The notes under the pieces are model-generated. The model saw only the letters and a program-made list of their open reading frames with translations, had not been told where the DNA came from and did not search any database. This document shows positions 1-64,000 of a stretch of 64,000 nt of DNA, piece after piece; position 1 is the stretch's first letter, and every line of letters begins with the position of its first letter. The DNA comes from Serratia plymuthica (GTDB lineage Bacteria > Pseudomonadota > Gammaproteobacteria > Enterobacterales > Enterobacteriaceae), in contig NZ_CP068771.1 of assembly GCF_018336935.1 (NCBI RefSeq), forward strand, positions 3,968,001-4,032,000, in the 5' to 3' direction. Position numbers and translations under genes: made by a program.

Positions 1-56
1 CGCGGGTGATGCGCCGTGCGGGTTGCTTATCCAAGTGGGATTCCTGTGCGCCCTGG

Positions 57-1436
57 TTACACCGCATCCTGCGGCAGATTGAGATCGCGGCCGCGGGTTT
101 CCGGTGCAAAGAAGGTAGTGATTAAGCCAATGGCCGCCATTACAACAAAATAGCAGGCGACAGGCCACCAGTGACCGAAACCGGACAGCAGCGCGGTGGC
201 GATCAAGGGCGCGGTGCCGCCGGAGAGGATAGAACCCAGCTCCTTGGCGAACGCCATTTTTGAGTAGCGATTTTTGACGCCGAACAGTTCCACCCCATAA
301 GCGGCCTGCACGCCAAAAATCCCCAGCGACGCAATGCACATGCCGACGACAATCACCGAAATCACCGTCGCCGGATCGCGGCTGTCGAGCAGCCAGAAAG
401 CCGGGAAGGCATACAGCACCAGCAGCAGGCAGAAACAGCGGTAGGTGATGCGGCGGCCGAAGCGATCGGAAAGCCAACCGGCGAGCGGGATCACCAGAAA
501 GCCGCACAGTGAAGCGATCATCACCGCCAACGCCGGCACCGACTTATCCACCATCAGCACCTTGGCGACATAGCCCACGATAAAGCCCTGGCACAGGTAA
601 GACGGACCGTTTTCGCCGATGCGCAGGCCGAGCATCACCCAGAAGGCTTTGGTGCGCTGCAGATAGCTGCGGTCATCCGGCGCGGCGGCGCTGTCGAGCA
701 TCCGCTGATGATTTTGCTGCAGTTCCCGTTCAAAGACCGGCGTTTCACGCACGTGTCGGCGCAGATAGAGCGCGCCCCCGGCGATCAGGATGCTGGCAAG
801 GAACGGAATGCGCCAGCCCCAGGCGATCAGATCGGCTTTATCCAACTGCAACACCAGTAACCAGACCAGCGAGGCCAGCAGGGTGCCGCTGTTGGAGCCA
901 ATAGCAATGATTGAGGCGACCAGTCCGCGCCGTTTGGCCGGTGCGTATTCCGCCAGCATCACGGCACCGCCGGAAAGCTCCGCCCCGGCGCCGAACCCTT
1001 GGGCAAAACGCAGGATCACCAGGCAGGTTGGCGCCCAGACGCCGATTTGCGCGTAGGAGGGGATCAGCCCGATCAGCGTGGTGGAGACGCCCATCAGCGC
1101 CACGGTGGAGATCAGCACCACGCGGCGGCCTTTGCGATCGCCAATCCAGCCGAAGATCAAAGCGCCGATAGGGCGGGCGATAAAACCGACCGAGTAGGTG
1201 GCGAAACTGGCCAGCAACGCCACCATAGGGGTGGCTTCGGGAAAGAACACGTCGCCGAACACCATGCCGGCCGCCAGGCCGTACAGGGCGAAATCGACAT
1301 ATTCCATGGCGGTACCGAGCCAGCATGAGAAGGTGGCGCGCCAGAATTGGCTGCGCCCTTCTTTGGTGGCCAGGCGTTCATCGGCTGCCAGCGTATCGCC
1401 GGTGGCCTGTGGGGGGGCAAGCGTTGTTTCGCTCAT
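57..1436 (-). CDS. MHS-family major facilitator proton symporter
   Basis: A 459-residue polytopic membrane protein of the metabolite:H+ symporter branch of the major facilitator superfamily (relatives of ShiA and ProP). It should import a small organic acid or zwitterion with protons across the inner membrane. About twelve hydrophobic segments are visible. The loop after the second helix carries the MFS signature (GWIGDRKGRRVV, about residues 96-107), repeated in the second half as LSDRFGRR. The RFAQGFGAGAELSGG stretch is typical of the MHS branch. It is transcribed away from ubiC and ends 56 bases from the window edge. The ATG follows a GAGGA-like ribosome site. An 18-base perfect palindrome lies 129 bases upstream. 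The substrate cannot be told from sequence. Confidence 0.85.
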   Translation of the reverse strand: MSETTLAPPQATGDTLAADERLATKEGRSQFWRATFSCWLGTAMEYVDFALYGLAAGMVFGDVFFPEATPMVALLASFATYSVGFIARPIGALIFGWIGDRKGRRVVLISTVALMGVSTTLIGLIPSYAQIGVWAPTCLVILRFAQGFGAGAELSGGAVMLAEYAPAKRRGLVASIIAIGSNSGTLLASLVWLLVLQLDKADLIAWGWRIPFLASILIAGGALYLRRHVRETPVFERELQQNHQRMLDSAAAPDDRSYLQRTKAFWVMLGLRIGENGPSYLCQGFIVGYVAKVLMVDKSVPALAVMIASLCGFLVIPLAGWLSDRFGRRITYRCFCLLLVLYAFPAFWLLDSRDPATVISVIVVGMCIASLGIFGVQAAYGVELFGVKNRYSKMAFAKELGSILSGGTAPLIATALLSGFGHWWPVACYFVVMAAIGLITTFFAPETRGRDLNLPQDAV

Positions 1437-1828
1437 GGCATTGATGTCCTCTTTTCGTCATGCGCCATGAGTGGCGCCGTTAAAGATGGTTTCCCTGGCG
1501 TCGGCAATAAGATTTGCTGACAAAAGTGTCGGTCTGATGGCGATTCAACGTTGCCTTGCAAAGGTATCTACGCGCGTAGATAAAACAATGCCGCAGAGGC
1601 GAAAGTTTGCAGACGATCACAGAATCCCCATCGCTCCGGGGATTGAAGGTAGAGAAAACAGATGGCAGAAAGATGACATTACGGCGTTTTATCGCAGCGA
1701 TTTTGCTGCCTGCCGCGCCACGAATCCGCCTGCCGCTTTTGGATTTCTGCGTTACAATGGATTTCTGTTAACAGTTTGTATGGTCTGGTGCAGCCCGCAG
1801 GGTGAGGCGTCAGGCCTGGAGTAGAACA
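1437..1828. other. Intergenic region between the MHS transporter and ubiC
   Basis: This 392-base gap separates two divergent genes and must hold both promoters. It contains the perfect palindrome at 1565-1582. A TACAAT hexamer near 1754 could be the ubiC -10 element, but no good -35 sits at the right distance. One frame is open here but shows no recognisable protein and runs into ubiC; I do not call it a gene. Confidence 0.4.
1565..1582. promoter_or_regulatory. 18-bp perfect palindrome, candidate operator
   Basis: TATCTACGCGCGTAGATA is perfectly self-complementary over 18 bases and lies 129 bases upstream of the MHS transporter start. The geometry suits a dimeric repressor of the TetR or GntR type. 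No regulator gene lies next to it within this window, so the assignment is inference. Confidence 0.45.
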
Positions 1829-2353
1829 ATGTCTGGCAATAGGGATTCCATCCTGCCGCCGCTTGAGTGGTTATCTGCGCAATCCCCCCCGGTACCCGCC
1901 GCCGTCAGTGACTGGCTGATGGAGCCAGGATCCATGACCCGCCGTTTTGAACGCCACTGCGGGCGCGTGCACGTCGAACCGCAGCGCGAATGTTTCGTCA
2001 CCCGCGACCAGTTGGGTGAAGAGGCCGAGCACCTGCCGGACAGCCCGCGTTACTGGCTGCGTGAGATTGTACTGCTGGGCGATAACCAGCCCTGGCTGCT
2101 GGGGCGCACGGTGATCCCGCAGGAAACCCTGACCGGGCCGGATCAGGCGCTGGTGGATTTGGGCACGCTGCCGCTGGGGCGTTACCTGTTCAGCAGCGGT
2201 GAATTGACTCGCGATTACATTCATATGGGGCGGCAGGATGCGCTGTGGGCGCGCCGTTCCCGTTTGCGGCTGGCGGGCAAGCCGTTGTTGCTGACCGAAC
2301 TGTTTTTACCTGCTTCGCCGTTGTACGCGGCGGGCAGTACGGAAACTGCATGA
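1829..2353 (+). CDS. ubiC: Chorismate lyase (chorismate pyruvate-lyase)
   Basis: UbiC removes pyruvate from chorismate to give 4-hydroxybenzoate, the first committed step of ubiquinone synthesis, in the cytoplasm. The 174-residue protein is the usual family length. It carries the family's conserved arginine region ([10 protein letters not shown]) and the glutamate-containing C-terminal stretch ([14 protein letters not shown]), where the product-binding Arg and Glu lie in the E. coli enzyme. I chose the ATG at 1829 ([11 protein letters not shown]); an in-frame start at 1802 adds nine residues not typical of the family. It is followed within 20 bases by ubiA, its partner in the pathway, so the two form an operon. 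Confidence 0.95.
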
Positions 2354-2370
2354 TGAGGAGAGGAAATACC

Positions 2371-3243
2371 TTGGAGGGAAGCGTGACTCAAAGCAAATGG
2401 CGGGCTTACAGCCATCTGATGCGCCTCGATAAACCGATCGGCAGCCTGTTGCTGCTGTGGCCAACGCTGTGGGCGCTGTGGATTGCGGGGCAGGGTGTGC
2501 CGCCGCTGTCCATTCTGCTGGTGTTTGTCCTTGGGGTGTTCCTGATGCGCGCTGCCGGCTGTGTGGTCAATGACTATGCCGATCGCGCCGTTGACGGGCA
2601 TGTGAAGCGTACCGCGGGGCGCCCAATGCCGAGCGGCCGGGTGAGCGAGAAAGAGGCCAAGATCCTGTTCGTGGTGCTGGTGCTGGTCTCGTTTGGGCTG
2701 GTGCTGACGCTGAACAGCATGACCATTTGGCTATCGCTGGCGGCGCTGGCGCTGGCGTGGGTCTATCCGTTTATGAAACGGGTTACCAATCTGCCGCAGT
2801 TCGTGCTGGGAGCGGCGTTTGGCTGGGGTATTCCAATGGGGTATGCCGCCGTCAGCGAGTCGCTGCCGCTGAGTTGCTGGCTGCTGCTGCTGGCCAATAT
2901 CTGCTGGACGGTGGCTTACGATACGCTGTATGCCATGGTAGACCGCGACGATGACCTGAAGATTGGCGTCAAATCCACCGCCATTCTGTTTGGCCGTTAC
3001 GACAAGCTGATCGTCGGTCTGCTGCAGTTCGCCACACTGCTGCTGTTGCTGTGGGTTGGATATCTCGCACAGCTGAGCGGGGCATTTTATTGGTCGTTGC
3101 TGCTGGCGGGCGCCTTGTTTATCCATCAGCAAAAGCAAATCGCCACCCGCGATCGCGATGCCTGCTTCAAGGCATTCCTGGATAACAACTACGTCGGGCT
3201 GGTGTTGTTTATCGGTATCGCATTGAGTTACTGGCAGGGTTAG
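2371..3243 (+). CDS. ubiA: 4-hydroxybenzoate octaprenyltransferase
   Basis: UbiA joins 4-hydroxybenzoate to octaprenyl diphosphate in the inner membrane, the second step of ubiquinone synthesis. Both magnesium-diphosphate motifs of the intramembrane prenyltransferases are present: NDYADRAVD near residue 70 and DRDDD near residue 190, within about eight or nine hydrophobic segments. The start is best placed at the TTG at 2371, because LEGSVTQSK aligns with MEWSLTQNK of E. coli and gives exactly 290 residues. GAGGAG lies 12 bases upstream. ATG codons at 2350 and 2353 are in frame and remain possible. It follows ubiC directly and ends at a strong terminator shared with plsB. Confidence 0.95.
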
Positions 3244-3264
3244 CGGTATTTCGGCAATAAAAAA

Positions 3265-3285
3265 GGCACCTGACGGTGCCTTTTT
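3265..3285. terminator. Bidirectional rho-independent terminator, ubiA/plsB
   Basis: The stem GGCACC / GGTGCC with loop TGAC is flanked by a T-run on the right and an A-run on the left. It can stop both ubiA and the convergent plsB. Confidence 0.85.
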
Positions 3286-3298
3286 GTTTATTAACCAA

Positions 3299-5764
3299 TT
3301 ACTCGTCTTTTTCTTCCGTTGTCGCCGTTTCCGGCTGCACGCTGGTTTCCGCCGGCATGCTGACGCTTTCGATAGTCAGCTTGATTTCCGGGGTAATCAA
3401 ATCGCTCAGCATGCTGTACACCTCCAGGGTGTGCTCACGGACGGCATCGCCGATATCGTTGATGTAGCCTTCTTCACGCAGCGTCGCCACCAGGGTAGAG
3501 AACACCGCCTTGTCGAAGAACTCCGGCGCGTTGATGCCGTGCAGCACCGAAAGGCGCTGGGCCATGATGCGGCTCTCTTTCTCCAGCGCGCCGCGGTTGA
3601 TGCTCGGGTTGGCGCTGAGGATAGACATGGTGATGGCATAGCGCTGCAACGTTTCGCGCACGCCGGCTGCCAGCAACTGCAGAGGGCGAATGCGCGCCGG
3701 GTTAAGCACCAGATCGTCGCCTTTGTCGCAGATGAGCTGCTGACGGATCATTTCCTCGATCAGCGGCCGCAGCACTTCCGGCAACTGTTCCTTGTCGTTA
3801 TGCAGGAACAGTTCGGCCTTCAGCATCGGGTAAATCAGGCCGATCTGCCGCAGCAGCTCAGCGCGTGACACCCGGCGGTGATGCATCACTATGGTGGCGA
3901 TCAGCGAAGGCAGCACCAGCAGATGGTGGATATTGTTGCGGTAATAGGTCATCAGCACCGCCTGCTCGCGCGGCAGGATGATGATATCGCCGATGTTATC
4001 CTTCTCCACCTCGAACTTGTTCATGTTCAGCGCGTGATCCAGCAGCTCGTCCGGCGTCTGGGTCGGCACGGTGACGTCGCCGGCGTAAGGCACGTTGCGC
4101 ATCAGTTGCAGATAACACTCCAACTGCTCAAGCAACTGCTCGCGGGTCAGCGAGCGCTGGCGTGAGGCCAGCAGCGCCGTGGAACACAGGTTCATGGCAT
4201 TGGCGGCGGCCGCGTTGTTGATGCGCACCATAATCTTGGCCGCCAGGTCGTTGACCGTTGGCGTCAGCCAGCTTGGACGTTGGGCTTCGATCGGGTCAAT
4301 CGATTCGCGCCACTGCGGCACATGCTGGTTCAGATAGGCGGTCAACGGCAGCGGATCGCCGAAGTTGACGTAACCCTGGCCGAGATTACGCAGTTTGCGC
4401 AGGCCGCGCAGCATCTGCAACAGGCTCTCTTTTTCCTTGGTCGCCCCGCGCAGTTCTTTGGCGTAGGTACCTACCTCCATCACGTGTTCGTAACCGATGT
4501 AGATCGGCACCAGCGTGATAGGGCGAGTACCGCCGCGCAGCATGGCCTGAATGGTCATCGACAGGGTGCCGGTCTTCGGTTCCAGCAGGCGCCCGGTACG
4601 GGAACGGCCGCCTTCGACGAAGTATTCCACCGAGTAGCCGCGGGTAAACAGCTCGCCGAGGTATTCGCGGAACACCGTCGAGTACAGTTTGTTGCCTTTG
4701 AAGGTGCGGCGAATAAAGAACGCGCCCAGGCGACGGAAGATCGGCCCGGCCGGCCAGAAGTTGAGGTTGATGCCGGCGGCGATGTGCGGCGGCACCAGGC
4801 CCTGGTGATACAGCACGTAGGACAGCAGCAGGTAGTCCATATGGCTGCGGTGGCACGGCACATACACGATCTCGTGGCCGTCCTGCGCCAACTGGCGCAC
4901 GCGCTCGGCATTGGTGACGTTGATGCCCTGATACAGCCGGTTCCAGGTCCAGCTCAGCACGCGATCGGAAAGACGCACCGTCTCGTACGAGAAGTCGGCG
5001 GCGATCTCTTCCATCAGCGCAATGGCGTTCTGCTGGGCCTTTTCGTGGGAAATTTTCTTGCTGCGCGCTTCGTCTTCGACCGCTTTTTCGATCGCTTTGG
5101 AGGCCAGCAGCTTATTGAACAGATCCTGGCGGGCCGGCAGGCTCGGGCCGACGGCGGCCAGACGTTGACGCGAGAAATGCATGCGCGCCACGCGCGCCAG
5201 TTTCTGCGCGATAATTTTGTCCGTGCCGTGTTCGGTCGCCATTCGGCGCAGTGAAACGGTGTTGGAGAAACGCACGAAGCTGTCGCGGCCCAGCCACAGC
5301 ACGGCGAAGAATTTCTGAACGCCGTTCAGCAAGCGCAGATGCGGCGTGCCGTGACCTTCGCGGCCCGGAGAACGGCCGAACATCACCGAAACCGGCAGCA
5401 TCTGAATATCGAGATCCGGATTGCTGCGGTGCAGATCCAGATAGTCGTGAAACAGTTTTACCGATTCTTCTTTCGGCGTGTAGTAGCGGAATACGCGCGG
5501 GCCGTCGTGGATAAACACGTGGCTTGGCAGTACGGTGCCGTCTATCTCCAGCGGATTGAGGGGATCGGGCAAATCCTGCGCCAGGCACTGGGTGCGCAGC
5601 GTCAGCAAATCCGCCTTGGAATTATAAGGTAAAACATACAAAATCGGTCGTGTGGGATCCAACCCTAACTCCGTGACCGGATCTGAAGGGATAACCTTAC
5701 TTCTTACCAACAATTTGAGTGGTAAATTCAATAATTTATAATAAATTTTACGCCAACCTGACAT
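3299..5764 (-). CDS. plsB: Glycerol-3-phosphate 1-O-acyltransferase
   Basis: PlsB acylates position 1 of glycerol-3-phosphate using acyl-ACP or acyl-CoA. It is the first step of phospholipid synthesis, at the inner membrane. The 821-residue protein is slightly longer than the 807-residue E. coli enzyme. The catalytic HX4D motif is at His305-Asp310 (CHRSHMD), followed by the substrate-binding blocks [13 protein letters not shown] and [14 protein letters not shown]. The start [10 protein letters not shown] matches E. coli MSGWPRIYYK; the longer open frame upstream overlaps dgkA and is not used. It is divergent from dgkA, whose product recycles diacylglycerol back to phosphatidate. The C-terminal end ([17 protein letters not shown]) is an acidic extension. 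Confidence 0.97.
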
Positions 5765-5874
5765 AACAACGTGAAGCCTCTTGTTAGCAATGCGCCGCAA
5801 GCATACCAGAAACCGGGTAGCAGATCTGTGGTGTTGGAAAACCGGGAGCCGGGAGAGTTTCCTGACCCAAGCTC

Positions 5875-5880
5875 TATAAT
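5875..5880 (+). promoter_or_regulatory. Candidate -10 element for dgkA
   Basis: A perfect TATAAT lies 34 bases before the dgkA start. No good -35 hexamer is visible at 16-18 bases, so an activator or another sigma factor may contribute. Confidence 0.4.
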
Positions 5881-5913
5881 TATGACTTACCTCTGTGAAA
5901 GGCACTAAAAAAC

Positions 5914-6282
5914 ATGGCAAACCAAGCAACCGGCCTGACCCGTATTATTAAAGCCGCCGGCTACTCATACAAAGGCTTTTCTGCTGCCTGGCAGCACGAA
6001 GCCGCCTTCCGCCAGGAACTGGTGGCGACCGTGCTGGCTATCATACTGGCGATCTGGCTGGATGTGGGTGCGATAGCGCGCATTTTACTGATCGGATCGG
6101 TACTGTTGGTCGTGATCGTCGAGATGCTGAACAGCGCGATTGAAGCCATTGTCGACAGGGTGGGTACGGAACACCACGAGCTTTCCGGCCGCGCGAAAGA
6201 TATGGGGTCGGCGGCGGTAACGCTGACGATCGTACTGGCGCTGTTTGTCTGGGGTTCTGTACTGTGGCAGCACTTTGTCTGA
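5914..6282 (+). CDS. dgkA: Diacylglycerol kinase
   Basis: DgkA phosphorylates diacylglycerol to phosphatidic acid in the inner membrane, recycling the diacylglycerol left by membrane-derived oligosaccharide synthesis. The 122-residue length and three hydrophobic helices are typical. The family signature [13 protein letters not shown] is near residues 69-81, holding the catalytic Glu and Asn, followed by the conserved [15 protein letters not shown] block. It is divergent from plsB, which uses the same phosphatidate pool, as in E. coli. Confidence 0.97.
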
Positions 6283-6356
6283 GTGGAATGCTTCATTGCG
6301 GCGGGGACGCTAATCCCTGATTTTTATTCATTCTTCGGTTCCCAAGCCGCGCTTAC

Positions 6357-6372
6357 CTGTATATACTCACAG
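6357..6372 (+). promoter_or_regulatory. LexA-binding SOS box 1 of lexA
   Basis: CTGTATATACTCACAG fits CTG-N10-CAG. It overlaps the -10 element TATACT (6362-6367), with TTCCCA as -35 seventeen bases upstream, so bound LexA blocks its own promoter. Confidence 0.9.
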
Positions 6373-6377
6373 CAAGA

Positions 6378-6393
6378 CTGTATAAACAAACAG
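6378..6393 (+). promoter_or_regulatory. LexA-binding SOS box 2 of lexA
   Basis: CTGTATAAACAAACAG lies 21 bases after box 1 (start to start). The E. coli lexA promoter also has two tandem boxes at this spacing. Confidence 0.88.
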
Positions 6394-6401
6394 GGGGCGG
6401 A

Positions 6402-7010
6402 ATGAAAGCATTAACTACCAGACAACAAGAAGTCTATGATCTGATTCGCGATCATATTTCGTCAACTGGCATGCCGCCAACGCGCGCCGAGATCGCCATG
6501 CGTCTGGGGTTCCGTTCGCCAAATGCTGCAGAAGAACATCTGAAAGCGCTGGCGCGCAAGGGCGTGATCGAGATCGTCTCCGGCGCTTCACGCGGTATTC
6601 GCCTGTTGATGGAAGATGAAGAAGGTTTGCCGCTCATTGGCCGCGTGGCCGCCGGTGAACCGCTGCTGGCGCAGCAGCATATCGAAGGGCACTATAAGGT
6701 GGATCCTTCCCTGTTCAAACCGAGCGCGGATTTCCTGCTGCGGGTCAACGGCATGTCGATGCGTGATATCGGCATTCTCGACGGCGATCTGCTGGCGGTG
6801 CATAAAACCCAGGACGTGCGTAACGGCCAGGTGGTTGTGGCGCGTATTGAAGACGAAGTGACGGTCAAACGTCTGAAAAAGCACGGCAATGTGGTTGAAC
6901 TGCTGCCGGAAAACAGCGAATTCCAGCCTATCGTGGTCGATCTGCGTCAGCAGAATTTCACCATTGAAGGCTTGGCGGTCGGCGTGATCCGCAATGGCGA
7001 CTGGATTTAA
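6402..7010 (+). CDS. lexA: SOS-response repressor and autopeptidase LexA
   Basis: LexA represses the DNA-damage regulon and cleaves itself when stimulated by RecA filaments. The 202-residue protein has the N-terminal winged helix (residues 1-70, recognition helix around [13 protein letters not shown]). The cleavage bond is Ala84-Gly85 (GRVAAGEP), and the catalytic dyad is Ser119 (NGMSM) and Lys156 (TVKRLKK), all at the E. coli numbers. Two SOS boxes precede it and GGGGGCGG provides the ribosome site. The next gene is dinF, as in E. coli, but here an ERIC element separates them. Confidence 0.98.
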
Positions 7011-7042
7011 CCCACCCGCCTGAACGTCGTCCCCTGATTTAA

Positions 7043-7064
7043 ATCGCCCCAGCTCTGGGGCGAT
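7043..7064 (+). terminator. Hairpin after lexA
   Basis: Perfect 10-base arms ATCGCCCCAG / CTGGGGCGAT flank a 2-base centre. The T-rich tail is weak (ATCATTT), so this may attenuate rather than end transcription into dinF. Confidence 0.5.
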
Positions 7065-7085
7065 ATCATTTCTGATTTCAATGTA

Positions 7086-7210
7086 ATACCCAATAGATTT
7101 CAAGGCGCGGGAAGGCGTCCAGCGAGAGAATCCGCAGGAGCTTACTCAAGTAAGTGACCGGGGTGATCGCGCGTAGCCAACACATCTGCACCTTGAAAGA
7201 TGAAGGGTAT
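7086..7210. repeat. ERIC element (enterobacterial repetitive intergenic consensus)
   Basis: This 125-base imperfect palindrome starts ATACCCAATAG and ends GATGAAGGGTAT. Its core, GAATCCGCAGGAGCTTAC then AAGTAAGTGACCGGGGTGA, closely matches the two classical ERIC core halves. It fills the lexA-dinF gap and ends 18 bases before the dinF start. The long frame that extends dinF upstream runs through it and is an artefact. Confidence 0.88.
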
Positions 7211-7228
7211 CCACGGGAACATTTCACT

Positions 7229-8563
7229 ATGCGCCTGCTTTCTGCCTTCACCAGCGATACTGATAAAGCCCTATGGCGCCTTGCGTTGCCCATGATCTTT
7301 TCCAATATTACCGTCCCGCTGCTGGGGTTGGTGGATACGGCGGTGATTGGCCACCTGGACAGTTCTACCTATCTGGGCGGCGTTGCGATTGGCGCCATGG
7401 CTACCAGCTTCCTGTTTATGCTGCTGCTGTTCCTGCGCATGAGCACTACCGGGCTGGCGGCGCAGGCGCTCGGTGCGCAGGATCCGCCGGCACTGGCGCG
7501 CGCTTTTATGCAGCCGCTGCTGATGGCGGTATTGGCCGGGCTGGCGATTGTGCTGCTGCGGCATCCGTTGATCGGCATGGCGTTGCAGATCGTGGGCGGC
7601 GATGGCGCGGTGCTGGAGCAGGCGCGGCTTTTCCTCGAGATCCGCTGGTTAAGCGCGCCGGCAGCGCTGGCCAATATGGTGATTCTGGGCTGGCTGCTTG
7701 GGGTGCAATACGTGCGTGCGCCGGTGATCTTGCTGATTATCGGCAATCTGCTGAATATCTTACTGGATATCTGGCTGGTGGTGGGGTTGGGCTGGAACGT
7801 GCAGGGGGCGGCGATAGCCACCGCCATCTCTGAATATGCCACGTTGTTGCTGGGGCTATGGCTTGCCTGGCGGGTGATGCGCGTACGCGGTATTTCAGCG
7901 CCGATGCTGCGCCAGGCCTGGCGCGGTAATCTGCGGCGCCTGTTGGCGCTGAATCGCGACATTATGTTGCGTTCATTGTTGCTGCAATTGTGTTTTGCTT
8001 CGCTGACCATCTTCGGCGCCCGGCTCGGCGGCGACGTGGTGGCGGTAAACGCAGTGCTGATGAATTTACTGACTTTCACTGCCTACGCGCTCGACGGTTT
8101 TGCCTACGCGGTAGAGGCGCATTCCGGTCATGCCTATGGCGCCCGCGACGACAGCCAACTGCACAAGGTGTGGCGCGCGGCATGTCGCCAGGCTTGTCTG
8201 GTGGCGTTGGCTTTTGGGGTGGTGTATGCCTTTGCCGGGCAGCATATCGTGGCAGCGCTAACCTCTTTACCGGAACTGCGTACGCTGGCGAGCCATTATC
8301 TGCCGTGGCAGGTGGTGCTGCCGTTGGTGGGAGTGTGGTGCTATCTGCTGGATGGCATGTTTATTGGCGCTACCCGCGGCGCAGAAATGCGCAACAGCAT
8401 GGCGGTGGCGGCCGTCGGTTTCGGCCTGACGTTGTTTACCGTCCCTGTATTAGGCAACCACGGATTATGGCTGGCGCTGGCGGTGTTTCTGTCGCTGCGG
8501 GGCATTGCGCTGGGCTGGTTCTGGCACCGTCACCGGCTGCACGGCACCTGGTTTACGCTGTGA
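7229..8563 (+). CDS. dinF: MATE-family efflux transporter DinF
   Basis: DinF is a DNA-damage-inducible multidrug and toxic-compound extrusion protein with twelve hydrophobic helices in the inner membrane. The 444-residue protein begins MRLLSAFTSDTDKALWRLALPMIFSNITVPLLGLVDTAVIGHLD, matching E. coli DinF from the first helix on. The duplicated MATE half-domains are visible. The start at 7229 is preferred because earlier codons lie in the ERIC repeat. In E. coli it is co-transcribed with lexA; here the intervening ERIC hairpin and the hairpin at 7043 may alter that coupling. Confidence 0.93.
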   Translation: MRLLSAFTSDTDKALWRLALPMIFSNITVPLLGLVDTAVIGHLDSSTYLGGVAIGAMATSFLFMLLLFLRMSTTGLAAQALGAQDPPALARAFMQPLLMAVLAGLAIVLLRHPLIGMALQIVGGDGAVLEQARLFLEIRWLSAPAALANMVILGWLLGVQYVRAPVILLIIGNLLNILLDIWLVVGLGWNVQGAAIATAISEYATLLLGLWLAWRVMRVRGISAPMLRQAWRGNLRRLLALNRDIMLRSLLLQLCFASLTIFGARLGGDVVAVNAVLMNLLTFTAYALDGFAYAVEAHSGHAYGARDDSQLHKVWRAACRQACLVALAFGVVYAFAGQHIVAALTSLPELRTLASHYLPWQVVLPLVGVWCYLLDGMFIGATRGAEMRNSMAVAAVGFGLTLFTVPVLGNHGLWLALAVFLSLRGIALGWFWHRHRLHGTWFTL

Positions 8564-8883
8564 TAAGCCAGTGAGCCTTACCGACTATTAAGTAATTTAT
8601 CTTATGTTTTTATTTGTATTTGCTTACATATTTCGAAGCGCCGCTCCATTCGGGTAGTGCTTTGTTTGTTGGCGTATTTTTCTGTTTAAATGTTTGTTAA
8701 TGGATTTTTATTCTGGTTTTTATTATTTTTTCGTTATCTGCGTCTACACTTAATCATGTTGCTGGCTAAATTAATGGGGGGTGGCATCCCTTTGGTTAGC
8801 GGTAATAGACCATAAAAATTGCTGGGTTAGACGCCCTGTCAGCACAGTGTCAAACTGATTTAGCACAGGTTAACGGAGAGACT
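8564..8883. other. AT-rich intergenic region before yjbJ
   Basis: This 320-base gap is distinctly AT-rich compared with its surroundings. Apart from the candidate sigma-S promoter at 8743-8753 I see no gene, terminator or repeat in it. Confidence 0.4.
8743..8753 (+). promoter_or_regulatory. Candidate sigma-S -10 element for yjbJ
   Basis: TCTACACTTAA is close to the extended RpoS -10 consensus (KCTATACTTAA). It would give a leader of about 120 bases. E. coli yjbJ is RpoS-dependent, which fits. Confidence 0.45.
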
Positions 8884-9093
8884 ATGAACAAAGATCAAGC
8901 CGACGGTAACTGGAAACAGTTTAAAGGAAAAGTGAAGGAACAATGGGGCAAGCTGACCGATGACGATTTGACGGTCATTGAAGGGAAACGCGAACAGCTT
9001 GTCGGTAAAATCCAGGAACGTTATGGCTACCAGAAAGAGGCGGCCGAGAAAGAAGTTAAATCCTGGGAAGACCACAACAAGTATCGCTGGTAG
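8884..9093 (+). CDS. yjbJ: CsbD-family stress protein YjbJ
   Basis: A 69-residue hydrophilic, charged protein of the CsbD family, nearly identical to E. coli YjbJ (MNKDxAxGNWKQFKGKVKEQWGKLTDDD ... YGYQKxxAEKEV). Such proteins are abundant in stationary phase or under osmotic stress, but their molecular role is unknown. It has a good GGAGAG ribosome site and no transmembrane or signal segment, so it is cytoplasmic. A hairpin (GGCCAC/GTGGCC, about 9110-9128) follows the stop without a clear T-run. Confidence 0.95.
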   Translation: MNKDQADGNWKQFKGKVKEQWGKLTDDDLTVIEGKREQLVGKIQERYGYQKEAAEKEVKSWEDHNKYRW

Positions 9094-9208
9094 CGAGCAG
9101 GGCCACAGCGGACGGTGGCCGTAAGCGACCGTAGCCGGCCTGGCGTTTTTCATCCCCTTAACGCCACGGCCACAGGTACAGGGAAGTGCCTGACCCACCC
9201 CGCGTCAT

Positions 9209-9721
9209 TTATTTCTTCTTGATGGCGATACTGTGATCGTGCTCGCCGCAATCATGCTTGCTGTCGCAGGCCTCTACCTCAACACAGTCTGAACACAGGC
9301 CATGCGCTTCCACCACGCTGTGGCGCAGCACAAAACCCGACTCTTTCGCCAGCTTTTGCAGCGTTTCCTCGACCCCTTCGGTGGTGCGTTCCGTTACCTG
9401 AGCACAGCGATCGCAGATAAACAGCGCGGAAGTATGCATCGGTTGTTCGAAGTGATGGCACAACACATAGCTGTTGGCCGACTCCACCCGATGAATGAAT
9501 CCTTGTTCCAAAAGAAAATCCAGCGCGCGGTAGACCGTTGGCGGTTTAGCCTGCGGTTCAGCCACGCGCAGCAGATCCAGCAGGTCATAAGCGCTGATGG
9601 CACCGGGTTGTTGTGCCATCAGGCGTAACACTTCCAGCCGCTGCGGCGTCAGCCGCACATTGCGCTGCTGGCAGAGTTGTTCAGCCTGCGCCAGCAGTTT
9701 TTCCTGGGTGCTTGAGTTCAT
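9209..9721 (-). CDS. zur: Zinc uptake regulator Zur (Fur family)
   Basis: Zur represses zinc-uptake genes when loaded with Zn2+. The 170-residue protein has the Fur-type winged helix (LTPQRLEVLRLM ... PPTVYRALDFLLEQGF) and the zinc-binding C-terminal half with two cysteine pairs, CDRC and CSDC, plus the AHGLC block. The C-terminus is rich in His, Asp and Lys (DSKHDCGEHDHSIAIKKK). The start MNSSTQEKLLAQAEQLC is preferred over a longer frame because it matches E. coli length. In E. coli zur lies next to yjbJ and dusA; here an ECF operon has come between zur and dusA. Confidence 0.96.
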   Translation of the reverse strand: MNSSTQEKLLAQAEQLCQQRNVRLTPQRLEVLRLMAQQPGAISAYDLLDLLRVAEPQAKPPTVYRALDFLLEQGFIHRVESANSYVLCHHFEQPMHTSALFICDRCAQVTERTTEGVEETLQKLAKESGFVLRHSVVEAHGLCSDCVEVEACDSKHDCGEHDHSIAIKKK

Positions 9722-9903
9722 GGCAAATATCCCGGTACGTAAAAAAACCGATTTTACCATGATTAAGCGTAATCGCCGAGAGTCGCACCCTTTTCCGCTG
9801 ATAAGGATGTGACGGGGGGCAGGGGCAGCGTTTGCGCGCCTGAAAAAAGAGGAAAATCAGCCTCTATACCGACGCCTGCGCGGTGAGCAACGCCCATTTT
9901 CTC

Positions 9904-10662
9904 TCAGACGGAAAGTGAGCGTTGCAGGCGCCCCGCCAGCATGGTCATTTCCGCCGCCGGATTATGGCCAATCAGCATAAAGCTGTGGCTGCCATCGGCC
10001 CAATACACCACATTCATCCCCTGGCGCCGTTCGCTTTGTGCGGCCTCCGGCTTGCCCGGTTGCTGAATGATGCACAGCGCCAGTGGGCCAAATTGTGCGT
10101 CCAGCCAGGTCAACTGAGCAATGCGACGATCGTCGTAAGCCAGCACGCGGGCATTTTTCAGCTCTGCGCCGTTCAATGCCAGTTTGGGAGCGGGGAGGGC
10201 AATGTTCAGCCGTTCACCGGTATGCTGCAACTGGCTGGCGAGTAGCGCTGGGGAACTGTCGAAGCCCGCCAGCGTTTCCGGGGTATAGAGCGCCATGTAC
10301 TGGGCCACCAGGCCGCGCCAGTTGTCTTCTGGCTGATTCGCCTGCAGCCAGGCGCGATCGCCCGCGACACCCAGCGCCAGAAAACCGACGGCAGCGGCAA
10401 TCAGGGCACGGCGGCTGACGCCGCGTTGCGGGGCAGGAGCGGCAAGTGGCCATCTGGCCTGGAGCCGTTGCGCCGGGGCCTCATCCAGTAAAGGGGCAAA
10501 CGCCTGTTTGAACGGCAGATTGCTGCGCTCCAGCAGCGACAAACGGTCGGCCAATGCCGGTTCGTCGACCAGGCGCTGTTCCAGGCTGCGACGTTGCTGG
10601 GGATCCAGTTGATTATCCAGATAGGCGACCAGCAGTTCATCCGCAGTATAGTATGAGCTCAT
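9904..10662 (-). CDS. Putative membrane-anchored anti-sigma factor
   Basis: A 252-residue protein overlapping the sigma gene by an ATGA start/stop, the usual coupling for an ECF sigma factor and its antagonist. The N-terminal part (ADELLVAYLDNQLDPQQRRSLEQRLVDEPALADRL) is the short helical anti-sigma domain typical of RsiW/FecR-like regulators, but it has no HX3CX2C zinc motif. One transmembrane helix follows at about residues 85-101, after a twin arginine, and leaves roughly 150 residues in the periplasm as a possible sensor. The inferred role is to hold the neighbouring sigma factor at the membrane until an envelope signal arrives. The signal is unknown. A strong GGAGAA ribosome site is present. 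Confidence 0.75.
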   Translation of the reverse strand: MSSYYTADELLVAYLDNQLDPQQRRSLEQRLVDEPALADRLSLLERSNLPFKQAFAPLLDEAPAQRLQARWPLAAPAPQRGVSRRALIAAAVGFLALGVAGDRAWLQANQPEDNWRGLVAQYMALYTPETLAGFDSSPALLASQLQHTGERLNIALPAPKLALNGAELKNARVLAYDDRRIAQLTWLDAQFGPLALCIIQQPGKPEAAQSERRQGMNVVYWADGSHSFMLIGHNPAAEMTMLAGRLQRSLSV

Positions 10663-11174
10663 GATCGTTCTCCTTTTGACTGCGGGATATGGGGTTGCAG
10701 CACGCTGTCGTTCGCAAGCCGTAGACGTGCCGCTGCCAGGCGGCTCATGATGGTGCCGATGGGGACGCCGAGCACCTCGGCCGCTTCCCGATAAGAAAGC
10801 TCCTCCACATACACCAGAAATAGCGTATTGCGCTGCGCCTCCGGCAAGCGATTGACCCGCTGCATCACCTCATTGGCCCATATCGTATCTTCGCCGTTTT
10901 CCTCGCCGGCCAGATCGTCGGGGTCGACAAAACCCTGCCCCTGACGGATATGCCGGGCACGGACTTCGTTCAGCCAAATGGAATGCAGAATCGAAAACAG
11001 CCAGCGATCCATGCGCGAGCCCAGAGTAAACTGTGCGGCGCGCTCCAGCGCCCGCACACAGGTGGCTTGAACCAAATCGTCGGCGATATCCCGCCGGTGG
11101 GAGAGCACTAAACCATAGCGCCACAGGCGGGAAAGATACTGGCCGATTTCGTTGCGGATTGCGTCGTTGCTGAT
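10659..11174 (-). CDS. ECF-type RNA polymerase sigma factor
   Basis: An extracytoplasmic-function sigma-70 relative with region 2 (about residues 28-75, DIADDLVQATCVRALERAAQF ... WLFSILHSIWLNEVR) and region 4 (about 105-152, LPEAQRNTLFLVYVEELSYREAAEVLGVPIGTIMSRLAAARLRL). There is no ATG at the N-terminus. I place the start at an ATC (11172-11174) because GGAGG sits exactly five bases before it, it begins 23 bases after the TPR gene's stop, and the resulting 171 residues (ISNDAIRNEIGQ) are normal for the family. The nearest standard start is a GTG at 11264, overlapping the TPR gene by 67 bases and without a clear ribosome site. It is the middle gene of a three-gene operon. Confidence 0.8.
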   Translation of the reverse strand: MSNDAIRNEIGQYLSRLWRYGLVLSHRRDIADDLVQATCVRALERAAQFTLGSRMDRWLFSILHSIWLNEVRARHIRQGQGFVDPDDLAGEENGEDTIWANEVMQRVNRLPEAQRNTLFLVYVEELSYREAAEVLGVPIGTIMSRLAAARLRLANDSVLQPHIPQSKGERS

Positions 11175-11197
11175 GCTCGCCTCCGGGCCTTGCTGCC

Positions 11198-11731
11198 TTA
11201 TGATTCGGGATGGTGATCTATGGCCGCCGCCAGGTCGCGGTACTCTTCGCAACCGGTGCCGCACAGTGACTGGATCACCGTGAGTTGTTCTTTCGCCAGG
11301 TCCGGACGGCCTTTCACCATATAGGCCTCGCCCAGATATTCGCGGACTTTCGGGTAGTTGGGGTCGAGCGCCACTGATTTTAAATAGTAGCTTATCCCTT
11401 CATCCGTGCGCCCGAGCTTGCGGGTGGCGTAACCCCGGTAGTTCAACGCGACGGCGGTGTTGGGGTTTTTCAGGGTGTTCAGCACGTCGAGAGCATCCTG
11501 ATAGCGGCCGCTTTTTGCCAGCGCATAGGCATAGTTCGCCCGATCGTTGTCGCCGATCATGCTGCTTTTATCCACCATGCAGGTCTTGGTTTTCGTGTCG
11601 TATATCTGGCCTTTCGGGCAGGTCGGCGTGGTTTGGCCGCTGCCGTCTCCCCCCATTGCCATGGCCGCGCCGGAAAACAGCAGAGAGCCGGCAATCACGG
11701 GCAGCAACAGGCGTTTAACGAAACTGTTCAT
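11198..11731 (-). CDS. Secreted TPR-repeat protein of the ECF operon
   Basis: A 177-residue exported protein with a clear signal peptide (MNSFVKRLLLPVIAGSLLFSGAAMA, cleavage near residue 25). After a Gly/Ser/Thr linker comes a small cysteine motif, C38-PKGQIYDTKTKT-C51. Then come about three tetratricopeptide-like helical repeats (NYAYALAKSGRYQDALDVL, ALNYRGYATRKLGRTDEGISYYLKSVALDP, VREYLGEAYMVKGRPDLAKEQL) and a second pair, C157-GTG-C161. It is the first gene of the operon with the ECF sigma and anti-sigma factors. It might be the periplasmic sensor partner or the main target of the sigma factor; this is inference. Not a named family that I recognise. Confidence 0.8.
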   Translation of the reverse strand: MNSFVKRLLLPVIAGSLLFSGAAMAMGGDGSGQTTPTCPKGQIYDTKTKTCMVDKSSMIGDNDRANYAYALAKSGRYQDALDVLNTLKNPNTAVALNYRGYATRKLGRTDEGISYYLKSVALDPNYPKVREYLGEAYMVKGRPDLAKEQLTVIQSLCGTGCEEYRDLAAAIDHHPES

Positions 11732-11841
11732 GGTTTTTTCCTCATTGGAAGGGAGACGAATTGTCCCCTTGGTGAGAGAACACCTGAAGCGGCGTTTTTA
11801 TTCGTTTTTCTTTTTCTTTTTGGCCTGATGGCACGGCGGTT

Positions 11842-11870
11842 TTCCCAACGCCGCCGATTGTCGTTATAAT
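11842..11870 (+). promoter_or_regulatory. Candidate dusA promoter
   Basis: TATAAT (11865-11870) with TTCCCA seventeen bases upstream. It lies 64 bases before the dusA start. The -35 is weak. Confidence 0.45.
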
Positions 11871-11934
11871 AGCCGTTTGCGGCAGTACGCCGTTCGTTGA
11901 ATCCCAGACAGAATCAGGTAGCCAGTAACTCAGC

Positions 11935-12945
11935 ATGACGACAGACAACCACGCCTCAAAATATGCCGCCAATCGTTTCTCCATCGCGCCGATGCTCGAC
12001 TGGACCGACCGTCATTGCCGTTACTTCCATCGCCTGCTGACCAAAGAAACGCTGCTTTACACCGAAATGGTGACCACAGGCGCGATTATTCACGGCAAGG
12101 GCGACTATCTGGCCTACAGCGAAGAAGAACATCCGGTGGCGTTGCAACTGGGCGGCAGCGATCCGGCTGCGCTGGCGCACTGTGCCAAACTGGCCGAGCA
12201 GCGCGGCTACGACGAGATTAACCTCAACGTCGGTTGCCCGTCCGATCGCGTGCAGAACGGTATGTTCGGCGCCTGTCTGATGGGGCAGGCGACGCTGGTC
12301 GCCGACTGCATCAAGGCGATGCGCGACGTGGTGTCGATCCCGGTGACGGTCAAGACCCGCATCGGCATCGACGACCAGGACAGCTACGAATTTCTGTGCG
12401 ATTTTATCGCCACCGTCGCCGGGCGCGGCGAGTGCGACATGTTTACTATCCATGCGCGCAAGGCCTGGTTGTCCGGCCTCAGCCCGAAAGAAAACCGTGA
12501 GGTGCCGCCGCTGGACTATCCGCGTGTGTACCAACTGAAACGGGATTTTCCGCAGCTGACTCTCGCCATTAACGGCGGTGTGAAAACGCTGGAAGAAGCC
12601 AAGCAGCATCTGGAGCATCTGGATGGCGTAATGATGGGGCGCGAGGCTTATCAGAATCCGGGCATTTTGGCGCGGGTCGACAGCGAGCTGTTTGGCCGCC
12701 AGAGCGAGGTCATGGACAGCGTGGCGATTATCGAGTCGCTGTATCCGTATATTGAACGCGAGCTGTCGAACGGCACCTATTTGGGGCATATCACCCGCCA
12801 TATCCTCGGCCTGTTCCAGGGCGTGCCGGGTGCGCGCCAGTGGCGTCGCCATTTGAGCGAGAACGCCCACAAACCGGGTGCCGATGCGCGCGTGGTGGAA
12901 GCTGCGCTGGATCTGGTTCGTCTGCCGCGTACCGAAGTGGCGTAA
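11935..12945 (+). CDS. dusA: tRNA-dihydrouridine synthase A
   Basis: DusA reduces uridines in the D-loop of tRNA (U20/U20a in E. coli) using FMN and NADPH. The 336-residue TIM-barrel protein has the N-terminal [14 protein letters not shown] block and the [12 protein letters not shown] motif with the catalytic cysteine. It also has the FMN phosphate-binding stretch (AINGGVKT ... [12 protein letters not shown]). The length and sequence match E. coli DusA. A terminator follows directly. In E. coli it is next to zur and pspG; here only the zur side is disturbed by the ECF operon. Confidence 0.96.
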
Positions 12946-12984
12946 TACGCAAAGAATTTGACTAACAGTTAGTCCTTTTCATCA

Positions 12985-13017
12985 GGCATTCAGCGCTCCG
13001 CTGTTTGCCTTTTTTTA
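12985..13017 (+). terminator. Rho-independent terminator of dusA
   Basis: Arms GGCATTCAGCG / CGCTGTTTGCC with one mismatch and a 3-base loop, followed by eight T's. Confidence 0.85.
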
Positions 13018-13047
13018 TATTTCAATTGCTTATCTTTTCCACCGTTC

Positions 13048-13063
13048 TGGCATGCATCTTGTA
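13048..13063 (+). promoter_or_regulatory. Sigma-54 (RpoN) promoter of pspG
   Basis: TGGCATGCATCTTGTA matches the -24/-12 consensus, with GG and GT exactly ten bases apart. It lies 37 bases before the start. In E. coli pspG is transcribed by sigma-54 with PspF. A short dyad GACTAACAGTTAGTC at 12960-12974 could be an upstream activator site, but this is unverified. Confidence 0.75.
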
Positions 13064-13099
13064 ATACTCCTGCAGAGATTTTTTTGCGAAGGAGCAATC

Positions 13100-13318
13100 A
13101 TGTTAGAACTCTTCTTTCTCGTTGGCTTTGTAGTGATGCTGATGGTGACCGGAATTTCGCTGCTGGGCGTGTTCGCCGCGTTACTGGTCGCGGCGGCATT
13201 TATGCTGCTGGGCGGCCTGTTTGCGATGGTGATAAAGCTGCTGCCCTGGTTGATTTTGGCCGTGGTGGGCGTCTGGATATACCGTTCGATGCAGAAGCCG
13301 CAAATACGCCGTTACTGA
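13100..13318 (+). CDS. pspG: Phage-shock protein G
   Basis: A small inner-membrane effector of the phage-shock response to loss of proton-motive force or membrane damage. The 72-residue protein starts MLELFFLVGFVVMLMVTGISLLGVFAAL, matching E. coli PspG, and has two long hydrophobic stretches (about residues 3-35 and 38-60). It ends shortly after them; the E. coli protein has a slightly longer basic/aromatic tail. The start at 13100 has AAGGAG upstream; an extended frame from 13052 begins inside the sigma-54 promoter and is rejected. It is a single gene with its own promoter. Confidence 0.92.
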   Translation: MLELFFLVGFVVMLMVTGISLLGVFAALLVAAAFMLLGGLFAMVIKLLPWLILAVVGVWIYRSMQKPQIRRY

Positions 13319-13489
13319 TTTTTTGTCGAGTAATCAGACAGTCACGCTGAAATTTGCGTAACGAATGTATCGTGAATGGGGCGGCGATCACACCTTGGCG
13401 TTTTAAATGCGAATGCGGCACATTAAGCGTGTTTTTTGCATTTAGGGGCTGGTAGGATACTTGTCGATGCAGCGATGCGACCTATTTCA

Positions 13490-13612
13490 TCACCGCAAGA
13501 GACAATAATACCCAATACGAGCGTTGCTGAAGCAACCCCCTGTCTCTGGCGGACTCTGCTCTACCCCTACAAATGCAGTACATAGAAAGGGCTCCTTACG
13601 GAGCCCTTTTCT
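13490..13612 (+). ncRNA. Candidate small RNA between pspG and qorA
   Basis: The 307-base pspG-qorA gap has no open frame with recognisable content. Its right end holds a short hairpin (GTTGCT-GA-AGCAAC around 13523-13536) followed by the strong terminator at 13589-13610, readable on the plus strand. This looks like the 3' part of a small transcript. No convincing promoter was found, so the 5' end is a guess, and the hairpin may simply serve as the qorA terminator. Confidence 0.25.
13589..13610. terminator. Terminator downstream of qorA
   Basis: Perfect arms GGGCTCC / GGAGCCC with loop TTAC. TTTT follows on the plus strand. The minus-strand tail (TTTCTATG) is weaker, so it works best rightwards. 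Confidence 0.7.
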
Positions 13613-13625
13613 TTTGCCTGGGGGC

Positions 13626-14609
13626 TCAGGGGATCAGCAGGCTTGAACCGCTGGTGTTGCGGCTTTCCAGCACTTCATGCGCACGCTGCGCATCGGCCAG
13701 CGCAAACTTTTGCTCTTCTTTTACGTCGACCTTGATGGCGCCGCTGCCGATCAACGAGAACAGTTCATTGCTGGCGAATTGCAACTCGTCGCGGTTAGTG
13801 ACATAGCCGTTAAGCGAAGGGCGGGTGACGTACAACGAACCTTTCTGGTTCAGCAGCGCCAGATCGACGCCGGTTACCGGGCCGGAGGCGTTGCCGAAGC
13901 TGACCATCAGCCCACGGCGTTTGAGGCTATTGAGTGAAGCCTGCCAGGTACTTTGACCCACCGAATCGTACACCACGCCGACTTTTTCGCCCTGCGTCAG
14001 TTCAGCCACGCGCTGGGCGATATCTTCTTTATGGTAATTGATGGTCGCCCAGGCACCGGCGCGTTTAGCCAGTTCGGCTTTTTCGTCGGAGCCGACGCTG
14101 CCGATCAGCTTCGCGCCGAGCGCCTTGGCCCACTGGCAGGCAATCAACCCGACGCCGCCTGCGGCGGCATGGAACAGAAACACTTCGCCCGGCTGCACTT
14201 CGTGGGTTTGGCGCAGCAGATAATGTACCGTCAGCCCTTTCAGGAACGAGGCGGCGCCCTGCTCAAAGCTCAGGTTATGCGGCAGTATTGCCACTTTATC
14301 CACCGAAACATTGTGAATGTCGCTGTAGGCGCCGAGTGACGACTGAGCGTAAACCACGCGGTCGCCAGGTTTGACCGCGCTGACGCCGGCGCCCACCTTG
14401 ATCACCACGCCGGCCGCTTCGGTGCCCAGCCCGCTTGGCAGACTGGCGGGCGGGTAGAGACCGCTGCGAATATAGGTATCGATGTAGTTGATGCCGATCG
14501 CCTTATTCTCAACCTGGACCTCACCGGAGGCTGGATCTGTAGGTGTAAAATCAACGTATTGCAACACTTCCGGGCCGCCGGTGGCGGAGAACTGAATGCG
14601 CTTTGCCAT
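13626..14609 (-). CDS. qorA: NADPH:quinone oxidoreductase 1
   Basis: A cytoplasmic zeta-crystallin-type, zinc-free medium-chain reductase that uses NADPH to reduce quinones by one electron. The 327-residue protein has the GroES-like N-terminal domain (GINYIDTYIRSGLYPP ... GTEAAGVVIKVG) and the Rossmann nucleotide motif AAAGGVGLIACQWAKALGA near residues 148-166. The catalytic-zinc cysteines of alcohol dehydrogenases are absent, as expected. It is divergent from dnaB, as in E. coli. Confidence 0.95.
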   Translation of the reverse strand: MAKRIQFSATGGPEVLQYVDFTPTDPASGEVQVENKAIGINYIDTYIRSGLYPPASLPSGLGTEAAGVVIKVGAGVSAVKPGDRVVYAQSSLGAYSDIHNVSVDKVAILPHNLSFEQGAASFLKGLTVHYLLRQTHEVQPGEVFLFHAAAGGVGLIACQWAKALGAKLIGSVGSDEKAELAKRAGAWATINYHKEDIAQRVAELTQGEKVGVVYDSVGQSTWQASLNSLKRRGLMVSFGNASGPVTGVDLALLNQKGSLYVTRPSLNGYVTNRDELQFASNELFSLIGSGAIKVDVKEEQKFALADAQRAHEVLESRNTSGSSLLIP

Positions 14610-14789
14610 TTCATTACCTCATTGGGGTGTCTGATTTCACCCTACGCGTTTTAGTATTGACGATCCAGTTTAGCCGGGCGCGGATTGATACCTTTTTTGC
14701 ATCGGTTATGCCGCGGGAATCACAGATAAAAATCACGTATACTCTCGCGTCAGGATTCTCCATTCGCAACCGGATAAAGAATACGCTTC

Positions 14790-16214
14790 ATGGCAGGAAA
14801 AAAACCAACCAACAAAACTTACGCGGACGAAGCCAGAGATCGCCCCCGAGATCGCCAGATGGAAGGGCTGAAGATGCCGCCACATTCGCTGGAGGCGGAA
14901 CAGTCCGTGTTGGGCGGTTTGATGCTGGATAACGAACGCTGGGATAACGTATCGGAACGCGTGGTCTCCAACGATTTCTTCAGCCGCCCGCACCGCCTGA
15001 TCTTTACCGAGATGCAGCGGCTGTTGGAAATGAGCCGGCCTATCGACCTGATCACCCTGTCCGAATCGCTCGAGCAGCGCGGCGAACTGGATTCGGTGGG
15101 CGGTTTCGCCTATCTGGCCGAGCTGTCGAAAAATACCCCAAGCGCCGCCAACATCGGCGCTTATGCCGACATCGTGCGTGAACGTGCGGTCGTGCGCGAA
15201 ATGATCTCGGTAGCCAACGAGATCGCCGACGCCGGTTACGATCCGCAGGGCCGCAGCAGTGAAGATCTGCTCGATCTGGCCGAGTCGCGGGTATTCCAGA
15301 TCGCGGAAAATCGCGCCAGTAAAGATGAAGGCCCGAAAGGCATCGAGCGCATTCTGGAAGACACCGTTTCGCGTATCGAACAGCTGTACCAGCAGCCGCA
15401 CGACGGCGTTACCGGGGTAGATACCGGCTATCAGGATCTCAACAAGAAAACCGCCGGCCTGCAGAAATCCGACCTGATCATCGTCGCCGCCCGTCCATCG
15501 ATGGGTAAAACCACGTTCGCCATGAACCTGTGCGAACACGCCGCGATGACGCAGGAAAAGCCGGTGCTGATCTTCAGCCTGGAGATGCCCGGCAACCAGA
15601 TCATGATGCGTATGCTGGCGTCGCTGTCGCGCGTCGACCAGACGCGTATTCGTACCGGCCAGCTCGACGACGAGGACTGGGCGCGCATTTCCAGCACCAT
15701 GGGCATCCTGCTGGAGAAGCGCAATATGTACATCGACGACTCCTCCGGCCTGACGCCAACCGAAGTGCGCTCCCGCGCGCGCCGTATTTTCCGCGAGCAT
15801 GACGGCCTTAGCCTGATCATGATCGACTACCTGCAGCTGATGCGCGTGCCGGCCCTGTCCGACAACCGTACGCTGGAGATCGCCGAAATTTCCCGCTCGC
15901 TGAAGGCGCTGGCGAAAGAGCTGCAGGTGCCGGTGGTGGCGCTGTCGCAGTTGAACCGAAGCCTGGAGCAGCGCGCCGACAAACGCCCGGTCAACTCGGA
16001 CCTGCGTGAATCCGGTTCCATCGAGCAGGATGCCGACTTGATCATGTTCATCTACCGTGACGAGGTTTATCACGAGAACAGCGACATGAAAGGGATTGCC
16101 GAAATTATTCTGGGTAAGCAGCGTAACGGCCCGATCGGTACCGTGCGCCTTACCTTTAATGGCCAGTGGTCGCGTTTCGATAACTACGCGGGGCCACAAT
16201 ATGATGATGAATAA
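14790..16214 (+). CDS. dnaB: Replicative DNA helicase DnaB
   Basis: DnaB is the hexameric 5'-3' helicase that unwinds DNA at the replication fork and recruits primase. The 474-residue protein has the N-terminal helical domain (about residues 28-170), a linker helix and the RecA-like C-terminal domain. Walker A is at 233-241 (ARPSMGKTT), and Walker B is in the LIMIDYLQLMR block, followed by the SRSLKALAKEL and SQLNRSLEQR motifs. It is nearly collinear with E. coli DnaB apart from a few N-terminal residues. No intein interrupts it. alr follows after 17 bases, probably in the same transcript. Confidence 0.98.
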   Translation: MAGKKPTNKTYADEARDRPRDRQMEGLKMPPHSLEAEQSVLGGLMLDNERWDNVSERVVSNDFFSRPHRLIFTEMQRLLEMSRPIDLITLSESLEQRGELDSVGGFAYLAELSKNTPSAANIGAYADIVRERAVVREMISVANEIADAGYDPQGRSSEDLLDLAESRVFQIAENRASKDEGPKGIERILEDTVSRIEQLYQQPHDGVTGVDTGYQDLNKKTAGLQKSDLIIVAARPSMGKTTFAMNLCEHAAMTQEKPVLIFSLEMPGNQIMMRMLASLSRVDQTRIRTGQLDDEDWARISSTMGILLEKRNMYIDDSSGLTPTEVRSRARRIFREHDGLSLIMIDYLQLMRVPALSDNRTLEIAEISRSLKALAKELQVPVVALSQLNRSLEQRADKRPVNSDLRESGSIEQDADLIMFIYRDEVYHENSDMKGIAEIILGKQRNGPIGTVRLTFNGQWSRFDNYAGPQYDDE

Positions 16215-16231
16215 TCAGTTAAGGAATTGAA

Positions 16232-17311
16232 ATGAAAGCGGCAACCGCTGTCATCGACCGCCGCGCTCTGCGACATAATCTGCAACAGGTGCGCCGCCAG
16301 GCGCCGCAAAGCCGCCTGATTGCCGTTGTGAAAGCAAACGCTTATGGACATGGCCTGCTGGAAACGGCTCATACCCTGCAAGACGCCGACTGCTACGGCG
16401 TGGCGCGCATCGGCGAGGCGCTGATGTTGCGCTCCGGCGGCATAGTGAAACCGATCTTGTTGCTGGAAGGCTTCTTTTGCGCGGAAGATCTGCCGGTACT
16501 GGTGGCGAATAACATCGAAACCGCGGTGCACAGCATCGAACAGCTTGAAGCGCTGGAGCAGGCCGAGCTGACGCGCCCGGTGCAGGTATGGATGAAGCTG
16601 GACACCGGCATGCACCGCCTCGGCGTGCGTCCGGAACAGGCCGAAGCGTTTTACCAGCGTCTGATCGCCTGCCGTAACGTGGCGCAGCCGGTCAATATCA
16701 TGAGCCACTTCAGCCGCGCCGATGAACCGGACTCTGACGCTACGCTCAGGCAAATGCAGTGCTTCGAAAGTTTTGCCCGTGGCAAGCCGGGCCAGCGCTC
16801 GATCGCCGCTTCGGGCGGCACCTTGCTATGGCCGGACGCGCACAATGACTGGGTACGGCCGGGCATTATCCTGTACGGCGTTTCTCCGATGGAAGATTCC
16901 TGCGGCAGCCAGTTTGATCTGCAGCCGGCGATGACGCTGAAGTCCAACCTGATTGCGGTGCGCGACCACAAGGCCGGCGAGTCGGTGGGTTACGGCGGCA
17001 CCTGGGTGAGCGAAGGCGACACTCGGCTGGGCGTGGTGGCGATGGGCTATGGCGATGGTTATCCGCGCAGTGCGCCCTCCGGTACCCCGGTATGGCTTAA
17101 TGGCCGTGAAGTGCCGGTGGTCGGCCGGGTATCGATGGACATGATTTCGGTCGATCTCGGGCCGGACGCGACCGATAAGGTCGGCGATGAAGTGGTGCTA
17201 TGGGGCAAGGCGTTGCCGGTCGAGCGCATTGCCGCCTGTACGGGCATCAGCGCCTATGAGCTGATTACCAAGCTGACGCAGCGCGTCGCGATGGAATATA
17301 TCGGCGAATAG
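16232..17311 (+). CDS. alr: Alanine racemase (constitutive type)
   Basis: Alr interconverts L- and D-alanine with pyridoxal phosphate, supplying D-Ala for peptidoglycan. In the 359-residue protein the PLP lysine is Lys34 ([10 protein letters not shown]) and the catalytic tyrosine is Tyr254 (SVGYGGTW). The GYGDGYPR and VGRVSMDM blocks are conserved. It lies 17 bases after dnaB, the E. coli arrangement. In E. coli tyrB follows next; here pheC, aroP, an Lrp-type gene and a YitT gene are placed in between. Confidence 0.97.
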
Positions 17312-17319
17312 CCTGTCGT

Positions 17320-17340
17320 GGGCCGGCAAGGCGCCGGCCC
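17320..17340. terminator. Hairpin between alr and pheC
   Basis: Perfect GC-rich arms GGGCCGGC / GCCGGCCC with a 5-base loop, placed between the convergent genes. No T-run follows, so intrinsic termination is uncertain. Confidence 0.5.
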
Positions 17341-17354
17341 TGATCTTCAATGCG

Positions 17355-18122
17355 TTACTTCTTTACCGCCAGCCACTGATCGATAATGCTCTGATACTCG
17401 CCGGTCGCTTTGGCCAGGTGCAGCCACTGATCCACATACAGCTTCCAGCTCAGATCATCACGCGGCAACATATAGGCCTTCTCGCCGTATTGCAGCGGTT
17501 TGTCCGGATTGACCGCGCACAGTTTCGGATAACGTTTTTGCTGATACAGCGCCTCGGAAGCGTCGGTAATCATCACATCGGCTTTCTTGTCCACTAACTG
17601 CTGAAAAATACCCACGTTATCATGGGTCAACGTCAGCTTGGCGTCGGGCAGGTAAGCATGCACGAAAGCTTCGTTGGTGCCACCCGCCGGTTCCAGCAGG
17701 CGCACGGACGCCTTGTTGATCTGATCGACCGTCCGGTATTTCTTCACGTCGGTGCAGCGCACCAGCGGGATTTTACCGTCGGTATCCAGCTTATCGGCGA
17801 AGAACACCTGTTTTTGCCGCTGTAGCGTGACGGAAATGCCGCCCATGGCGATGTCGCATTTGCCGGCGACAAAGTCCGGCGTCAGGGTTTTCCAACTGGT
17901 TTTCACCCACTTCACTTTGGCGCCCAGGCTCTTGGCCAGCGATTCCGCCATGGCGATATCAATGCCTTCGTAGCTGCCGTCTTCCTTCAAAAAGGTGTAG
18001 GGCTTGTAATCGCCGGTGGTGCAAACTTCCAGCGTACCCTGTTGTATCACCTTATCCAGATGGGATTGGGCGCTGGCGCTCCCGGCGGCGACCAGCAGGG
18101 CGAGAGGTAATAGCTTTTTCAT
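17355..18122 (-). CDS. pheC: Periplasmic cyclohexadienyl (arogenate/prephenate) dehydratase
   Basis: The 255-residue protein has a signal peptide (MKKLLPLALLVAAGSASA) and the periplasmic solute-binding fold. It follows the Pseudomonas PheC enzyme rather than a transporter subunit: TTGDYKPY (35-42), TSW (75-77), GGTNEAF (147-153), DNVGIFQQLVDKKADVMITDASEA (168-191), LCAVNP (201-206) and EKAYMLPRD (214-222). The DxxEA glutamate (Glu190) is the position I recall as catalytic in PheC. PheC dehydrates and decarboxylates prephenate to phenylpyruvate, or arogenate to phenylalanine. C123 and C202 match the PheC cysteine pair; C34 and C89 are an extra pair. No ABC permease or ATPase is near. It starts 13 bases after the aroP stop, so the two are co-transcribed. 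The alternative is an amino-acid-binding protein. Confidence 0.82.
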   Translation of the reverse strand: MKKLLPLALLVAAGSASAQSHLDKVIQQGTLEVCTTGDYKPYTFLKEDGSYEGIDIAMAESLAKSLGAKVKWVKTSWKTLTPDFVAGKCDIAMGGISVTLQRQKQVFFADKLDTDGKIPLVRCTDVKKYRTVDQINKASVRLLEPAGGTNEAFVHAYLPDAKLTLTHDNVGIFQQLVDKKADVMITDASEALYQQKRYPKLCAVNPDKPLQYGEKAYMLPRDDLSWKLYVDQWLHLAKATGEYQSIIDQWLAVKK

Positions 18123-18135
18123 CTGTTTCCCTTGC

Positions 18136-19524
18136 TTATACGTTATTGGATTCAGCAATGGCGCCCGGCGCGGCGGCGTTCTTTTTCTTCAGCAGATAAC
18201 TTGCCGCCAGCACCAACAGCCAAACCGGAATCAACCATACCGAAATCCGGATGCCTGGCGTCATGAACATAATGACCAAAATCCCGGCTAAAAACAGCAG
18301 ACAAATCAGATTGGTGAACGGGTAACCCCAACTTTGGAAACGCGTTTGCTGCCCGGCCAGCCGCTTGGCGCGCCGAAACTTCAGGTGAGTAATGCAGATC
18401 ATGGCCCAGTTGATCACCAAGGCGGACACCACCAACGCCATCAGCAATTCAAACGCCTTGCCCGGCATCAGGTAGTTGAGCAGCACGCACAGTGCGGTCA
18501 CCAGCGCCGAGACGCTCAGCGCCGCCAGCGGAATGCCGCGCCGGTTGATCTTCAGCAGTGCGCGCGGTGCGTTGCCCTGTTTCGCCAGCCCAAACAGCAT
18601 GCGGCTGTTGCAGTATACGCAGCTGTTGTACACCGACAGGGCGGCGGACAGCACCACCATGTTCAGCAGCGTCGCCACCAGATTGCTGTCCAACGCATGG
18701 AAGATCAGGACGAACGGGCTGCCGCCTTCCACAACCTTTTGCCACGGATACAGCGACAGCAGCACCGCCAGTGCGCCGACATAAAACAGCAGAATACGGT
18801 AAATCACCTGATTGGTGGCCTGCGGGATACTTTTCTCCGGGTTATCCGCTTCGGCGGCGGTAATGCCGACCAGCTCCAGGCCACCGAATGAGAACATGAT
18901 CACTGCCATTGCCATCACCAGGCCGCTGATGCCGTTAGGGAAGAAACCGCCGTATTGCCACAGGTTGGCCACGCTGGCGTCCGGCCCGCCGTGCCCGCTG
19001 GCCAACAGCCAGGCGCCAAATGCGATCATGCTGATGATCGCCGCCACTTTGATGATGGAAAACCAGAACTCCATCTCGCCGTACACCTTGACGCTGGTCA
19101 GGTTGATGGCGTTGATCGCCACAAAGAATACCGCTGCGGAGACCCAGGTCGGAATCTCCGGCCACCAGTACTGTACGTAAATGCCCACGGCGGTCAGTTC
19201 CGCCATGCTCACCAACACGTACAGCACCCAATAGTTCCAGCCGGACATAAAACCGGCGAACCCGCTCCAGTATTTATTGGCAAAGTGGCTGAAGGAGCCG
19301 GCTACCGGCTCTTCCACCACCATTTCACCCAGTTGGCGCATGATAAAGAAGGCGATGATCCCGGCGATGGCGTAACCGAGCAGCACCGAGGGGCCGGCCA
19401 TCTTTATGGTCTGGGCGATGCCGAGAAACAGGCCGGTGCCGATGGCGCCGCCGAGAGCGATCAGCTGGATGTGACGGTTTTTTAACCCTCTTTTCAACTG
19501 GTTTTCTGACTGATGATTGTCCAT
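18136..19524 (-). CDS. aroP: Aromatic amino acid permease (AroP-like)
   Basis: A 462-residue amino-acid/polyamine/cation-family transporter with twelve hydrophobic helices, importing phenylalanine, tyrosine and tryptophan with protons. It follows E. coli AroP closely: LKRGLKNRHIQLIALGGAIGTGLFLG at the N-terminus, IMRQLGEMVVEEPVAGSFSHFA, MFSFGGLELVGITAAEADNPEKSIP and LSVYNSCVYCNSRMLFGLA (CVYC as in AroP, where PheP has GVYS). The PheP alternative is less likely for that reason. The start MDNHQSENQLKRGLKNRH is preferred over a 28-residue upstream extension. It leads the aroP-pheC operon, next to tyrB, and is divergent from an Lrp-type regulator. Confidence 0.9.
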   Translation of the reverse strand: MDNHQSENQLKRGLKNRHIQLIALGGAIGTGLFLGIAQTIKMAGPSVLLGYAIAGIIAFFIMRQLGEMVVEEPVAGSFSHFANKYWSGFAGFMSGWNYWVLYVLVSMAELTAVGIYVQYWWPEIPTWVSAAVFFVAINAINLTSVKVYGEMEFWFSIIKVAAIISMIAFGAWLLASGHGGPDASVANLWQYGGFFPNGISGLVMAMAVIMFSFGGLELVGITAAEADNPEKSIPQATNQVIYRILLFYVGALAVLLSLYPWQKVVEGGSPFVLIFHALDSNLVATLLNMVVLSAALSVYNSCVYCNSRMLFGLAKQGNAPRALLKINRRGIPLAALSVSALVTALCVLLNYLMPGKAFELLMALVVSALVINWAMICITHLKFRRAKRLAGQQTRFQSWGYPFTNLICLLFLAGILVIMFMTPGIRISVWLIPVWLLVLAASYLLKKKNAAAPGAIAESNNV

Positions 19525-19871
19525 CTGTGTTCCCCAAAAAGGTAAATGCGTGTCGCTGGGGATTTTGCAACTATCGGGCCAGTGGGTAAGGATGATGGGG
19601 GGTATCACTAATAACCTGCTGAAAACGTTATTTAATTATTTTTTCACTTTAACTCACGGACCGTGCATTAAACTGTGTTTATTGCGGGGTTTAGGGCGTT
19701 TTAACCTTGTTTTTCGCACGTAATGCCCGTATTGGGTGCCCGTGATGACCGGAAATGGGCCAGGGTGGTGCAATGAAATTGTGAGGTGTCGCCGGGGAAT
19801 CAAAACGGGGGGATTACAGGGGCAAAAAAACTGATAGTCTGTAACGTCAACATTTCTTAACGGGTTTACAG
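19525..19871. promoter_or_regulatory. Divergent aroP / Lrp-regulator control region
   Basis: This 347-base gap holds the promoters of the aroP-pheC operon (leftward) and the Lrp-type gene (rightward). The middle (about 19615-19700) is AT-rich. I looked for TyrR boxes (TGTAAA-N6-TTTACA) and found only unpaired halves (TGTAAC at about 19842 and TTTACA at 19865). Divergence from the regulator suggests the Lrp-type protein controls aroP-pheC. Confidence 0.5.
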
Positions 19872-20345
19872 GTGGCTATGTACAACATTGACGATTTTGA
19901 TATGAAAATCCTGACGCTGTTACAGGCCAATGGCCGTCTGACCAATCAGGAATTGAGCGAATTGGTGGGGTTGTCCGCTTCCCAGTGCTCACGGCGGCGC
20001 ATCAGCCTGGAACAGGCTCAGTTGATCCGCGGTTACCATGCGCGGCTGGCGCCGGAGGCCGTGGGGTTGGGGATGGTGGGGTTAATCGAAGTGAGCCTGA
20101 CCAACCATGCCCAGGAACATGTGGACAGCTTTCATCGCATGCTGGAAGAGGTTGACGCTATTCTCGACGCCTATAAAACCACCGGCGACGCTGACTATCT
20201 GTTAAAGGTGGCGGTGGCCGATCTGGCTGCGCTGAGCGACTTTATCAGCAAAACCCTGTCGATGCACAAGAGCGTAGCGCACGTGAAAACCGCGGTGGTA
20301 CTGAACCGGCTGAAAGAAAACGGGCTGCTGCCGGTAGCGCGCTAA
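19872..20345 (+). CDS. Lrp/AsnC-family transcriptional regulator
   Basis: A 157-residue feast/famine regulator. The N-terminal winged helix is at about residues 6-60 (DFDMKILTLLQANGRLTNQELSELVGLSASQCSRRRISLEQAQLIRGY). The C-terminal RAM ligand-binding domain is at about 68-145 (GMVGLIEVSLTNHAQEHVDSFHRML ... TTGDADYLLKVAVADLAALSDFI). Such proteins bind amino acids as octamers and act on neighbouring transport or metabolic genes. Its position suggests it senses an aromatic amino acid and controls aroP-pheC; this is inference. The start is GTG at 19872 or ATG at 19878; the latter has AGGTGG at a better spacing. Confidence 0.9.
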   Translation: MAMYNIDDFDMKILTLLQANGRLTNQELSELVGLSASQCSRRRISLEQAQLIRGYHARLAPEAVGLGMVGLIEVSLTNHAQEHVDSFHRMLEEVDAILDAYKTTGDADYLLKVAVADLAALSDFISKTLSMHKSVAHVKTAVVLNRLKENGLLPVAR

Positions 20346-20392
20346 TCGGACATTATCACATCCATTGAATGAACCATTTAGGGGCGGGCTGC

Positions 20393-20446
20393 ACCATTAA
20401 TGGGCATTTAATGCGATTAATGGTTGGTAAATTTGCATTTAATGCG
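20393..20446. promoter_or_regulatory. Nested and repeated palindromes upstream of the YitT gene
   Basis: GCATTTAATGCG occurs twice, at 20404-20415 and 20435-20446, 31 bases apart (about three helical turns). The first copy is enclosed by perfect 8-base inverted arms, ACCATTAA (20393-20400) and TTAATGGT (20417-20424), sharing the same centre. This looks like a composite operator. The binding protein is unknown; the adjacent Lrp-type regulator is the obvious candidate. Confidence 0.5.
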
Positions 20447-20658
20447 TGATGTTTGCGGTTATTTTGTTTTTTATGCGTATTTTGTGCATTTTTTATTTTA
20501 AATGAAAACAGCGGCTTATTGTGGGTAAATGCCGAACATCCTGTGAAATCGCATGATGACGGCCGTTTTGCTTATCTTATGGTGTGGCTTTTGCATTATT
20601 CAGCGTACAAACCCGGTTCACCGGGCGGTGATGGCAACCTACTTTGAGTAATAACACC

Positions 20659-21276
20659 ATGGATAACTGCATCAGCCCTGAAGACAATATTTCCCATACT
20701 TTGCTGGAAGACGTGCTGGCGATCCTGATCGGCACGCTGATGGTGTCGTTCGGCGTGATCCTGCTGCGGCAGGCCGGCGCGCTGACCGGCGGCACCGCCG
20801 GATTGGCTTTTTTAATCAATTACCTGACACCGCTGTCGTTCGGCGTAGCGTTCTTTTTGCTTAACCTGCCGTTCTATTATCTGGCGATCCGCCGTATGGG
20901 GTGGGCGTTCACCGTCAAAACCTTCTGCTCGGTGGCGCTGGTGTCGATATTTTCCGATTTGCACCCCTATTTCATCCATTTTGATCGCCTGCAGCCTTTT
21001 TATGCAACGGTATTCGGTAGCATGATCATGGGGTTAGGGTTTATTGTGTTATTTCGCCATAGGGCCAGCCTGGGCGGCGTCAATATTCTCGCGCTGTATC
21101 TGCAGGATAAATACGGTTTGCGCGCCGGCAAGTTGCAAATGGCGGTCGATATTTCTATCGTCTTAGCCTCACTGTTTGTGGTGAATATTTCCCTGCTAAT
21201 TGCGTCTATATTAGGTGCAATGGTGCTGAATCTGATTATCGCGATGAACCATCGCCCTGGTCGTTACAGCGTTTAA
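20659..21276 (+). CDS. YitT-family membrane protein
   Basis: A 205-residue inner-membrane protein of the YitT/DUF161 family with five or six hydrophobic segments and the family glycine-rich block ILLRQAGALTGGTAGLAFLINY near residues 35-56. A second conserved block is GLGFIVLFRHRASLGGVNILALYLQDKYG. The family's function is unknown, with transport suspected. A TTG at 20644 would add five residues; neither start has a strong ribosome site. It sits between the Lrp-type regulator and tyrB on the same strand and belongs to the block absent from this place in E. coli. A link to aromatic amino acids is only inferred from position. Confidence 0.85.
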   Translation: MDNCISPEDNISHTLLEDVLAILIGTLMVSFGVILLRQAGALTGGTAGLAFLINYLTPLSFGVAFFLLNLPFYYLAIRRMGWAFTVKTFCSVALVSIFSDLHPYFIHFDRLQPFYATVFGSMIMGLGFIVLFRHRASLGGVNILALYLQDKYGLRAGKLQMAVDISIVLASLFVVNISLLIASILGAMVLNLIIAMNHRPGRYSV

Positions 21277-21317
21277 ATTTGTACCCTCTGAATAACCCAA
21301 TCTAGGAGAACGACCCC

Positions 21318-22511
21318 GTGTTCCAGAACGTTGATGCCTATGCAGGCGATCCTATCCTGTCGCTGATGGAAAAATTCAAAAAAGACACACGTGCGCACAA
21401 GGTTAACCTGAGTATCGGCCTTTACTATGACGAGCGGGGCATTATCCCGCAGATGAAGGCGGTTGCCGCAGCGGAAGCGCAGTTGAACAGCGTGGATCAG
21501 GGGGCGTCGGTGTATCTGCCGATGGAAGGTCTGCTGCCTTACCGTACCGCCATTCAGCACCTGCTGTTCGGTGCCGAGCACCCGATGCTACAGCAGGGGC
21601 GCATCGCCACCATTCAGACCGTAGGCGGTTCCGGCGCGCTGAAAGTGGGTGCCGACTTCCTGAAAAGCTACTTCCCGGATTCGCAGGTGTGGGTCAGCGA
21701 TCCTACCTGGGAAAACCATATTGCCATCTTCGGCGGCGCCGGTTTCAAAGTGAACACCTATCCGTACTTTGATGGCGAAAGCCTGGGCGTGAAGTTTGAC
21801 GCCATGTTGAGCGCGTTGAAACAGCTGCCGAAACACAGCATCGCGCTGCTGCATCCGTGCTGCCACAACCCGACAGGCTCTGACCTGACCAATGCCCAAT
21901 GGGATGAAGTGGTCAAGGTGATCGCCGAGCGTGAGCTGATCCCGTTCCTCGACATCGCCTATCAGGGGTTTGGCGGCGGTATCACCGAAGATGCTTACGC
22001 TATCCGCACTATCGCCGCCGCCGGTCTGCCGTGCCTGGTGAGCAATTCGTTCTCGAAAATCTTCTCGCTGTATGGCGAACGCGTCGGCGGCCTTTCGGTA
22101 GTGTGCGAAAGCGAAGAAGCGGCCGGGCGCGTGCTGGGGCAATTGAAGGCCACCGTGCGCCGCAACTACTCCAGCCCGCCGAACTTCGGTGCGCAGGTGG
22201 TGGCGAAGGTGCTGAACGATACGCAGTTGAAGGCCCAGTGGCTGGCGGAAGTGGAAACCATGCGCACCCGCATCCTTGAGATGCGCAAAACGCTGGTAGA
22301 GGCGCTGAAAATCGCGTTGCCGCAGCGTAACTTCGATTACCTGTTGCAGCAGCGCGGCATGTTCAGCTACACCGGCTTCAGCGCGGCGCAGGTTGATCGC
22401 CTGCGTGAAGAGTTCGGCGTGTACCTGATCCACAGCGGGCGCGTTTGCATGGCCGGTCTGAACCACAACAACGTGCATCAGGTGGCCGAGGCGTTTGCCG
22501 CAGTGCAGTAA
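21318..22511 (+). CDS. tyrB: Aromatic amino acid aminotransferase
   Basis: TyrB is a cytoplasmic PLP enzyme that makes phenylalanine and tyrosine from phenylpyruvate and hydroxyphenylpyruvate with glutamate, and also acts on aspartate and leucine. The 397-residue protein has the PLP lysine at Lys247 ([16 protein letters not shown]). Asn and Asp/Tyr of the cofactor pocket lie in [11 protein letters not shown] and [10 protein letters not shown]. It starts with GTG, preceded by AGGAG. With pheC and aroP upstream, phenylpyruvate or phenylalanine produced outside the cytoplasm could be imported and balanced by TyrB. A strong terminator follows. Confidence 0.96.
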
Positions 22512-22540
22512 AAACTGTTAGGGTGAACTGAAGTTCGCAA

Positions 22541-22570
22541 AGGAGCGATAGCGATATCGCTCCTTTTTTG
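22541..22570 (+). terminator. Rho-independent terminator of tyrB
   Basis: Perfect 10-base arms AGGAGCGATA / TATCGCTCCT with loop GCGA, followed by TTTTTT. Confidence 0.9.
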
Positions 22571-22637
22571 TTGTCGGTTTGCCGCCAAAGTTGCCGCAAA
22601 CCGGATAGAGAATATACTGATTGAGGGGCGCTCACTC

Positions 22638-23054
22638 ATGTGGCATCAGCAAACGCTTATCCTCAGCGCAAAAGCGCGTGGTTTTCATCTGGTTACCGAA
22701 GAGATTACCGACCAGTTAACCCACTTACACCGCCTGCAAACCGGCCTGCTGCATCTGTTGTTGCAGCATACCTCGGCCTCGCTGACGCTCAACGAGAACT
22801 GCGATCCCACGGTGCGAGCCGACATGGAGCAGCATTTCCTGCGTCAGGTACCCGAGAACGCACCCTATCAGCATGACTACGAAGGGCTGGACGACATGCC
22901 GGCACACATCAAATCCTCGCTGTTGGGCGCATCTTTAACGCTGCCTGTGAGTCACGGGCGGCTGATGTTGGGCACATGGCAGGGGATTTGGCTGGGGGAG
23001 CACCGCATCCACGGCGGTTCACGCCGTATTGTGGCCACTTTACAGGGGGAGTAA
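22638..23054 (+). CDS. yjbQ: YjbQ, UPF0047 family protein
   Basis: A 138-residue soluble protein of the YjbQ/UPF0047 family. Members have a weak thiamine-phosphate synthase activity that can replace ThiE when overproduced, but the true role is unresolved. The family core is [28 protein letters not shown] and [12 protein letters not shown] (conserved His, Asn and Asp). It ends four bases before the yjbR start, and the pair is an operon as in E. coli. Confidence 0.94.
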
Positions 23055-23058
23055 CCCA

Positions 23059-23412
23059 ATGAATAACACAGCACTGCTGGAATACTGCATGGCGAAGCCG
23101 GGCGCTGAACAAAGCGACCAGAACCAGTGGCAGGCCAGCCAGATCAAGGTCGGCGACGTGATGTTCGCCATGGTGTGCGAGGTGCAGGGGCGGCCGGCGC
23201 TGGCGGTGAAATCAAGCCCGGAGCTGGCGGAAAGCCTGCGCGAGCATCACCCGGAGATCGTCGCCTGCGCCGGCATGAACAAGGCGCACTGGAATACGGT
23301 GTTTCTCGACGGCAACTTGCCGAACTCGCAATTTTATACCCTGATCGACAGTTCATATCAGCTGGTGCTGGAAGGGTTACCCGACCACGTGCGGCAGGAG
23401 CTGCGCGCTTAA
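23059..23412 (+). CDS. yjbR: YjbR, MmcQ/YjbR-family DNA-binding-like protein
   Basis: A 117-residue cytoplasmic protein of the MmcQ/YjbR family, whose fold resembles a double-wing DNA-binding domain. The core is visible in MFAMVCEVQGRPALAVKSSPELAESLREHHP and the end block FYTLIDSSYQLVLEGLP. Function is not established; E. coli YjbR binds DNA weakly in vitro. The start is the ATG at 23059 just after yjbQ; a longer upstream frame overlaps yjbQ and is rejected. A hairpin (GGCAGGC/GCCTGCC) follows. Confidence 0.93.
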   Translation: MNNTALLEYCMAKPGAEQSDQNQWQASQIKVGDVMFAMVCEVQGRPALAVKSSPELAESLREHHPEIVACAGMNKAHWNTVFLDGNLPNSQFYTLIDSSYQLVLEGLPDHVRQELRA

Positions 23413-23419
23413 CCTGCAG

Positions 23420-23442
23420 GGCAGGCGTGGCTGCCTGCCTTT
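23420..23442 (+). terminator. Hairpin terminator after yjbR
   Basis: Perfect 7-base arms GGCAGGC / GCCTGCC, loop GTGGCT, with TTT after the stem. Confidence 0.55.
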
Positions 23443-23493
23443 CCGCTGCGTTATCTCCTTTTTCTCTTTAAATTGTGATCGCGATTCTAAAAT

Positions 23494-23505
23494 GGGAACG
23501 TTCCC
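23494..23505 (+). promoter_or_regulatory. 12-bp palindrome upstream of the maa-like gene, candidate LacI-type operator
   Basis: GGGAACGTTCCC is a perfect palindrome with the central CG step typical of LacI/GalR-family operators. It lies 71 bases before the acetyltransferase start. A sugar-responsive repressor is inferred; none is encoded nearby. Confidence 0.4.
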
Positions 23506-23575
23506 TTTTCATTGGGCATCAGGAAAGACTAGGCTTTTTTAATCAATGAGCCGCGAGACCAAAGGATGCCCCGAG

Positions 23576-24133
23576 ATGGCGATGAGTGAAGAAAAACGCA
23601 AGATGATTGCCGGCGAACTCTACGATGCCGGTGACGAGCTGCTGCGCAGCGAACGCAAGCGTGCGCGCCAGCTGGTGCACCATTACAACCATTCATCCCC
23701 GGACGAGGGCGACCTGCGCAAACAGTGGCTGACGGCGCTGCTGGGCCAGTATCAGGGGGGAACCATCGAACCGACGTTCCGCTGCGATTACGGTTATAAC
23801 ATCTATCTGGGGAAGAATTTTTACGCCAATTTTGACTGCGTCATCCTGGACGTGTGCGAAGTGCATATTGGCGATAACTGCCTGTTGGCGCCGGGGGTGC
23901 ATATTTACACCGCGACCCATCCGCTGGATGCGCAAACCCGCGTCGGCGGTGCGGAGTTCGGCAAACCGGTAAACATTGGCAATAACGTGTGGATCGGCGG
24001 CAGGGCAGTCATTAACCCCGGCGTCACTCTGGGCGATAACGTGGTGGTGGCGTCCGGGGCGGTCGTCACCAAAGACGTGCCGGCCAACTGCGTGGTCGGC
24101 GGCAATCCGGCGCGGGTGATTAAACAGCTATAG
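23576..24133 (+). CDS. maa: Maltose O-acetyltransferase-like hexapeptide acetyltransferase
   Basis: A cytoplasmic acetyl-CoA-dependent O-acetyltransferase of sugars (maltose, glucose). The N-terminal maltose-acetyltransferase helix region ([29 protein letters not shown]) precedes a left-handed beta-helix of hexapeptide repeats ([18 protein letters not shown] ... [36 protein letters not shown]). The catalytic histidine is in YTATHPLD. The start ATG at 23576 has AAAGGA nine bases upstream; an ATG two codons later is also possible. It is close to E. coli Maa over the whole length, though not at the E. coli location. It may detoxify excess sugars. Confidence 0.9.
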
Positions 24134-24140
24134 CAAAAAA

Positions 24141-24162
24141 CGGGCGCCGCAGTGGGCGCCCG
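24141..24162. terminator. Terminator between maa and the YahK-like gene
   Basis: Perfect arms CGGGCGCC / GGCGCCCG with a 6-base loop. The minus strand continues into TTTTTT, so it serves the alcohol dehydrogenase gene best, although it also follows maa. Confidence 0.75.
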
Positions 24163-24167
24163 TCGCA

Positions 24168-25220
24168 TTATGCTCGCAGAGAGTTGATATCCACCACGAA
24201 ACGGTATTTCACGTCGCTTTTCAGCATGCGCTCATAGGCTTCGTTGATTTGCTGCATCGGGATCAGTTCGATATCCGAAGTAATGCCGTGCTGGCCGCAG
24301 AAATCCAGCATCTCCTGGGTTTCTGCAATGCCGCCGATCAGCGAACCGGCAAGGCGGCGGCGTTTCATGATCAGGTTAAACACCTGCGGTGACGGGTGAT
24401 CGTGTTCCGGCGCGCCGACCAGCGTCAAGGTGCCATCACGCCGCAGCAGGTTGAGGAACGGGTTCAGATCGTGCTGAGCCGCTACCGTGTTGAGAATAAA
24501 ATCGAAGCTGTTGGTGTGCTGCGCCATTTCTTCCGGGTTGCGCGAGATCACCACTTCATGGGCGCCGAGGCGTTTGGCGTCTTCAACTTTGGAAGCCGAC
24601 GTGGTGAACAGCACCACATGAGCGCCCATTGCCCGCGCCAGCTTGACCCCCATATGCCCCAAGCCGCCGAGGCCGACGATACCGACTTTCTTGCCCGGCC
24701 CGGCCCCCCATTGGCGCAACGGCGAATAGGTGGTGATGCCGGCGCAAAGCAGCGGCGCGACGCCGGCCGGATCGAGGTTTGCCGGTACCCGCAGCACAAA
24801 GTCCTGATCCACCACCATCGCGGTTGAGTAGCCGCCGTAGGTGATGGCGCCGGTTTGCCGATCCTGGCCGTTATAGGTGCCGGTAAAACCGTTTTCACAG
24901 TATTGCTCCAGCCCTTCGTCACAGCTCGGGCAGCTGCGACAGGAATCGACCATGCAGCCGACGCCGACCAGATCGCCGACCTGATGGCGGGATACGTGGT
25001 TGCCGACGGCGGTCACGCGGCCAACAATTTCATGGCCGGGCACTACCGGGAAAATCGAGTTGTTCCATTCGTTGCGGGCCTGGTGCAGATCCGAATGGCA
25101 GACGCCACAGAACAGAACCTCGATTTGCACATCGTGGTCGCGCAGGGCGCGCGGTGTGTAATCGAAAGGAACGAGCGCTGACTTCGCGTCATGCGCGGCA
25201 TAGGCATGCGTAATGTTCAT
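24168..25220 (-). CDS. Zinc-dependent NADP alcohol/aldehyde reductase, YahK type
   Basis: A 350-residue cinnamyl-alcohol-dehydrogenase-type enzyme closely resembling E. coli YahK, which reduces many aldehydes with NADPH. Catalytic zinc ligands are in CGVCHSD and the GHE motif (VVPGHEIVG). The structural zinc is held by the cysteine cluster CRSCPSCDEGLEQYC, and the nucleotide fold is GIVGLGGLGHMGVKLA. The start MNITHAYAAHDAKSALVPF is chosen; a 74-residue upstream extension has no family support. It is monocistronic, with its own 3' terminator. Confidence 0.92.
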   Translation of the reverse strand: MNITHAYAAHDAKSALVPFDYTPRALRDHDVQIEVLFCGVCHSDLHQARNEWNNSIFPVVPGHEIVGRVTAVGNHVSRHQVGDLVGVGCMVDSCRSCPSCDEGLEQYCENGFTGTYNGQDRQTGAITYGGYSTAMVVDQDFVLRVPANLDPAGVAPLLCAGITTYSPLRQWGAGPGKKVGIVGLGGLGHMGVKLARAMGAHVVLFTTSASKVEDAKRLGAHEVVISRNPEEMAQHTNSFDFILNTVAAQHDLNPFLNLLRRDGTLTLVGAPEHDHPSPQVFNLIMKRRRLAGSLIGGIAETQEMLDFCGQHGITSDIELIPMQQINEAYERMLKSDVKYRFVVDINSLRA

Positions 25221-25410
25221 GGTAACTCCAGTCATCAGTGAATGGGGGGATAATGCTTTCCGGCAGCAGAGTGCCGGTGAGACGCGGCCCAGGTCATACG
25301 GGCGGCGCAGAGGGAACATTGATGATAAAAGCTGTGAGCGGGGAGGGAAATGCCTGAAAATGTCTAAATCTTGCCTGTTTCTCTTTAATTGGGGCAGAGC
25401 GGATAAAATG

Positions 25411-25431
25411 GCGGGCCGCAAAACGGCCCGC
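25411..25431 (-). terminator. Hairpin downstream of uvrA
   Basis: Perfect 8-base arms GCGGGCCG / CGGCCCGC with a 5-base loop. On the minus strand it is followed by CATTTTATCC, a modest T tract. Confidence 0.6.
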
Positions 25432-25456
25432 CGGCAAGACAAGAAAGGTTATTTCT

Positions 25457-28282
25457 TCATTTCAGTAACGGCTTGAGGAAGCGTGCGGTATGCGAAGCTT
25501 CGCAGTTGGCCACGGTTTCCGGCGTGCCGGAGACCAGGATCTCACCGCCGCCGCTGCCGCCTTCCGGCCCCAGGTCGACAATCCAGTCCGCCGTTTTAAT
25601 CACGTCCAGGTTGTGCTCAATCACCACGATAGTGTTGCCCTGATCGCGCAACTGATGCAGCACTGCCAGCAGTTGCTGGATATCGGCGAAGTGCAGACCT
25701 GTGGTCGGCTCATCAAGGATATACAGCGTCTGGCCGGTGCCGCGTTTAGACAGCTCGCGCGCCAGCTTGACGCGTTGCGCCTCACCGCCGGACAGCGTGG
25801 TCGCCGACTGGCCGAGGCGAATGTAGGACAGGCCGACGTCCATCAGCGTTTGCAGCTTGCGCGCCAGCGCCGGCACCACATCGAAGAAATCGCGCGCTTC
25901 TTCGATGGTCATCTCCAGCACTTCGTGGATGCTCTTGCCTTTGTACTTCACTTCCAGCGTCTCACGGTTATAGCGCTTGCCTTTGCACTGGTCGCAAGGC
26001 ACGTAGATATCCGGCAGGAAGTGCATTTCCACCTTGATCACGCCGTCGCCCTGACAGGCTTCGCAGCGCCCGCCCTTGACGTTGAAACTGAAGCGGCCCG
26101 GGTTATAGCCGCGGCTGCGCGACTCCGGCACGCCGGCGAACAGTTCGCGCACCGGGGTGAAGATGCCGGTGTAGGTGGCCGGGTTGGAGCGCGGAGTGCG
26201 GCCGATCGGGCTTTGATCGATGTCGATCACTTTGTCGAAATGTTCGAGGCCGGTCACTTCGCGGAACGGAGCAGGTTCGGCAATGGTGGCGCCGTTGAGC
26301 TGGCGTTGGGCGATCGGGAACAGCGTGTCGTTGATCAGCGTGGATTTGCCTGAACCGGAGACCCCGGTGATGCAGGTAAACAGCCCCACTGGCAGCGTCA
26401 GCGTCACGTCTTTCAGGTTGTTGCCGCGTGCGCCGCTCAGCTTCAGCACCTTGGTCGGATCGGCCGGCACGCGCTGCTCAGGGATGGCAATCTCGCGTTT
26501 GCCGCTGAGGAACTGGCCGGTCAGCGATTCGGGCTGCGCCATGATGTCTTCGACGGTGCCTTCCGCCACCACCTGGCCGCCATGCACGCCGGCGCCGGGG
26601 CCGATGTCGATCACGTGATCGGCGGCGCGGATGGCGTCTTCGTCATGCTCCACCACGATCACCGTGTTGCCCAGGTTACGCAGGTGGATCAGGGTTTCCA
26701 GCAGGCGTTCGTTGTCACGCTGATGCAGGCCGATCGACGGCTCATCGAGAACGTACATGACGCCCACCAGGCCGGCGCCGATCTGGCTGGCCAGGCGAAT
26801 ACGCTGCGCCTCGCCGCCGGACAGGGTTTCCGCCGAGCGCGACAGCGACAGGTAGTTAAGCCCGACGTTCACCAGGAATTTCAAGCGGTCGCCAATCTCT
26901 TTCAGGACTTTTTCGGCGATCTGGGCGCGCTGGCCGCTGAGCTTCATGTTCTGGAAGAAGGTCATGGCGTGGCCGATGCTCAGATCGGAGATTTCCGGCA
27001 GCGTGGTATCTTCGACAAACACGTTGCGCGCTTCTTCGCGCAGGCGGGTGCCGTGACAGGAGGCGCAAGGGCGGTTGCTGATAAACTTCGCCAGCTCTTC
27101 GCGCACCGCGCTGGATTCCGTCTCTTTATAGCGGCGTTCCATGTTGTGCAGCACGCCTTCGAACGGGTGGCGGCGCACGGTGGTATCACCGCGATCGTTA
27201 ATGTATTTGAATTCGATCGACTCTTTGCCGGAACCGCTGAGCACCGCTTTCTGCACGTTGGCATCCAGGGAGTTGAACGGCGCTTCGACGTCGAACGCAT
27301 AATGCTCCGACAGCGAACGCAGCATCTGGAAGTAATAGAAGTTGCGGCGATCCCAACCGCGGATCGCACCGCCGGCCAGCGAAAGCTCGGGGTTCTGCAC
27401 CACGCGTTCCGGATCGAAGAACTGTTGCACGCCCAGGCCGTCGCAGGTCGGGCAGGCGCCGGCCGGGTTGTTGAACGAGAACAGGCGCGGTTCCAGCTCG
27501 CGCATGCTGTAGCCGCAGATCGGGCAGGCAAAGTTGGCGGAGAACAGCAGCTCATCCGCTTTTTCGTCGTCCATGTCGGCCACTACCGCCGTGCCGCCGG
27601 ACAGCTCCAGCGCGGTTTCGAACGATTCCGCCAGGCGCTGCGCCAGATCTTCACGCACTTTGAAGCGATCGACCACGACTTCAATGGTGTGCTTCTTCTG
27701 CAGTTCCAGCTTCGGCGGATCCGAGAGGTCACAGACTTCGCCGTCGATACGCGCCCGGATATAGCCCTGGGTCGCCAGATTTTCCAGCGTCTTGGTGTGC
27801 TCGCCCTTACGGTCTTTCACCACTGGCGCCAGCAGCATCAGGCGTTTGCCTTCCGGTTGGCTGAGCACGTTGTCTACCATCTGGCTGACGGTTTGCGCCG
27901 CCAGCGGCACGTGGTGATCCGGGCAGCGCGGTTCGCCGACGCGGGCGAACAGCAGGCGCAGGTAATCGTGGATCTCGGTGATGGTGCCGACCGTGGATCG
28001 CGGGTTATGCGAGGTGGATTTCTGCTCGATGGAAATCGCCGGCGACAGACCTTCAATATGGTCGACGTCAGGTTTTTCCATCAGCGAAAGAAACTGGCGT
28101 GCATAGGCGGAGAGCGACTCGACGTAGCGGCGCTGCCCTTCGGCATACAGCGTATCAAAAGCCAGCGAGGACTTGCCTGAACCGGACAAACCGGTGACGA
28201 CGATCAGCTTGTCACGCGGGATAATCAGGTTGATGTTTTTGAGATTATGGGTTCGAGCACCACGAACTTCGATATTGTCCAT
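25457..28282 (-). CDS. uvrA: Excinuclease ABC subunit A
   Basis: UvrA finds bulky DNA lesions and loads UvrB in nucleotide excision repair. The 941-residue protein contains two ABC ATPase modules: Walker [13 protein letters not shown] near residue 31 and [12 protein letters not shown] near residue 640. The signatures are [12 protein letters not shown] and [12 protein letters not shown]. Zinc fingers are visible (CPICGYSM ... [16 protein letters not shown] ... CDQCKGKRY). It is divergent from ssb, and the shared region holds a LexA box, so SOS induction is expected as in E. coli. Confidence 0.98.
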
Positions 28283-28404
28283 TTACACTTCCCGTCTTGA
28301 TGATACACCGCGCCTGTCTGGATTTGGTGCGGGTGATTTTGTGATCAAACGCGCAAAAAATCGGCACAGCCAGTACGAAACGCATAATTATGACACAAAA
28401 AAAC

Positions 28405-28420
28405 CTGAATGAATATCCAG
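28405..28420. promoter_or_regulatory. LexA-binding SOS box, uvrA/ssb
   Basis: CTGAATGAATATCCAG fits CTG-N10-CAG. Read on the minus strand it is CTGGATATTCATTCAG, one base from the E. coli uvrA box as I recall it. It lies 123 bases upstream of uvrA. Confidence 0.85.
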
Positions 28421-28438
28421 TATACGAATGCAACAAGG

Positions 28439-28455
28439 TCGTACGAGTCGTACGA
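28439..28455. repeat. Tandem perfect palindromes TCGTACGA in the uvrA-ssb region
   Basis: Two copies of the 8-base palindrome TCGTACGA are separated by one G. This lies 19 bases from the SOS box on the ssb side, about 115 bases before ssb. Function unknown. Confidence 0.6.
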
Positions 28456-28568
28456 AAGGACAATTCTGGAATACAATACGCAGTTATCAACACGGGTGTC
28501 GTTTCAGGCTGAGCGTGTTAAACTTACTCGTTTATACTGTGTAAAAATCAATCATCAGGAGAGTTCTC

Positions 28569-29105
28569 ATGGCCAGCAGAGGCGTAAACAAAGTAATTCT
28601 GGTCGGGAATCTGGGCCAAGACCCGGAAGTCCGTTACATGCCGAATGGCGGCGCAGTGGCCAACATTACCCTGGCGACCTCCGAAAGCTGGCGTGACAAG
28701 GCGACTGGCGAGCAGAAAGAAAAAACCGAGTGGCACCGCGTTGTGTTGTTCGGCAAGCTGGCTGAAGTGGCGGGCGAATATCTGCGTAAAGGTTCCCAGG
28801 TGTATATCGAAGGTGCTCTGCAGACCCGTAAATGGACCGATCAGGCCGGCGTAGAAAAATACACCACCGAAGTTGTGGTTAACGTTGGCGGCACCATGCA
28901 GATGCTGGGCGGCCGTCAAGGCGGCGGCGCACCTGCAGGCGGTGGCCAGGCTTCCGGCGGCCAGGGCGGTTGGGGCCAGCCTCAGCAACCACAGGGCGGC
29001 AACCAGTTCAGCGGCGGCCAGCAGGCGCGCCCAGCGCAGAGCAACGCGCCGGCAGCCGGCGGCAACGAACCGCCAATGGACTTCGACGACGATATTCCTT
29101 TCTGA
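28569..29105 (+). CDS. ssb: Single-stranded DNA-binding protein
   Basis: SSB coats single-stranded DNA as a tetramer in replication, repair and recombination. The 178-residue protein has the OB-fold domain (residues 1-112, starting [44 protein letters not shown]). A Gly/Gln/Ala-rich disordered linker (about 113-168) follows, then the invariant acidic tip DFDDDIPF, which recruits partner proteins. AGGAG precedes the start. It is divergent from uvrA, as in E. coli, with a shared control region containing an SOS box. Confidence 0.98.
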
Positions 29106-29130
29106 TATCAGGCTGTCTGAAGCCAATAAA

Positions 29131-29152
29131 AAAGCCCCTTTCGGGGCTTTTT
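29131..29152. terminator. Bidirectional terminator, ssb / SDR gene
   Basis: Arms AAAGCCCC / GGGGCTTT with loop TTTC, with T-runs in both reading directions. It lies between convergent genes. Confidence 0.9.
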
Positions 29153-29167
29153 GCTTTTCTGCCAACC

Positions 29168-29917
29168 TTAAGCCGAGAAGCCGCCGTCGATGCTCAGACT
29201 GGCGCCGGTGATGTAGCCCGCTTGCGGGCCGGCCAGATAGGCGACAAAGCTGGCGATCTCTTCATCCTTACCGTAGCGGCCGATGGCCATCAGCTGTTTC
29301 AACTGCGCGGCGAAGTCACCGTCGTCCGGGTTCATCTCGGTATCCACCGGGCCGGGCTGCACGTTGTTGACGGTGATGCCGCGCGGGCCGAGATCGCGCG
29401 CCATGCCCTTGGTCAGGCCGACCAGCGCGGATTTGCTCATCGCGTAAACTGCGGCGCCGCCAAAAGGCACGCGCTCGGCGTTGGTGCTGCCGATATGAAC
29501 GATGCGGCCACCGTCGTTCATATGGCGCGCAGCTTCCTGGCTGGCAACAAAGACGCTGCGTACGTTCACCGCCAACATACGGTCCAGATCTTCCAGCGCC
29601 AGTTCTTCGGTGCTGCCCAACGTAAACACCCCGGCGTTGTTCACCAGAATATCCAGATTGCCGAAGCTGTTCACCGCCTGGCGTATCGCTTGCTGTACTG
29701 CTGCAGCGTCGGCGCTGTCGGCTTTGATGGCGATAGCCTTGCCGCCGGCGGCGGTGATTTCATTCACCACGGCATCGGCCCGGTCGGCGGAAGCTACGTA
29801 AGTGAATGCCACCGCTGCGCCATCACGCGCCAGACGTTTGACGATGGCGGCACCGATACCGCGTGAGCCGCCCTGAACGAATGCGACTTTGCCTTGCAGA
29901 GAGAGGGTTGCTGACAT
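29168..29917 (-). CDS. SDR-family oxidoreductase
   Basis: A 249-residue classical short-chain dehydrogenase/reductase of the 3-oxoacyl-reductase-like type. The cofactor motif is GGSRGIGAAI (TGxxxGxG variant) near residues 16-25. The NNAG block is LVNNAGVFTLG, the catalytic Ser is in VHIGSTNAE, and the YxxxK pair is in YAMSKSALVGLTKG. The C-terminal GASLSIDGGFSA is typical. The physiological substrate is unknown. It is divergent from a LysR regulator that probably controls it. The start ATG at 29917 has GGAGAAAC upstream. Confidence 0.9.
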   Translation of the reverse strand: MSATLSLQGKVAFVQGGSRGIGAAIVKRLARDGAAVAFTYVASADRADAVVNEITAAGGKAIAIKADSADAAAVQQAIRQAVNSFGNLDILVNNAGVFTLGSTEELALEDLDRMLAVNVRSVFVASQEAARHMNDGGRIVHIGSTNAERVPFGGAAVYAMSKSALVGLTKGMARDLGPRGITVNNVQPGPVDTEMNPDDGDFAAQLKQLMAIGRYGKDEEIASFVAYLAGPQAGYITGASLSIDGGFSA

Positions 29918-30002
29918 GATGTTTCTCCAGAGTGGGTTAAGGTTAAAAAATCTACCGGACCAGTATCGGAGAAACGCAACGCGGGCACTAGCCACAAAAC
30001 GC

Positions 30003-30027
30003 TATAATCAGCTTAAACCATAGGTTT
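30003..30027 (+). promoter_or_regulatory. Promoter and dyad of the LysR gene / SDR gene
   Basis: TATAAT (30003-30008) is followed by the dyad AAACC-ATA-GGTTT (30015-30027), 20 bases before the LysR start. The dyad position suits autorepression by the LysR protein. Confidence 0.5.
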
Positions 30028-30047
30028 GAAATCTACGGAGGAAAGCC

Positions 30048-30965
30048 ATGCTCGGCTATCTGGAATGTTTTGTCAGCAGCGCGGAAAACGGCAGTTTTTC
30101 CGCTGCGGGCCGCAAGCTGGGCATCAGCTCTGCGGCGGTGGGGAAGAATGTCACCAGATTGGAGACGCTGCTGGGAGTACGGCTGTTCCAGCGCAACACG
30201 CGCAAGCTGACGCTGACCGAAGAAGGGGAGCGTTTTCTGCAGGAAGTGAGCGGCGGTTTGCAGTCGATCCAGTGCGCGATGAAAGGGGTGAGCAGCAGTG
30301 GCGGCATAGCGGCAGGTACGTTAAAGGTCAGCATGGGCACCGCTTTCGGCCTGCATTTTGTGATGCCTCTGTTGCCGGCATTTTTGTCTCGTTACCCGTC
30401 GATCGTGCCAGACTGGCATTTTGACAATCGCAAAGTGGATATGATTGGCGAACATTTCGACGCCGCAATCGGCGGCGGCATTGAACTGGCGCAGGGGATG
30501 ATTGCGCGTGAATTGGCGCCGGCCCACGGGATATTGGTGGCCTCGCCGGACTATCTGCGGCGTCATCCGCCTTTGGAGCAGCCGGAACAGCTGGCGAACC
30601 ATGCGGGTATTTTTATCCGCTCGCCGCAAACCGGGCGCATCCGCAACCTGCCGTTACGTAATGCGGATAACGAACAGAGGGCGCCATTGATGACCATCAG
30701 CATGACGGTGAATGAGCCGGAGGCGGCGGCGCGAGCGGCGGAAATGGGGCTGGGCATTGCATTGATCTCCATGCCAAATGCCTTGCCTTATCTGGAAAGC
30801 GGCCGCCTGGTGCGGGTATTGCCCGTCTGGTATGTCGATCGCGGCAGCGTCTATCTTTACTTTCCCACCGCCAAGTTTTTGCCGAGTAAAACCCGGGTGT
30901 TTGTCGACTACATCACCGAGCAATTTCACCTGCAGAAGCTGGCGGCGCGTTTTGATGCGCGTTGA
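30048..30965 (+). CDS. LysR-family transcriptional regulator
   Basis: A 305-residue LysR-type regulator. The N-terminal winged helix is at residues 1-60 (MLGYLECFVSSAENGSFSAAGRKLGISSAAVGKNVTRLETLLGVRLFQRNTRKLTLTEEG). The C-terminal inducer-binding domain starts near residue 90 (GTLKVSMGTAFGLHFVMPLLPAFLSRYP). It belongs to the subgroup often placed next to short-chain or quinone oxidoreductases. It is divergent from the SDR gene, which is the likely target. GGAGGAAAG provides a strong ribosome site. Confidence 0.92.
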   Translation: MLGYLECFVSSAENGSFSAAGRKLGISSAAVGKNVTRLETLLGVRLFQRNTRKLTLTEEGERFLQEVSGGLQSIQCAMKGVSSSGGIAAGTLKVSMGTAFGLHFVMPLLPAFLSRYPSIVPDWHFDNRKVDMIGEHFDAAIGGGIELAQGMIARELAPAHGILVASPDYLRRHPPLEQPEQLANHAGIFIRSPQTGRIRNLPLRNADNEQRAPLMTISMTVNEPEAAARAAEMGLGIALISMPNALPYLESGRLVRVLPVWYVDRGSVYLYFPTAKFLPSKTRVFVDYITEQFHLQKLAARFDAR

Positions 30966-30972
30966 ACACGAG

Positions 30973-30997
30973 AAAAGCCCCTCGCGGGGCTTTTTTT
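30973..30997 (+). terminator. Terminator of the LysR gene
   Basis: Arms AAAAGCCCC / GGGGCTTTT with loop TCGC and seven T's. It can also serve the convergent DUF1471 gene. Confidence 0.88.
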
Positions 30998-31022
30998 CTT
31001 CCGTCAGTGGGCTGTCTGACGA

Positions 31023-31283
31023 TCAGTTGAAGATTTCAGCGGTGCCGTGCAGTTTGTTCTGGCCACCGGCGGAGATGATGCGGTAAGAGCTGGCGCCTAA
31101 TGCAGCGGCCTTGTTAGCCAGTTCGGTTTCCAGTGCGCTCAGGTTAGAAGCGCCGGCAACGGAGATGACACCGATTTTCTGAGCGTCGGGGGCAGGTTGG
31201 CTGGAAGGCTGGTCAGCGGCAACGGTGGCGAAAGAAGCGGTAGTCAGCAGCAGAGCGGTAGCAAAAATTTTGATGTTCTTCAT
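31023..31283 (-). CDS. DUF1471 (YdgH/BhsA/McbA-like) periplasmic protein
   Basis: An 86-residue exported protein with a signal peptide (MKNIKIFATALLLTTASFATVAA). The single compact YdgH/BhsA-type domain covers about residues 36-86 (KIGVISVAGASNLSALETELANKAAALGASSYRIISAGGQNKLHGTAEIF). Enterobacteria carry many such small proteins induced by stress, acid or biofilm conditions; their molecular role is unclear. It resembles YahO/BhsA in layout. The gene stands alone with AGGATTGAATC upstream. Confidence 0.88.
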   Translation of the reverse strand: MKNIKIFATALLLTTASFATVAADQPSSQPAPDAQKIGVISVAGASNLSALETELANKAAALGASSYRIISAGGQNKLHGTAEIFN

Positions 31284-31480
31284 GATTCAATCCTCAGGGT
31301 ATTTTTCAGGTGAGAGGTTGTCCCCTCTCGATATTTTGAATAATAGACCTGCATGCCCAAAGAGAAAATCGGAGAGTTTTGAGTATCTGATTCAAATAAA
31401 TTGACTTAATTTTGAACGCTGGCGCGCTGGAAAAATCACCACTACCTTTAAATCAGCAGGATCTTTAAAGGAGAAACCTT

Positions 31481-32149
31481 GTGATTATCGTGCACCATCT
31501 GAATAACTCACGCTCGCAGCGTATCTTGTGGTTTCTGGAAGAACTGGGTGTGCCTTATCAGGTGCAGCGTTACCGGCGCGATCCGCAAACCATGCTGGCA
31601 CCGCCGGAGCTGAAAAAGATCCACCCGCTCGGTAAATCTCCGGTGATTGTCGATGGCGATCTGATCCTGGCGGAATCCGGCGCCATTATCGAATATCTGC
31701 AAGAAGCCTACGATGCGCAGGGGCTGTTTATCCCGACCGACCACCATGCTCGCCAGCAATATCGTTACTGGCTGCATTATGCGGAAGGATCGCTGATGCC
31801 GCTGCAGGTCATGAAGCTGATGTTCAGCCGCCTGGGACAACCGCCAATTCCCTGGTTGTTGCGCCCGGTGGCGGGGGCGATTGGCAAAGGGGTTCAGCGA
31901 GAGTATCTGGACAAACAGATCGCCACGCATCGCGACTATCTCGAGCAGCACCTGAGCAAAAGCACCTGGTTTGTCGGCAACGAATTCAGCGCGGCGGATA
32001 TCCAGATGAGCTTTCCGCTGGAGGTGATGGCGGCGCGCGGCTCGCTGGACGGTTGCCCGAAGCTGCGTGGCTATCTGCAACGTATCCATACCCGGCCGGC
32101 CTACCAACGGGCGCTGGAGCAGGGCGGTCCTTATGAACTGCTGAGCTGA
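31481..32149 (+). CDS. Glutathione S-transferase
   Basis: A 222-residue cytoplasmic glutathione S-transferase. The N-terminal thioredoxin-like domain contains NNSRSQRILWFLEELGVPY, with the probable catalytic Ser at about residue 9. It also holds the glutathione-binding HPLGKSPVIVDGDLILAESGAIIEYL. The C-terminal helical domain is residues about 90-222 (WLHYAEGSLMPLQ ... FSAADIQMSFPLE). Substrate unknown. The start is GTG with AAAGGAG eight bases before it. A VOC-family gene follows after 46 bases on the same strand, perhaps co-transcribed. Confidence 0.93.
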   Translation: MIIVHHLNNSRSQRILWFLEELGVPYQVQRYRRDPQTMLAPPELKKIHPLGKSPVIVDGDLILAESGAIIEYLQEAYDAQGLFIPTDHHARQQYRYWLHYAEGSLMPLQVMKLMFSRLGQPPIPWLLRPVAGAIGKGVQREYLDKQIATHRDYLEQHLSKSTWFVGNEFSAADIQMSFPLEVMAARGSLDGCPKLRGYLQRIHTRPAYQRALEQGGPYELLS

Positions 32150-32195
32150 TGACATGATCTATACTTGAGGGGTTACGTCTGTTCGGAGGTAGCAC

Positions 32196-32603
32196 ATGGC
32201 TACGCAAATTTTTGTTAACCTGCCGGTGGGCAATCTACCTGCATCCATCGAGTTTTTTACCCAGCTGGGTTTCGGCTTTAATCCGCAGTTTACCGATGAT
32301 ACCGCCGCCTGCATGGTGGTCAGCGATACCATTTATGTGATGCTGCTGACACACGATAAATTCAAAATGTTCACCCCGAACCCGATTGGCGATGCCAGAA
32401 AAGCGACCGAAGTGCTGGTTTGCCTGTCGCAGCCCAGCCGGGCAACGGTGGACAGCCTGGTGCGCAAGGCGATAGCCGCCGGTGGCAATACCTATAATCA
32501 GCCGCAGGATTATGGCTTTATGTACGGTCACGGTTTCCAGGATTTGGATGGCCATATCTGGGAACTGATGTATATGGACGAAAACGTCGCACAGGCTCAG
32601 TAA
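32196..32603 (+). CDS. VOC-superfamily (glyoxalase/bleomycin-resistance-like) protein
   Basis: A 135-residue single-domain vicinal-oxygen-chelate protein with the beta-alpha-beta-beta-beta layout: IFVNLPVGNLPASIEFFTQLGFGFNPQFTDDTAACMVVSDTIYVMLLTH in the first half and YGFMYGHGFQDLDGHIWELMYMD in the second. The conserved Glu of the metal site is in HIWELMYMD. Members range from lactoylglutathione lyases to antibiotic-binding proteins. The specific activity is unknown. GGAGGT precedes the start. Confidence 0.9.
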   Translation: MATQIFVNLPVGNLPASIEFFTQLGFGFNPQFTDDTAACMVVSDTIYVMLLTHDKFKMFTPNPIGDARKATEVLVCLSQPSRATVDSLVRKAIAAGGNTYNQPQDYGFMYGHGFQDLDGHIWELMYMDENVAQAQ

Positions 32604-32952
32604 CCGGTTTTGCCCCCTGAGCCGGGGGCGCTCCCATCGGATTTACCTATGTGACAAATATCGCCTTTTCGATAATGATTGATCTCGGCGCTTTTCTGCA
32701 TGAATTGTCGCGATCTTTGGTTGATCAGAGGGTATGGAAGGCCGGATAATCGTTTGCCTTGAATAAACCACCATAAATCACCCGCATCACGCGATGAGAG
32801 TTAAACGTTTGCCTTTTTACGCGGCGCCAATGGGCGGCGCGGCCGAAGGGCAGGGAAGCCAACGTGATGGAAAAGATTCCGTAATGAACATACGCGGGCG
32901 GAATAACAAGCCTTTTGAAACGGGCTGGCAATGAAACACAGGGGACAGCAAC
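32604..32952. promoter_or_regulatory. ghxP upstream region with two PurR-like sites
   Basis: AGTTAAACGTTTGCCT (32799-32814) is close to the PurR consensus ACGCAAACGTTTGCGT. GGATAATCGTTTGCCT (32744-32759) matches the right half only; the two are 55 bases apart. E. coli ghxP is, to my knowledge, PurR-controlled. The remaining leader (about 140 bases) has no recognisable purine riboswitch core. Confidence 0.5.
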
Positions 32953-34314
32953 ATGTCGAATTCTCAAGCGAACAACGCCGTTAAACCAAAAGGCGGGCTT
33001 GATGGCTATTTTAATATTTCCGCACGCGGCAGCACCGTGCGTCAGGAAGTGGTGGCGGGATTAACCACCTTCCTGGCGATGGTTTATTCGGTGATCGTGG
33101 TGCCGAGCATGTTGGGTAAAGCGGGCTTCCCGCCCACGGCGGTGTTCGTCGCCACCTGCCTGGTCGCCGGCTTCGGTTCATTGCTGATGGGGTTATGGGC
33201 TAATCTGCCGATGGCCATCGGCTGTGCGATTTCCCTGACCGCCTTCACCGCCTTCAGCCTGGTGCTGGGCCAGCACATCAGCATTCCGGTCGCGCTGGGT
33301 GCGGTATTCCTGATGGGCGTGCTGTTCACCATTATCTCGATCACCGGCATCCGTTCCTGGATCTTGCGCAATCTGCCGATGGGCGTGGCGCACGGCACCG
33401 GTATCGGCATCGGTTTGTTCCTGCTGCTGATCGCCGCCAACGGCGTGGGTCTGGTGGTGAAGAACCCGCTGGATGGCCTGCCGGTAGCGCTGGGCGCATT
33501 CACCTCTTTCCCGGTAGTGATGACGCTACTCGGTCTGGCGGTGATTTTCGGCTTGGAAAAACTGCGTGTACCCGGCGGTATTCTGCTGGTGATTATCGCT
33601 ATTTCGGTGATTGGCCTGCTGTTTGACCCGGCGGTGAAATATCAGGGGCTGTTCGCCATGCCAAGCCTGACGGACGCCAATGGCAGTTCGCTGATCTTCA
33701 GCCTGGATATCATGGGCGCGTTGAAACCTGTGGTGCTGCCCAGCGTGTTGGCGCTGGTGATGACGGCCGTGTTTGACGCGACCGGCACCATTCGCGCGGT
33801 GGCCGGCCAGGCGAACCTGCTGGACAAGGACGGGCAGATCATCAACGGCGGCAAGGCGCTGACCTCGGATTCCCTGAGCAGCATTTTCTCCGGCCTGGTG
33901 GGCGCGGCCCCGGCGGCGGTCTATATCGAATCCGCAGCGGGCACCGCAGCGGGCGGGAAAACCGGCCTGACCGCAACCGTGGTTGGCCTGCTGTTCCTGC
34001 TGATCCTGTTCCTGTCGCCGCTGTCTTATCTGGTGCCGATTTACGCTACCGCACCGGCGCTGATGTACGTTGGCCTGCTGATGTTGAGCAACGTCACCAA
34101 GCTGGATTTCAACGACTTCGTCGACGCCATGTCCGGCCTGCTGTGCGCGGTGTTTATCGTGCTGACCTGCAATATCGTCACCGGTATCATGCTGGGCTTC
34201 AGCTCGCTGGTGATTGGCCGCATTTGCTCCGGCGAATGGCGCAGGCTGAATATCGGCACCGTGCTGATCGCCGTCGCGCTGGTGGCCTTCTACGCCGGCG
34301 GCTGGGCGATTTAA
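32953..34314 (+). CDS. ghxP: Guanine/hypoxanthine permease (NCS2, AzgA-like)
   Basis: A 453-residue inner-membrane proton symporter for guanine and hypoxanthine, in the AzgA-like branch of the NCS2 family. It has about 13 hydrophobic stretches. Family blocks are [25 protein letters not shown] at the first helix, [38 protein letters not shown] and [19 protein letters not shown]. It resembles E. coli YjcD (GhxP) and is followed by yjcE, the E. coli neighbour. PurR-like sites lie upstream, consistent with a purine-salvage role. Confidence 0.92.
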
Positions 34315-34324
34315 TCCTCCGTGT

Positions 34325-34350
34325 TTCCCCCTCCCGCCAGGCGGGGGAAA
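34325..34350 (+). terminator. Hairpin after ghxP
   Basis: TTTCCCCCTCCCGCC and GGCGGGGGAAA form a strong imperfect stem. No long T-run follows. Confidence 0.5.
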
Positions 34351-34497
34351 GTTAGCCCCTATTCCCCTTCAGAAAAATCTCCTTCTGCCTGTGCTGCGTT
34401 TTGAAAGGCACAACAAGCTTTAATCGCTGTAAAAAAAGTGATCTACTATCGGGCATACATCAAAGAGGTAGTCTGAACCCGAGAGTCTAAGGAAAGC

Positions 34498-36147
34498 ATG
34501 GAAATATTTTTTACAATCCTCATTTTGATCCTGGTGGTCTCCCTGTCTGGGGTGGTGACACGTATGTTGCCGTTCCAGATACCGCTGCCGTTAATGCAAA
34601 TCGTCATCGGGGCCCTGCTGGCCTGGCCACATTTCGGGCTGCATGTCGACTTTGACCCCGAGCTGTTCCTGGTGCTGTTTATCCCGCCGCTGCTGTTTGC
34701 CGACGGTTGGAAAACCCCAACGCGCGAATTCCTGCATCACGGTCGTGAAATCCTGGGCCTGGCGCTGGTGCTGGTGCTGCTTACCGTGGTTGGCATCGGT
34801 TACCTGATTTACGCCATGGTGCCGGGCATCCCGCTGGTGGCGGCATTTGCGCTGGCGGCGGTACTGTCGCCAACGGACGCCGTGGCGCTGGGCGGCATCG
34901 TCGGTAAAGGGCGCATTCCGAAACCGATTATGGGCGTGCTGGAAGGCGAGGCGCTGATGAACGACGCATCCGGCCTGGTTTCGCTCAAATTCGCCATCGC
35001 AGTGGCGATGGGCACCATGGTGTTTACCGTGGGCGGCGCCACTCTGGAGTTTCTGAAGGTCGCTATCGGCGGCCTGCTGGCCGGCGTGGCGGTCACCTGG
35101 TGCTACAGCAAATCGTTGCGGATGATGAGCCGCTGGAGCGGCGATGATCCGGCCACGCAGATCGTTTTCCTGCTGCTGTTGCCGTTCGCTTCCTATTTGA
35201 TTGCCGAACACATCGGCGTCTCCGGCATTCTGGCGGCAGTGGCCGCGGGGATGACCATCAGCCAGTCCGGCGTGATCCGCAATGCGCCGCTGGCGATGCG
35301 TCTGCGCGCCAACAGCGTCTGGGCGATGCTGGAGTTCGTGTTTAACGGCATGGTGTTCATCATGTTGGGCCTGCAACTGCCGGGGATCCTGGAAACCTCA
35401 ATCCTGCAGGCGGAGCTGGATCCGACCATTCAGACCTGGTACCTGTTCGCCGACGTGGCGATTATCTACGCAGCGTTGTTGCTGCTGCGCTTTACCTGGC
35501 TGTGGCTGATGAAAAACGCCAGCCGACGCTTTATGAAAAAACGGCCATTGCAGTTTGGCGATTACAGCATGCGTGAGTTGTGGATAGCGTCGTTCGCCGG
35601 GGTGCGCGGGGCAATCACGCTGGCCGGTGTGCTGTCGATCCCACTGCTGCTAAGCGATGGCTCCGCCTTCCCGGCGCGCTATCAGTTGGTGTTTATCGCC
35701 GCCGGCGTGATCCTGCTTTCACTGATCGTCGGGGTGCTGGCATTGCCGTTGCTGCTGCGCGGCGTAGTGGTGGCGGACAAGAGTGCCAGCAAGAGCGAGG
35801 AGCGGATGGCGATTGCCATGGCGGCTGAAGTGGCGATCGAAAGCATCAACAAGATGGAAGAACGCTTGGCCGTCGACGTAGAGGAAAACATCGACCCGCA
35901 GGTGCTGAAAGAGATCAGTTCACGGGTCGTGGGCACGTTGCGGCGGCGCATCACCACCAAGGACGATATCGAAAATGCGCTGATGCTGGAGAACCTCGAG
36001 CGACGCTTCCGCCTGACTGCTCTGCGCGCCGAGCGCGGGGAGCTGTATCACCTGCGCGCTACGCAGAAAATCAGCAACGAGACGCTGCAAAAGCTGTTGC
36101 ACGATCTCGACCTGCTGGAGGCGCTGCTGATAGAGCGCGAGGGGTAA
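34498..36147 (+). CDS. yjcE: Na+/H+ antiporter of the CPA1 family (YjcE)
   Basis: A 549-residue cation/proton antiporter with about twelve membrane helices (residues 1-425) and a cytoplasmic helical C-terminal tail (about 430-549) rich in Glu and Arg. The ion-binding helix has SPTDAVALGGIVGKGRIPKPIMGVLEGEALMNDASGLV, including the conserved TD and ND pairs of CPA1 exchangers. RxxR-type motifs follow in FAGVRGAITLAGVLSIPL. It matches E. coli YjcE in position after ghxP. It expels Na+ and may aid pH balance. The gene ends at a GC-rich hairpin. Confidence 0.93.
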   Translation: MEIFFTILILILVVSLSGVVTRMLPFQIPLPLMQIVIGALLAWPHFGLHVDFDPELFLVLFIPPLLFADGWKTPTREFLHHGREILGLALVLVLLTVVGIGYLIYAMVPGIPLVAAFALAAVLSPTDAVALGGIVGKGRIPKPIMGVLEGEALMNDASGLVSLKFAIAVAMGTMVFTVGGATLEFLKVAIGGLLAGVAVTWCYSKSLRMMSRWSGDDPATQIVFLLLLPFASYLIAEHIGVSGILAAVAAGMTISQSGVIRNAPLAMRLRANSVWAMLEFVFNGMVFIMLGLQLPGILETSILQAELDPTIQTWYLFADVAIIYAALLLLRFTWLWLMKNASRRFMKKRPLQFGDYSMRELWIASFAGVRGAITLAGVLSIPLLLSDGSAFPARYQLVFIAAGVILLSLIVGVLALPLLLRGVVVADKSASKSEERMAIAMAAEVAIESINKMEERLAVDVEENIDPQVLKEISSRVVGTLRRRITTKDDIENALMLENLERRFRLTALRAERGELYHLRATQKISNETLQKLLHDLDLLEALLIEREG

Positions 36148-36155
36148 CGCCAACG

Positions 36156-36178
36156 GGGCCGCAGACGCGGCCCTTGTT
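36156..36178. terminator. Terminator between yjcE and the cid regulator
   Basis: Arms GGGCCGC / GCGGCCC, loop AGAC, then TTGTTATT. It lies between convergent genes. Confidence 0.65.
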
Positions 36179-36185
36179 ATTGGGG

Positions 36186-37073
36186 CTATTTGACCGGCGG
36201 CCAGTAGTCGCGGCAGCAGGCGATCCAGGCCTGGGCGCCGTGCGACAGGTAGTTGCCCTGGCGCCAGATTAGCCCGACACGCCATTCCATCCTCGGTTCC
36301 AGCGGCAGCCAGATCAGGGTTTCTTTATCCAGCCACTGGCAAACCGGCTCCGGCAGGGTAGCGATGCCGACCCCAGCCTGCACCATCGATGCCAGAAAAT
36401 CCCACTGCCCGCTGCGTACGGCAATCTGCGGTTCAAAACCGGCCTGACGGAATGCCTTCATCAGCATTTTGTACAGCGAGAAATCCTCGTTATAAATCAG
36501 GATCGGCCAACTGGCCAATTCGGCGATATCGATGCTGGTGCGGTTAAGCCAGTGGGGCGTACGCGGCGCGACCACGCACATCGGATGGTTCAGCAGCGGC
36601 AAAAAGGTCAGTGGCTGATCCAGGTCGACGGGCAGCACCGTCATGGCCAGATCCAGCTCGCCGGACATCACCGCCTGCTCGACCGACAATCCGCCCAGTT
36701 CGGAAATTTTCAGCTCGATGCCAGGATAGGTCTGGCGAAACCGACGGATCAAATCGGCTATCTGCCGGCCGACCATTGGCGGGATACCCAGCCGCAACAC
36801 GCCTTTTTTCACCGAGCTGATGTCTTCCAGTTCGGCCTCCAGTTGGCGGAACTCATCCAGGATCGCCAGCCCGCGCTGGTATACCGCCTGGCCGCTGTCG
36901 GTCAGGTGCAGCTTGCGTCCTTCGCGGATCAGCAGCGTACACTCCAGCTCTTCTTCCAGATGCCGCAGCATCTTGCTGATGGTCGGCTGGGTGACGAACA
37001 GTTTCTCCGCGGCGCGGGTAAAGCTTTGCTGGCGCACGACTTCCACGAAGTAACGCAGGGTGCGGACATCCAC
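36186..37073 (-). CDS. LysR-family regulator of cidAB (CidR type)
   Basis: A 295-residue LysR-type protein. Its winged helix is MDVRTLRYFVEVVRQQSFTRAAEKLFVTQPTISKMLRHLEEELECTLLIREGRKLHLTDSG (1-61). The effector domain begins near residue 90 (GVLRLGIPPMVGRQIADLIRRFRQTYP). It belongs to the CidR group, whose Gram-positive members activate cid genes in response to acetate or weak acids. It is divergent from cidA, and GGGAA-ACTA-TTCCC (37102-37115) lies between them. Regulation of cidAB is inferred from this arrangement. Confidence 0.9.
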   Translation of the reverse strand: MDVRTLRYFVEVVRQQSFTRAAEKLFVTQPTISKMLRHLEEELECTLLIREGRKLHLTDSGQAVYQRGLAILDEFRQLEAELEDISSVKKGVLRLGIPPMVGRQIADLIRRFRQTYPGIELKISELGGLSVEQAVMSGELDLAMTVLPVDLDQPLTFLPLLNHPMCVVAPRTPHWLNRTSIDIAELASWPILIYNEDFSLYKMLMKAFRQAGFEPQIAVRSGQWDFLASMVQAGVGIATLPEPVCQWLDKETLIWLPLEPRMEWRVGLIWRQGNYLSHGAQAWIACCRDYWPPVK

Positions 37074-37101
37074 GTTGGGTTCTCCTCAGGACAATACCGG
37101 C

Positions 37102-37115
37102 GGGAAACTATTCCC
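37102..37115. promoter_or_regulatory. Dyad in the cidR/cidA divergent region
   Basis: GGGAA-ACTA-TTCCC is a short inverted repeat, 28 bases from the regulator start and 92 bases before cidA. It is a candidate LysR-protein site. Confidence 0.35.
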
Positions 37116-37207
37116 TGATGGCATGATATTGATGATTTTAATTCATTTCAGGCAAGGTTTCCTGGCCGCGTATACTGCAACCCTTGAATTTTTTGAGGCT
37201 ATCTTCC

Positions 37208-37630
37208 ATGTTACTGGCGTTACGCCGCGCAGCTCCCTCTCTGTTGACCCGCCTGCAGGTGCCGGTTCAGGTTGCTTTATACGCGGTGCTGTTTCTCATT
37301 GCCGACCGGCTGGTAAAACAATTTCATCTGCCGCTGCCCGCCAACATTGTCGGCATGCTGCTGATGCTGGCGTTGATCCTGCTGAGGATTTTGCCGTTGA
37401 GTTGGGTCAGAGCCGGCTCGCGTTGGCTACTGGCAGAGATGCTGCTGTTTTTTGTCCCGGCGGTGGTGGCGGTGGTCAACTATGCCCAGTTGTTGATGGT
37501 TGAAGGCTGGAAGATATTTTTGGTGATTGCGATCAGCACCATGCTGACGCTCGGTGCCACCGGGCTGGTGGTCGACCGGGTATACCGTTTAGAGGTTTGG
37601 CTGCAGCGACGGAAACAGCGCGATGAATGA
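37208..37630 (+). CDS. cidA: CidA/LrgA-family holin-like protein
   Basis: A 140-residue membrane protein of the CidA/LrgA family with four predicted helices (VQVALYAVLFLIADRLV, LPANIVGMLLMLALILLRIL, WLLAEMLLFFVPAVVAVVNY, FLVIAISTMLTLGATGLVV). Family signatures are LPLPANIVGMLLMLALI and LLFFVPAVV. CidA is proposed to be holin-like and to influence murein hydrolase activity or carbon-overflow export. I use the ATG at 37208 with GAGG nine bases before it; a TTG at 37184 adds eight residues. It overlaps cidB by eight bases. Confidence 0.9.
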   Translation: MLLALRRAAPSLLTRLQVPVQVALYAVLFLIADRLVKQFHLPLPANIVGMLLMLALILLRILPLSWVRAGSRWLLAEMLLFFVPAVVAVVNYAQLLMVEGWKIFLVIAISTMLTLGATGLVVDRVYRLEVWLQRRKQRDE

Positions 37631-38312
37631 TTTTATCCTCAGCCTGGCCTGTTTTCTGGCGACGCTGGCATTGTACTTCGCCAATAAGAAGCTCTACCGC
37701 CGCCGACGTACCCTGCTGCTGATGCCGCTCGTGCTGACGCCGATGATCCTGGTGCTGCTGCTGGTGGTGACGCATATCTCGTATCAGGATTACATTGGCG
37801 AAACGCACTGGCTGCTGTGGCTGTTGGGGCCGGCGACTATCGCGTTTGCGGTGCCGGTTTATGAAAATCTGCATATTATCCGCCGCCACTGGCTATCGCT
37901 CAGCGCCGGGGTATTGACGGCGGTTCTGGTGGCGGTTTACAGCTCGGTGTGGCTGGCGCGGCTGCTGACGCTGCCGGAAGAGGTGCAGCGCAGCCTGGCG
38001 GTGCGTTCCATCACTACGCCGTTCGCGTTGGAGGCCGCCAAACAGATGGGTGGCCAGCCGGATTTAGTGGCGCTGTTCGTGGTGATTACCGGGGTATTCG
38101 GCATGGCGGTGGGGGACATTCTGTTTCTGCGGCTGGCGGTGCGCAGCAGCCTGGCCAAAGGCGCCGGGCTGGGTGCGTCGTCGCACGGTGCCGGTACGGC
38201 TAAAGCCTATGAAATGGGGCAGGAAGAAGGCGTGGTTGCCAGCCTGGTGATGATGCTGGCGGGGGTTATCACGGTGATCGCCGCGCCGCTGATTGGGCAA
38301 CTGATGTGGTAA
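37623..38312 (+). CDS. cidB: CidB/LrgB-family membrane protein
   Basis: A 229-residue integral membrane protein of the LrgB/CidB family (E. coli relative YohK), with about seven hydrophobic segments. Family motifs are WLLGPATIAFAVPVYENLHIIRRHWL and SITTPFALEAAKQMGGQPDLVALFVVITGVFGMAVGDILF. The GASSHGAGTAKAYEMGQEEG stretch near the end is highly conserved. It works with CidA; in other bacteria related pairs affect lysis or export of pyruvate and glycolate. Its start overlaps the end of cidA, implying translational coupling. Confidence 0.92.
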   Translation: MNDFILSLACFLATLALYFANKKLYRRRRTLLLMPLVLTPMILVLLLVVTHISYQDYIGETHWLLWLLGPATIAFAVPVYENLHIIRRHWLSLSAGVLTAVLVAVYSSVWLARLLTLPEEVQRSLAVRSITTPFALEAAKQMGGQPDLVALFVVITGVFGMAVGDILFLRLAVRSSLAKGAGLGASSHGAGTAKAYEMGQEEGVVASLVMMLAGVITVIAAPLIGQLMW

Positions 38313-38331
38313 AGATATTGAACGATGCTAC

Positions 38332-38355
38332 AAGCCCTCGTGCGAGGGCTTTTTT
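38332..38355. terminator. Bidirectional terminator, cidB / amidotransferase-like gene
   Basis: Perfect arms AAGCCCTCG / CGAGGGCTT with a 2-base centre and a T-run after the stem. It lies between convergent genes. Confidence 0.85.
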
Positions 38356-39050
38356 CAGCTGTTAGCCGCGGTCCTGATCAGCTCGACCACCAGCGGCGAC
38401 AGCTCATCGCGCAACGCGGCGCGTTCGGACTGGAACAGCGTAGCGGCGTAAAAGCGGTGCCCCGGCAGCTCTATCGAGCGCACGTCACCTGCGTGGTCAT
38501 GGCTACTGATAATCAGCGGGTGTTGTTGCAGATCGGCAACGAAGTCCGGGTTAACGCCGAAATTGCAGTGGTAACCTTCACGCGTTTCCAGCTTGCCGTA
38601 TGCGCGGGCGACCAGCGTGTCCGGCTGGAAAATAATGTCCCCGCTTTGTTCCACCAGCGAACAGCTCAACGGCGAGATAACCAACCGGCCGCCGGTGTCG
38701 GTTTCCGCATGCCCGGCATCGTGCCAGCCCATGACGTTACGCGCGTATTCCACAATCGCATACTGGAAGCCACCGCAGGAGCCGAGGAAGGGGATATTCT
38801 GTTCGCGTGCATGGCGAATGGTCATAAAGACGCCATCGTCATGGTTGTACGGGCTGCCGGGTACGACCCAGATAGCATCATAATCCTGCAATACCGAAGT
38901 GTCGGTGAGGGTTTCTGTGGGCAGCCAGTGGGATTGAATATCGACGTTAAGGTGTGCGGCGGTGAGCTGGAGAGCGACGGGGATAGCCTGGTGAGATACG
39001 GCCTGGGGTTTGTAGTCGCCGACCAGAGCGATGCGGACTTGAGTTTTCAT
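38355..39050 (-). CDS. CTP-synthase C-terminal-domain-like (seleno)protein family member
   Basis: A 231-residue protein resembling only the class-I glutamine amidotransferase half of CTP synthase, with no synthetase domain. The nucleophile elbow is present at Cys92 (LGSCGGFQYAI). The position of the usual catalytic HPE triplet reads Gln207-Ser208-Glu209 (TLFQSERAAL), so the histidine is missing. The N-terminal IALVGDY block is also CTP-synthase-like. Some relatives are annotated as selenoproteins, but here the elbow residue is Cys. Function unknown; ordinary glutaminase activity looks doubtful. It stands alone between cidB and lpxP. Confidence 0.85.
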   Translation of the reverse strand: MKTQVRIALVGDYKPQAVSHQAIPVALQLTAAHLNVDIQSHWLPTETLTDTSVLQDYDAIWVVPGSPYNHDDGVFMTIRHAREQNIPFLGSCGGFQYAIVEYARNVMGWHDAGHAETDTGGRLVISPLSCSLVEQSGDIIFQPDTLVARAYGKLETREGYHCNFGVNPDFVADLQQHPLIISSHDHAGDVRSIELPGHRFYAATLFQSERAALRDELSPLVVELIRTAANS

Positions 39051-39137
39051 CGTTTCCTTTTCCTGTGCGGGTAAAAAAAGAGGTTACAGCAAAGCCGAAG
39101 GGCCGGCCGCAGTTTTTTTAAACGCAACGCACAAAAA

Positions 39138-39159
39138 AGCCCGGCGTTTTGGCCGGGCT
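39138..39159 (-). terminator. Terminator of lpxP
   Basis: Arms AGCCCGGC / GCCGGGCT with a 6-base loop. On the minus strand the stem runs into TTTTTT. Confidence 0.85.
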
Positions 39160-39177
39160 CGGAAACAGAATCTGGGC

Positions 39178-40098
39178 TCAGTACAGCGAGGGCGCACCGA
39201 TCGGCCGGGTTTTGAAGCGGCGATGCAGCCACATGTACTGCTCCGGCGCCCGCATGATCTCTTTCTCGACCACTTTGTTCATATAGGCCGCCGCCGCGAG
39301 CTCATCGCCTATCGGATAATCTTCCAGCGCAGGCTGGATCAACAGGTCATAGCCGCGGCCTTTCTCGCGGCGAATCAATACCACCGGAACCAGTGCCGGC
39401 TTGGCCATACGCGCCAGCATAAAGGTGCCGCTGGTGGTGGCGGCCTGATCGACGGCGAATAACGGTGCGAATACGCTGCCACGTGGGCCGTAGTCCTGAT
39501 CCGGAGCGAACCAAACGGCCTCACCGCGCTTCAGGGCATGCACCATGCCGCGCAGGTCTTTGCGATCGAGCATGGCCTTGTTGGAGCGCATGCGGCCTTT
39601 GGTCTGAGCCCACTCCATCGCTTTATTGTTGTGTGGGCGGTACATCGCCATCATGGGCTGGCACAGCCCCATGGCGCGGCCACCCAACTCCAGCGACATA
39701 AAGTGCACGCCAATCACCAGTACGCCGCGCTCATTGTGCTGCGCCATTTTCAGGTGATTGATGCCGGAGACGTTGAACCAGCGTTTGACTCGCTTATCCG
39801 ACCAAAACCAGGCCATGCCGGTTTCCAGCAGGCCCATGCCGAGGGATTCGAAATTGCCGATCACTTTGCGCTCGCGTTGCGCCTCGTCCATATCCGGGAA
39901 GCACAGTTCCAGGTTACGGCGGGTAATGGCAACGCGGCGTTTCAGGAAACGCATAGAGGTGCGGCCCATCCAGACGCCGAGCTTGTGCAGCAGCGGGTAA
40001 GGCAGTTGAACCAGCAGGAACAAAATAGCCAGGCCGAACCAGGTAAACCAGTAGCGCGGGTGCAGCAGGGCAGAACGGAATTTTTGCGGACGCTTCAT
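39178..40098 (-). CDS. lpxP: Lipid A palmitoleoyl/lauroyl acyltransferase (LpxP-like)
   Basis: A 306-residue late acyltransferase of lipid A synthesis, anchored by one N-terminal helix (about residues 17-38). It transfers a secondary acyl chain to Kdo2-lipid IVA at the inner membrane. The HX4E catalytic motif is His132-Glu137 (HFMSLE). The region HFMSLELGGRAMGLCQPMMAMYRPHNNKAMEW and FAPDQDYGPRGS follows E. coli LpxP more closely than LpxL, while MLDRKDLRGM is LpxL-like, so the exact acyl donor is uncertain. E. coli lpxP is cold-induced. The leader upstream is long enough for regulation of that kind, but nothing specific is visible. Confidence 0.88.
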   Translation of the reverse strand: MKRPQKFRSALLHPRYWFTWFGLAILFLLVQLPYPLLHKLGVWMGRTSMRFLKRRVAITRRNLELCFPDMDEAQRERKVIGNFESLGMGLLETGMAWFWSDKRVKRWFNVSGINHLKMAQHNERGVLVIGVHFMSLELGGRAMGLCQPMMAMYRPHNNKAMEWAQTKGRMRSNKAMLDRKDLRGMVHALKRGEAVWFAPDQDYGPRGSVFAPLFAVDQAATTSGTFMLARMAKPALVPVVLIRREKGRGYDLLIQPALEDYPIGDELAAAAYMNKVVEKEIMRAPEQYMWLHRRFKTRPIGAPSLY

Positions 40099-40458
40099 AT
40101 CAACTCTTTATGCAGTAGGGGGTTGTAACCTGTAACGCATAAAGGATCCACTTGATTGCGATACGACTACTCAGACACCCAGACATCATTATGGTTTAGC
40201 CAGATTCCATAATTGACTAAATCTTTACATTCTAAGGGGCAGTTCGCGCTGCTGTCAGGCTTCGGAAGGATGGCTGTAGGCCAGCGAAGGCGGCTCCGGG
40301 AATGCGTATTCTATCACACAATACGGGCTACGAAGTAAGAGGGGCATGCGAATATTCTCATTCGCATTGAGGTTAGGTTGACTTAGCGCAAAATTAAAGA
40401 AAAAGGCGCTTATCAAATGAGATAAAGCGCCTTTTTTCAATACGTTAACTGACTAGTA
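40099..40458. other. lpxP-fis intergenic region
   Basis: This 360-base gap contains the fis terminator (40401-40437) and the lpxP leader. I found no convincing lpxP promoter hexamers, gene or repeat in the rest. Confidence 0.4.
40401..40437 (-). terminator. Terminator of the dusB-fis operon
   Basis: GGCGCTTATC and GATAAAGCGCC form a 10-base stem with one bulged A and loop AAATGA. T-rich tails lie on both sides. Confidence 0.85.
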
Positions 40459-40755
40459 TCAGTTCATGCCGTATTTTTTCAATTTCTTACGCAGCGTACC
40501 ACGGTTGATGCCCATCATCAGAGCAGCACGGGTTTGGTTGCCACGGGTGTATTGCATCACCATGTCCAACAGTGGCTGTTCAACTTCAGCCAAAACCAGC
40601 TCATACAAGTCATTAACGTCCTGACCATTCAGTTGAGCAAAATAGTTCTTCAGTGCTTGTTTAACCGAGTCACGCAGAGGCTTTTGAGTCACTTGATCCT
40701 GTGAGTTCACGGTAGAAACGGTCAGTACGTCAGAATTTACGCGTTGTTCGAACAT
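40459..40755 (-). CDS. fis: Nucleoid protein Fis
   Basis: Fis is a dimeric DNA-bending protein abundant in early exponential growth. It activates rRNA and tRNA promoters and aids site-specific recombination and replication. The 98-residue protein has the usual length. Its N-terminal beta-hairpin arms precede the helical core ([42 protein letters not shown]), and the C-terminal helix-turn-helix is [27 protein letters not shown]. It is essentially identical to E. coli Fis. It follows dusB by 21 bases and is transcribed from the promoter upstream of dusB. Confidence 0.99.
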
Positions 40756-40776
40756 AGTTCTGTCAGCTCTTTTTTG

Positions 40777-41742
40777 TTACGCAAGATTTTCGAAATATGC
40801 CTCCAACGCCTCCAGCTGTTCGCTGGCATCCTCTATGGCGTTGAATGTGCGCCGAAACTGGTCATTCGGGGCGTGTTCCTGGAGATACCAGGACACGTGC
40901 TTACGAGCAATCCGGAATCCCTTGCCTTGGCCATAAAAGCCGTGCAATTCCCGAATATGCCCTATCAACAAGCGCTTAACCTCGCCAAGCGGCAAAGGTG
41001 GCAGCAACTCCCCAGTGTCCAGATAATGCTGGATTTCCCGGAAGATCCAGGGTCTCCCCTGAGCAGCACGGCCTATCATCAGGGCATCGGCCCCGGTGTA
41101 GTCGAGCACTGCTCTGGCTTTATGCGGGTCAGTAATGTCGCCATTCGCGATAATCGGAATGGAAACACTCTGCTTAACTGCCCGAATGCTGTCGTACTCC
41201 GCGTTGCCGTTGAACAGGCAGGCACGGGTTCGGCCATGAATAGTCAGGGCCTGTATACCACAGTCTTCGGCCAGTTGGGCAATCTCTACACAGTTACGGT
41301 GTTCTGGCGCCCAGCCGGTGCGAATCTTAAGCGTTACCGGCACATCCACAGCGTTAACCACCGCGTGGAGGATCTGTTTAACCAGATCCGGGTACTGCAG
41401 CAACGCAGACCCTGCAAGCTTCCGGTTCACTTTTTTGGCCGGGCATCCCATATTGATGTCGATGATCTGTGCGCCGCCGGCCACGTTAATACGCGCCGCG
41501 GCGGCCATATCATCGGGATCGCATCCGGCAATCTGCACGGAACGGATCCCTGGTTCATCGCTATGTACCATACGCAGACGCGACTTATCCGTCCGCCATA
41601 CCTCCGGATTGGAGGAGAGCATTTCGGATACAGCCATCCCAGCACCCATTGCATGACATAGGGTTCTAAACGGGCGATCTGTAATGCCGGCCATAGGGGC
41701 CGCAATCAGGCAATTTGTAAGCTGGTGGTGTCCAATGCGCAT
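40777..41742 (-). CDS. dusB: tRNA-dihydrouridine synthase B
   Basis: DusB is an FMN-dependent reductase that makes dihydrouridine in tRNA (U17 in E. coli). The 321-residue protein starts [28 protein letters not shown]. The catalytic cysteine is Cys100 in [20 protein letters not shown], and the FMN-binding end blocks are IIANGDITD and [17 protein letters not shown] longer frame upstream crosses the fis promoter and is rejected. As the first gene of the dusB-fis operon its expression follows growth phase. Upstream neighbour prmA is displaced by a carbonic anhydrase gene. Confidence 0.97.
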
Positions 41743-41780
41743 AGACAAAGAGTAACCATACTGTGTCCGCAAGGGCGCGT

Positions 41781-41809
41781 ATATTACGCATTTTTGCGTT
41801 GAGATGAAA
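41781..41809 (-). promoter_or_regulatory. dusB-fis promoter
   Basis: On the minus strand, TTTCAT (-35), a 17-base spacer and TAATAT (-10) are followed by the GC-rich discriminator ACGCGCCC. The sequence CTCAACGCAAAAATGCGTAA is shared with the E. coli fis promoter as I recall it. A GC-rich discriminator fits stringent (ppGpp/DksA) control. Confidence 0.82.
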
Positions 41810-42126
41810 GGCCAAACTTTGACCAATTCGCCGTTATCGGGCAAGGAAAAGGGTCTGCGTCAGGATTCATAGAAATATTGTATATATTTAACAATGGGTT
41901 GACTTTAATTGGCTTATTTTTGCGCAATAAAATATTCCCGACGCAACAGAATTTTATCTGTAATCAGCGCGGATTCCACTGAAGAACGGTATCAATATAC
42001 GGTGTTTATCAGGGGATTCCGTTGAGAATAGGCTGAATTACGCTGAACCCCCTTGTACGGGTACCGGCTACGCGGGGGCTTATTCACCGCCGGCGGCCAA
42101 AACCGGCGGGTAACCTGGCGATAGCC
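41810..42126. other. Region between the dusB-fis promoter and the carbonic anhydrase gene
   Basis: An AT-rich stretch (about 41870-41960) upstream of the fis promoter would suit Fis and other nucleoid-protein binding. Near the cah end, CCGCCGG / CCGGCGG arms (42087-42109) form a hairpin without a T-run. No gene seen. Confidence 0.4.
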
Positions 42127-42861
42127 TTAGTCGACGATGACCCGGCCATTCAGCGGCTGTATCGGGCGGTTGTTCGCATGCCGGACTATGCTCCTGAATT
42201 GGGCGATCTGTTCGGTCGACACGTTGACCGGTTTATCCAGCACCATCCAGCTAACGCCTTCGGAGCAAGGTGGCGTGGTCAGCGAACCGCTGAAGCGATA
42301 GAAGTCAAACTGCTTGGGCAGCAGGGCTTTGATATCCAGCGGGGTGTTCAATACCGCGGTTTGATTGACGGAGGTCGGTAGCTGTTGCCAGGCTTTCGCC
42401 AGTTGCGCATTTGCTTTGCCTTGCTGGAACATCAACGCCAGCACCGCCAGTTCACCGCCTTTGCCCTTATAAACAAAGTGGGCCTCCAGCGGGAATTGTT
42501 TGCCGTCAATTTCGTTTTCGCTGGGGGCGTGGAAGTGGAACTGTTGCAGCGTGAGGATATTGTTATCCAGCACCAACGTATTGCCGCCGCTGACGTTGAC
42601 CTGCAGGGTGTGACCGTTGTTGACGATCTGCTGTTTGCCTGGCTGGAACGCCAATTGCAGTTGGCCGTGATGGGTTTTCAGAGCGCCCTTGATATCGATC
42701 GGCGACTGGTTTTTACCGGTTTCGCACAGCGAGAAGTCTGGAGAGAGCTTGCCCCAGTGCGCCGGATCTTCCTGGCCATCATAGCCCCAATGCGCCTGTT
42801 CCGCCGCAGTGACCGAAAAGCTACCGGCCAAAAGCGCAGCAATCAATAAGTGACCTTTCAT
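42127..42861 (-). CDS. cah: Periplasmic alpha-class carbonic anhydrase
   Basis: A 244-residue secreted enzyme interconverting CO2 and bicarbonate. The signal peptide is MKGHLLIAALLAGSFSVTAA, with cleavage near residue 20. The zinc histidines are His109 and His111 (QFHFHAPSE) and His128 (EAHFVYKG). The NQSPIDI motif and the SLTTPPCSEGVSW block complete the alpha fold. Cys46 and the Cys of TPPCSEG match the disulfide of bacterial alpha enzymes. The start at 42861 is chosen from the signal peptide; a longer frame reaches 42942. It sits between dusB and prmA on the same strand, separated by hairpins on both sides, so it is probably its own unit. E. coli K-12 has no gene here. Confidence 0.94.
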   Translation of the reverse strand: MKGHLLIAALLAGSFSVTAAEQAHWGYDGQEDPAHWGKLSPDFSLCETGKNQSPIDIKGALKTHHGQLQLAFQPGKQQIVNNGHTLQVNVSGGNTLVLDNNILTLQQFHFHAPSENEIDGKQFPLEAHFVYKGKGGELAVLALMFQQGKANAQLAKAWQQLPTSVNQTAVLNTPLDIKALLPKQFDFYRFSGSLTTPPCSEGVSWMVLDKPVNVSTEQIAQFRSIVRHANNRPIQPLNGRVIVD

Positions 42862-42999
42862 GTTAACTCCCTTTAAAAACGACAGTGTGAGATTTGCCTG
42901 AATGGGCGCCGTCGCCTCAGGGGGCGTTGGCGCCAGAGGCAAGAGAATACACTTGCTAAATGTAGGTATAAATCAGTCAGGCTAAAGGGAAATAAAAAA

Positions 43000-43029
43000 A
43001 TCCACCGGAAGGGGTAACTTCCGATGGAT
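43000..43029 (-). terminator. Terminator of the panF-prmA transcript
   Basis: Nearly perfect 12-base arms ATCCACCGGAAG / CTTCCGATGGAT with a 6-base loop, followed by a T-run on the minus strand. Confidence 0.88.
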
Positions 43030-43054
43030 TTTTGCATGAAAGGAAGGGGGGCGA

Positions 43055-43936
43055 TTAGTTACGCTGGCCGGTAATACGGCACCATTCTTCGCGCTCTGCG
43101 ACCGGATCGAGCGTGAATTTATCTTCATAGGCTTCCGCCACGCTTGCCGCCTGGCTAGCCAACACGCCGGACAGGCCCAGGTAACCGCCGGACTTCGGCA
43201 GGCAGCCGATCAGCGGCGCCAGTTCGCGCAGGGGGCCGGCCAGGATATTGGCGACCACGACGTCTGCCAGCAGGTCGGCCGGTTGGTCTTTCGGCAGATA
43301 CAGTTCCAGACGCTCTGAAACGCCGTTACGCTGCGCGTTGTCGCGGCTGGCCTGAATGGCCTGGGGATCGATATCTATGCCGATAGCGCGCGCTGCGCCG
43401 AGCTTCAGTGCGGCAATCGCCAGAATGCCGGAACCGCAGCCGAAGTCGATAATGGTCTTACCGGCCAGATCGAGGCCATCCAGCCACTGCAGGCACAGCG
43501 CGGTGGTCGGGTGGGTGCCGGTACCAAACGCCAGGCCCGGGTCGAGCATTACGTTGACCGCATCCGGATCGGGCACGTCGCGCCAGCTCGGGCAGATCCA
43601 CAGGCGTTCGCCGAAGCGCATCGGGTGGAAGTTGTCCATCCACTCGCGTTCCCAGTCCTTGTCTTCCAGCTGTTCAATCTTGTGGCGGAAACCTGTGCCC
43701 AGCAGCGGATGCTGTTCCAGTATCGCCACCACTTCGGCCATATCGGTCTCCGCGTCGTACAGGCCGATCACGTCGGTATCGCCCCACAGCAGGGTTTCGC
43801 CAGGCAGCGGCTCGAACACCGGGTTGTCGTGGGTGTCCTGGAAGGTCACCGAGACGGCGCCGCTTTCAACCAGCGCGTCGCTCAGGTCTTCCGCCTGGCT
43901 GCCGGTGGTGTTCAGTTTTAGTTGGATCCAAGGCAT
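43055..43936 (-). CDS. prmA: Ribosomal protein L11 methyltransferase
   Basis: PrmA trimethylates ribosomal protein L11 at several amino groups using S-adenosylmethionine. The 293-residue protein has the N-terminal substrate domain (1-60), a linker and the Rossmann methyltransferase domain. Its SAM motif is [19 protein letters not shown] near residues 161-179, and the later motif is [16 protein letters not shown]. It follows panF by 11 bases in the same transcript. A strong terminator follows, so prmA is not continuous with dusB here. Confidence 0.97.
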
Positions 43937-43947
43937 AGCTATTCTCT

Positions 43948-45393
43948 TTAAGAGGGTAATGATGACGCCACCCGGCGCTTTTCGCCGACGACGTTACCGA
44001 TATAAAACGCCAGCAGGCTGAGCAACAACGAAGGCACGATAGGGTGCAACCCCGCCAACTGCAGCTTGAAGCTGGCCAATAGCGTATAGCATACCGCACC
44101 TGTCACCATTGAGCTAAGCGCTCCCTGCGCGTTGGCGCGCTCCCAGTACAGCCCAAGCACCAGCGGCCACAGGAATACCGCCTCCAGGCCGCCAAACGCC
44201 AGCAGATTCAGCCAGATGATCATTTCCGGCGGTCGCCAGGCCGCCAGCAGCACCAGCAGACCGAGGATCAACGTGGTCAGGCTGGAAAAACGCTTGATCA
44301 ACCTTTCGTTCTGCATGTGCTGTGGGCGCACGCCAAGATAGAGATCTTTGACGATAGTGGCGGAAGATTGCAGCAGTTGGGCGTTAATCGTCGACATGAT
44401 TGCCGCCATCGGTGCGGCCAGGAAAATGCCGGCGGCGTACGGCGGCAGCACGGTGATCATCAGCGTCGGGATCACCTGATCGGGGATTTTCAGATCCGGC
44501 AACACCGCGCGGCCCAACGCGCCGGCCAGATGCATGCCGAACATCAGCACCGCCACCACCATGGTGCCGAGAATAATGCCGCGATGCACCGCTTTGCTGT
44601 CTTTGTATGAGATGCAGCGCACCGCGGTATGCGGCAAGCCAATCACGCCAAAGCACACCAGGATCCAGAACGATGCCATAAAGGGCAGGCTGAGGATTTG
44701 CTCGCCGCCCTGCGGCGACACCAGCGCCGGGTCGATCTGTTGCAGTTTGTCCACCGCGCTGTGCAGGCCGCCGGCGGCGTGGATCACCGCAACCAGCAGC
44801 AGCACGGTGCCGATCAGCATCACCAGTCCTTGCATGGCGTCATTCAGCACGCTGGCGCGGAAACCGCCAAAGGCGGTATAGAGCGCGATGCTGATGCCGA
44901 AAATCAGCAGGCCGGTGTCGTATGGGATACCGGCCGCGGTTTCCAGCAGGCGCGCGCCGCCGATAAATTGCACCGTCATGGCGCCCAGGAACGCCACCAG
45001 CAGGCTGAGGCTGGCCAGCCATACCAACAGACGGCTTTGATAGCGGCCGTACAGCATGTCGTTCAGGGTGATGGCGTTATAGCGGCGCGCCAGAATGGCG
45101 AACTTTTTGCCCAGCACGCCGAGCGACAGCCACACCGCAGGCAGTTGGATCATGGCCAGCAGTACCCAGCCAAGGCCGTATTTGTAGGCGGCGCCGGGGC
45201 CACCGATGAAGGAACTGGCGCTGATATAGGTGGCGGTCAGCGTCATGGCCAGCACGAAGCCGCCCATTGACCGGTTACCGAGGAAATATTCGCTGAGGAA
45301 GTTGCCGCTCTGACGCCGACTGTAAGCATACACCGACAGCCCGAACACCAGCAGCAGGTAGGCGATTAACGGCAGGATCACTTCAGTTCGCAT
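43948..45393 (-). CDS. panF: Sodium/pantothenate symporter
   Basis: PanF imports pantothenate, the precursor of coenzyme A, with Na+ across the inner membrane. The 481-residue protein is of the sodium:solute symporter family with about 12-13 helices. Family blocks are [44 protein letters not shown] and [27 protein letters not shown]. The length is close to the 483-residue E. coli protein. Its start overlaps the end of yhdT by 11 bases, implying translational coupling. Confidence 0.95.
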
Positions 45394-45625
45394 CGTTATC
45401 CTCCAGCGAAATATCGCGGAACACGCCGCGTACCATCAGCCAGCACAGGACGATAAACAGCAGCGGCACCAGCAGGCAGGCCATCTCGAACCAGTGCGGC
45501 AGACCGGTGATACCGGCATTGCTGGTCGGCAGATAGGCCGCCAGCGACCAGGCCAGCAGATAGAGCAGCGTCAGCCCCAGCGCCCAGCGCGCTTCGCGGT
45601 GTGCCTGAATAAAGCGTTTGTCCAT
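45383..45625 (-). CDS. yhdT: YhdT, small inner-membrane protein
   Basis: An 80-residue membrane protein with two helices (ALGLTLLYLLAWSLAAYLP and MACLLVPLLFIVLCWLMVRGVF) and an acidic end ([10 protein letters not shown]). It matches E. coli YhdT from MDKRFIQAHREARWALG on. The function is unknown, though it is always just before panF and overlaps it, so it may be an accessory subunit of that transporter, as small partners are in related systems. The ATG at 45625 fits E. coli; longer frames start further upstream. Confidence 0.93.
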   Translation of the reverse strand: MDKRFIQAHREARWALGLTLLYLLAWSLAAYLPTSNAGITGLPHWFEMACLLVPLLFIVLCWLMVRGVFRDISLEDNDAN

Positions 45626-45730
45626 CATTGTTTCCCACAGGTTTAGGGTGAGGGATGTACCAAAGGTAGGGAATTCTACGGCATGCCATCGTTTTGCCAA
45701 GCCGTTACCGGCCGAAACGAAAAAGAAAAA

Positions 45731-45749
45731 GGCCGGTGATTAACCGGCC
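45731..45749 (-). terminator. Terminator between accC and yhdT
   Basis: Arms GGCCGGT / ACCGGCC with a 5-base loop. On the minus strand the stem is followed by TTTTTCTTTT. Confidence 0.82.
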
Positions 45750-45777
45750 TTCTGTCAGGCAATGCGTGGAGCCTGCC

Positions 45778-47127
45778 TTAGGTTTCCTGCAGACCCAGCT
45801 TCTTCTCCAGGTAGTGGATGTTGGTGCCACCGTGCTGGAAGTTTTCGTCGCTCATGATCTTTTGCTGCAGTTCAACGTTGGTTTTGATGCCATCGATGAT
45901 CAGCTCAGCCAGGGCGTTCTTCATGCGGGCAATGGCCACGTCACGGTTTTCACCGTAAGTGATCAGTTTGCCGATCATGGAATCATAATACGGCGGTACG
46001 GTATAACCGGCGTAAATATGAGATTCCCAACGCACGCCGAAACCGCCTGGCGCATGGAAACGGGTGATCTTGCCCGGGCTCGGCAGGAAGGTGTTCGGGT
46101 CTTCGGCGTTGATACGGCATTCCACCGCATGGCCGTGGACCTTCACTTCGTCTTGTTTGATCGACAGCGGCTGACCGGCAGCGATGCGCAGCTGCTCTTT
46201 GATCAGATCCACGCCGGTGATCATTTCGGTAACCGGGTGTTCAACCTGAATACGGGTGTTCATTTCGATGAAATAGAACTCGCCGTTTTCATACAGGAAC
46301 TCGAAGGTGCCTGCGCCGCGATAACCGATTTCCACACAGGCCTTCGAGCAGCGCTCGCCGATGTAACGGCGCATTTCGCTGGTGATGCCCGGTGCCGGAG
46401 CCTCTTCAACCACTTTCTGGTGGCGGCGCTGCATGGAGCAGTCGCGCTCGGCCAGATAGATGGCGTTGCCCTGGCCGTCCGCCAAAATCTGAATTTCGAT
46501 ATGACGTGGGTTTTCCAGGTATTTTTCCATGTAAACCATGTCATTGTTGAAAGCCGCTTTGGCTTCCGCTTTGGTCATGGAAATGGACTGTTCGAGATCT
46601 TTGTCGCTGCGCACTACGCGCATGCCACGGCCGCCGCCGCCGCCGGAGGCCTTGATGATCACCGGGTAGCCGATGCGCTTGGCGAAGGCACGGTTTTTAT
46701 CCATGTCGTCGGTCAGCGGGCCATCGGAGCCAGGGACGCAAGGCACGCCGGCTTTCTTCATGGCATTGATCGCAGAAACCTTGTCGCCCATCAGGCGGAT
46801 GGTTTCGGCTTTCGGGCCGATGAAGATAAAGCCGGAGCGTTCGATCTGCTCGGCGAAGTCGGCGTTTTCGGACAGGAAGCCGTAGCCCGGGTGGATCGCC
46901 ACTGCGCCGGTAATTTCCGCCGCAGAGATGATTGCCGGGATGTTCAAATAGCTTTTTACCGAGGGCGCAGGACCAATACAGACGGTCTCGTCAGCCAGCA
47001 GTACGTGTTTCAGATCGCGATCGGCTGTGGAGTGCACGGCAACGGTTTTGATGCCCAGCTCTTTACAAGCACGCAGGATACGAAGCGCGATCTCGCCGCG
47101 GTTGGCGATAACAATTTTATCAAGCAT
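45778..47127 (-). CDS. accC: Biotin carboxylase, acetyl-CoA carboxylase subunit
   Basis: AccC carboxylates biotin on AccB with ATP and bicarbonate, in the first committed step of fatty-acid synthesis. The 449-residue ATP-grasp enzyme has the glycine-rich lid [11 protein letters not shown] near residues 159-169, the metal and catalytic block [20 protein letters not shown] near 286-305, and the N-terminal [17 protein letters not shown]. The start follows accB by 10 bases; a 15-residue longer frame overlaps accB and is rejected. It is co-transcribed with accB. Confidence 0.98.
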
Positions 47128-47137
47128 GTTCGCCTCG

Positions 47138-47602
47138 TTATTCGATGACGACCAGTGGCTCGTCAAATTCAACCGGTTGGCCGTTTTCTACCAGAATAGC
47201 TTTAACAACGCCGGATTTGTCCGCTTCGATCTGGTTCATCATTTTCATGGCTTCAACGATGCACAGCGTGTCGCCGGCGTTCACTTTCTGGCCGATTTCG
47301 ATGAAGGCTTTCGCATCCGGGCTTGGCGTGCGGTAGAAAGTGCCGACCATTGGGGAACGGACGATGTGGCCACTCATGGCCGCCGGTGCTGCAGGGGGTT
47401 CTGCGGCAGGCGCGCTGGCAACGGCGTTAGCCAGAGCCGGCTGCTGCGCCGGCATGGCATAGGCCTGCGGCATCATTGGGTAAGCCTGCGCAGGCGCGGC
47501 ACGGCTGATGCGAACCGACTCTTCGCCTTCAGAGATTTCCAGTTCAGAAATGCCTGATTCTTCAACCAGTTCGATCAGTTTCTTGATTTTACGAATATCC
47601 AT
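47138..47602 (-). CDS. accB: Biotin carboxyl carrier protein
   Basis: AccB carries carboxybiotin between biotin carboxylase and the carboxyltransferase. The 154-residue protein has a short N-terminal helical region (1-30), a Pro/Ala-rich flexible linker (about 35-76) and the biotinyl domain. Its biotin lysine is Lys120 in VEAMKMMNQ, with the protruding thumb [15 protein letters not shown]. In E. coli AccB also represses its own operon. Here aroQ lies only 32 bases upstream, so a long accB leader must overlap aroQ or the operon must start before aroQ. Confidence 0.98.
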
Positions 47603-47634
47603 GAGTGTGATTCCGTACTCTTTTTGCGTAGCAA

Positions 47635-48087
47635 TTAGTGGGTTTTTGACAGACGGTTAACCGCTGCCTGTAAAGCAAATGTGTAGCCATCCGCGCCGAG
47701 GCCGCAAATCACGCCTACCGCAACATCGGAGAGGTAGGAATGATGGCGGAAAGGCTCGCGGGCGTGCACATTGGAGAGGTGGATCTCGATAAACGGGATC
47801 TGCACCGCCAGCAATGCATCACGCAGCGCCACGCTGGTATGCGTGAACGCGGCAGGGTTGATCAGAATAAAATCCGTGTTGCCGCGTGCCTGATGTATGC
47901 GATCGATAAGCTGATACTCGGCGTTGGATTGCAGATGGCTCAGGGTGATATCCAGCGCGGATGCCTGGTTTTCCAATCCGTTAACGATTTCTGTGAGCGT
48001 CGTGCTGCCGTACTTCTCCGGCTCACGCGTCCCCAGCAGATTCAGATTGGGGCCGTTCAAAAGCAAAATGTGAGACTTGTCTGCCAT
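47635..48087 (-). CDS. aroQ: 3-dehydroquinate dehydratase, type II
   Basis: AroQ is the dodecameric type II enzyme of the shikimate pathway, converting 3-dehydroquinate to 3-dehydroshikimate. The 150-residue protein has the active-site lid [21 protein letters not shown] (catalytic Tyr in EPEKYG and Arg in GTREP) and the [15 protein letters not shown] block with the catalytic His. E. coli K-12 has only the unrelated type I enzyme (aroD). This gene name is also used for a chorismate mutase; that is not meant here. It precedes accB on the same strand. Confidence 0.95.
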
Positions 48088-48328
48088 TGTGCTGGTATCT
48101 CCGGCAATAAAACCATCATCGTAGAAAATAACCCGATGTCACCGATTTGTCACCTGTTAAGGGGGAAATTCACCCTGAAAACAGGAGCTAGGTCGAGCAT
48201 TATAACGATATCGTAGCAATTCGCAGCTAAATACTGGTCTTATCAGCGAAGATATTCAACCCCAAATCGGCAAACTGACGATGGCGGTATTGCATTATGA
48301 GGGGTAGAACACAGAAAAGTTCCGCCTT

Positions 48329-48928
48329 TTAACGCCACCAATTGCGGAATTTTTTGTATCGCAGCGCCAGCAGCAGTATAGCCAGCAGGGCGTAAATGAA
48401 AGGTTGTGGGGAAAAAGTTTTTACCGACCACAGATAGTGAATCGGCGCCAGTATCGCCGCCAGATAGACGAAGTTATGCAACGTCTGCCATTTGGCACCC
48501 AGTTTGCGCATTGCCCATAGTGTAGAGGTGGCGGCCAGCGCGAGCAAAATCAGCCAACTGATAATGCCGAGTGTCAGATAAGGACGAGTCACCAGTTCGC
48601 GCCCCAGCAGGCCGATATTGCTCAGCCCCAATTCGAGCGTTGAATAGCTTATCAAATGCAGCGTGCCCCAGGCAAAACACCACAGCCCCACCAGGCGGCG
48701 GCAGCGGATCAGCAGCGGTTGGCGGGCATAGCGCGCCAGCGGGGCAATCATCAAGGTCGCCAGCAGCAGTTTCAGCGTCATTCTGCCGGTAAAATGCTGA
48801 ATATCCTTGGCCGGATCGGCGCTGAACCAGCCCTGATCCACCGCCAGCAGCAGCCAGAGAAACGGCAGGAATGCCGCCAGATAAATGGCGACCTTGATCC
48901 CTTTGATGTGAAGCGGAGTTAAACGCAC
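48329..48928 (-). CDS. msrQ: Heme-binding membrane subunit of methionine-sulfoxide reductase MsrPQ
   Basis: MsrQ (YedZ) is an inner-membrane b-type cytochrome that passes electrons from the quinone pool or flavins to periplasmic MsrP. The 199-residue protein has six hydrophobic helices of the ferric-reductase-like fold. Histidines are in FTGRML-neighbouring [37 protein letters not shown]. It begins immediately after the msrP stop, so the two are tightly coupled. An unassigned gap of about 240 bases separates it from aroQ. Confidence 0.95.
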
Positions 48929-49930
48929 TTAAAAATTCTCCCGCAGGTCCATCCCGCGATACAGCGACGCGACCTGATCGGCATAGCCGTTAAACAGCAG
49001 CGTCGGCTGGCGTTTGACGTCCAGGATGCCGCCGGAACCGATAAAACGTTCGGTGGCCTGCGACCAGCGCGGATGATCGACGTGCGGGTTCACGTTGGCG
49101 TAGAAACCGTATTCATTGGGCGCAGACTCATTCCAGGTCGTCGGCGGTTGATCACGCACCAGGCGGATATGAACAATGGATTTAATGCCTTTGAAACCGT
49201 ATTTCCATGGGGTGATCAGCCGCAGCGGCGCGCCATTTTGCGGCGGCAGCGTTTTGCCGTATACGCCGACGGTCAGCAGCGCCAGCGGGTTCATGGCTTC
49301 ATCGAGACGCAGCCCTTCGACATACGGATACTTCAGGCCGCCGCCGATAAAGCGATCCTTCTGGCCCGGCATCTGTTCCGGATCGTACAGCGTCTGGAAG
49401 GCCACGTAGCGTGCATTGCTGTTCGGCTCCGCCAGTTTAATGAGTTTACCCAGTTCAAAGCCAATCCAGGGGACGACCATCGACCAGGCCTCTACGCAAC
49501 GCATGCGGTAGATGCGCTGTTCCAGTGGGAAGCGCTTGATCAAATCATCGATATCCAGCGTGATCGGTTTACCGACTTCACCGTCGATGCGTACCTTCCA
49601 GCCTTCGGTTTTCAATCCCCCGGCATTGGCGGCGGGATCGGCCTTATCGAGACCGAATTCGTAGAAATTGTTGTAACCGGAAACCTTGTCTTCCGGCGTA
49701 AGTGCCAACTGGGATTGCCAGGCCGCAGGTTTGGTGAACGTCAGCGGTTTGCCCGGGGGTGCCTTGGGTCGATCGTGGCCTTTGAACCATGACAGCAAAT
49801 CCGCCCGCGCAGGGGTGGGCAACGCCAGTGAAGCGGCGGTGATGCCCAATGCCTGCAACACTTTGCGCCGCTGATGAAACACGCTCTCGGGTGTGACATC
49901 GGCCTCGGTCAATTTTCGTTGTTTACTCAT
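48929..49930 (-). CDS. msrP: Periplasmic methionine-sulfoxide reductase, molybdopterin subunit
   Basis: MsrP (YedY) is a molybdopterin enzyme that repairs oxidised methionines in periplasmic proteins, for example after hypochlorous-acid stress. The 333-residue protein has a twin-arginine signal peptide ([23 protein letters not shown], residues 21-43). The molybdenum-ligand cysteine is Cys145 in [14 protein letters not shown]. The C-terminal blocks [26 protein letters not shown] and [15 protein letters not shown] match E. coli. The ATG at 49930 is chosen; the frame runs 11 codons further. msrQ follows directly. Confidence 0.97.
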
Positions 49931-50026
49931 GGCATTTTCTCCGCGTCTTAAGAGTATAAGCATGGCGCGAAAGCAGGGCTTATGCGAGAGGCGACAGGAA
50001 AATATGAAATTTCGTAGAGCGGATTT

Positions 50027-50042
50027 CCCCCGTCGCCGGGGG
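50027..50042 (-). terminator. Hairpin after acuI
   Basis: Arms CCCCCG / CGGGGG with loop TCGC, just after the acuI stop. No T-run is visible, so it is a weak candidate. Confidence 0.4.
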
Positions 50043-50051
50043 AGATAAGAT

Positions 50052-51029
50052 TTAGCGGATTTTCACTAGCGTGCGGCCGGTGACTTGGTTATTCAGTAGC
50101 GCTGCGGCAGTGGCCGGCGCCTGTTCCAGCGTAATTTCCTGCGTGGCCTGCTGGTAGAAGCTGTCCGGCAGAATACCGGCCAGGCGTTCCCAGGCGGTTT
50201 GGCGGCGGTGCAGCGGGGTATGCACCGAGTCCACACCCTGCAGGCGCACGTTGCGCAGAATAAACGGCATCACCGTGGTTGGCAGGTGGTAACCGCCGGC
50301 CAGTCCGCAGGCGGCGACGACGCCGTTATAGTTCATCTGTGCCAGCACTCGTGCCAGCAAGGTGTCGCCAACGGTATCTACCGCGCCGGCCCACAGCTGT
50401 TTCTCCAGCGGGCGTGGCGCTTCCAGATAGCCGCTGCGCGACAGTACCTCTTTGGCTCCCAGCGCTTTCAGGTAGTCGGTGTTGCTTTCGCGGCCGCTGA
50501 TCGCGGTCACGTGATAGCCCAATGCCGTCAGAATGGCGATCGCCGCGCTGCCAACGCCACCGCTGGCGCCGGTCACCAGAATGTCGCCGTCATCCGGTCG
50601 TACGCCGCCTTCTTCCAGCGCCATCACGCATAACATGGCGGTAAACCCCGCTGTGCCGAGGATCATCGCCTGGCGTTCATCCAACCCATGCGGCAGCGGC
50701 ACCAGCCATTCGCCGGATACCCGCGCCTGCTCTGCCAGGCCGCCCCAGTGATTTTCGCCGACGCCCCAGCCGGTGAGCACCACGCTCTGGCCATCCTTAA
50801 AGCGCGGGTCTGCGCTGTCGCGTACCGTGCCGGCGAAGTCGATGCCAGGTACCATAGGGAATTGGCGGATGATCTTGCCTTTGCCGGTGATCGCCAGCGC
50901 ATCTTTATAGTTAAGGCTGGACCAGTTAACGTCGATCGTCACATCGCCATCGGGCAGTTGATCGCTGCTGATGTCTTTGATGTGTGCCAAAGTTTGCTCG
51001 TCTTGTTGTTCCAATAGCAGTGCGCGCAT
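50052..51029 (-). CDS. acuI: Acryloyl-CoA reductase (YhdH-type MDR)
   Basis: A 325-residue NADPH-dependent medium-chain reductase of the AcuI/YhdH group, which reduces toxic acryloyl-CoA to propionyl-CoA. The N-terminal GroES-like domain ([34 protein letters not shown]) and nucleotide motif [23 protein letters not shown] near residues 151-173 are present. No zinc-binding cysteines are seen. E. coli places it beside csrD, as here, divergent from it. Confidence 0.93.
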
Positions 51030-51334
51030 GTCACTCTTCCTCGCTTTTTCATTTTGCCGCAGATGGCTGAATCAGATTTATTTGACTATATGCATAATAA
51101 GGAATTTATGTCCTGATAAAGGACAAATAATGACGTTTTAAGGTTTTCTTCGTTGACTATGCTTGATAGGTTGAACGGCGTGATTTGCCGCCTCGCGTTG
51201 GCGGAACTAGCGAAGTAAAAGGTTATTTATTAATTAAAAATCAAGGTATTGAGTTGTATGCATTTGAGCGGGTTCGGGGCCTTTATACCTCCAAAGGTGA
51301 AAATTCACGTAACCATAACGGACAGGGCACAGGG
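51030..51334. other. acuI-csrD divergent intergenic region
   Basis: A 305-base, partly AT-rich gap that must hold both promoters. TTGACT occurs twice (51079 and 51154) but without a convincing -10 at 16-18 bases on the plus strand. A TTG-started extension of csrD to 51185 is open but has no support from the family. Confidence 0.4.
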
Positions 51335-53266
51335 ATGCGATTTACCACGAAGCTGTCTACGCTGATCATCCTGCTTGTTGCTCTGGCGATGTTTTTGATG
51401 CTGATGGGGTGTTCATACAGTTTTTTCTACGTCACTCAGGATCGCCTGGAGCGCCGCTTCGATTCGCTGGTGACGTCGCTCGATCAGTCAATGCTGCATG
51501 GATCCCCAGATGAACAGCAGCAGTGGTTGCCGCTGGTGATGCGTCCGCTCGGTATCGTGGCCATCAGCGTCGATAGCGGCCGCACCAATCTCCTCACCTA
51601 TAAACTGCCGACGTTGAAGCTGCCCTGGGATTCGCTGAACGGCTACCGTCAGGCCTCCCGGCCTTTGCTGCAGCACCCTGGCAGTTCGCTTAACATCACC
51701 TATATCGATCCGTTCGTCAGCGACGTGCGTTCGCTGCAATCCACCGGGGTTGTCACGCTGTCGATCGTCGTGATGTTGGTTATTTTGCTGTTCAGCCTGC
51801 GCTGGCTGCGTGAGCAGGCCGAGGGGGAAGATCGGCTGGAACGCCGTGCGCGACGCATTCTTAACGGCGAACGAGAGAGTGTGATGCAAGGCGATGTGCG
51901 CGAATGGCCGGCGAACGTCAGCGGGGCTCTGGATCGCCTGTTGGCGGATCTGGCGGAAGCGCGCGAAGAGCGTAGCCGGGTCGATACGCTGATCCGCGCC
52001 TTTGCCGCGCAGGACGCGAAAACCGGGCTGAACAACCGACTGTTTTTTGATAACCAACTGGCGACTCAGTTGGAGGAGGAAGGCTCGCACGGCATTGTCA
52101 TGATGGTGCGGTTACCCGACTTCGATACGCTGCGGGAAACCCACGGCAACAACGCGGTACAAGAACTGATGTACTCGCTGGTCAATCTGCTGTCGACTTT
52201 CGTGATGCGCTATCCCGCAGCGCTGCTGGCGCGCTATTTCCGCAGCGACTTCACCGTATTGTTGCCGCACCGCACGCTGAAAGAGGCGGACGGCATCGCC
52301 GCGCAACTGGTGAATGCCATTGACGCACTCCCTTCAACGGCGCTAATCGATCGCGAAGCGTTCTTGCATATCGGCATCGTGGCCTATCGCAGCGGGCAAA
52401 CCCCGGAACAGGTGATCGATTACGCGGAGCAGGCAACGCGGCACGCCACGTTACAGGGAGGAAACGGCTGGTACGTATACGACAGCAAGGTGCCCGAAAA
52501 GGGGCGCGGCAGCGTCAAATGGCGTACCCTGCTGGAGCAGGTACTGGTGCGGGGCGGCCCGCGCCTGTATCAAAAACCGGCGGTAACGGTGGAGGGGGAC
52601 GTTCATCACCGTGAGATCATGAGCCGGATTTATGATGGAACCCAAGAGCTGTTACCATCTGAATATATGCCGTTGGTGCAGCAGTTGGGGTTGTCTGAAA
52701 GTTACGATCGCCAGCATATCAGCCGCATCCTTCCCCTGCTGGCGCTGTGGCCGGAAGAGACGCTGGCATTTACGCTGTGCGTAGATTCATTATTGCAGCG
52801 CAGTTTCCAGCGCTGGCTGCGCGATACCCTGCTCCAGTGTGAAAAAAGTCACCGTCGACGAATTCTGATTGAACTTGCAGAGGCAGATGTGTGTCAACAT
52901 ATCGACCGTTTGCGCCCGGTGCTGAGATTGCTTTCAGGATTGGGGTGCCGTCTTGCCGTTTCTCAGGCGGGATTAACCGTGGTCAGTGCCTCCTATATCA
53001 AGTCATTACCGGTGGAGATCGTCAAACTCCACGCTGGTTTGGTGCGTGGGATTGATAAGCGCGATGAAAATCAGCTGTTCGTGCAGAGCCTGACCGGCGC
53101 CTGCGAAGGCACCCGCGCCAAGGTGTTTGCCGCCAGCGTGCGGACGAACAACGAATGGCAGACGTTGAAAGAACGTGGGATCCTGGGTGGGCAGGGCGAC
53201 TTTTTTGCGCCGCCGGAGCCGATAGACGTGGGGCGTAAAAAATATTCGCGCCGTTATCGCGTTTAA
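51335..53266 (+). CDS. csrD: RNase E specificity factor CsrD (degenerate GGDEF/EAL)
   Basis: CsrD targets the small RNAs CsrB and CsrC for RNase E decay, so releasing the carbon-storage regulator CsrA. The 643-residue protein (E. coli 646) has two membrane helices (about 7-30 and 135-155) around a periplasmic segment, a HAMP-like stretch, then GGDEF- and EAL-like domains. Both are degenerate: the GGDEF loop reads RYFRSDF and the EAL position reads HREIMSR. It should therefore neither make nor degrade cyclic-di-GMP, as in E. coli. The start MRFTTKLSTLIILLVALAMF matches the family; the gene is upstream of mreB. Confidence 0.94.
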   Translation: MRFTTKLSTLIILLVALAMFLMLMGCSYSFFYVTQDRLERRFDSLVTSLDQSMLHGSPDEQQQWLPLVMRPLGIVAISVDSGRTNLLTYKLPTLKLPWDSLNGYRQASRPLLQHPGSSLNITYIDPFVSDVRSLQSTGVVTLSIVVMLVILLFSLRWLREQAEGEDRLERRARRILNGERESVMQGDVREWPANVSGALDRLLADLAEAREERSRVDTLIRAFAAQDAKTGLNNRLFFDNQLATQLEEEGSHGIVMMVRLPDFDTLRETHGNNAVQELMYSLVNLLSTFVMRYPAALLARYFRSDFTVLLPHRTLKEADGIAAQLVNAIDALPSTALIDREAFLHIGIVAYRSGQTPEQVIDYAEQATRHATLQGGNGWYVYDSKVPEKGRGSVKWRTLLEQVLVRGGPRLYQKPAVTVEGDVHHREIMSRIYDGTQELLPSEYMPLVQQLGLSESYDRQHISRILPLLALWPEETLAFTLCVDSLLQRSFQRWLRDTLLQCEKSHRRRILIELAEADVCQHIDRLRPVLRLLSGLGCRLAVSQAGLTVVSASYIKSLPVEIVKLHAGLVRGIDKRDENQLFVQSLTGACEGTRAKVFAASVRTNNEWQTLKERGILGGQGDFFAPPEPIDVGRKKYSRRYRV

Positions 53267-54722
<1,456 letters not shown>

Positions 54723-54816
54723 TCAGCCCCAGGAAGGAGGAATCGTATCGGATGACTGCGCAAAGCGAAAATCAGGTACGGTTCCTCTTTCTGTTGTCGA
54801 GGAACTCGCATAATTT

Positions 54817-55821
54817 ATGAAGCCGATTTTTAGCAGGGGGCCTTCCCTGCAACTCCGACTTTTTTTGGCGGTGATTGCGGCCATTGGCCTGATCGTTGCC
54901 GATAGCCGTCTCGGTACGTTCGTGAAAATTCGTACCTACATGGACACGGCCGTCAGCCCTTTCTATTTTTTGGCCAATGGGCCACGTAAAGTTTTGGACG
55001 GCGTTTCAGAAACGCTAGCTACCCGCCAACAGCTGGAGCTGGAAAACCGCGCTCTGCGGCAGGAACTGCTGCTGAAAAACAGCGATATTCTTCTTCTTGG
55101 CCAATTCAAGCAGGAAAACGCCCGCTTGCGTGAGCTGTTAGGCTCGCCGCTGCGCCAGGATGAACACAAAATGGTCACCCAGGTGATCTCCACCGGTTCC
55201 GACCCTTATAGCGATCAAGTGGTGATCGACAAAGGTTCGGACAATGGCGTTTATGAAGGCCAGCCGGTGATCAGCGATAAAGGCGTGGTCGGCCAGGTGG
55301 TGGCGGTGGCGAAGGTGACCAGCCGCGTGCTGCTGATTTGCGACGCCTCTCACGCGCTGCCGATTCAGGTGCTGCGCAACGATATCCGGGTAATTGCCGC
55401 AGGCAGCGGTTGCGCCGACGATCTACAGCTCGAGCATCTGCCGAACAATACCGATATCCGCACAGGGGATGTGCTGGTGACTTCAGGCCTGGGCGGCCGT
55501 TTCCCGGAAGGTTATCCGGTAGCGGTGGTCTCCTCGGTTAAAGTGGACAATCAGCGCGCCTATACCGTGATCCAGGCGCGGCCAACCGCAGGTCTGCAAC
55601 GTTTGCGTTATCTGCTGCTGCTTTGGGGTGCCGATCGCAATGGCGATATGCCGCTGCCGCCCGATGAAGTTCACCGTGTCGCCAATGAGCGCCTGATGCA
55701 GATGATGCCGCAGGTATTGCCGCCGTCCGACGCCATGGGCCCGCAACCGTCCCTGCCTGCAGCGGCAACCGGCGCCGCTGCGCCGCAGACCGCCGCACCG
55801 GCTGCGGGAGCCGCGCAATGA
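54817..55821 (+). CDS. mreC: Rod-shape protein MreC
   Basis: MreC is a bitopic inner-membrane protein whose periplasmic beta domain activates the PBP2-RodA synthase. The 334-residue protein has one N-terminal helix (about 12-31), a coiled coil (about 64-105, [39 protein letters not shown]) and two beta-barrel subdomains (about 115-285). The C-terminal Pro/Ala-rich tail is low in complexity. It is somewhat shorter than the E. coli protein (367), mainly in that tail. Its stop overlaps the mreD start by four bases. Confidence 0.96.
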
Positions 55822-56306
55822 ACCGCTACCGCAGCAACGGGCGCTGGATAATCTGGCTATCATTTTTGGTCGCGCTGGTGCTGCAAATCATGCCGTGGCC
55901 GGAGCAACTTTATATGTTCCGGCCGTCCTGGCTGGCTTTGATCCTGATTTACTGGGTGATGGCGCTGCCACACCGGGTGAACGTCGGCACCGGCTTCGTG
56001 CTGGGGCTGGTTATGGATCTGATCCTCGGCTCCACGCTGGGCGTACGCGCGCTGGCGTTGGGTATCATCGCCTATCTGGTGGCGTTCAAATTCCAGCTGT
56101 TCCGCAATATGGCGCTATGGCAACAGGCGCTGATCGTCGTGCTGTTGTCCCTGGCGATGGACGTTGTGGTGTTCTGGGCTGAGTTTTTAGTGATCAACGT
56201 CTCTTTCCGCCCAGAGGTGTTCTGGAGTAGTGTGGTTAACGGCATTCTGTGGCCGTGGTTGTTCCTGTTGATGCGCAAAATCCGCCGTCAGTTCGCCGTA
56301 CAGTAA
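55818..56306 (+). CDS. mreD: Rod-shape protein MreD
   Basis: MreD is a small integral membrane protein linking MreC to the RodA-PBP2 complex. The 162-residue protein has five or six hydrophobic helices. Family features are [62 protein letters not shown]. It is translationally coupled to mreC (ATGA overlap) and followed after ten bases by the Maf-family gene. Confidence 0.96.
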
Positions 56307-56316
56307 GGGTATATCA

Positions 56317-56901
56317 ATGACTTCGCTTTATCTGGCCTCCGGCTCTCCGCGTCGACGCGAATTACTGACCCTGTTGGGCGTTGCGTTTGAAATTATCCTG
56401 ACGGATACCGAAGAACAGCGTCGGGAAGGGGAAGCCGCAGAAGCCTATGTGCGCCGTCTGGCGCAGGACAAGGCCAAAGCGGGCGTGGCGCTGGCGCAGC
56501 AGGACTGGCCGGTGCTGGGTGCGGATACCATTGTGGTGCTCAACGGCCGGGTGTTGGAAAAACCGCGCGACGAAGCGCATGCGGCAGAAATGCTGGCGAT
56601 GCTCTCGGGCAAGCAGCATCAGGTGATGACCGCAGTGGCGATCGCCGATAGCCAGGACGTTTTGTGCCAGCTGGTGGTGACAGACGTGACGTTCCGCAAC
56701 CTGTCACACCAGGATATCTGCGACTATATTGCAACGGGCGAGCCGATGGATAAAGCGGGCGCCTACGGAATTCAAGGAAAGGGTGGTTGTTTCGTCAGAA
56801 CGATAACCGGGAGTTATCACGCGGTGATGGGTTTGCCGCTGGTCGAAACACATGAGCTGCTCAGTCATTTTGTCGCATTACGTGATGTAAGAACCGGTTG
56901 A
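56317..56901 (+). CDS. yhdE: Maf-family nucleoside triphosphate pyrophosphatase (YhdE)
   Basis: A 194-residue house-cleaning pyrophosphatase; the E. coli homologue hydrolyses dTTP, UTP and modified pyrimidine triphosphates. The Maf motif [16 protein letters not shown] is at residues 5-20, with the catalytic Asp/Glu region [28 protein letters not shown] and the end motif [16 protein letters not shown]. It lies between mreD and rng in one direction, probably co-transcribed with both, as in E. coli. Confidence 0.96.
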
Positions 56902-56939
56902 TGGGCGCTGCCATTATCGACCGGCTCTGAGGAGAAGGC

Positions 56940-58409
56940 ATGACAGCTGAGCTACTGGTTAATATCACACCGTCTGAAACGCGGGTTGCCTATATTGATG
57001 GCGGCATCCTGCAAGAGATCCACATCGAGCGCGAATCCAAACGCGGCATCGTCGGCAATATTTATAAAGGGCGCGTAAGCCGCGTCTTGCCGGGTATGCA
57101 AGCGGCATTCGTCGATATCGGCCTGGACAAGGCCGCCTTCCTGCACGCCTCCGATATCATGCCGCACACCGAATGCGTCGCCGGCGATGAGCAGAAGAAT
57201 TTCCACGTGCGCGATATCGCCGAACTGGTGCGCCAGGGGCAGGATCTGATGGTGCAGGTGGTGAAAGATCCCCTTGGCACCAAAGGCGCGCGCCTGACCA
57301 CCGATATTACCCTGCCTTCGCGTTATCTGGTGTTCATGCCGGGTGCGGCGCACGTTGGCGTTTCGCAGCGCATTGAAAGCGAAGCCGAGCGCGAGCGGTT
57401 GAAAAAAGCCGTAGCCGCCTACTGCGACGAGCTGGGCGGTTTTATCATCCGCACGGCGGCGGAAGGCATCGGCGAAGAAGAGCTGTCGCAAGACGCCGCA
57501 TTCCTCAAACGCCTGTGGACCAAGGTCATGGAGCGCAAAAAGCGCAATCAGACCAAATACAAATTGTACGGCGAACTGGCGTTGGCGCACCGCATTCTGC
57601 GCGATTTCGCCGGCGCGGCGTTGGACAGGATCCGCATTGATTCGCGCCAGACTCACGATCAACTGGTGGAGTTTACCGGCGAATACATTCCGGATATCAC
57701 CGACAAGCTGGAGTTGTACGCCGGCAAGCAACCGATCTTCGACCTGTACGATGTCGAAAACGAAGTCCAGCGGGCGCTGGAGCGCAAGGTGGAGCTGAAA
57801 TCCGGCGGTTACCTGATCATCGACCAGACCGAGGCGATGACCACCGTGGATATCAACACCGGTGCCTTTGTCGGCCACCGCAATCTCGACGAAACCATTT
57901 TCAATACCAATATCGAAGCGACGCAGGCCATTGCCCGTCAGCTGCGGTTGCGCAATCTGGGCGGTATTATCATCATTGACTTCATCGACATGAACAATGA
58001 CGAACATCGCCGCCGGGTGCTGCATTCGCTGGAGCAAGCGTTGAGTAAAGATCGGGTAAAAACCACGATCAACGGCTTCTCTCAGCTAGGCTTGGTTGAA
58101 ATGACGCGTAAACGCACGCGCGAAAGCATTGAACATGTGCTGTGTCATGATTGTCCTACCTGTAATGGGCGCGGAACCGTGAAAACGGTGGAAACCGTCT
58201 GCTACGAAATTTTGCGTGAAATTGTGCGTGTACACCATGCTTACGATTCCGATCGTTTCCTGGTCTACGCCTCTGCGGCGGTTGGTGAAGCGCTGAAAGG
58301 CGAAGAATCACATGCGCTGGCCGAAGTGGAAATCTTTGTTGGCAAACAGGTTAAGGTGCAGATCGAACCCTTGTACAGCCAGGAACAGTTTGACGTCGTC
58401 ATGATGTAA
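56940..58409 (+). CDS. rng: Ribonuclease G
   Basis: RNase G (CafA) is an endoribonuclease related to the catalytic half of RNase E. It trims the 5' end of 16S rRNA and starts decay of some mRNAs. The 489-residue protein has the S1 RNA-binding domain (about 38-128), a 5'-sensor and RNase H-like region and the DNase I-like catalytic core with IIIDFIDMNN (metal-binding aspartates). The zinc-link CPTCNGRG is present near residues 406-413. It matches E. coli in length and order after yhdE. Confidence 0.97.
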   Translation: MTAELLVNITPSETRVAYIDGGILQEIHIERESKRGIVGNIYKGRVSRVLPGMQAAFVDIGLDKAAFLHASDIMPHTECVAGDEQKNFHVRDIAELVRQGQDLMVQVVKDPLGTKGARLTTDITLPSRYLVFMPGAAHVGVSQRIESEAERERLKKAVAAYCDELGGFIIRTAAEGIGEEELSQDAAFLKRLWTKVMERKKRNQTKYKLYGELALAHRILRDFAGAALDRIRIDSRQTHDQLVEFTGEYIPDITDKLELYAGKQPIFDLYDVENEVQRALERKVELKSGGYLIIDQTEAMTTVDINTGAFVGHRNLDETIFNTNIEATQAIARQLRLRNLGGIIIIDFIDMNNDEHRRRVLHSLEQALSKDRVKTTINGFSQLGLVEMTRKRTRESIEHVLCHDCPTCNGRGTVKTVETVCYEILREIVRVHHAYDSDRFLVYASAAVGEALKGEESHALAEVEIFVGKQVKVQIEPLYSQEQFDVVMM

Positions 58410-58453
58410 AACGGTTCATAATCTGCTGCGCTTGCTGATCCTGCGTTGGAAAG

Positions 58454-58504
58454 ACGCGAAAAATGCTCATTTACTGCGTGTAAACTCCGCTTTTTCGCGT
58501 TTTT
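58454..58504 (+). terminator. Long-arm hairpin after rng
   Basis: Perfect 10-base arms ACGCGAAAAA (58454-58463) and TTTTTCGCGT (58491-58500) enclose a second dyad, TTTAC-TGCGT-GTAAA, and are followed by TTTT. It probably terminates the mre-rng transcript, though the loop is unusually long. Confidence 0.5.
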
Positions 58505-58592
58505 CTGCCTTGTCTGAGCGGCGCTCGCTACGATTATGATTCGGTTTTCAATAGTAAAGCCGTTGCCAGGCAGCGGAAGTAAGGAGAACTGC

Positions 58593-61500
58593 GTGAGGCG
58601 ACTGCCTGGGATTTTGTTAGCAACAGGCGCCACTCTGATTGTTGTTGTGGCGTTACTGGTCAGTGGGCTGCGTCTGGCGCTGCCTGAACTGAACAAGTAC
58701 CGTCCTCAAGTGCTGGCCAAAGTGTCAAACTTCTCCGGCGTGCCTTTCCAGGTCGATTTCATGCAGGGGAGTTGGGAAACCTTCGGTCCACAGCTTGAAA
58801 TGCGTAACGTGCGCGCCACGCTACCCAAAAGCAATTTGCACATCGAACGCGTTACGCTGGCGCTGGACGTGTGGCAGTCGCTGCTGCACTGGCGCTGGCA
58901 GTTCCGCGATCTCACCTTTTATCAATTCCAGCTCGACATGAATAGCACGCTGGGTGGCGATGACAATAAGGGCAACGCCATCGAGCCGGGCAAAATCAGC
59001 GATCTGATGCTGCATCAGCTCGATCATTTTGATCTGCGCGACAGCCGTGTCTCTTTTCTCATGCCTTCCGGCGCACGCGCCGAATTCGAAATCCCGCAGC
59101 TCACCTGGCTTAATGGCCGCGATCGCCACCGCGCCGAAGGGCAGCTTAGCCTGTCGACGCTGAATGGCCAGCACGGCGTGGTGCAACTGCGTATGGATCT
59201 GCGCGATAACCAGGGATTATTAAATACCGGTACGGTCTATATGCAGGCCGATAATATTGACATGAAGCCGTGGTTTACCCGCTGGCTGCGTGCCAATACC
59301 GGCCTGGAGAGCGCGGATTTCAGCCTGGCGGCCTGGCTGCAGATCAAAAACGGCGAAATAGCCGGTGGCAATGCGCTACTGAAACAAGGCGCGGCTAACT
59401 GGAGCGTGGGGACCGAACAGCACCGGCTGGATGTGGATAATCTGGCGTTGGCGCTCAGTCGCCAAGGCAACGGCTGGCAAGTTGACGTGCCGCAGCTCAG
59501 CGTGCAAACCGACGGCAAGACCTGGCCGCCGGGCCGGCTTTCAGCGCTGTGGCTGCCGGAAAATACCGAATTTATGGGGCCGGGGCAGAACGAAGAATTG
59601 CGCGTTCGCGCCACCGGTATTCAGCTTGAGCGGCTGTCGGCGTTGTTGCCCACGTTCTCGTTCCTCAGCCCGGACGTATTGGAGCGCTGGAACGATTTAC
59701 AGCCACAGGGAAAACTCGATGCGCTGGCGCTCGACATCCCGTTGAAACAACCGGAAAAAACCCGTTTCCAGGCCCGCTGGCAAGATGTCAGTTGGCAGCA
59801 TTGGAAACTGCTGCCGGGGGTTAATCACTTCTCCGGCGCGCTGAGCGGCGGCGTAGAGAATGGCCGCCTGACGCTGGGTCTCGACAACAGCACCTTACCT
59901 TACGGCGACATGTTCCGCGCCCCGTTGGAAGTCAGCAGCGCGCGCGGTGCGCTGACCTGGCTTAACAACGACCAGGGCTGGGAGTTGGCCAGCAAGAACC
60001 TGGATGTGAAGGCCAAATCGCTGTGGGTTAACGGCGATTTCCGCTACCGGCAGCCGGCGAAAGGCGACCCCTGGCTGAGTATTTTGGCCGGCATTCGTTT
60101 GTATGACGGCGCAGACGCCTGGCGTTACTTCCCCGAACCGCTGATGGGCAAGCACCTGGTGGATTATCTTGGCGGTGCCATTCAGGGCGGCCAGGTGGAT
60201 AACGCCACGCTGATTTACGCCGGCGATCCGCAGCATTTCCCTTATCGCAAGAACGAAGGGCAGTTCGAAGTGTTCGTGCCGCTGCGTCATTCCACCTTTC
60301 AGTTCCAGCCGGGCTGGCCGGCGCTGACCGATCTGGCGATCGATCTCGACTTTGCCAACCAGGGACTGTGGATGAATGCTCCGCAAACCAAATTGGGCAA
60401 GGTGGACGGCAAGAATATTACGGCGGTCATCCCTGACTACCTGAAAGAACGCTTGCTGATTGACGCCGACGTGGCGGGCGAAGGCGCAGAGATCCATAAC
60501 TATTTCAACCAGACCCCGCTGCATGATTCGCTCGGTTCGGCCCTGGATGAGCTGCAGATTGGCGGTAATGTCAGTGGGCGCTTACATCTCGATATCCCCT
60601 TGAACGGCGAGCAGGTGCGTGCGCAGGGTGAGGTCGCGTTGAACAACAATTCGCTGCTGGTTAAGCCGATTGAAAGCGAACTGAAACAGGTCAGCGGCAA
60701 ATTCCGCTTCGATAACGGCACACTGACAAGCGACACGCTGTCGGCTAACTGGTTCGGGCAGCCGGTAGCGGTGAATTTCACCACTCAAGAGGGCAAAAGC
60801 GACTATAAGGTCAACGTTGGTCTGAAAGCTGACTGGTTGCCGGCTAAATTCCCCGGCATACCGCAGGAAGTGAGTGATGCGCTGAGCGGCAGCGCGCCCT
60901 GGCAGAGCCAGATTGCGATCGTCCTGCCACACCAGGGCGCGGCCAGCTATGACATTGGCCTCAATGCCGACCTCAGAAAAGTAAGCAGTCACTTACCTCC
61001 ACCGCTGGATAAACCGGCGGGTGGGCCCTTGCCGTTGAGCGTTAAGGTGAAGGGGGGACTGAATGGCTTCATGCTGACCGGCAGCGCAGGCAAGCAGAAC
61101 CGGTTCAACAGCGAATGGCTCTTTGCCAAAAAGCAGGTGACGCTGGCGCGCGCCGCATGGCAAACCGATGCCGGCGCTACGCCGCCGTTGCCGGGTAGCC
61201 CCTCGTTGACGCTGAACCTGCCGCCGCTGGACGGTGAGAAATGGCTGGCGCTGTTGGCGCCGGCGCTAAAACAAGGCGGTAGCTCAGGCCAGGTGGGCGG
61301 TTTTAATTTCCCGACCACCGTGGCGCTGAAAACGCCGCAATTGATGCTGGGCGGTCAGGCATGGCATAAGCTGCAACTGACGGCGGAGAAACAGCTGGGT
61401 AGCACGCTGGTCAGCGCCAAAGGCGATGAAGTTGACGGCAGCCTGCGGGTCGCGGATCGCGGACCATGGCGTGCGGACATCAACTACCTCTATTACAACC

Positions 61501-62405
61501 CGCAGTTCAGCGCGGACAAGAGCGCCCCGGCGGCGACCAACCCGTTGGCCGTTGCGGATAAAGTCTCCTTCAGTGACTGGCCTTCGCTGATGCTGCGCTG
61601 CAAGGCGTGCTGGGTGATGGGGCAGAATCTCGGTAAGGTCGAAGCCGATCTGACCAATCAGGGGGATACCCTTCTGCTTACGCATGGCTTGATCGACACC
61701 GGCAAAGGGCGCATGACCGCCAGCGGCCTGTGGAAGCAGAACGCGCAGGAAGAGCGCAGTTCGCTGAAAGGCAAGTTGCTGGGCGGCAAAATCGATGAAA
61801 CCGCCGCCTTCTTCGGTATCACCACCCCGCTGAAAGGAGCGCCTTACGATGTCGATTTCGACCTGTACTGGCGCGGCCAACCGTGGAAACCGCAGATGGA
61901 TACCCTCAGCGGCGCGCTGAAAGTCAATATGGGCAAGGGCGAGATCGACAGCATCGGCGGCGGCCGTGCAGGCCAGCTGTTGCGTTTGGTGAGTTTCGAC
62001 GCCCTGTTACGCAAGCTGCAGTTTGATTTCAGTGATACCTTCGGTAAGGGCTTCTACTTTGATTCCATCCGCAGCACCGCGTGGATGAAAGATGGCATAA
62101 TGCATACCGACAATCTTTTGGTTGACGGGCTGGCGGCAGACATCGCCATGAATGGCCAGATTGATCTGGCGCGTCGGCAGATTGATATGGAAGCGGTGGT
62201 GGCACCGGAGATCTCAGCCACGGTCGGCGTGGCGACGGCGTTCGTGATCAATCCGATCGTCGGTGCGGCGGTGTTTGCCGCCTCCAAAGTGTTGGCGCCG
62301 TTGTGGAACAAGATCTCGCTGATTCGCTATCACATCAGCGGCAGCCTGGATCAGCCGAAAATTAACGAGGTGTTGCGTAAGCCAAAGGAGAATAAGGCGT
62401 CATGA
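58593..62405 (+). CDS. yhdP: AsmA-like phospholipid transport protein YhdP
   Basis: YhdP is an inner-membrane-anchored, AsmA/TamB-like bridge protein that carries phospholipid towards the outer membrane, working in parallel with TamB and YdbH. The 1270-residue protein has one N-terminal helix (about 7-28) and a very long periplasmic beta-rich groove. The conserved C-terminal AsmA-like region is DALLRKLQFDFSDTFGKGFYFDSIRSTAWMKDGIMHTDNLLVDGLAADIAMNGQIDLARRQIDMEAVVAPEISATVGVATAFVINPIVGAAVF. I choose the GTG at 58593 (VRRLPGILLATGATL) because it has AAGGAG six bases upstream and matches E. coli MRRLPGILL; an ATG at 58536 adds 19 unlike residues. Its stop overlaps the next start by four bases. Confidence 0.95.
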   Translation: MRRLPGILLATGATLIVVVALLVSGLRLALPELNKYRPQVLAKVSNFSGVPFQVDFMQGSWETFGPQLEMRNVRATLPKSNLHIERVTLALDVWQSLLHWRWQFRDLTFYQFQLDMNSTLGGDDNKGNAIEPGKISDLMLHQLDHFDLRDSRVSFLMPSGARAEFEIPQLTWLNGRDRHRAEGQLSLSTLNGQHGVVQLRMDLRDNQGLLNTGTVYMQADNIDMKPWFTRWLRANTGLESADFSLAAWLQIKNGEIAGGNALLKQGAANWSVGTEQHRLDVDNLALALSRQGNGWQVDVPQLSVQTDGKTWPPGRLSALWLPENTEFMGPGQNEELRVRATGIQLERLSALLPTFSFLSPDVLERWNDLQPQGKLDALALDIPLKQPEKTRFQARWQDVSWQHWKLLPGVNHFSGALSGGVENGRLTLGLDNSTLPYGDMFRAPLEVSSARGALTWLNNDQGWELASKNLDVKAKSLWVNGDFRYRQPAKGDPWLSILAGIRLYDGADAWRYFPEPLMGKHLVDYLGGAIQGGQVDNATLIYAGDPQHFPYRKNEGQFEVFVPLRHSTFQFQPGWPALTDLAIDLDFANQGLWMNAPQTKLGKVDGKNITAVIPDYLKERLLIDADVAGEGAEIHNYFNQTPLHDSLGSALDELQIGGNVSGRLHLDIPLNGEQVRAQGEVALNNNSLLVKPIESELKQVSGKFRFDNGTLTSDTLSANWFGQPVAVNFTTQEGKSDYKVNVGLKADWLPAKFPGIPQEVSDALSGSAPWQSQIAIVLPHQGAASYDIGLNADLRKVSSHLPPPLDKPAGGPLPLSVKVKGGLNGFMLTGSAGKQNRFNSEWLFAKKQVTLARAAWQTDAGATPPLPGSPSLTLNLPPLDGEKWLALLAPALKQGGSSGQVGGFNFPTTVALKTPQLMLGGQAWHKLQLTAEKQLGSTLVSAKGDEVDGSLRVADRGPWRADINYLYYNPQFSADKSAPAATNPLAVADKVSFSDWPSLMLRCKACWVMGQNLGKVEADLTNQGDTLLLTHGLIDTGKGRMTASGLWKQNAQEERSSLKGKLLGGKIDETAAFFGITTPLKGAPYDVDFDLYWRGQPWKPQMDTLSGALKVNMGKGEIDSIGGGRAGQLLRLVSFDALLRKLQFDFSDTFGKGFYFDSIRSTAWMKDGIMHTDNLLVDGLAADIAMNGQIDLARRQIDMEAVVAPEISATVGVATAFVINPIVGAAVFAASKVLAPLWNKISLIRYHISGSLDQPKINEVLRKPKENKAS

Positions 62406-63262
62406 GAAATGCTAACGTTGCGTTGTTACAGTTGTGCAGTGGCGATCGGGTACGCGATAACCTGGCCCAGATTGAACAGCAGATCAAGCAGCTCAATGCC
62501 GGGGTAAAACTGGTCATGACGCCGGAGAACGCGCTGCTGTTCGCCAACTCTGCCGCTTATCGCCAGCATGCGGAAGCGCAGGGCGATGGTCCGCTGCAGC
62601 AGGCGGTGCGTGAGCTGGCGCGGCGCTATGGCGTATGGTTGCTGGTAGGCTCTATGCCGTTGATCAGCCGCGAGAACCCGGAGCTTATCACCACCAGCAG
62701 CCTGCTGTTTGATGACCAGGGTGAAATCCGGGCGCGCTACGACAAGCTGCATATGTTCGACGTGGACATTAACGACTCCCACGGCCATTATCGGGAATCG
62801 GACACTTACCAACATGGCCAGCAGTTGACCGTGGTGGATACGCCAGTCGGCCGTCTTGGCATGACCATATGTTACGATCTGCGCTTCCCGGCGCTGTATC
62901 AGGCGTTGCGCGCTCAGGGCGCAGAGCTGATTTCCGTACCGGCCGCCTTTACCCGGGTGACCGGCGAGGCGCATTGGGAAATCCTGCTGCGCGCAAGGGC
63001 GATTGAAAACCAGTGCGTGATCCTGGCGCCGGCGCAGGTGGGTAGCCACGGCCCCACCCGCCGCACCTGGGGCTATTCGCTGGCGGTGGACGGCTGGGGC
63101 AAGGTGCTGGCCGAAAACCCGGATGCGGTTTCGGCGTTGAAAGTACGGGTCGACACGGCCGGCCTCAACACCATTCGCGCGCAAATGCCGGTATTGCAAC
63201 ACAACAGATTCCAGACGTCGCTGACGGCGCCGTTTGAAAAAACCTCCTCCAATAAAGAGTGA
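62402..63262 (+). CDS. Carbon-nitrogen hydrolase (Nit1-like amidase)
   Basis: A 286-residue nitrilase-superfamily amidase. The catalytic triad is Glu42 (TPENALLF), Lys115 ([11 protein letters not shown]) and Cys157 ([10 protein letters not shown]). The [10 protein letters not shown] signature and overall length are those of Nit1-type enzymes, which repair deaminated glutathione by hydrolysing its amide. That assignment is from family resemblance only. Its start overlaps the yhdP stop (ATGA), and tldD follows after seven bases, so the three form one transcript. Confidence 0.92.
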
Positions 63263-63269
63263 AAAAATT

Positions 63270-64000
63270 ATGAGCCTGACGTTTGTCAGTGAGCAGTTAC
63301 TTGCTGCGAATAAGTTGAGCCACCAGGACTTGTTCTCTGTCTTGGGGCAACTGGCCGAACGCCGCCTCGATTACGCCGATCTCTATTTTCAGTCCAGCTA
63401 CCACGAAGCCTGGGTGATTGAAGACAGCATCATCAAGGATGGTTCTTATAATATCGACCAGGGCGTTGGCGTGCGCGCCGTCAGCGGCGAGAAAACCGGT
63501 TTCGCCTATGCCGATCAGATAACCCTGAACGCCCTGCATCAAAGCGCCCAGGCGGCGCGCAGCATCGTGCGCGACAGCGGTGACGGCCGGGCGCATACGC
63601 TGGGTGAAATCAGCCATAAGGCGCTGTATCCGCTGCTCGACCCGCTGCAAAGCCTGCCGCGCGAAGAGAAAATTGCCCTGCTGCACCGCGTCGATAAGGT
63701 TGCCCGTGCGGCCGATAAGCGGGTGCAGGAGGTGAGCGCCAGCATCACCGGCGTGTATGAGCAAATCCTGGTGGCTGCGACCGACGGCACCCTGGCGGCG
63801 GACGTCCGCCCGCTGGTGCGTCTTTCCGTCAGCGTGCTGGTGGAAGAGGACGGCAAGCGTGAACGCGGCTCCAGCGGCGGCGGCGGCCGTTTCGGTTATG
63901 ACTACTTCCTGGAAATCGCCGATGGCGAAGTCCGCGCGGACGCCTACGCCAAAGAGGCGGTGCGCATGGCGTTGATCAACCTTTCCGCCGTAGCGGCCCC
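63270..64000 (+). CDS. tldD: Metalloprotease subunit TldD (partial, cut by window edge)
   Basis: The first 243 codons of TldD, which with TldE/PmbA forms a heterodimeric zinc protease that unfolds and degrades peptides, matures microcin B17 and breaks down the CcdA antitoxin. The visible part ([71 protein letters not shown] ...) is the N-terminal domain. The HExxxH zinc motif would lie beyond the window. The ATG at 63270 is seven bases after the nitrilase gene's stop. The C-terminal part is not seen, so integrity cannot be judged. Confidence 0.95.

Follow-up and report, generated by a model that had tools for sequence, protein, structure and literature searches.

Predicted nitrogen-responsive aromatic acquisition locus with a variant periplasmic dehydratase in Serratia plymuthica

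Why chorismate mutase and cyclohexadienyl dehydratase (CDT) are exported is called an enigma in the relevant passages of a 2023 paper (PMC10520331). The question is raised again by a locus of Serratia plymuthica, lying in a stretch of 64,000 nucleotides that was analysed as a whole (the window), in which a gene for a secreted PheC-like protein stands among genes for an aromatic permease, an Lrp-type regulator and an aromatic aminotransferase. An earlier note on this DNA had read the cluster as coupling extracytoplasmic formation of phenylalanine or phenylpyruvate to uptake by AroP and transamination by TyrB, under an aromatic-sensing Lrp protein.

Here we present a reading that on balance we favour, namely that of a predicted nitrogen-responsive aromatic acquisition locus with a variant periplasmic dehydratase. 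Its new elements are a sigma54-like and NtrC-type signal layout, predicted at aroP and at yitT-tyrB, and an apparent variant of the CDT active site; the literature searched yielded a description of neither.

Gene content and family placement of PheC

The gene order claimed earlier, with pheC behind aroP followed by the divergent Lrp-type gene, yitT and tyrB, is present in full (Table 1). The spacing of 13 bp between the aroP stop and the pheC ATG is likewise as claimed and contains AAGGGA, a possible ribosome site, while 41 bp separate yitT from tyrB. E. coli presumably has alr adjoining tyrB. Profile scans covered seven locus genes and the remaining genes in 12000-25400 were named by eye; in that interval no ABC permease or ATPase was recognised, in agreement with the earlier note. 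LrpX, starting at GTG 19872 or ATG 19878, matches an AsnC-type helix-turn-helix (PF13404) and a ligand domain (PF01037), both above cut-off, and is not Lrp proper (105 bits against a cut-off of 233). AroP scores 797 bits on the NCBIfam AroP model, under its cut-off of 848, and TyrB exceeds the cut-off of an aromatic aminotransferase subfamily model.

Table 1. Features of the locus, in window coordinates
Feature	Position	Strand	Description and basis
alr	16232-17311	+	alanine racemase, flanking gene; TIGR00492 above cut-off
pheC	17355-18122	-	secreted CDT-clade protein, 255 aa, P128 subfamily; PF00497, PDB relatives, tree
Glu144-Pro145 codons of pheC	17688-17693	-	PaCDT positions 127-128, Val-Asn there; alignments
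aroP	18136-19524	-	aromatic amino acid permease paralogue, first gene of presumed aroP-pheC operon
sigma54-like promoter TGGCCCGATAGTTGCA	19566-19581	-	57 bp before aroP ATG; conserved position
NtrC-type enhancer TGCACCACCCTGGCCCA	19756-19772	-	248 bp before aroP ATG
lrpX	19872-20345	+	Lrp/AsnC-family regulator, divergent from aroP-pheC; PF13404 + PF01037
weak NtrC-type site TGAACCATTTAGGGGCG	20370-20386	+	3 mismatches; possible partner of 20390-20406 site
NtrC-type site TGCACCATTAATGGGCA	20390-20406	+	upstream of yitT, 2 mismatches
sigma54-like promoter TGGTGTGGCTTTTGCA	20580-20595	+	upstream of yitT; at most 1 mismatch to TGGYRC-N5-TTGCW
yitT	20644-21276	+	YitT-family membrane protein, ATG 20659 likely; PF02588
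tyrB	21318-22511	+	aromatic aminotransferase; PF00155, NF006719 above cut-off

The signal peptide claimed for PheC is borne out by a Sec-type N-terminus, MKKLLPLALLVAAGSASA/QS, judged by eye, and all of the PheC motifs listed in the earlier note (TTGDYKPY, GGTNEAF, DNVGIFQQLVDKKADVMITDASEA, LCAVNP and EKAYMLPRD) are found in the product. Its closest named match is from S. inhibens, at 100%. The top PDB relatives are AncCDT-5 (287 bits) and PaCDT of P. aeruginosa (244 bits), the latter with 47% identity; the CDT domain of DsCDTCM scores 220 bits, and ABC-type binding proteins reach at most 76 bits. However, AncCDT-1, a reconstructed protein given as lacking CDT activity in the relevant part of PMC7683729, still scores 162 bits, and sequence likeness by itself is therefore no proof of catalysis.

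That PheC is a misread binding protein of an amino acid ABC transporter, as matches to PF00497 and to generic family-3 binding-protein models might suggest, is extremely improbable. All 13 NCBIfam models listed for PheC stay under their cut-offs, ArtJ, HisJ and other binding-protein models falling far short, and no transporter partner was recognised within 12000-25400. Quick trees of 71 and 70 rows place PheC inside the CDT clade, apart from the only three, binding-protein-like, outgroup rows, from which a long branch separates it in the 71-row tree. Sequences with proline at position 128 (PaCDT numbering) form one clade (SH-aLRT 99) nested among CDTs with asparagine there, a placement that the 70-row re-run, including the assayed enzyme DsCDTCM, repeated. 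A structure model reached a mean pLDDT of 72.8 and a pTM of 0.54; the fold is evident from the sequence. We class PheC as a P128 variant inside the CDT clade rather than as a proven CDT; it is probably a secreted enzyme finishing phenylalanine synthesis outside the cytoplasm.

A conserved change in the active site

Compared with the nine active-site residues of PaCDT (PDB 3KBR, 5HPQ), as listed in the part of PMC10520331 used here, PheC retains eight: Y22, W60, K100, T132, N133, N152, T169 and E173. The ninth, Asn128, is replaced by Pro, and Val127 by Glu (EPAGGTNE against VNPGGTNE), so that the GGTNE motif of the earlier note is present while the canonical V-N before it reads E-P. PheC resembles PaCDT in its export signal, judged by eye, and in keeping Glu173, Lys100 and Trp60. 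With one of nine known active-site residues changed, its activity is not directly readable from the sequence.

The change is conserved. Among the 200 close PheC relatives listed, Pro occupies position 128 in 199 and Glu precedes it in all; Y22, W60, K100, T132, N133, T169 and E173 are kept in every one and N152 in 199. On the tree a single change suffices to explain the loss of Asn128. Exported CM-CDT fusions, which also combine an extracytoplasmic chorismate mutase with a CDT, differ in keeping all nine residues, according to the passages of PMC10520331 that describe them, and in being fused, the two Serratia genes being separate and distant. The equivalent of Glu173 in PheC is Glu190; replacing this residue by Gln abolished CDT activity in two of the fusion enzymes (PMC10520331).

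One way to account for the loss of Asn128 is that PheC, with its binding-protein fold, is a former CDT no longer catalytically active, its present task being to bind or sense periplasmic prephenate, arogenate or phenylpyruvate, and a signalling role has been suggested for exported CM-CDT enzymes (in part of PMC10520331). We consider this quite unlikely: the general acid Glu173 as well as Lys100, Trp60 and Thr132 are invariant in all 200 relatives listed, and neither a receptor nor an ABC transporter gene was recognised in 12000-25400. In P. agglomerans NBRC 102470, moreover, the single strong CDT homologue belongs to the P128 group. This is the species, formerly Erwinia herbicola, in which the Jensen group reportedly found CDT active on both prephenate and arogenate.

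Predicted sigma54/NtrC signals on both sides of lrpX

The conserved DNA around lrpX looks like sigma54/NtrC signals, that is, like predicted nitrogen control, and ntrC and rpoN are both present in the genome. On the aroP side a sigma54-like site (at most 2 mismatches, at similar position) and NtrC-type sites are found in 11/11 aroP loci. The combined enhancer and promoter pattern matches once in the 5.46 Mb genome and 0 times in the reversed control, and the genome's two closest aroP paralogues carry neither a sigma54-like nor an NtrC-type signal. On the yitT side, a first sample of 27 chosen loci gave 23 sigma54-like sites against 0.24 expected and 17 NtrC-type sites against 0.17 expected; since it under-represented Rahnella and Rouxiella, a recount took all 52 distinct regions, of which 33 have a sigma54-like site (at most 1 mismatch to TGGYRC-N5-TTGCW) and 32 an NtrC-type site. 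The pair of NtrC-type sites about 20 bp apart recurs at several other loci. These counts apply to motif forms and position windows chosen after inspection, and to loci that within one genus are non-independent.

Chance, or another regulator such as the Lrp-type protein, could also have produced these motifs, leaving nitrogen no part. Single sites in the 64 kb are at chance level (4 against 3.7 expected and 6 against 5.0), 19 of the 52 yitT-side regions, including all Rahnella and Rouxiella ones examined, are without a sigma54 site, and the palindromes flanking lrpX could serve as operators for LrpX itself. We nevertheless judge this explanation unlikely, given the fixed position in 11/11 aroP loci and 33/52 yitT-side regions, the lack of signals at the paralogues, and enhancer-like sites some 190 bp upstream of the promoter, a usual sigma54 layout.

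A promoter of this kind belonging to pheC itself was considered and rejected. Upstream of pheC in 80 loci, 73 of them without a full aroP, no sigma54 or NtrC site occurs at up to 1 mismatch, and 2-mismatch sigma54 sites are scattered. Nitrogen control of pheC would thus depend on an aroP gene in front of it. An Acinetobacter locus has a 2-mismatch sigma54 site at -70 of pheC.

The aromatic-sensing role proposed for the Lrp-type protein fares less well. Its gene occurs in 75 of 392 genomes of the host family, 30 of which are without a strong PheC match, and the conserved signals flanking it look like those of sigma54/NtrC; an aromatic ligand would be conjecture. A GCATT-N-AATGC palindrome upstream of yitT, counted 18 times where 50 shuffles averaged 2.4, was dropped as an Lrp-type operator, since it had been picked from the window itself and ranked only sixth among the palindromes tried once the window was left out. 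TyrR boxes were not found in the lrpX-aroP gap at up to 3 mismatches. One TyrR-box-like site with 3 mismatches lies upstream of yitT (20426-20443). The parts of PMC5343134 consulted list aroP and tyrB as TyrR targets and describe NtrC as governing nitrogen acquisition genes in Proteobacteria, a role like that predicted here; unlike our locus, its NtrC passages do not name aroP, yitT, pheC or tyrB.

Overflow, uptake and nitrogen

A hidden overflow pathway to phenylalanine is already known; Fiske in 1983 and Xia in 1993 are said to have described it in P. aeruginosa and Erwinia herbicola. Its pairing of secreted AroQ with PheC recurs here. The search for a secreted AroQ-class chorismate mutase, proposed in the earlier note, turned up an AroQ-gamma protein, encoded far from pheC, with 126 bits on TIGR01806 (cut-off 74), a score above the NF005965 cut-off and a signal peptide by eye. 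Across the 392 genomes, after 23 weaker PheC matches (33-39% identity) had been set apart, AroQ-gamma occurs in 40/57 genomes with PheC against 42/335 without; the other 17 PheC genomes have none above cut-off.

Is this simply the ordinary overflow pathway, with a PheC equivalent to PaCDT, a neutral change at Asn128 and merely positional neighbours? Eight of nine active-site residues and the co-occurrence with AroQ-gamma argue for it. So does the neighbourhood: a full aroP adjoins pheC in only 7 of 80 named loci, leaving 73 without, and pheC has no aromatic neighbours at the Erwinia and Pantoea loci L024 and L063. Yet a single change event, followed by Pro in 199/200 and a preceding Glu in 200/200 relatives, is unlike a neutral site, and conserved sigma54/NtrC-type signals frame the locus. 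We regard this explanation as a minority possibility. The Serratia locus also differs from the known pathway in the permease adjoining pheC and in its predicted nitrogen control; PaCDT was compared as a protein, and the Lrp-type neighbour and sigma54/NtrC-type signals are features described for the Serratia locus.

The coupling of PheC to AroP thus does not hold as a general arrangement, the adjacency being lineage-specific, while three loci (L028, L030 and L038) retain C-terminal remnants of aroP upstream of pheC, which hint at an ancestral aroP-pheC unit. Being an amino acid permease, AroP could admit phenylalanine formed from arogenate; for phenylpyruvate formed from prephenate this is not obvious. 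TyrB, in which inspection by eye shows no signal peptide, would act in the cytoplasm. Of the periplasmic phenylalanine reading as a whole, the CDT clade and the secreted AroQ-gamma stand, qualified by the lineage-specific aroP adjacency and the changed active-site residue.

In the nitrogen-responsive acquisition locus that we favour, two divergent units, aroP-pheC and yitT-tyrB, would flank lrpX, each transcribed from a sigma54-like promoter preceded by NtrC-type sites. Exported PheC, of a distinct subfamily with Pro128 and mostly Glu127, would dehydrate prephenate and/or arogenate supplied by the secreted AroQ-gamma or from outside the cell. AroP would then import the phenylalanine derived from arogenate, and TyrB would transaminate it in the cytoplasm.

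A bolder and rather doubtful proposal is that Glu-Pro in place of Val-Asn shifts specificity from prephenate to L-arogenate, with Glu contributing to the binding of the amino group. Nitrogen starvation would, through NtrC and sigma54, activate aroP-pheC and yitT-tyrB together; PheC would convert extracytoplasmic arogenate, self-made or plant-derived, to phenylalanine, AroP would import it and TyrB would harvest its nitrogen. If so, export of the dehydratase would serve to salvage nitrogen rather than to vent an overflow.

In this branch Asn128 was lost once and has long stayed lost, which offers a natural experiment on substrate holding in an enzyme of binding-protein ancestry. More generally, a dehydratase in a likely operon with an aromatic importer, behind an apparent nitrogen-starvation promoter, provides a testable reason for export, and nitrogen-starvation control of the locus may help explain why such an enzyme is exported.

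Layout of the alr-tyrB block and affiliation of PheC

The earlier note read the genes between alr and tyrB of this Serratia chromosome as a candidate periplasmic phenylalanine route built from a secreted PheC, AroP, an Lrp-type regulator (here given the working name lrpX) and TyrB; on re-reading, its gene description and coordinates for the block proved correct.

Features of the block and of the region upstream of yitT (window positions)
Feature	Position	Strand	Remark
pheC	17355-18122	-	between alr and tyrB
aroP	18136-19524	-	directly before pheC, 13 bp gap with plausible ribosome site
lrpX (Lrp/AsnC-type)	start 19872 or 19878, end 20345	+	
weak NtrC-type site	20370-20386	+	upstream of yitT
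NtrC-type site	20390-20406	+	upstream of yitT
sigma54-like site	20580-20595	+	upstream of yitT
yitT, YitT-family membrane protein	20644-21276	+	41 bp before tyrB
tyrB	starts 21318	+	next after yitT

By sequence, the best solved relatives of PheC are AncCDT-5 (287 bits) and the cyclohexadienyl dehydratase (CDT) of P. aeruginosa (PaCDT, 244 bits). The reconstructed AncCDT-1, which lacks CDT activity according to PMC7683729, scores 162 bits, and ABC-type binding proteins at most 76. Among the best 80 of 273 loci the closest named match is S. inhibens, at 100% identity. Of the nine active-site residues given for PaCDT in PMC10520331 (Tyr22, Trp60, Lys100, Asn128, Thr132, Asn133, Asn152, Thr169, Glu173), eight are present; Pro occupies the Asn128 position and Glu position 127 (EPAGGTNE versus VNPGGTNE). 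Sequence and tree together put PheC in the CDT clade, with an altered active site.

Across 200 close relatives (the best 120 of 4169 proteins and the best 80 of 273 loci, sets that overlap in organisms), position 128 is Pro in 199 and Leu in one, and position 127 is always Glu. Every one has Y22, W60, K100, T132, N133, T169 and E173; N152 is found in 199, with a gap in the remaining one. Among 49 loci sampled more widely (29 from a phylum search matching 61 of 398 genomes, plus 20 stretches), other CDT-like sequences have Asn128, and four outlying members with Pro128 (P128; L175, L176, L179, L180) have Ala-Pro, not Glu-Pro.

In a 71-row tree with columns 126-130 excluded and three binding-protein-like sequences as outgroup, the P128 proteins form a single clade of 38 rows (SH-aLRT 99) nested among 30 CDT rows with Asn128 (N128). 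This placement was unchanged in a re-run that included the kinetically characterised DsCDTCM and dropped the long-branched rows L160 and L166, both trees being quick searches without bootstrap and with long-branch warnings elsewhere. The nesting therefore points to one replacement, in a lineage derived from N128 CDTs, that was then kept.

That PheC may still be an enzyme is favoured by the invariant general acid and other invariant site residues, and disfavoured by the loss of Asn128, a named active-site residue for which the literature consulted gave no role. Erwinia herbicola, now P. agglomerans, reportedly has a CDT using prephenate and arogenate, which would count for P128 enzyme activity if the strain type is the same. 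P. agglomerans NBRC 102470 encodes one strong CDT homologue, of the P128 kind (480 bits); the next match is partial, at 77 bits. According to PMC7683729, CDT carries out both reactions, on prephenate and on arogenate.

Gene neighbourhood in relatives

Among 80 named pheC loci (the best 80 of 273), lrpX is divergent from the pheC side in 32, with a full aroP in between in three of them (L005, L037, L039). In another four (L021, L023, L025, L033) aroP-pheC is present but the stretch examined gave no lrpX match, and in the remaining 44 pheC has neither lrpX nor a full aroP next to it. Because C-terminal aroP fragments persist directly upstream of pheC in L028, L030 and L038, the aroP-pheC pairing is probably old, with more than one loss of aroP.

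Rouxiella badensis (L025, L043), Serratia sp. M24T3 (L023, L044) and Erwinia rhapontici (L033, L029) each have two pheC copies, one adjoining aroP. In the Erwinia and Pantoea loci inspected (L024, L063), pheC adjoins genes that by eye resemble mdaB and ygiN, with a seemingly parC-like gene downstream in L063. P128-type PheC, 68-73% identical and without alr-tyrB neighbours among the loci listed, also occurs beyond Enterobacterales, in Acinetobacter (L047, L048, L075) and Pseudomonas (L067, L071, L073, L076-L078, L081, L082, L084), where horizontal transfer is possible.

Among 392 genomes of the host's family, lrpX occurs in 75: 36 with pheC within 4 kb, nine with pheC elsewhere and 30 with no strong pheC match. 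We inspected 20 of the 39 non-adjacent cases, 15 of them without pheC; 17 have yitT behind lrpX, and three (L215, L216, L218) have an intact aroP divergent from it. In L220 a PLP aminotransferase-like gene (by eye; 5070-6251) replaces aroP/pheC opposite lrpX.

Sigma54- and NtrC-type signals

Upstream regions of aroP were compared in 11 loci: the window, the three with lrpX-aroP-pheC, the four with aroP-pheC only and the three with lrpX-aroP only; L115, a second copy of the window, was excluded. The sigma54 form TGGCAC-N5-TTGCW has the core TGGC-N7-TTGC, which does not vary in their alignment. In all 11 the sigma54-like site precedes the aroP start by 54 to 68 bp (one mismatch in five, two in six; shuffle p per locus <=0.02), L039 having another match of equal quality elsewhere. 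All 11 also have an NtrC-type site, TGCACC-N5-GGTGCA, at 244 to 261 bp upstream (1-3 mismatches; p <=0.019). Neither site precedes the two closest of 11 further aroP matches in the window's own genome (L116, L117). The combined enhancer and promoter pattern, defined post hoc, matches once in this 5.46 Mb genome, at aroP, and never in the reversed control. Both ntrC (814 bits against a cut-off of 559) and rpoN (526 bits against 277) are present in the genome. Since no sigma54/NtrC-type site at <=1 mismatch was found upstream of pheC itself in 80 loci (best 80 of 273), we propose nitrogen control of pheC only for loci with aroP in front of it, the window among them.

Upstream of yitT, TGGYRC-N5-TTGCW with at most one mismatch was found in 23 of 27 loci (shuffles predict 0.24) and NtrC-type sites with at most two mismatches in 17 (shuffles predict 0.17), results inflated by hand choice of the loci; in several, NtrC-type sites are paired about 20 bp apart. 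A recount of all 52 distinct regions, one of which (L221) has tyrB without yitT, gave 33 with the sigma54-like site and 32 with the NtrC-type site. For the aroP and yitT sides alike, position windows and motif form (Y/R) were set after the sequences had been seen, and same-genus loci do not count as independent. The sigma54-like site is absent from 19 of the 52, including every Rahnella and Rouxiella region sampled. Counted singly, such sites do not exceed chance expectation in the window; the case rests on conserved position.

The Rahnella/Rouxiella loci L040, L041, L043-L045, L054-L057 and L064 have retained lrpX-yitT-tyrB but neither the sigma54-like site before yitT nor a complete aroP, possibly through joint loss. 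In named Serratia loci L006-L020, tyrB directly follows lrpX (gap 75-124 bp) without yitT. The YitT protein, encoded before tyrB and behind a sigma54/NtrC-type region in many compared loci, is a candidate nitrogen-related transporter.

Chorismate mutase and the proposed route

The window's genome has four CM_2 matches. Judging from their position and length, L001 and L003 would be PheA and TyrA. L002 (1459-2100) encodes an isochorismate-lyase-like, PchB-type protein (NF005475 above cut-off), its open frame extending upstream beyond the matched domain. L004 (1378-1956), which by eye carries a signal peptide, is AroQ-gamma (TIGR01806 126 bits, cut-off 74; NF005965 above cut-off), so that the secreted AroQ-class chorismate mutase sought in the earlier note is present.

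Strong PheC matches occur in 57 of the 392 family genomes and AroQ-gamma above cut-off in 82. The two co-occur in 40, while 17 have only PheC, 42 only AroQ-gamma and 293 neither one (Fisher odds ratio 16, p 8e-19, ignoring kinship and including tiny symbiont genomes). Another 23 genomes with only weaker CDT-like matches, seven of them with AroQ-gamma, were scored as PheC-less. One of the 57, G162, has pheC split into two pieces (G162:C1:4515794-4516560) and no lrpX match at E <= 1e-50. Family genomes also encode a second CDT-like group (L165, L170, L171, L172), which is more distant, 36-40% identical to PaCDT, and has the motif VNPGGTNQ.

The overflow pathway, PheC and secreted AroQ are already known; no earlier description of the P128 subfamily or the paired sigma54/NtrC layout was found in the literature searched, whose coverage mostly excludes subscription papers. 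Under nitrogen limitation, active NtrC would lead sigma54 polymerase to transcribe aroP-pheC and, in the opposite direction, yitT-tyrB. PheC, exported to judge by its signal peptide (by eye), would work on arogenate or prephenate, as its clade suggests. Phenylpyruvate, the product from prephenate, contains no nitrogen and is not known to be an AroP substrate, so the operon fits arogenate better; with the Glu-Pro change, this operon logic suggests, speculatively, an arogenate-directed PheC. Phenylalanine derived from arogenate could come in via AroP and yield nitrogen via TyrB.
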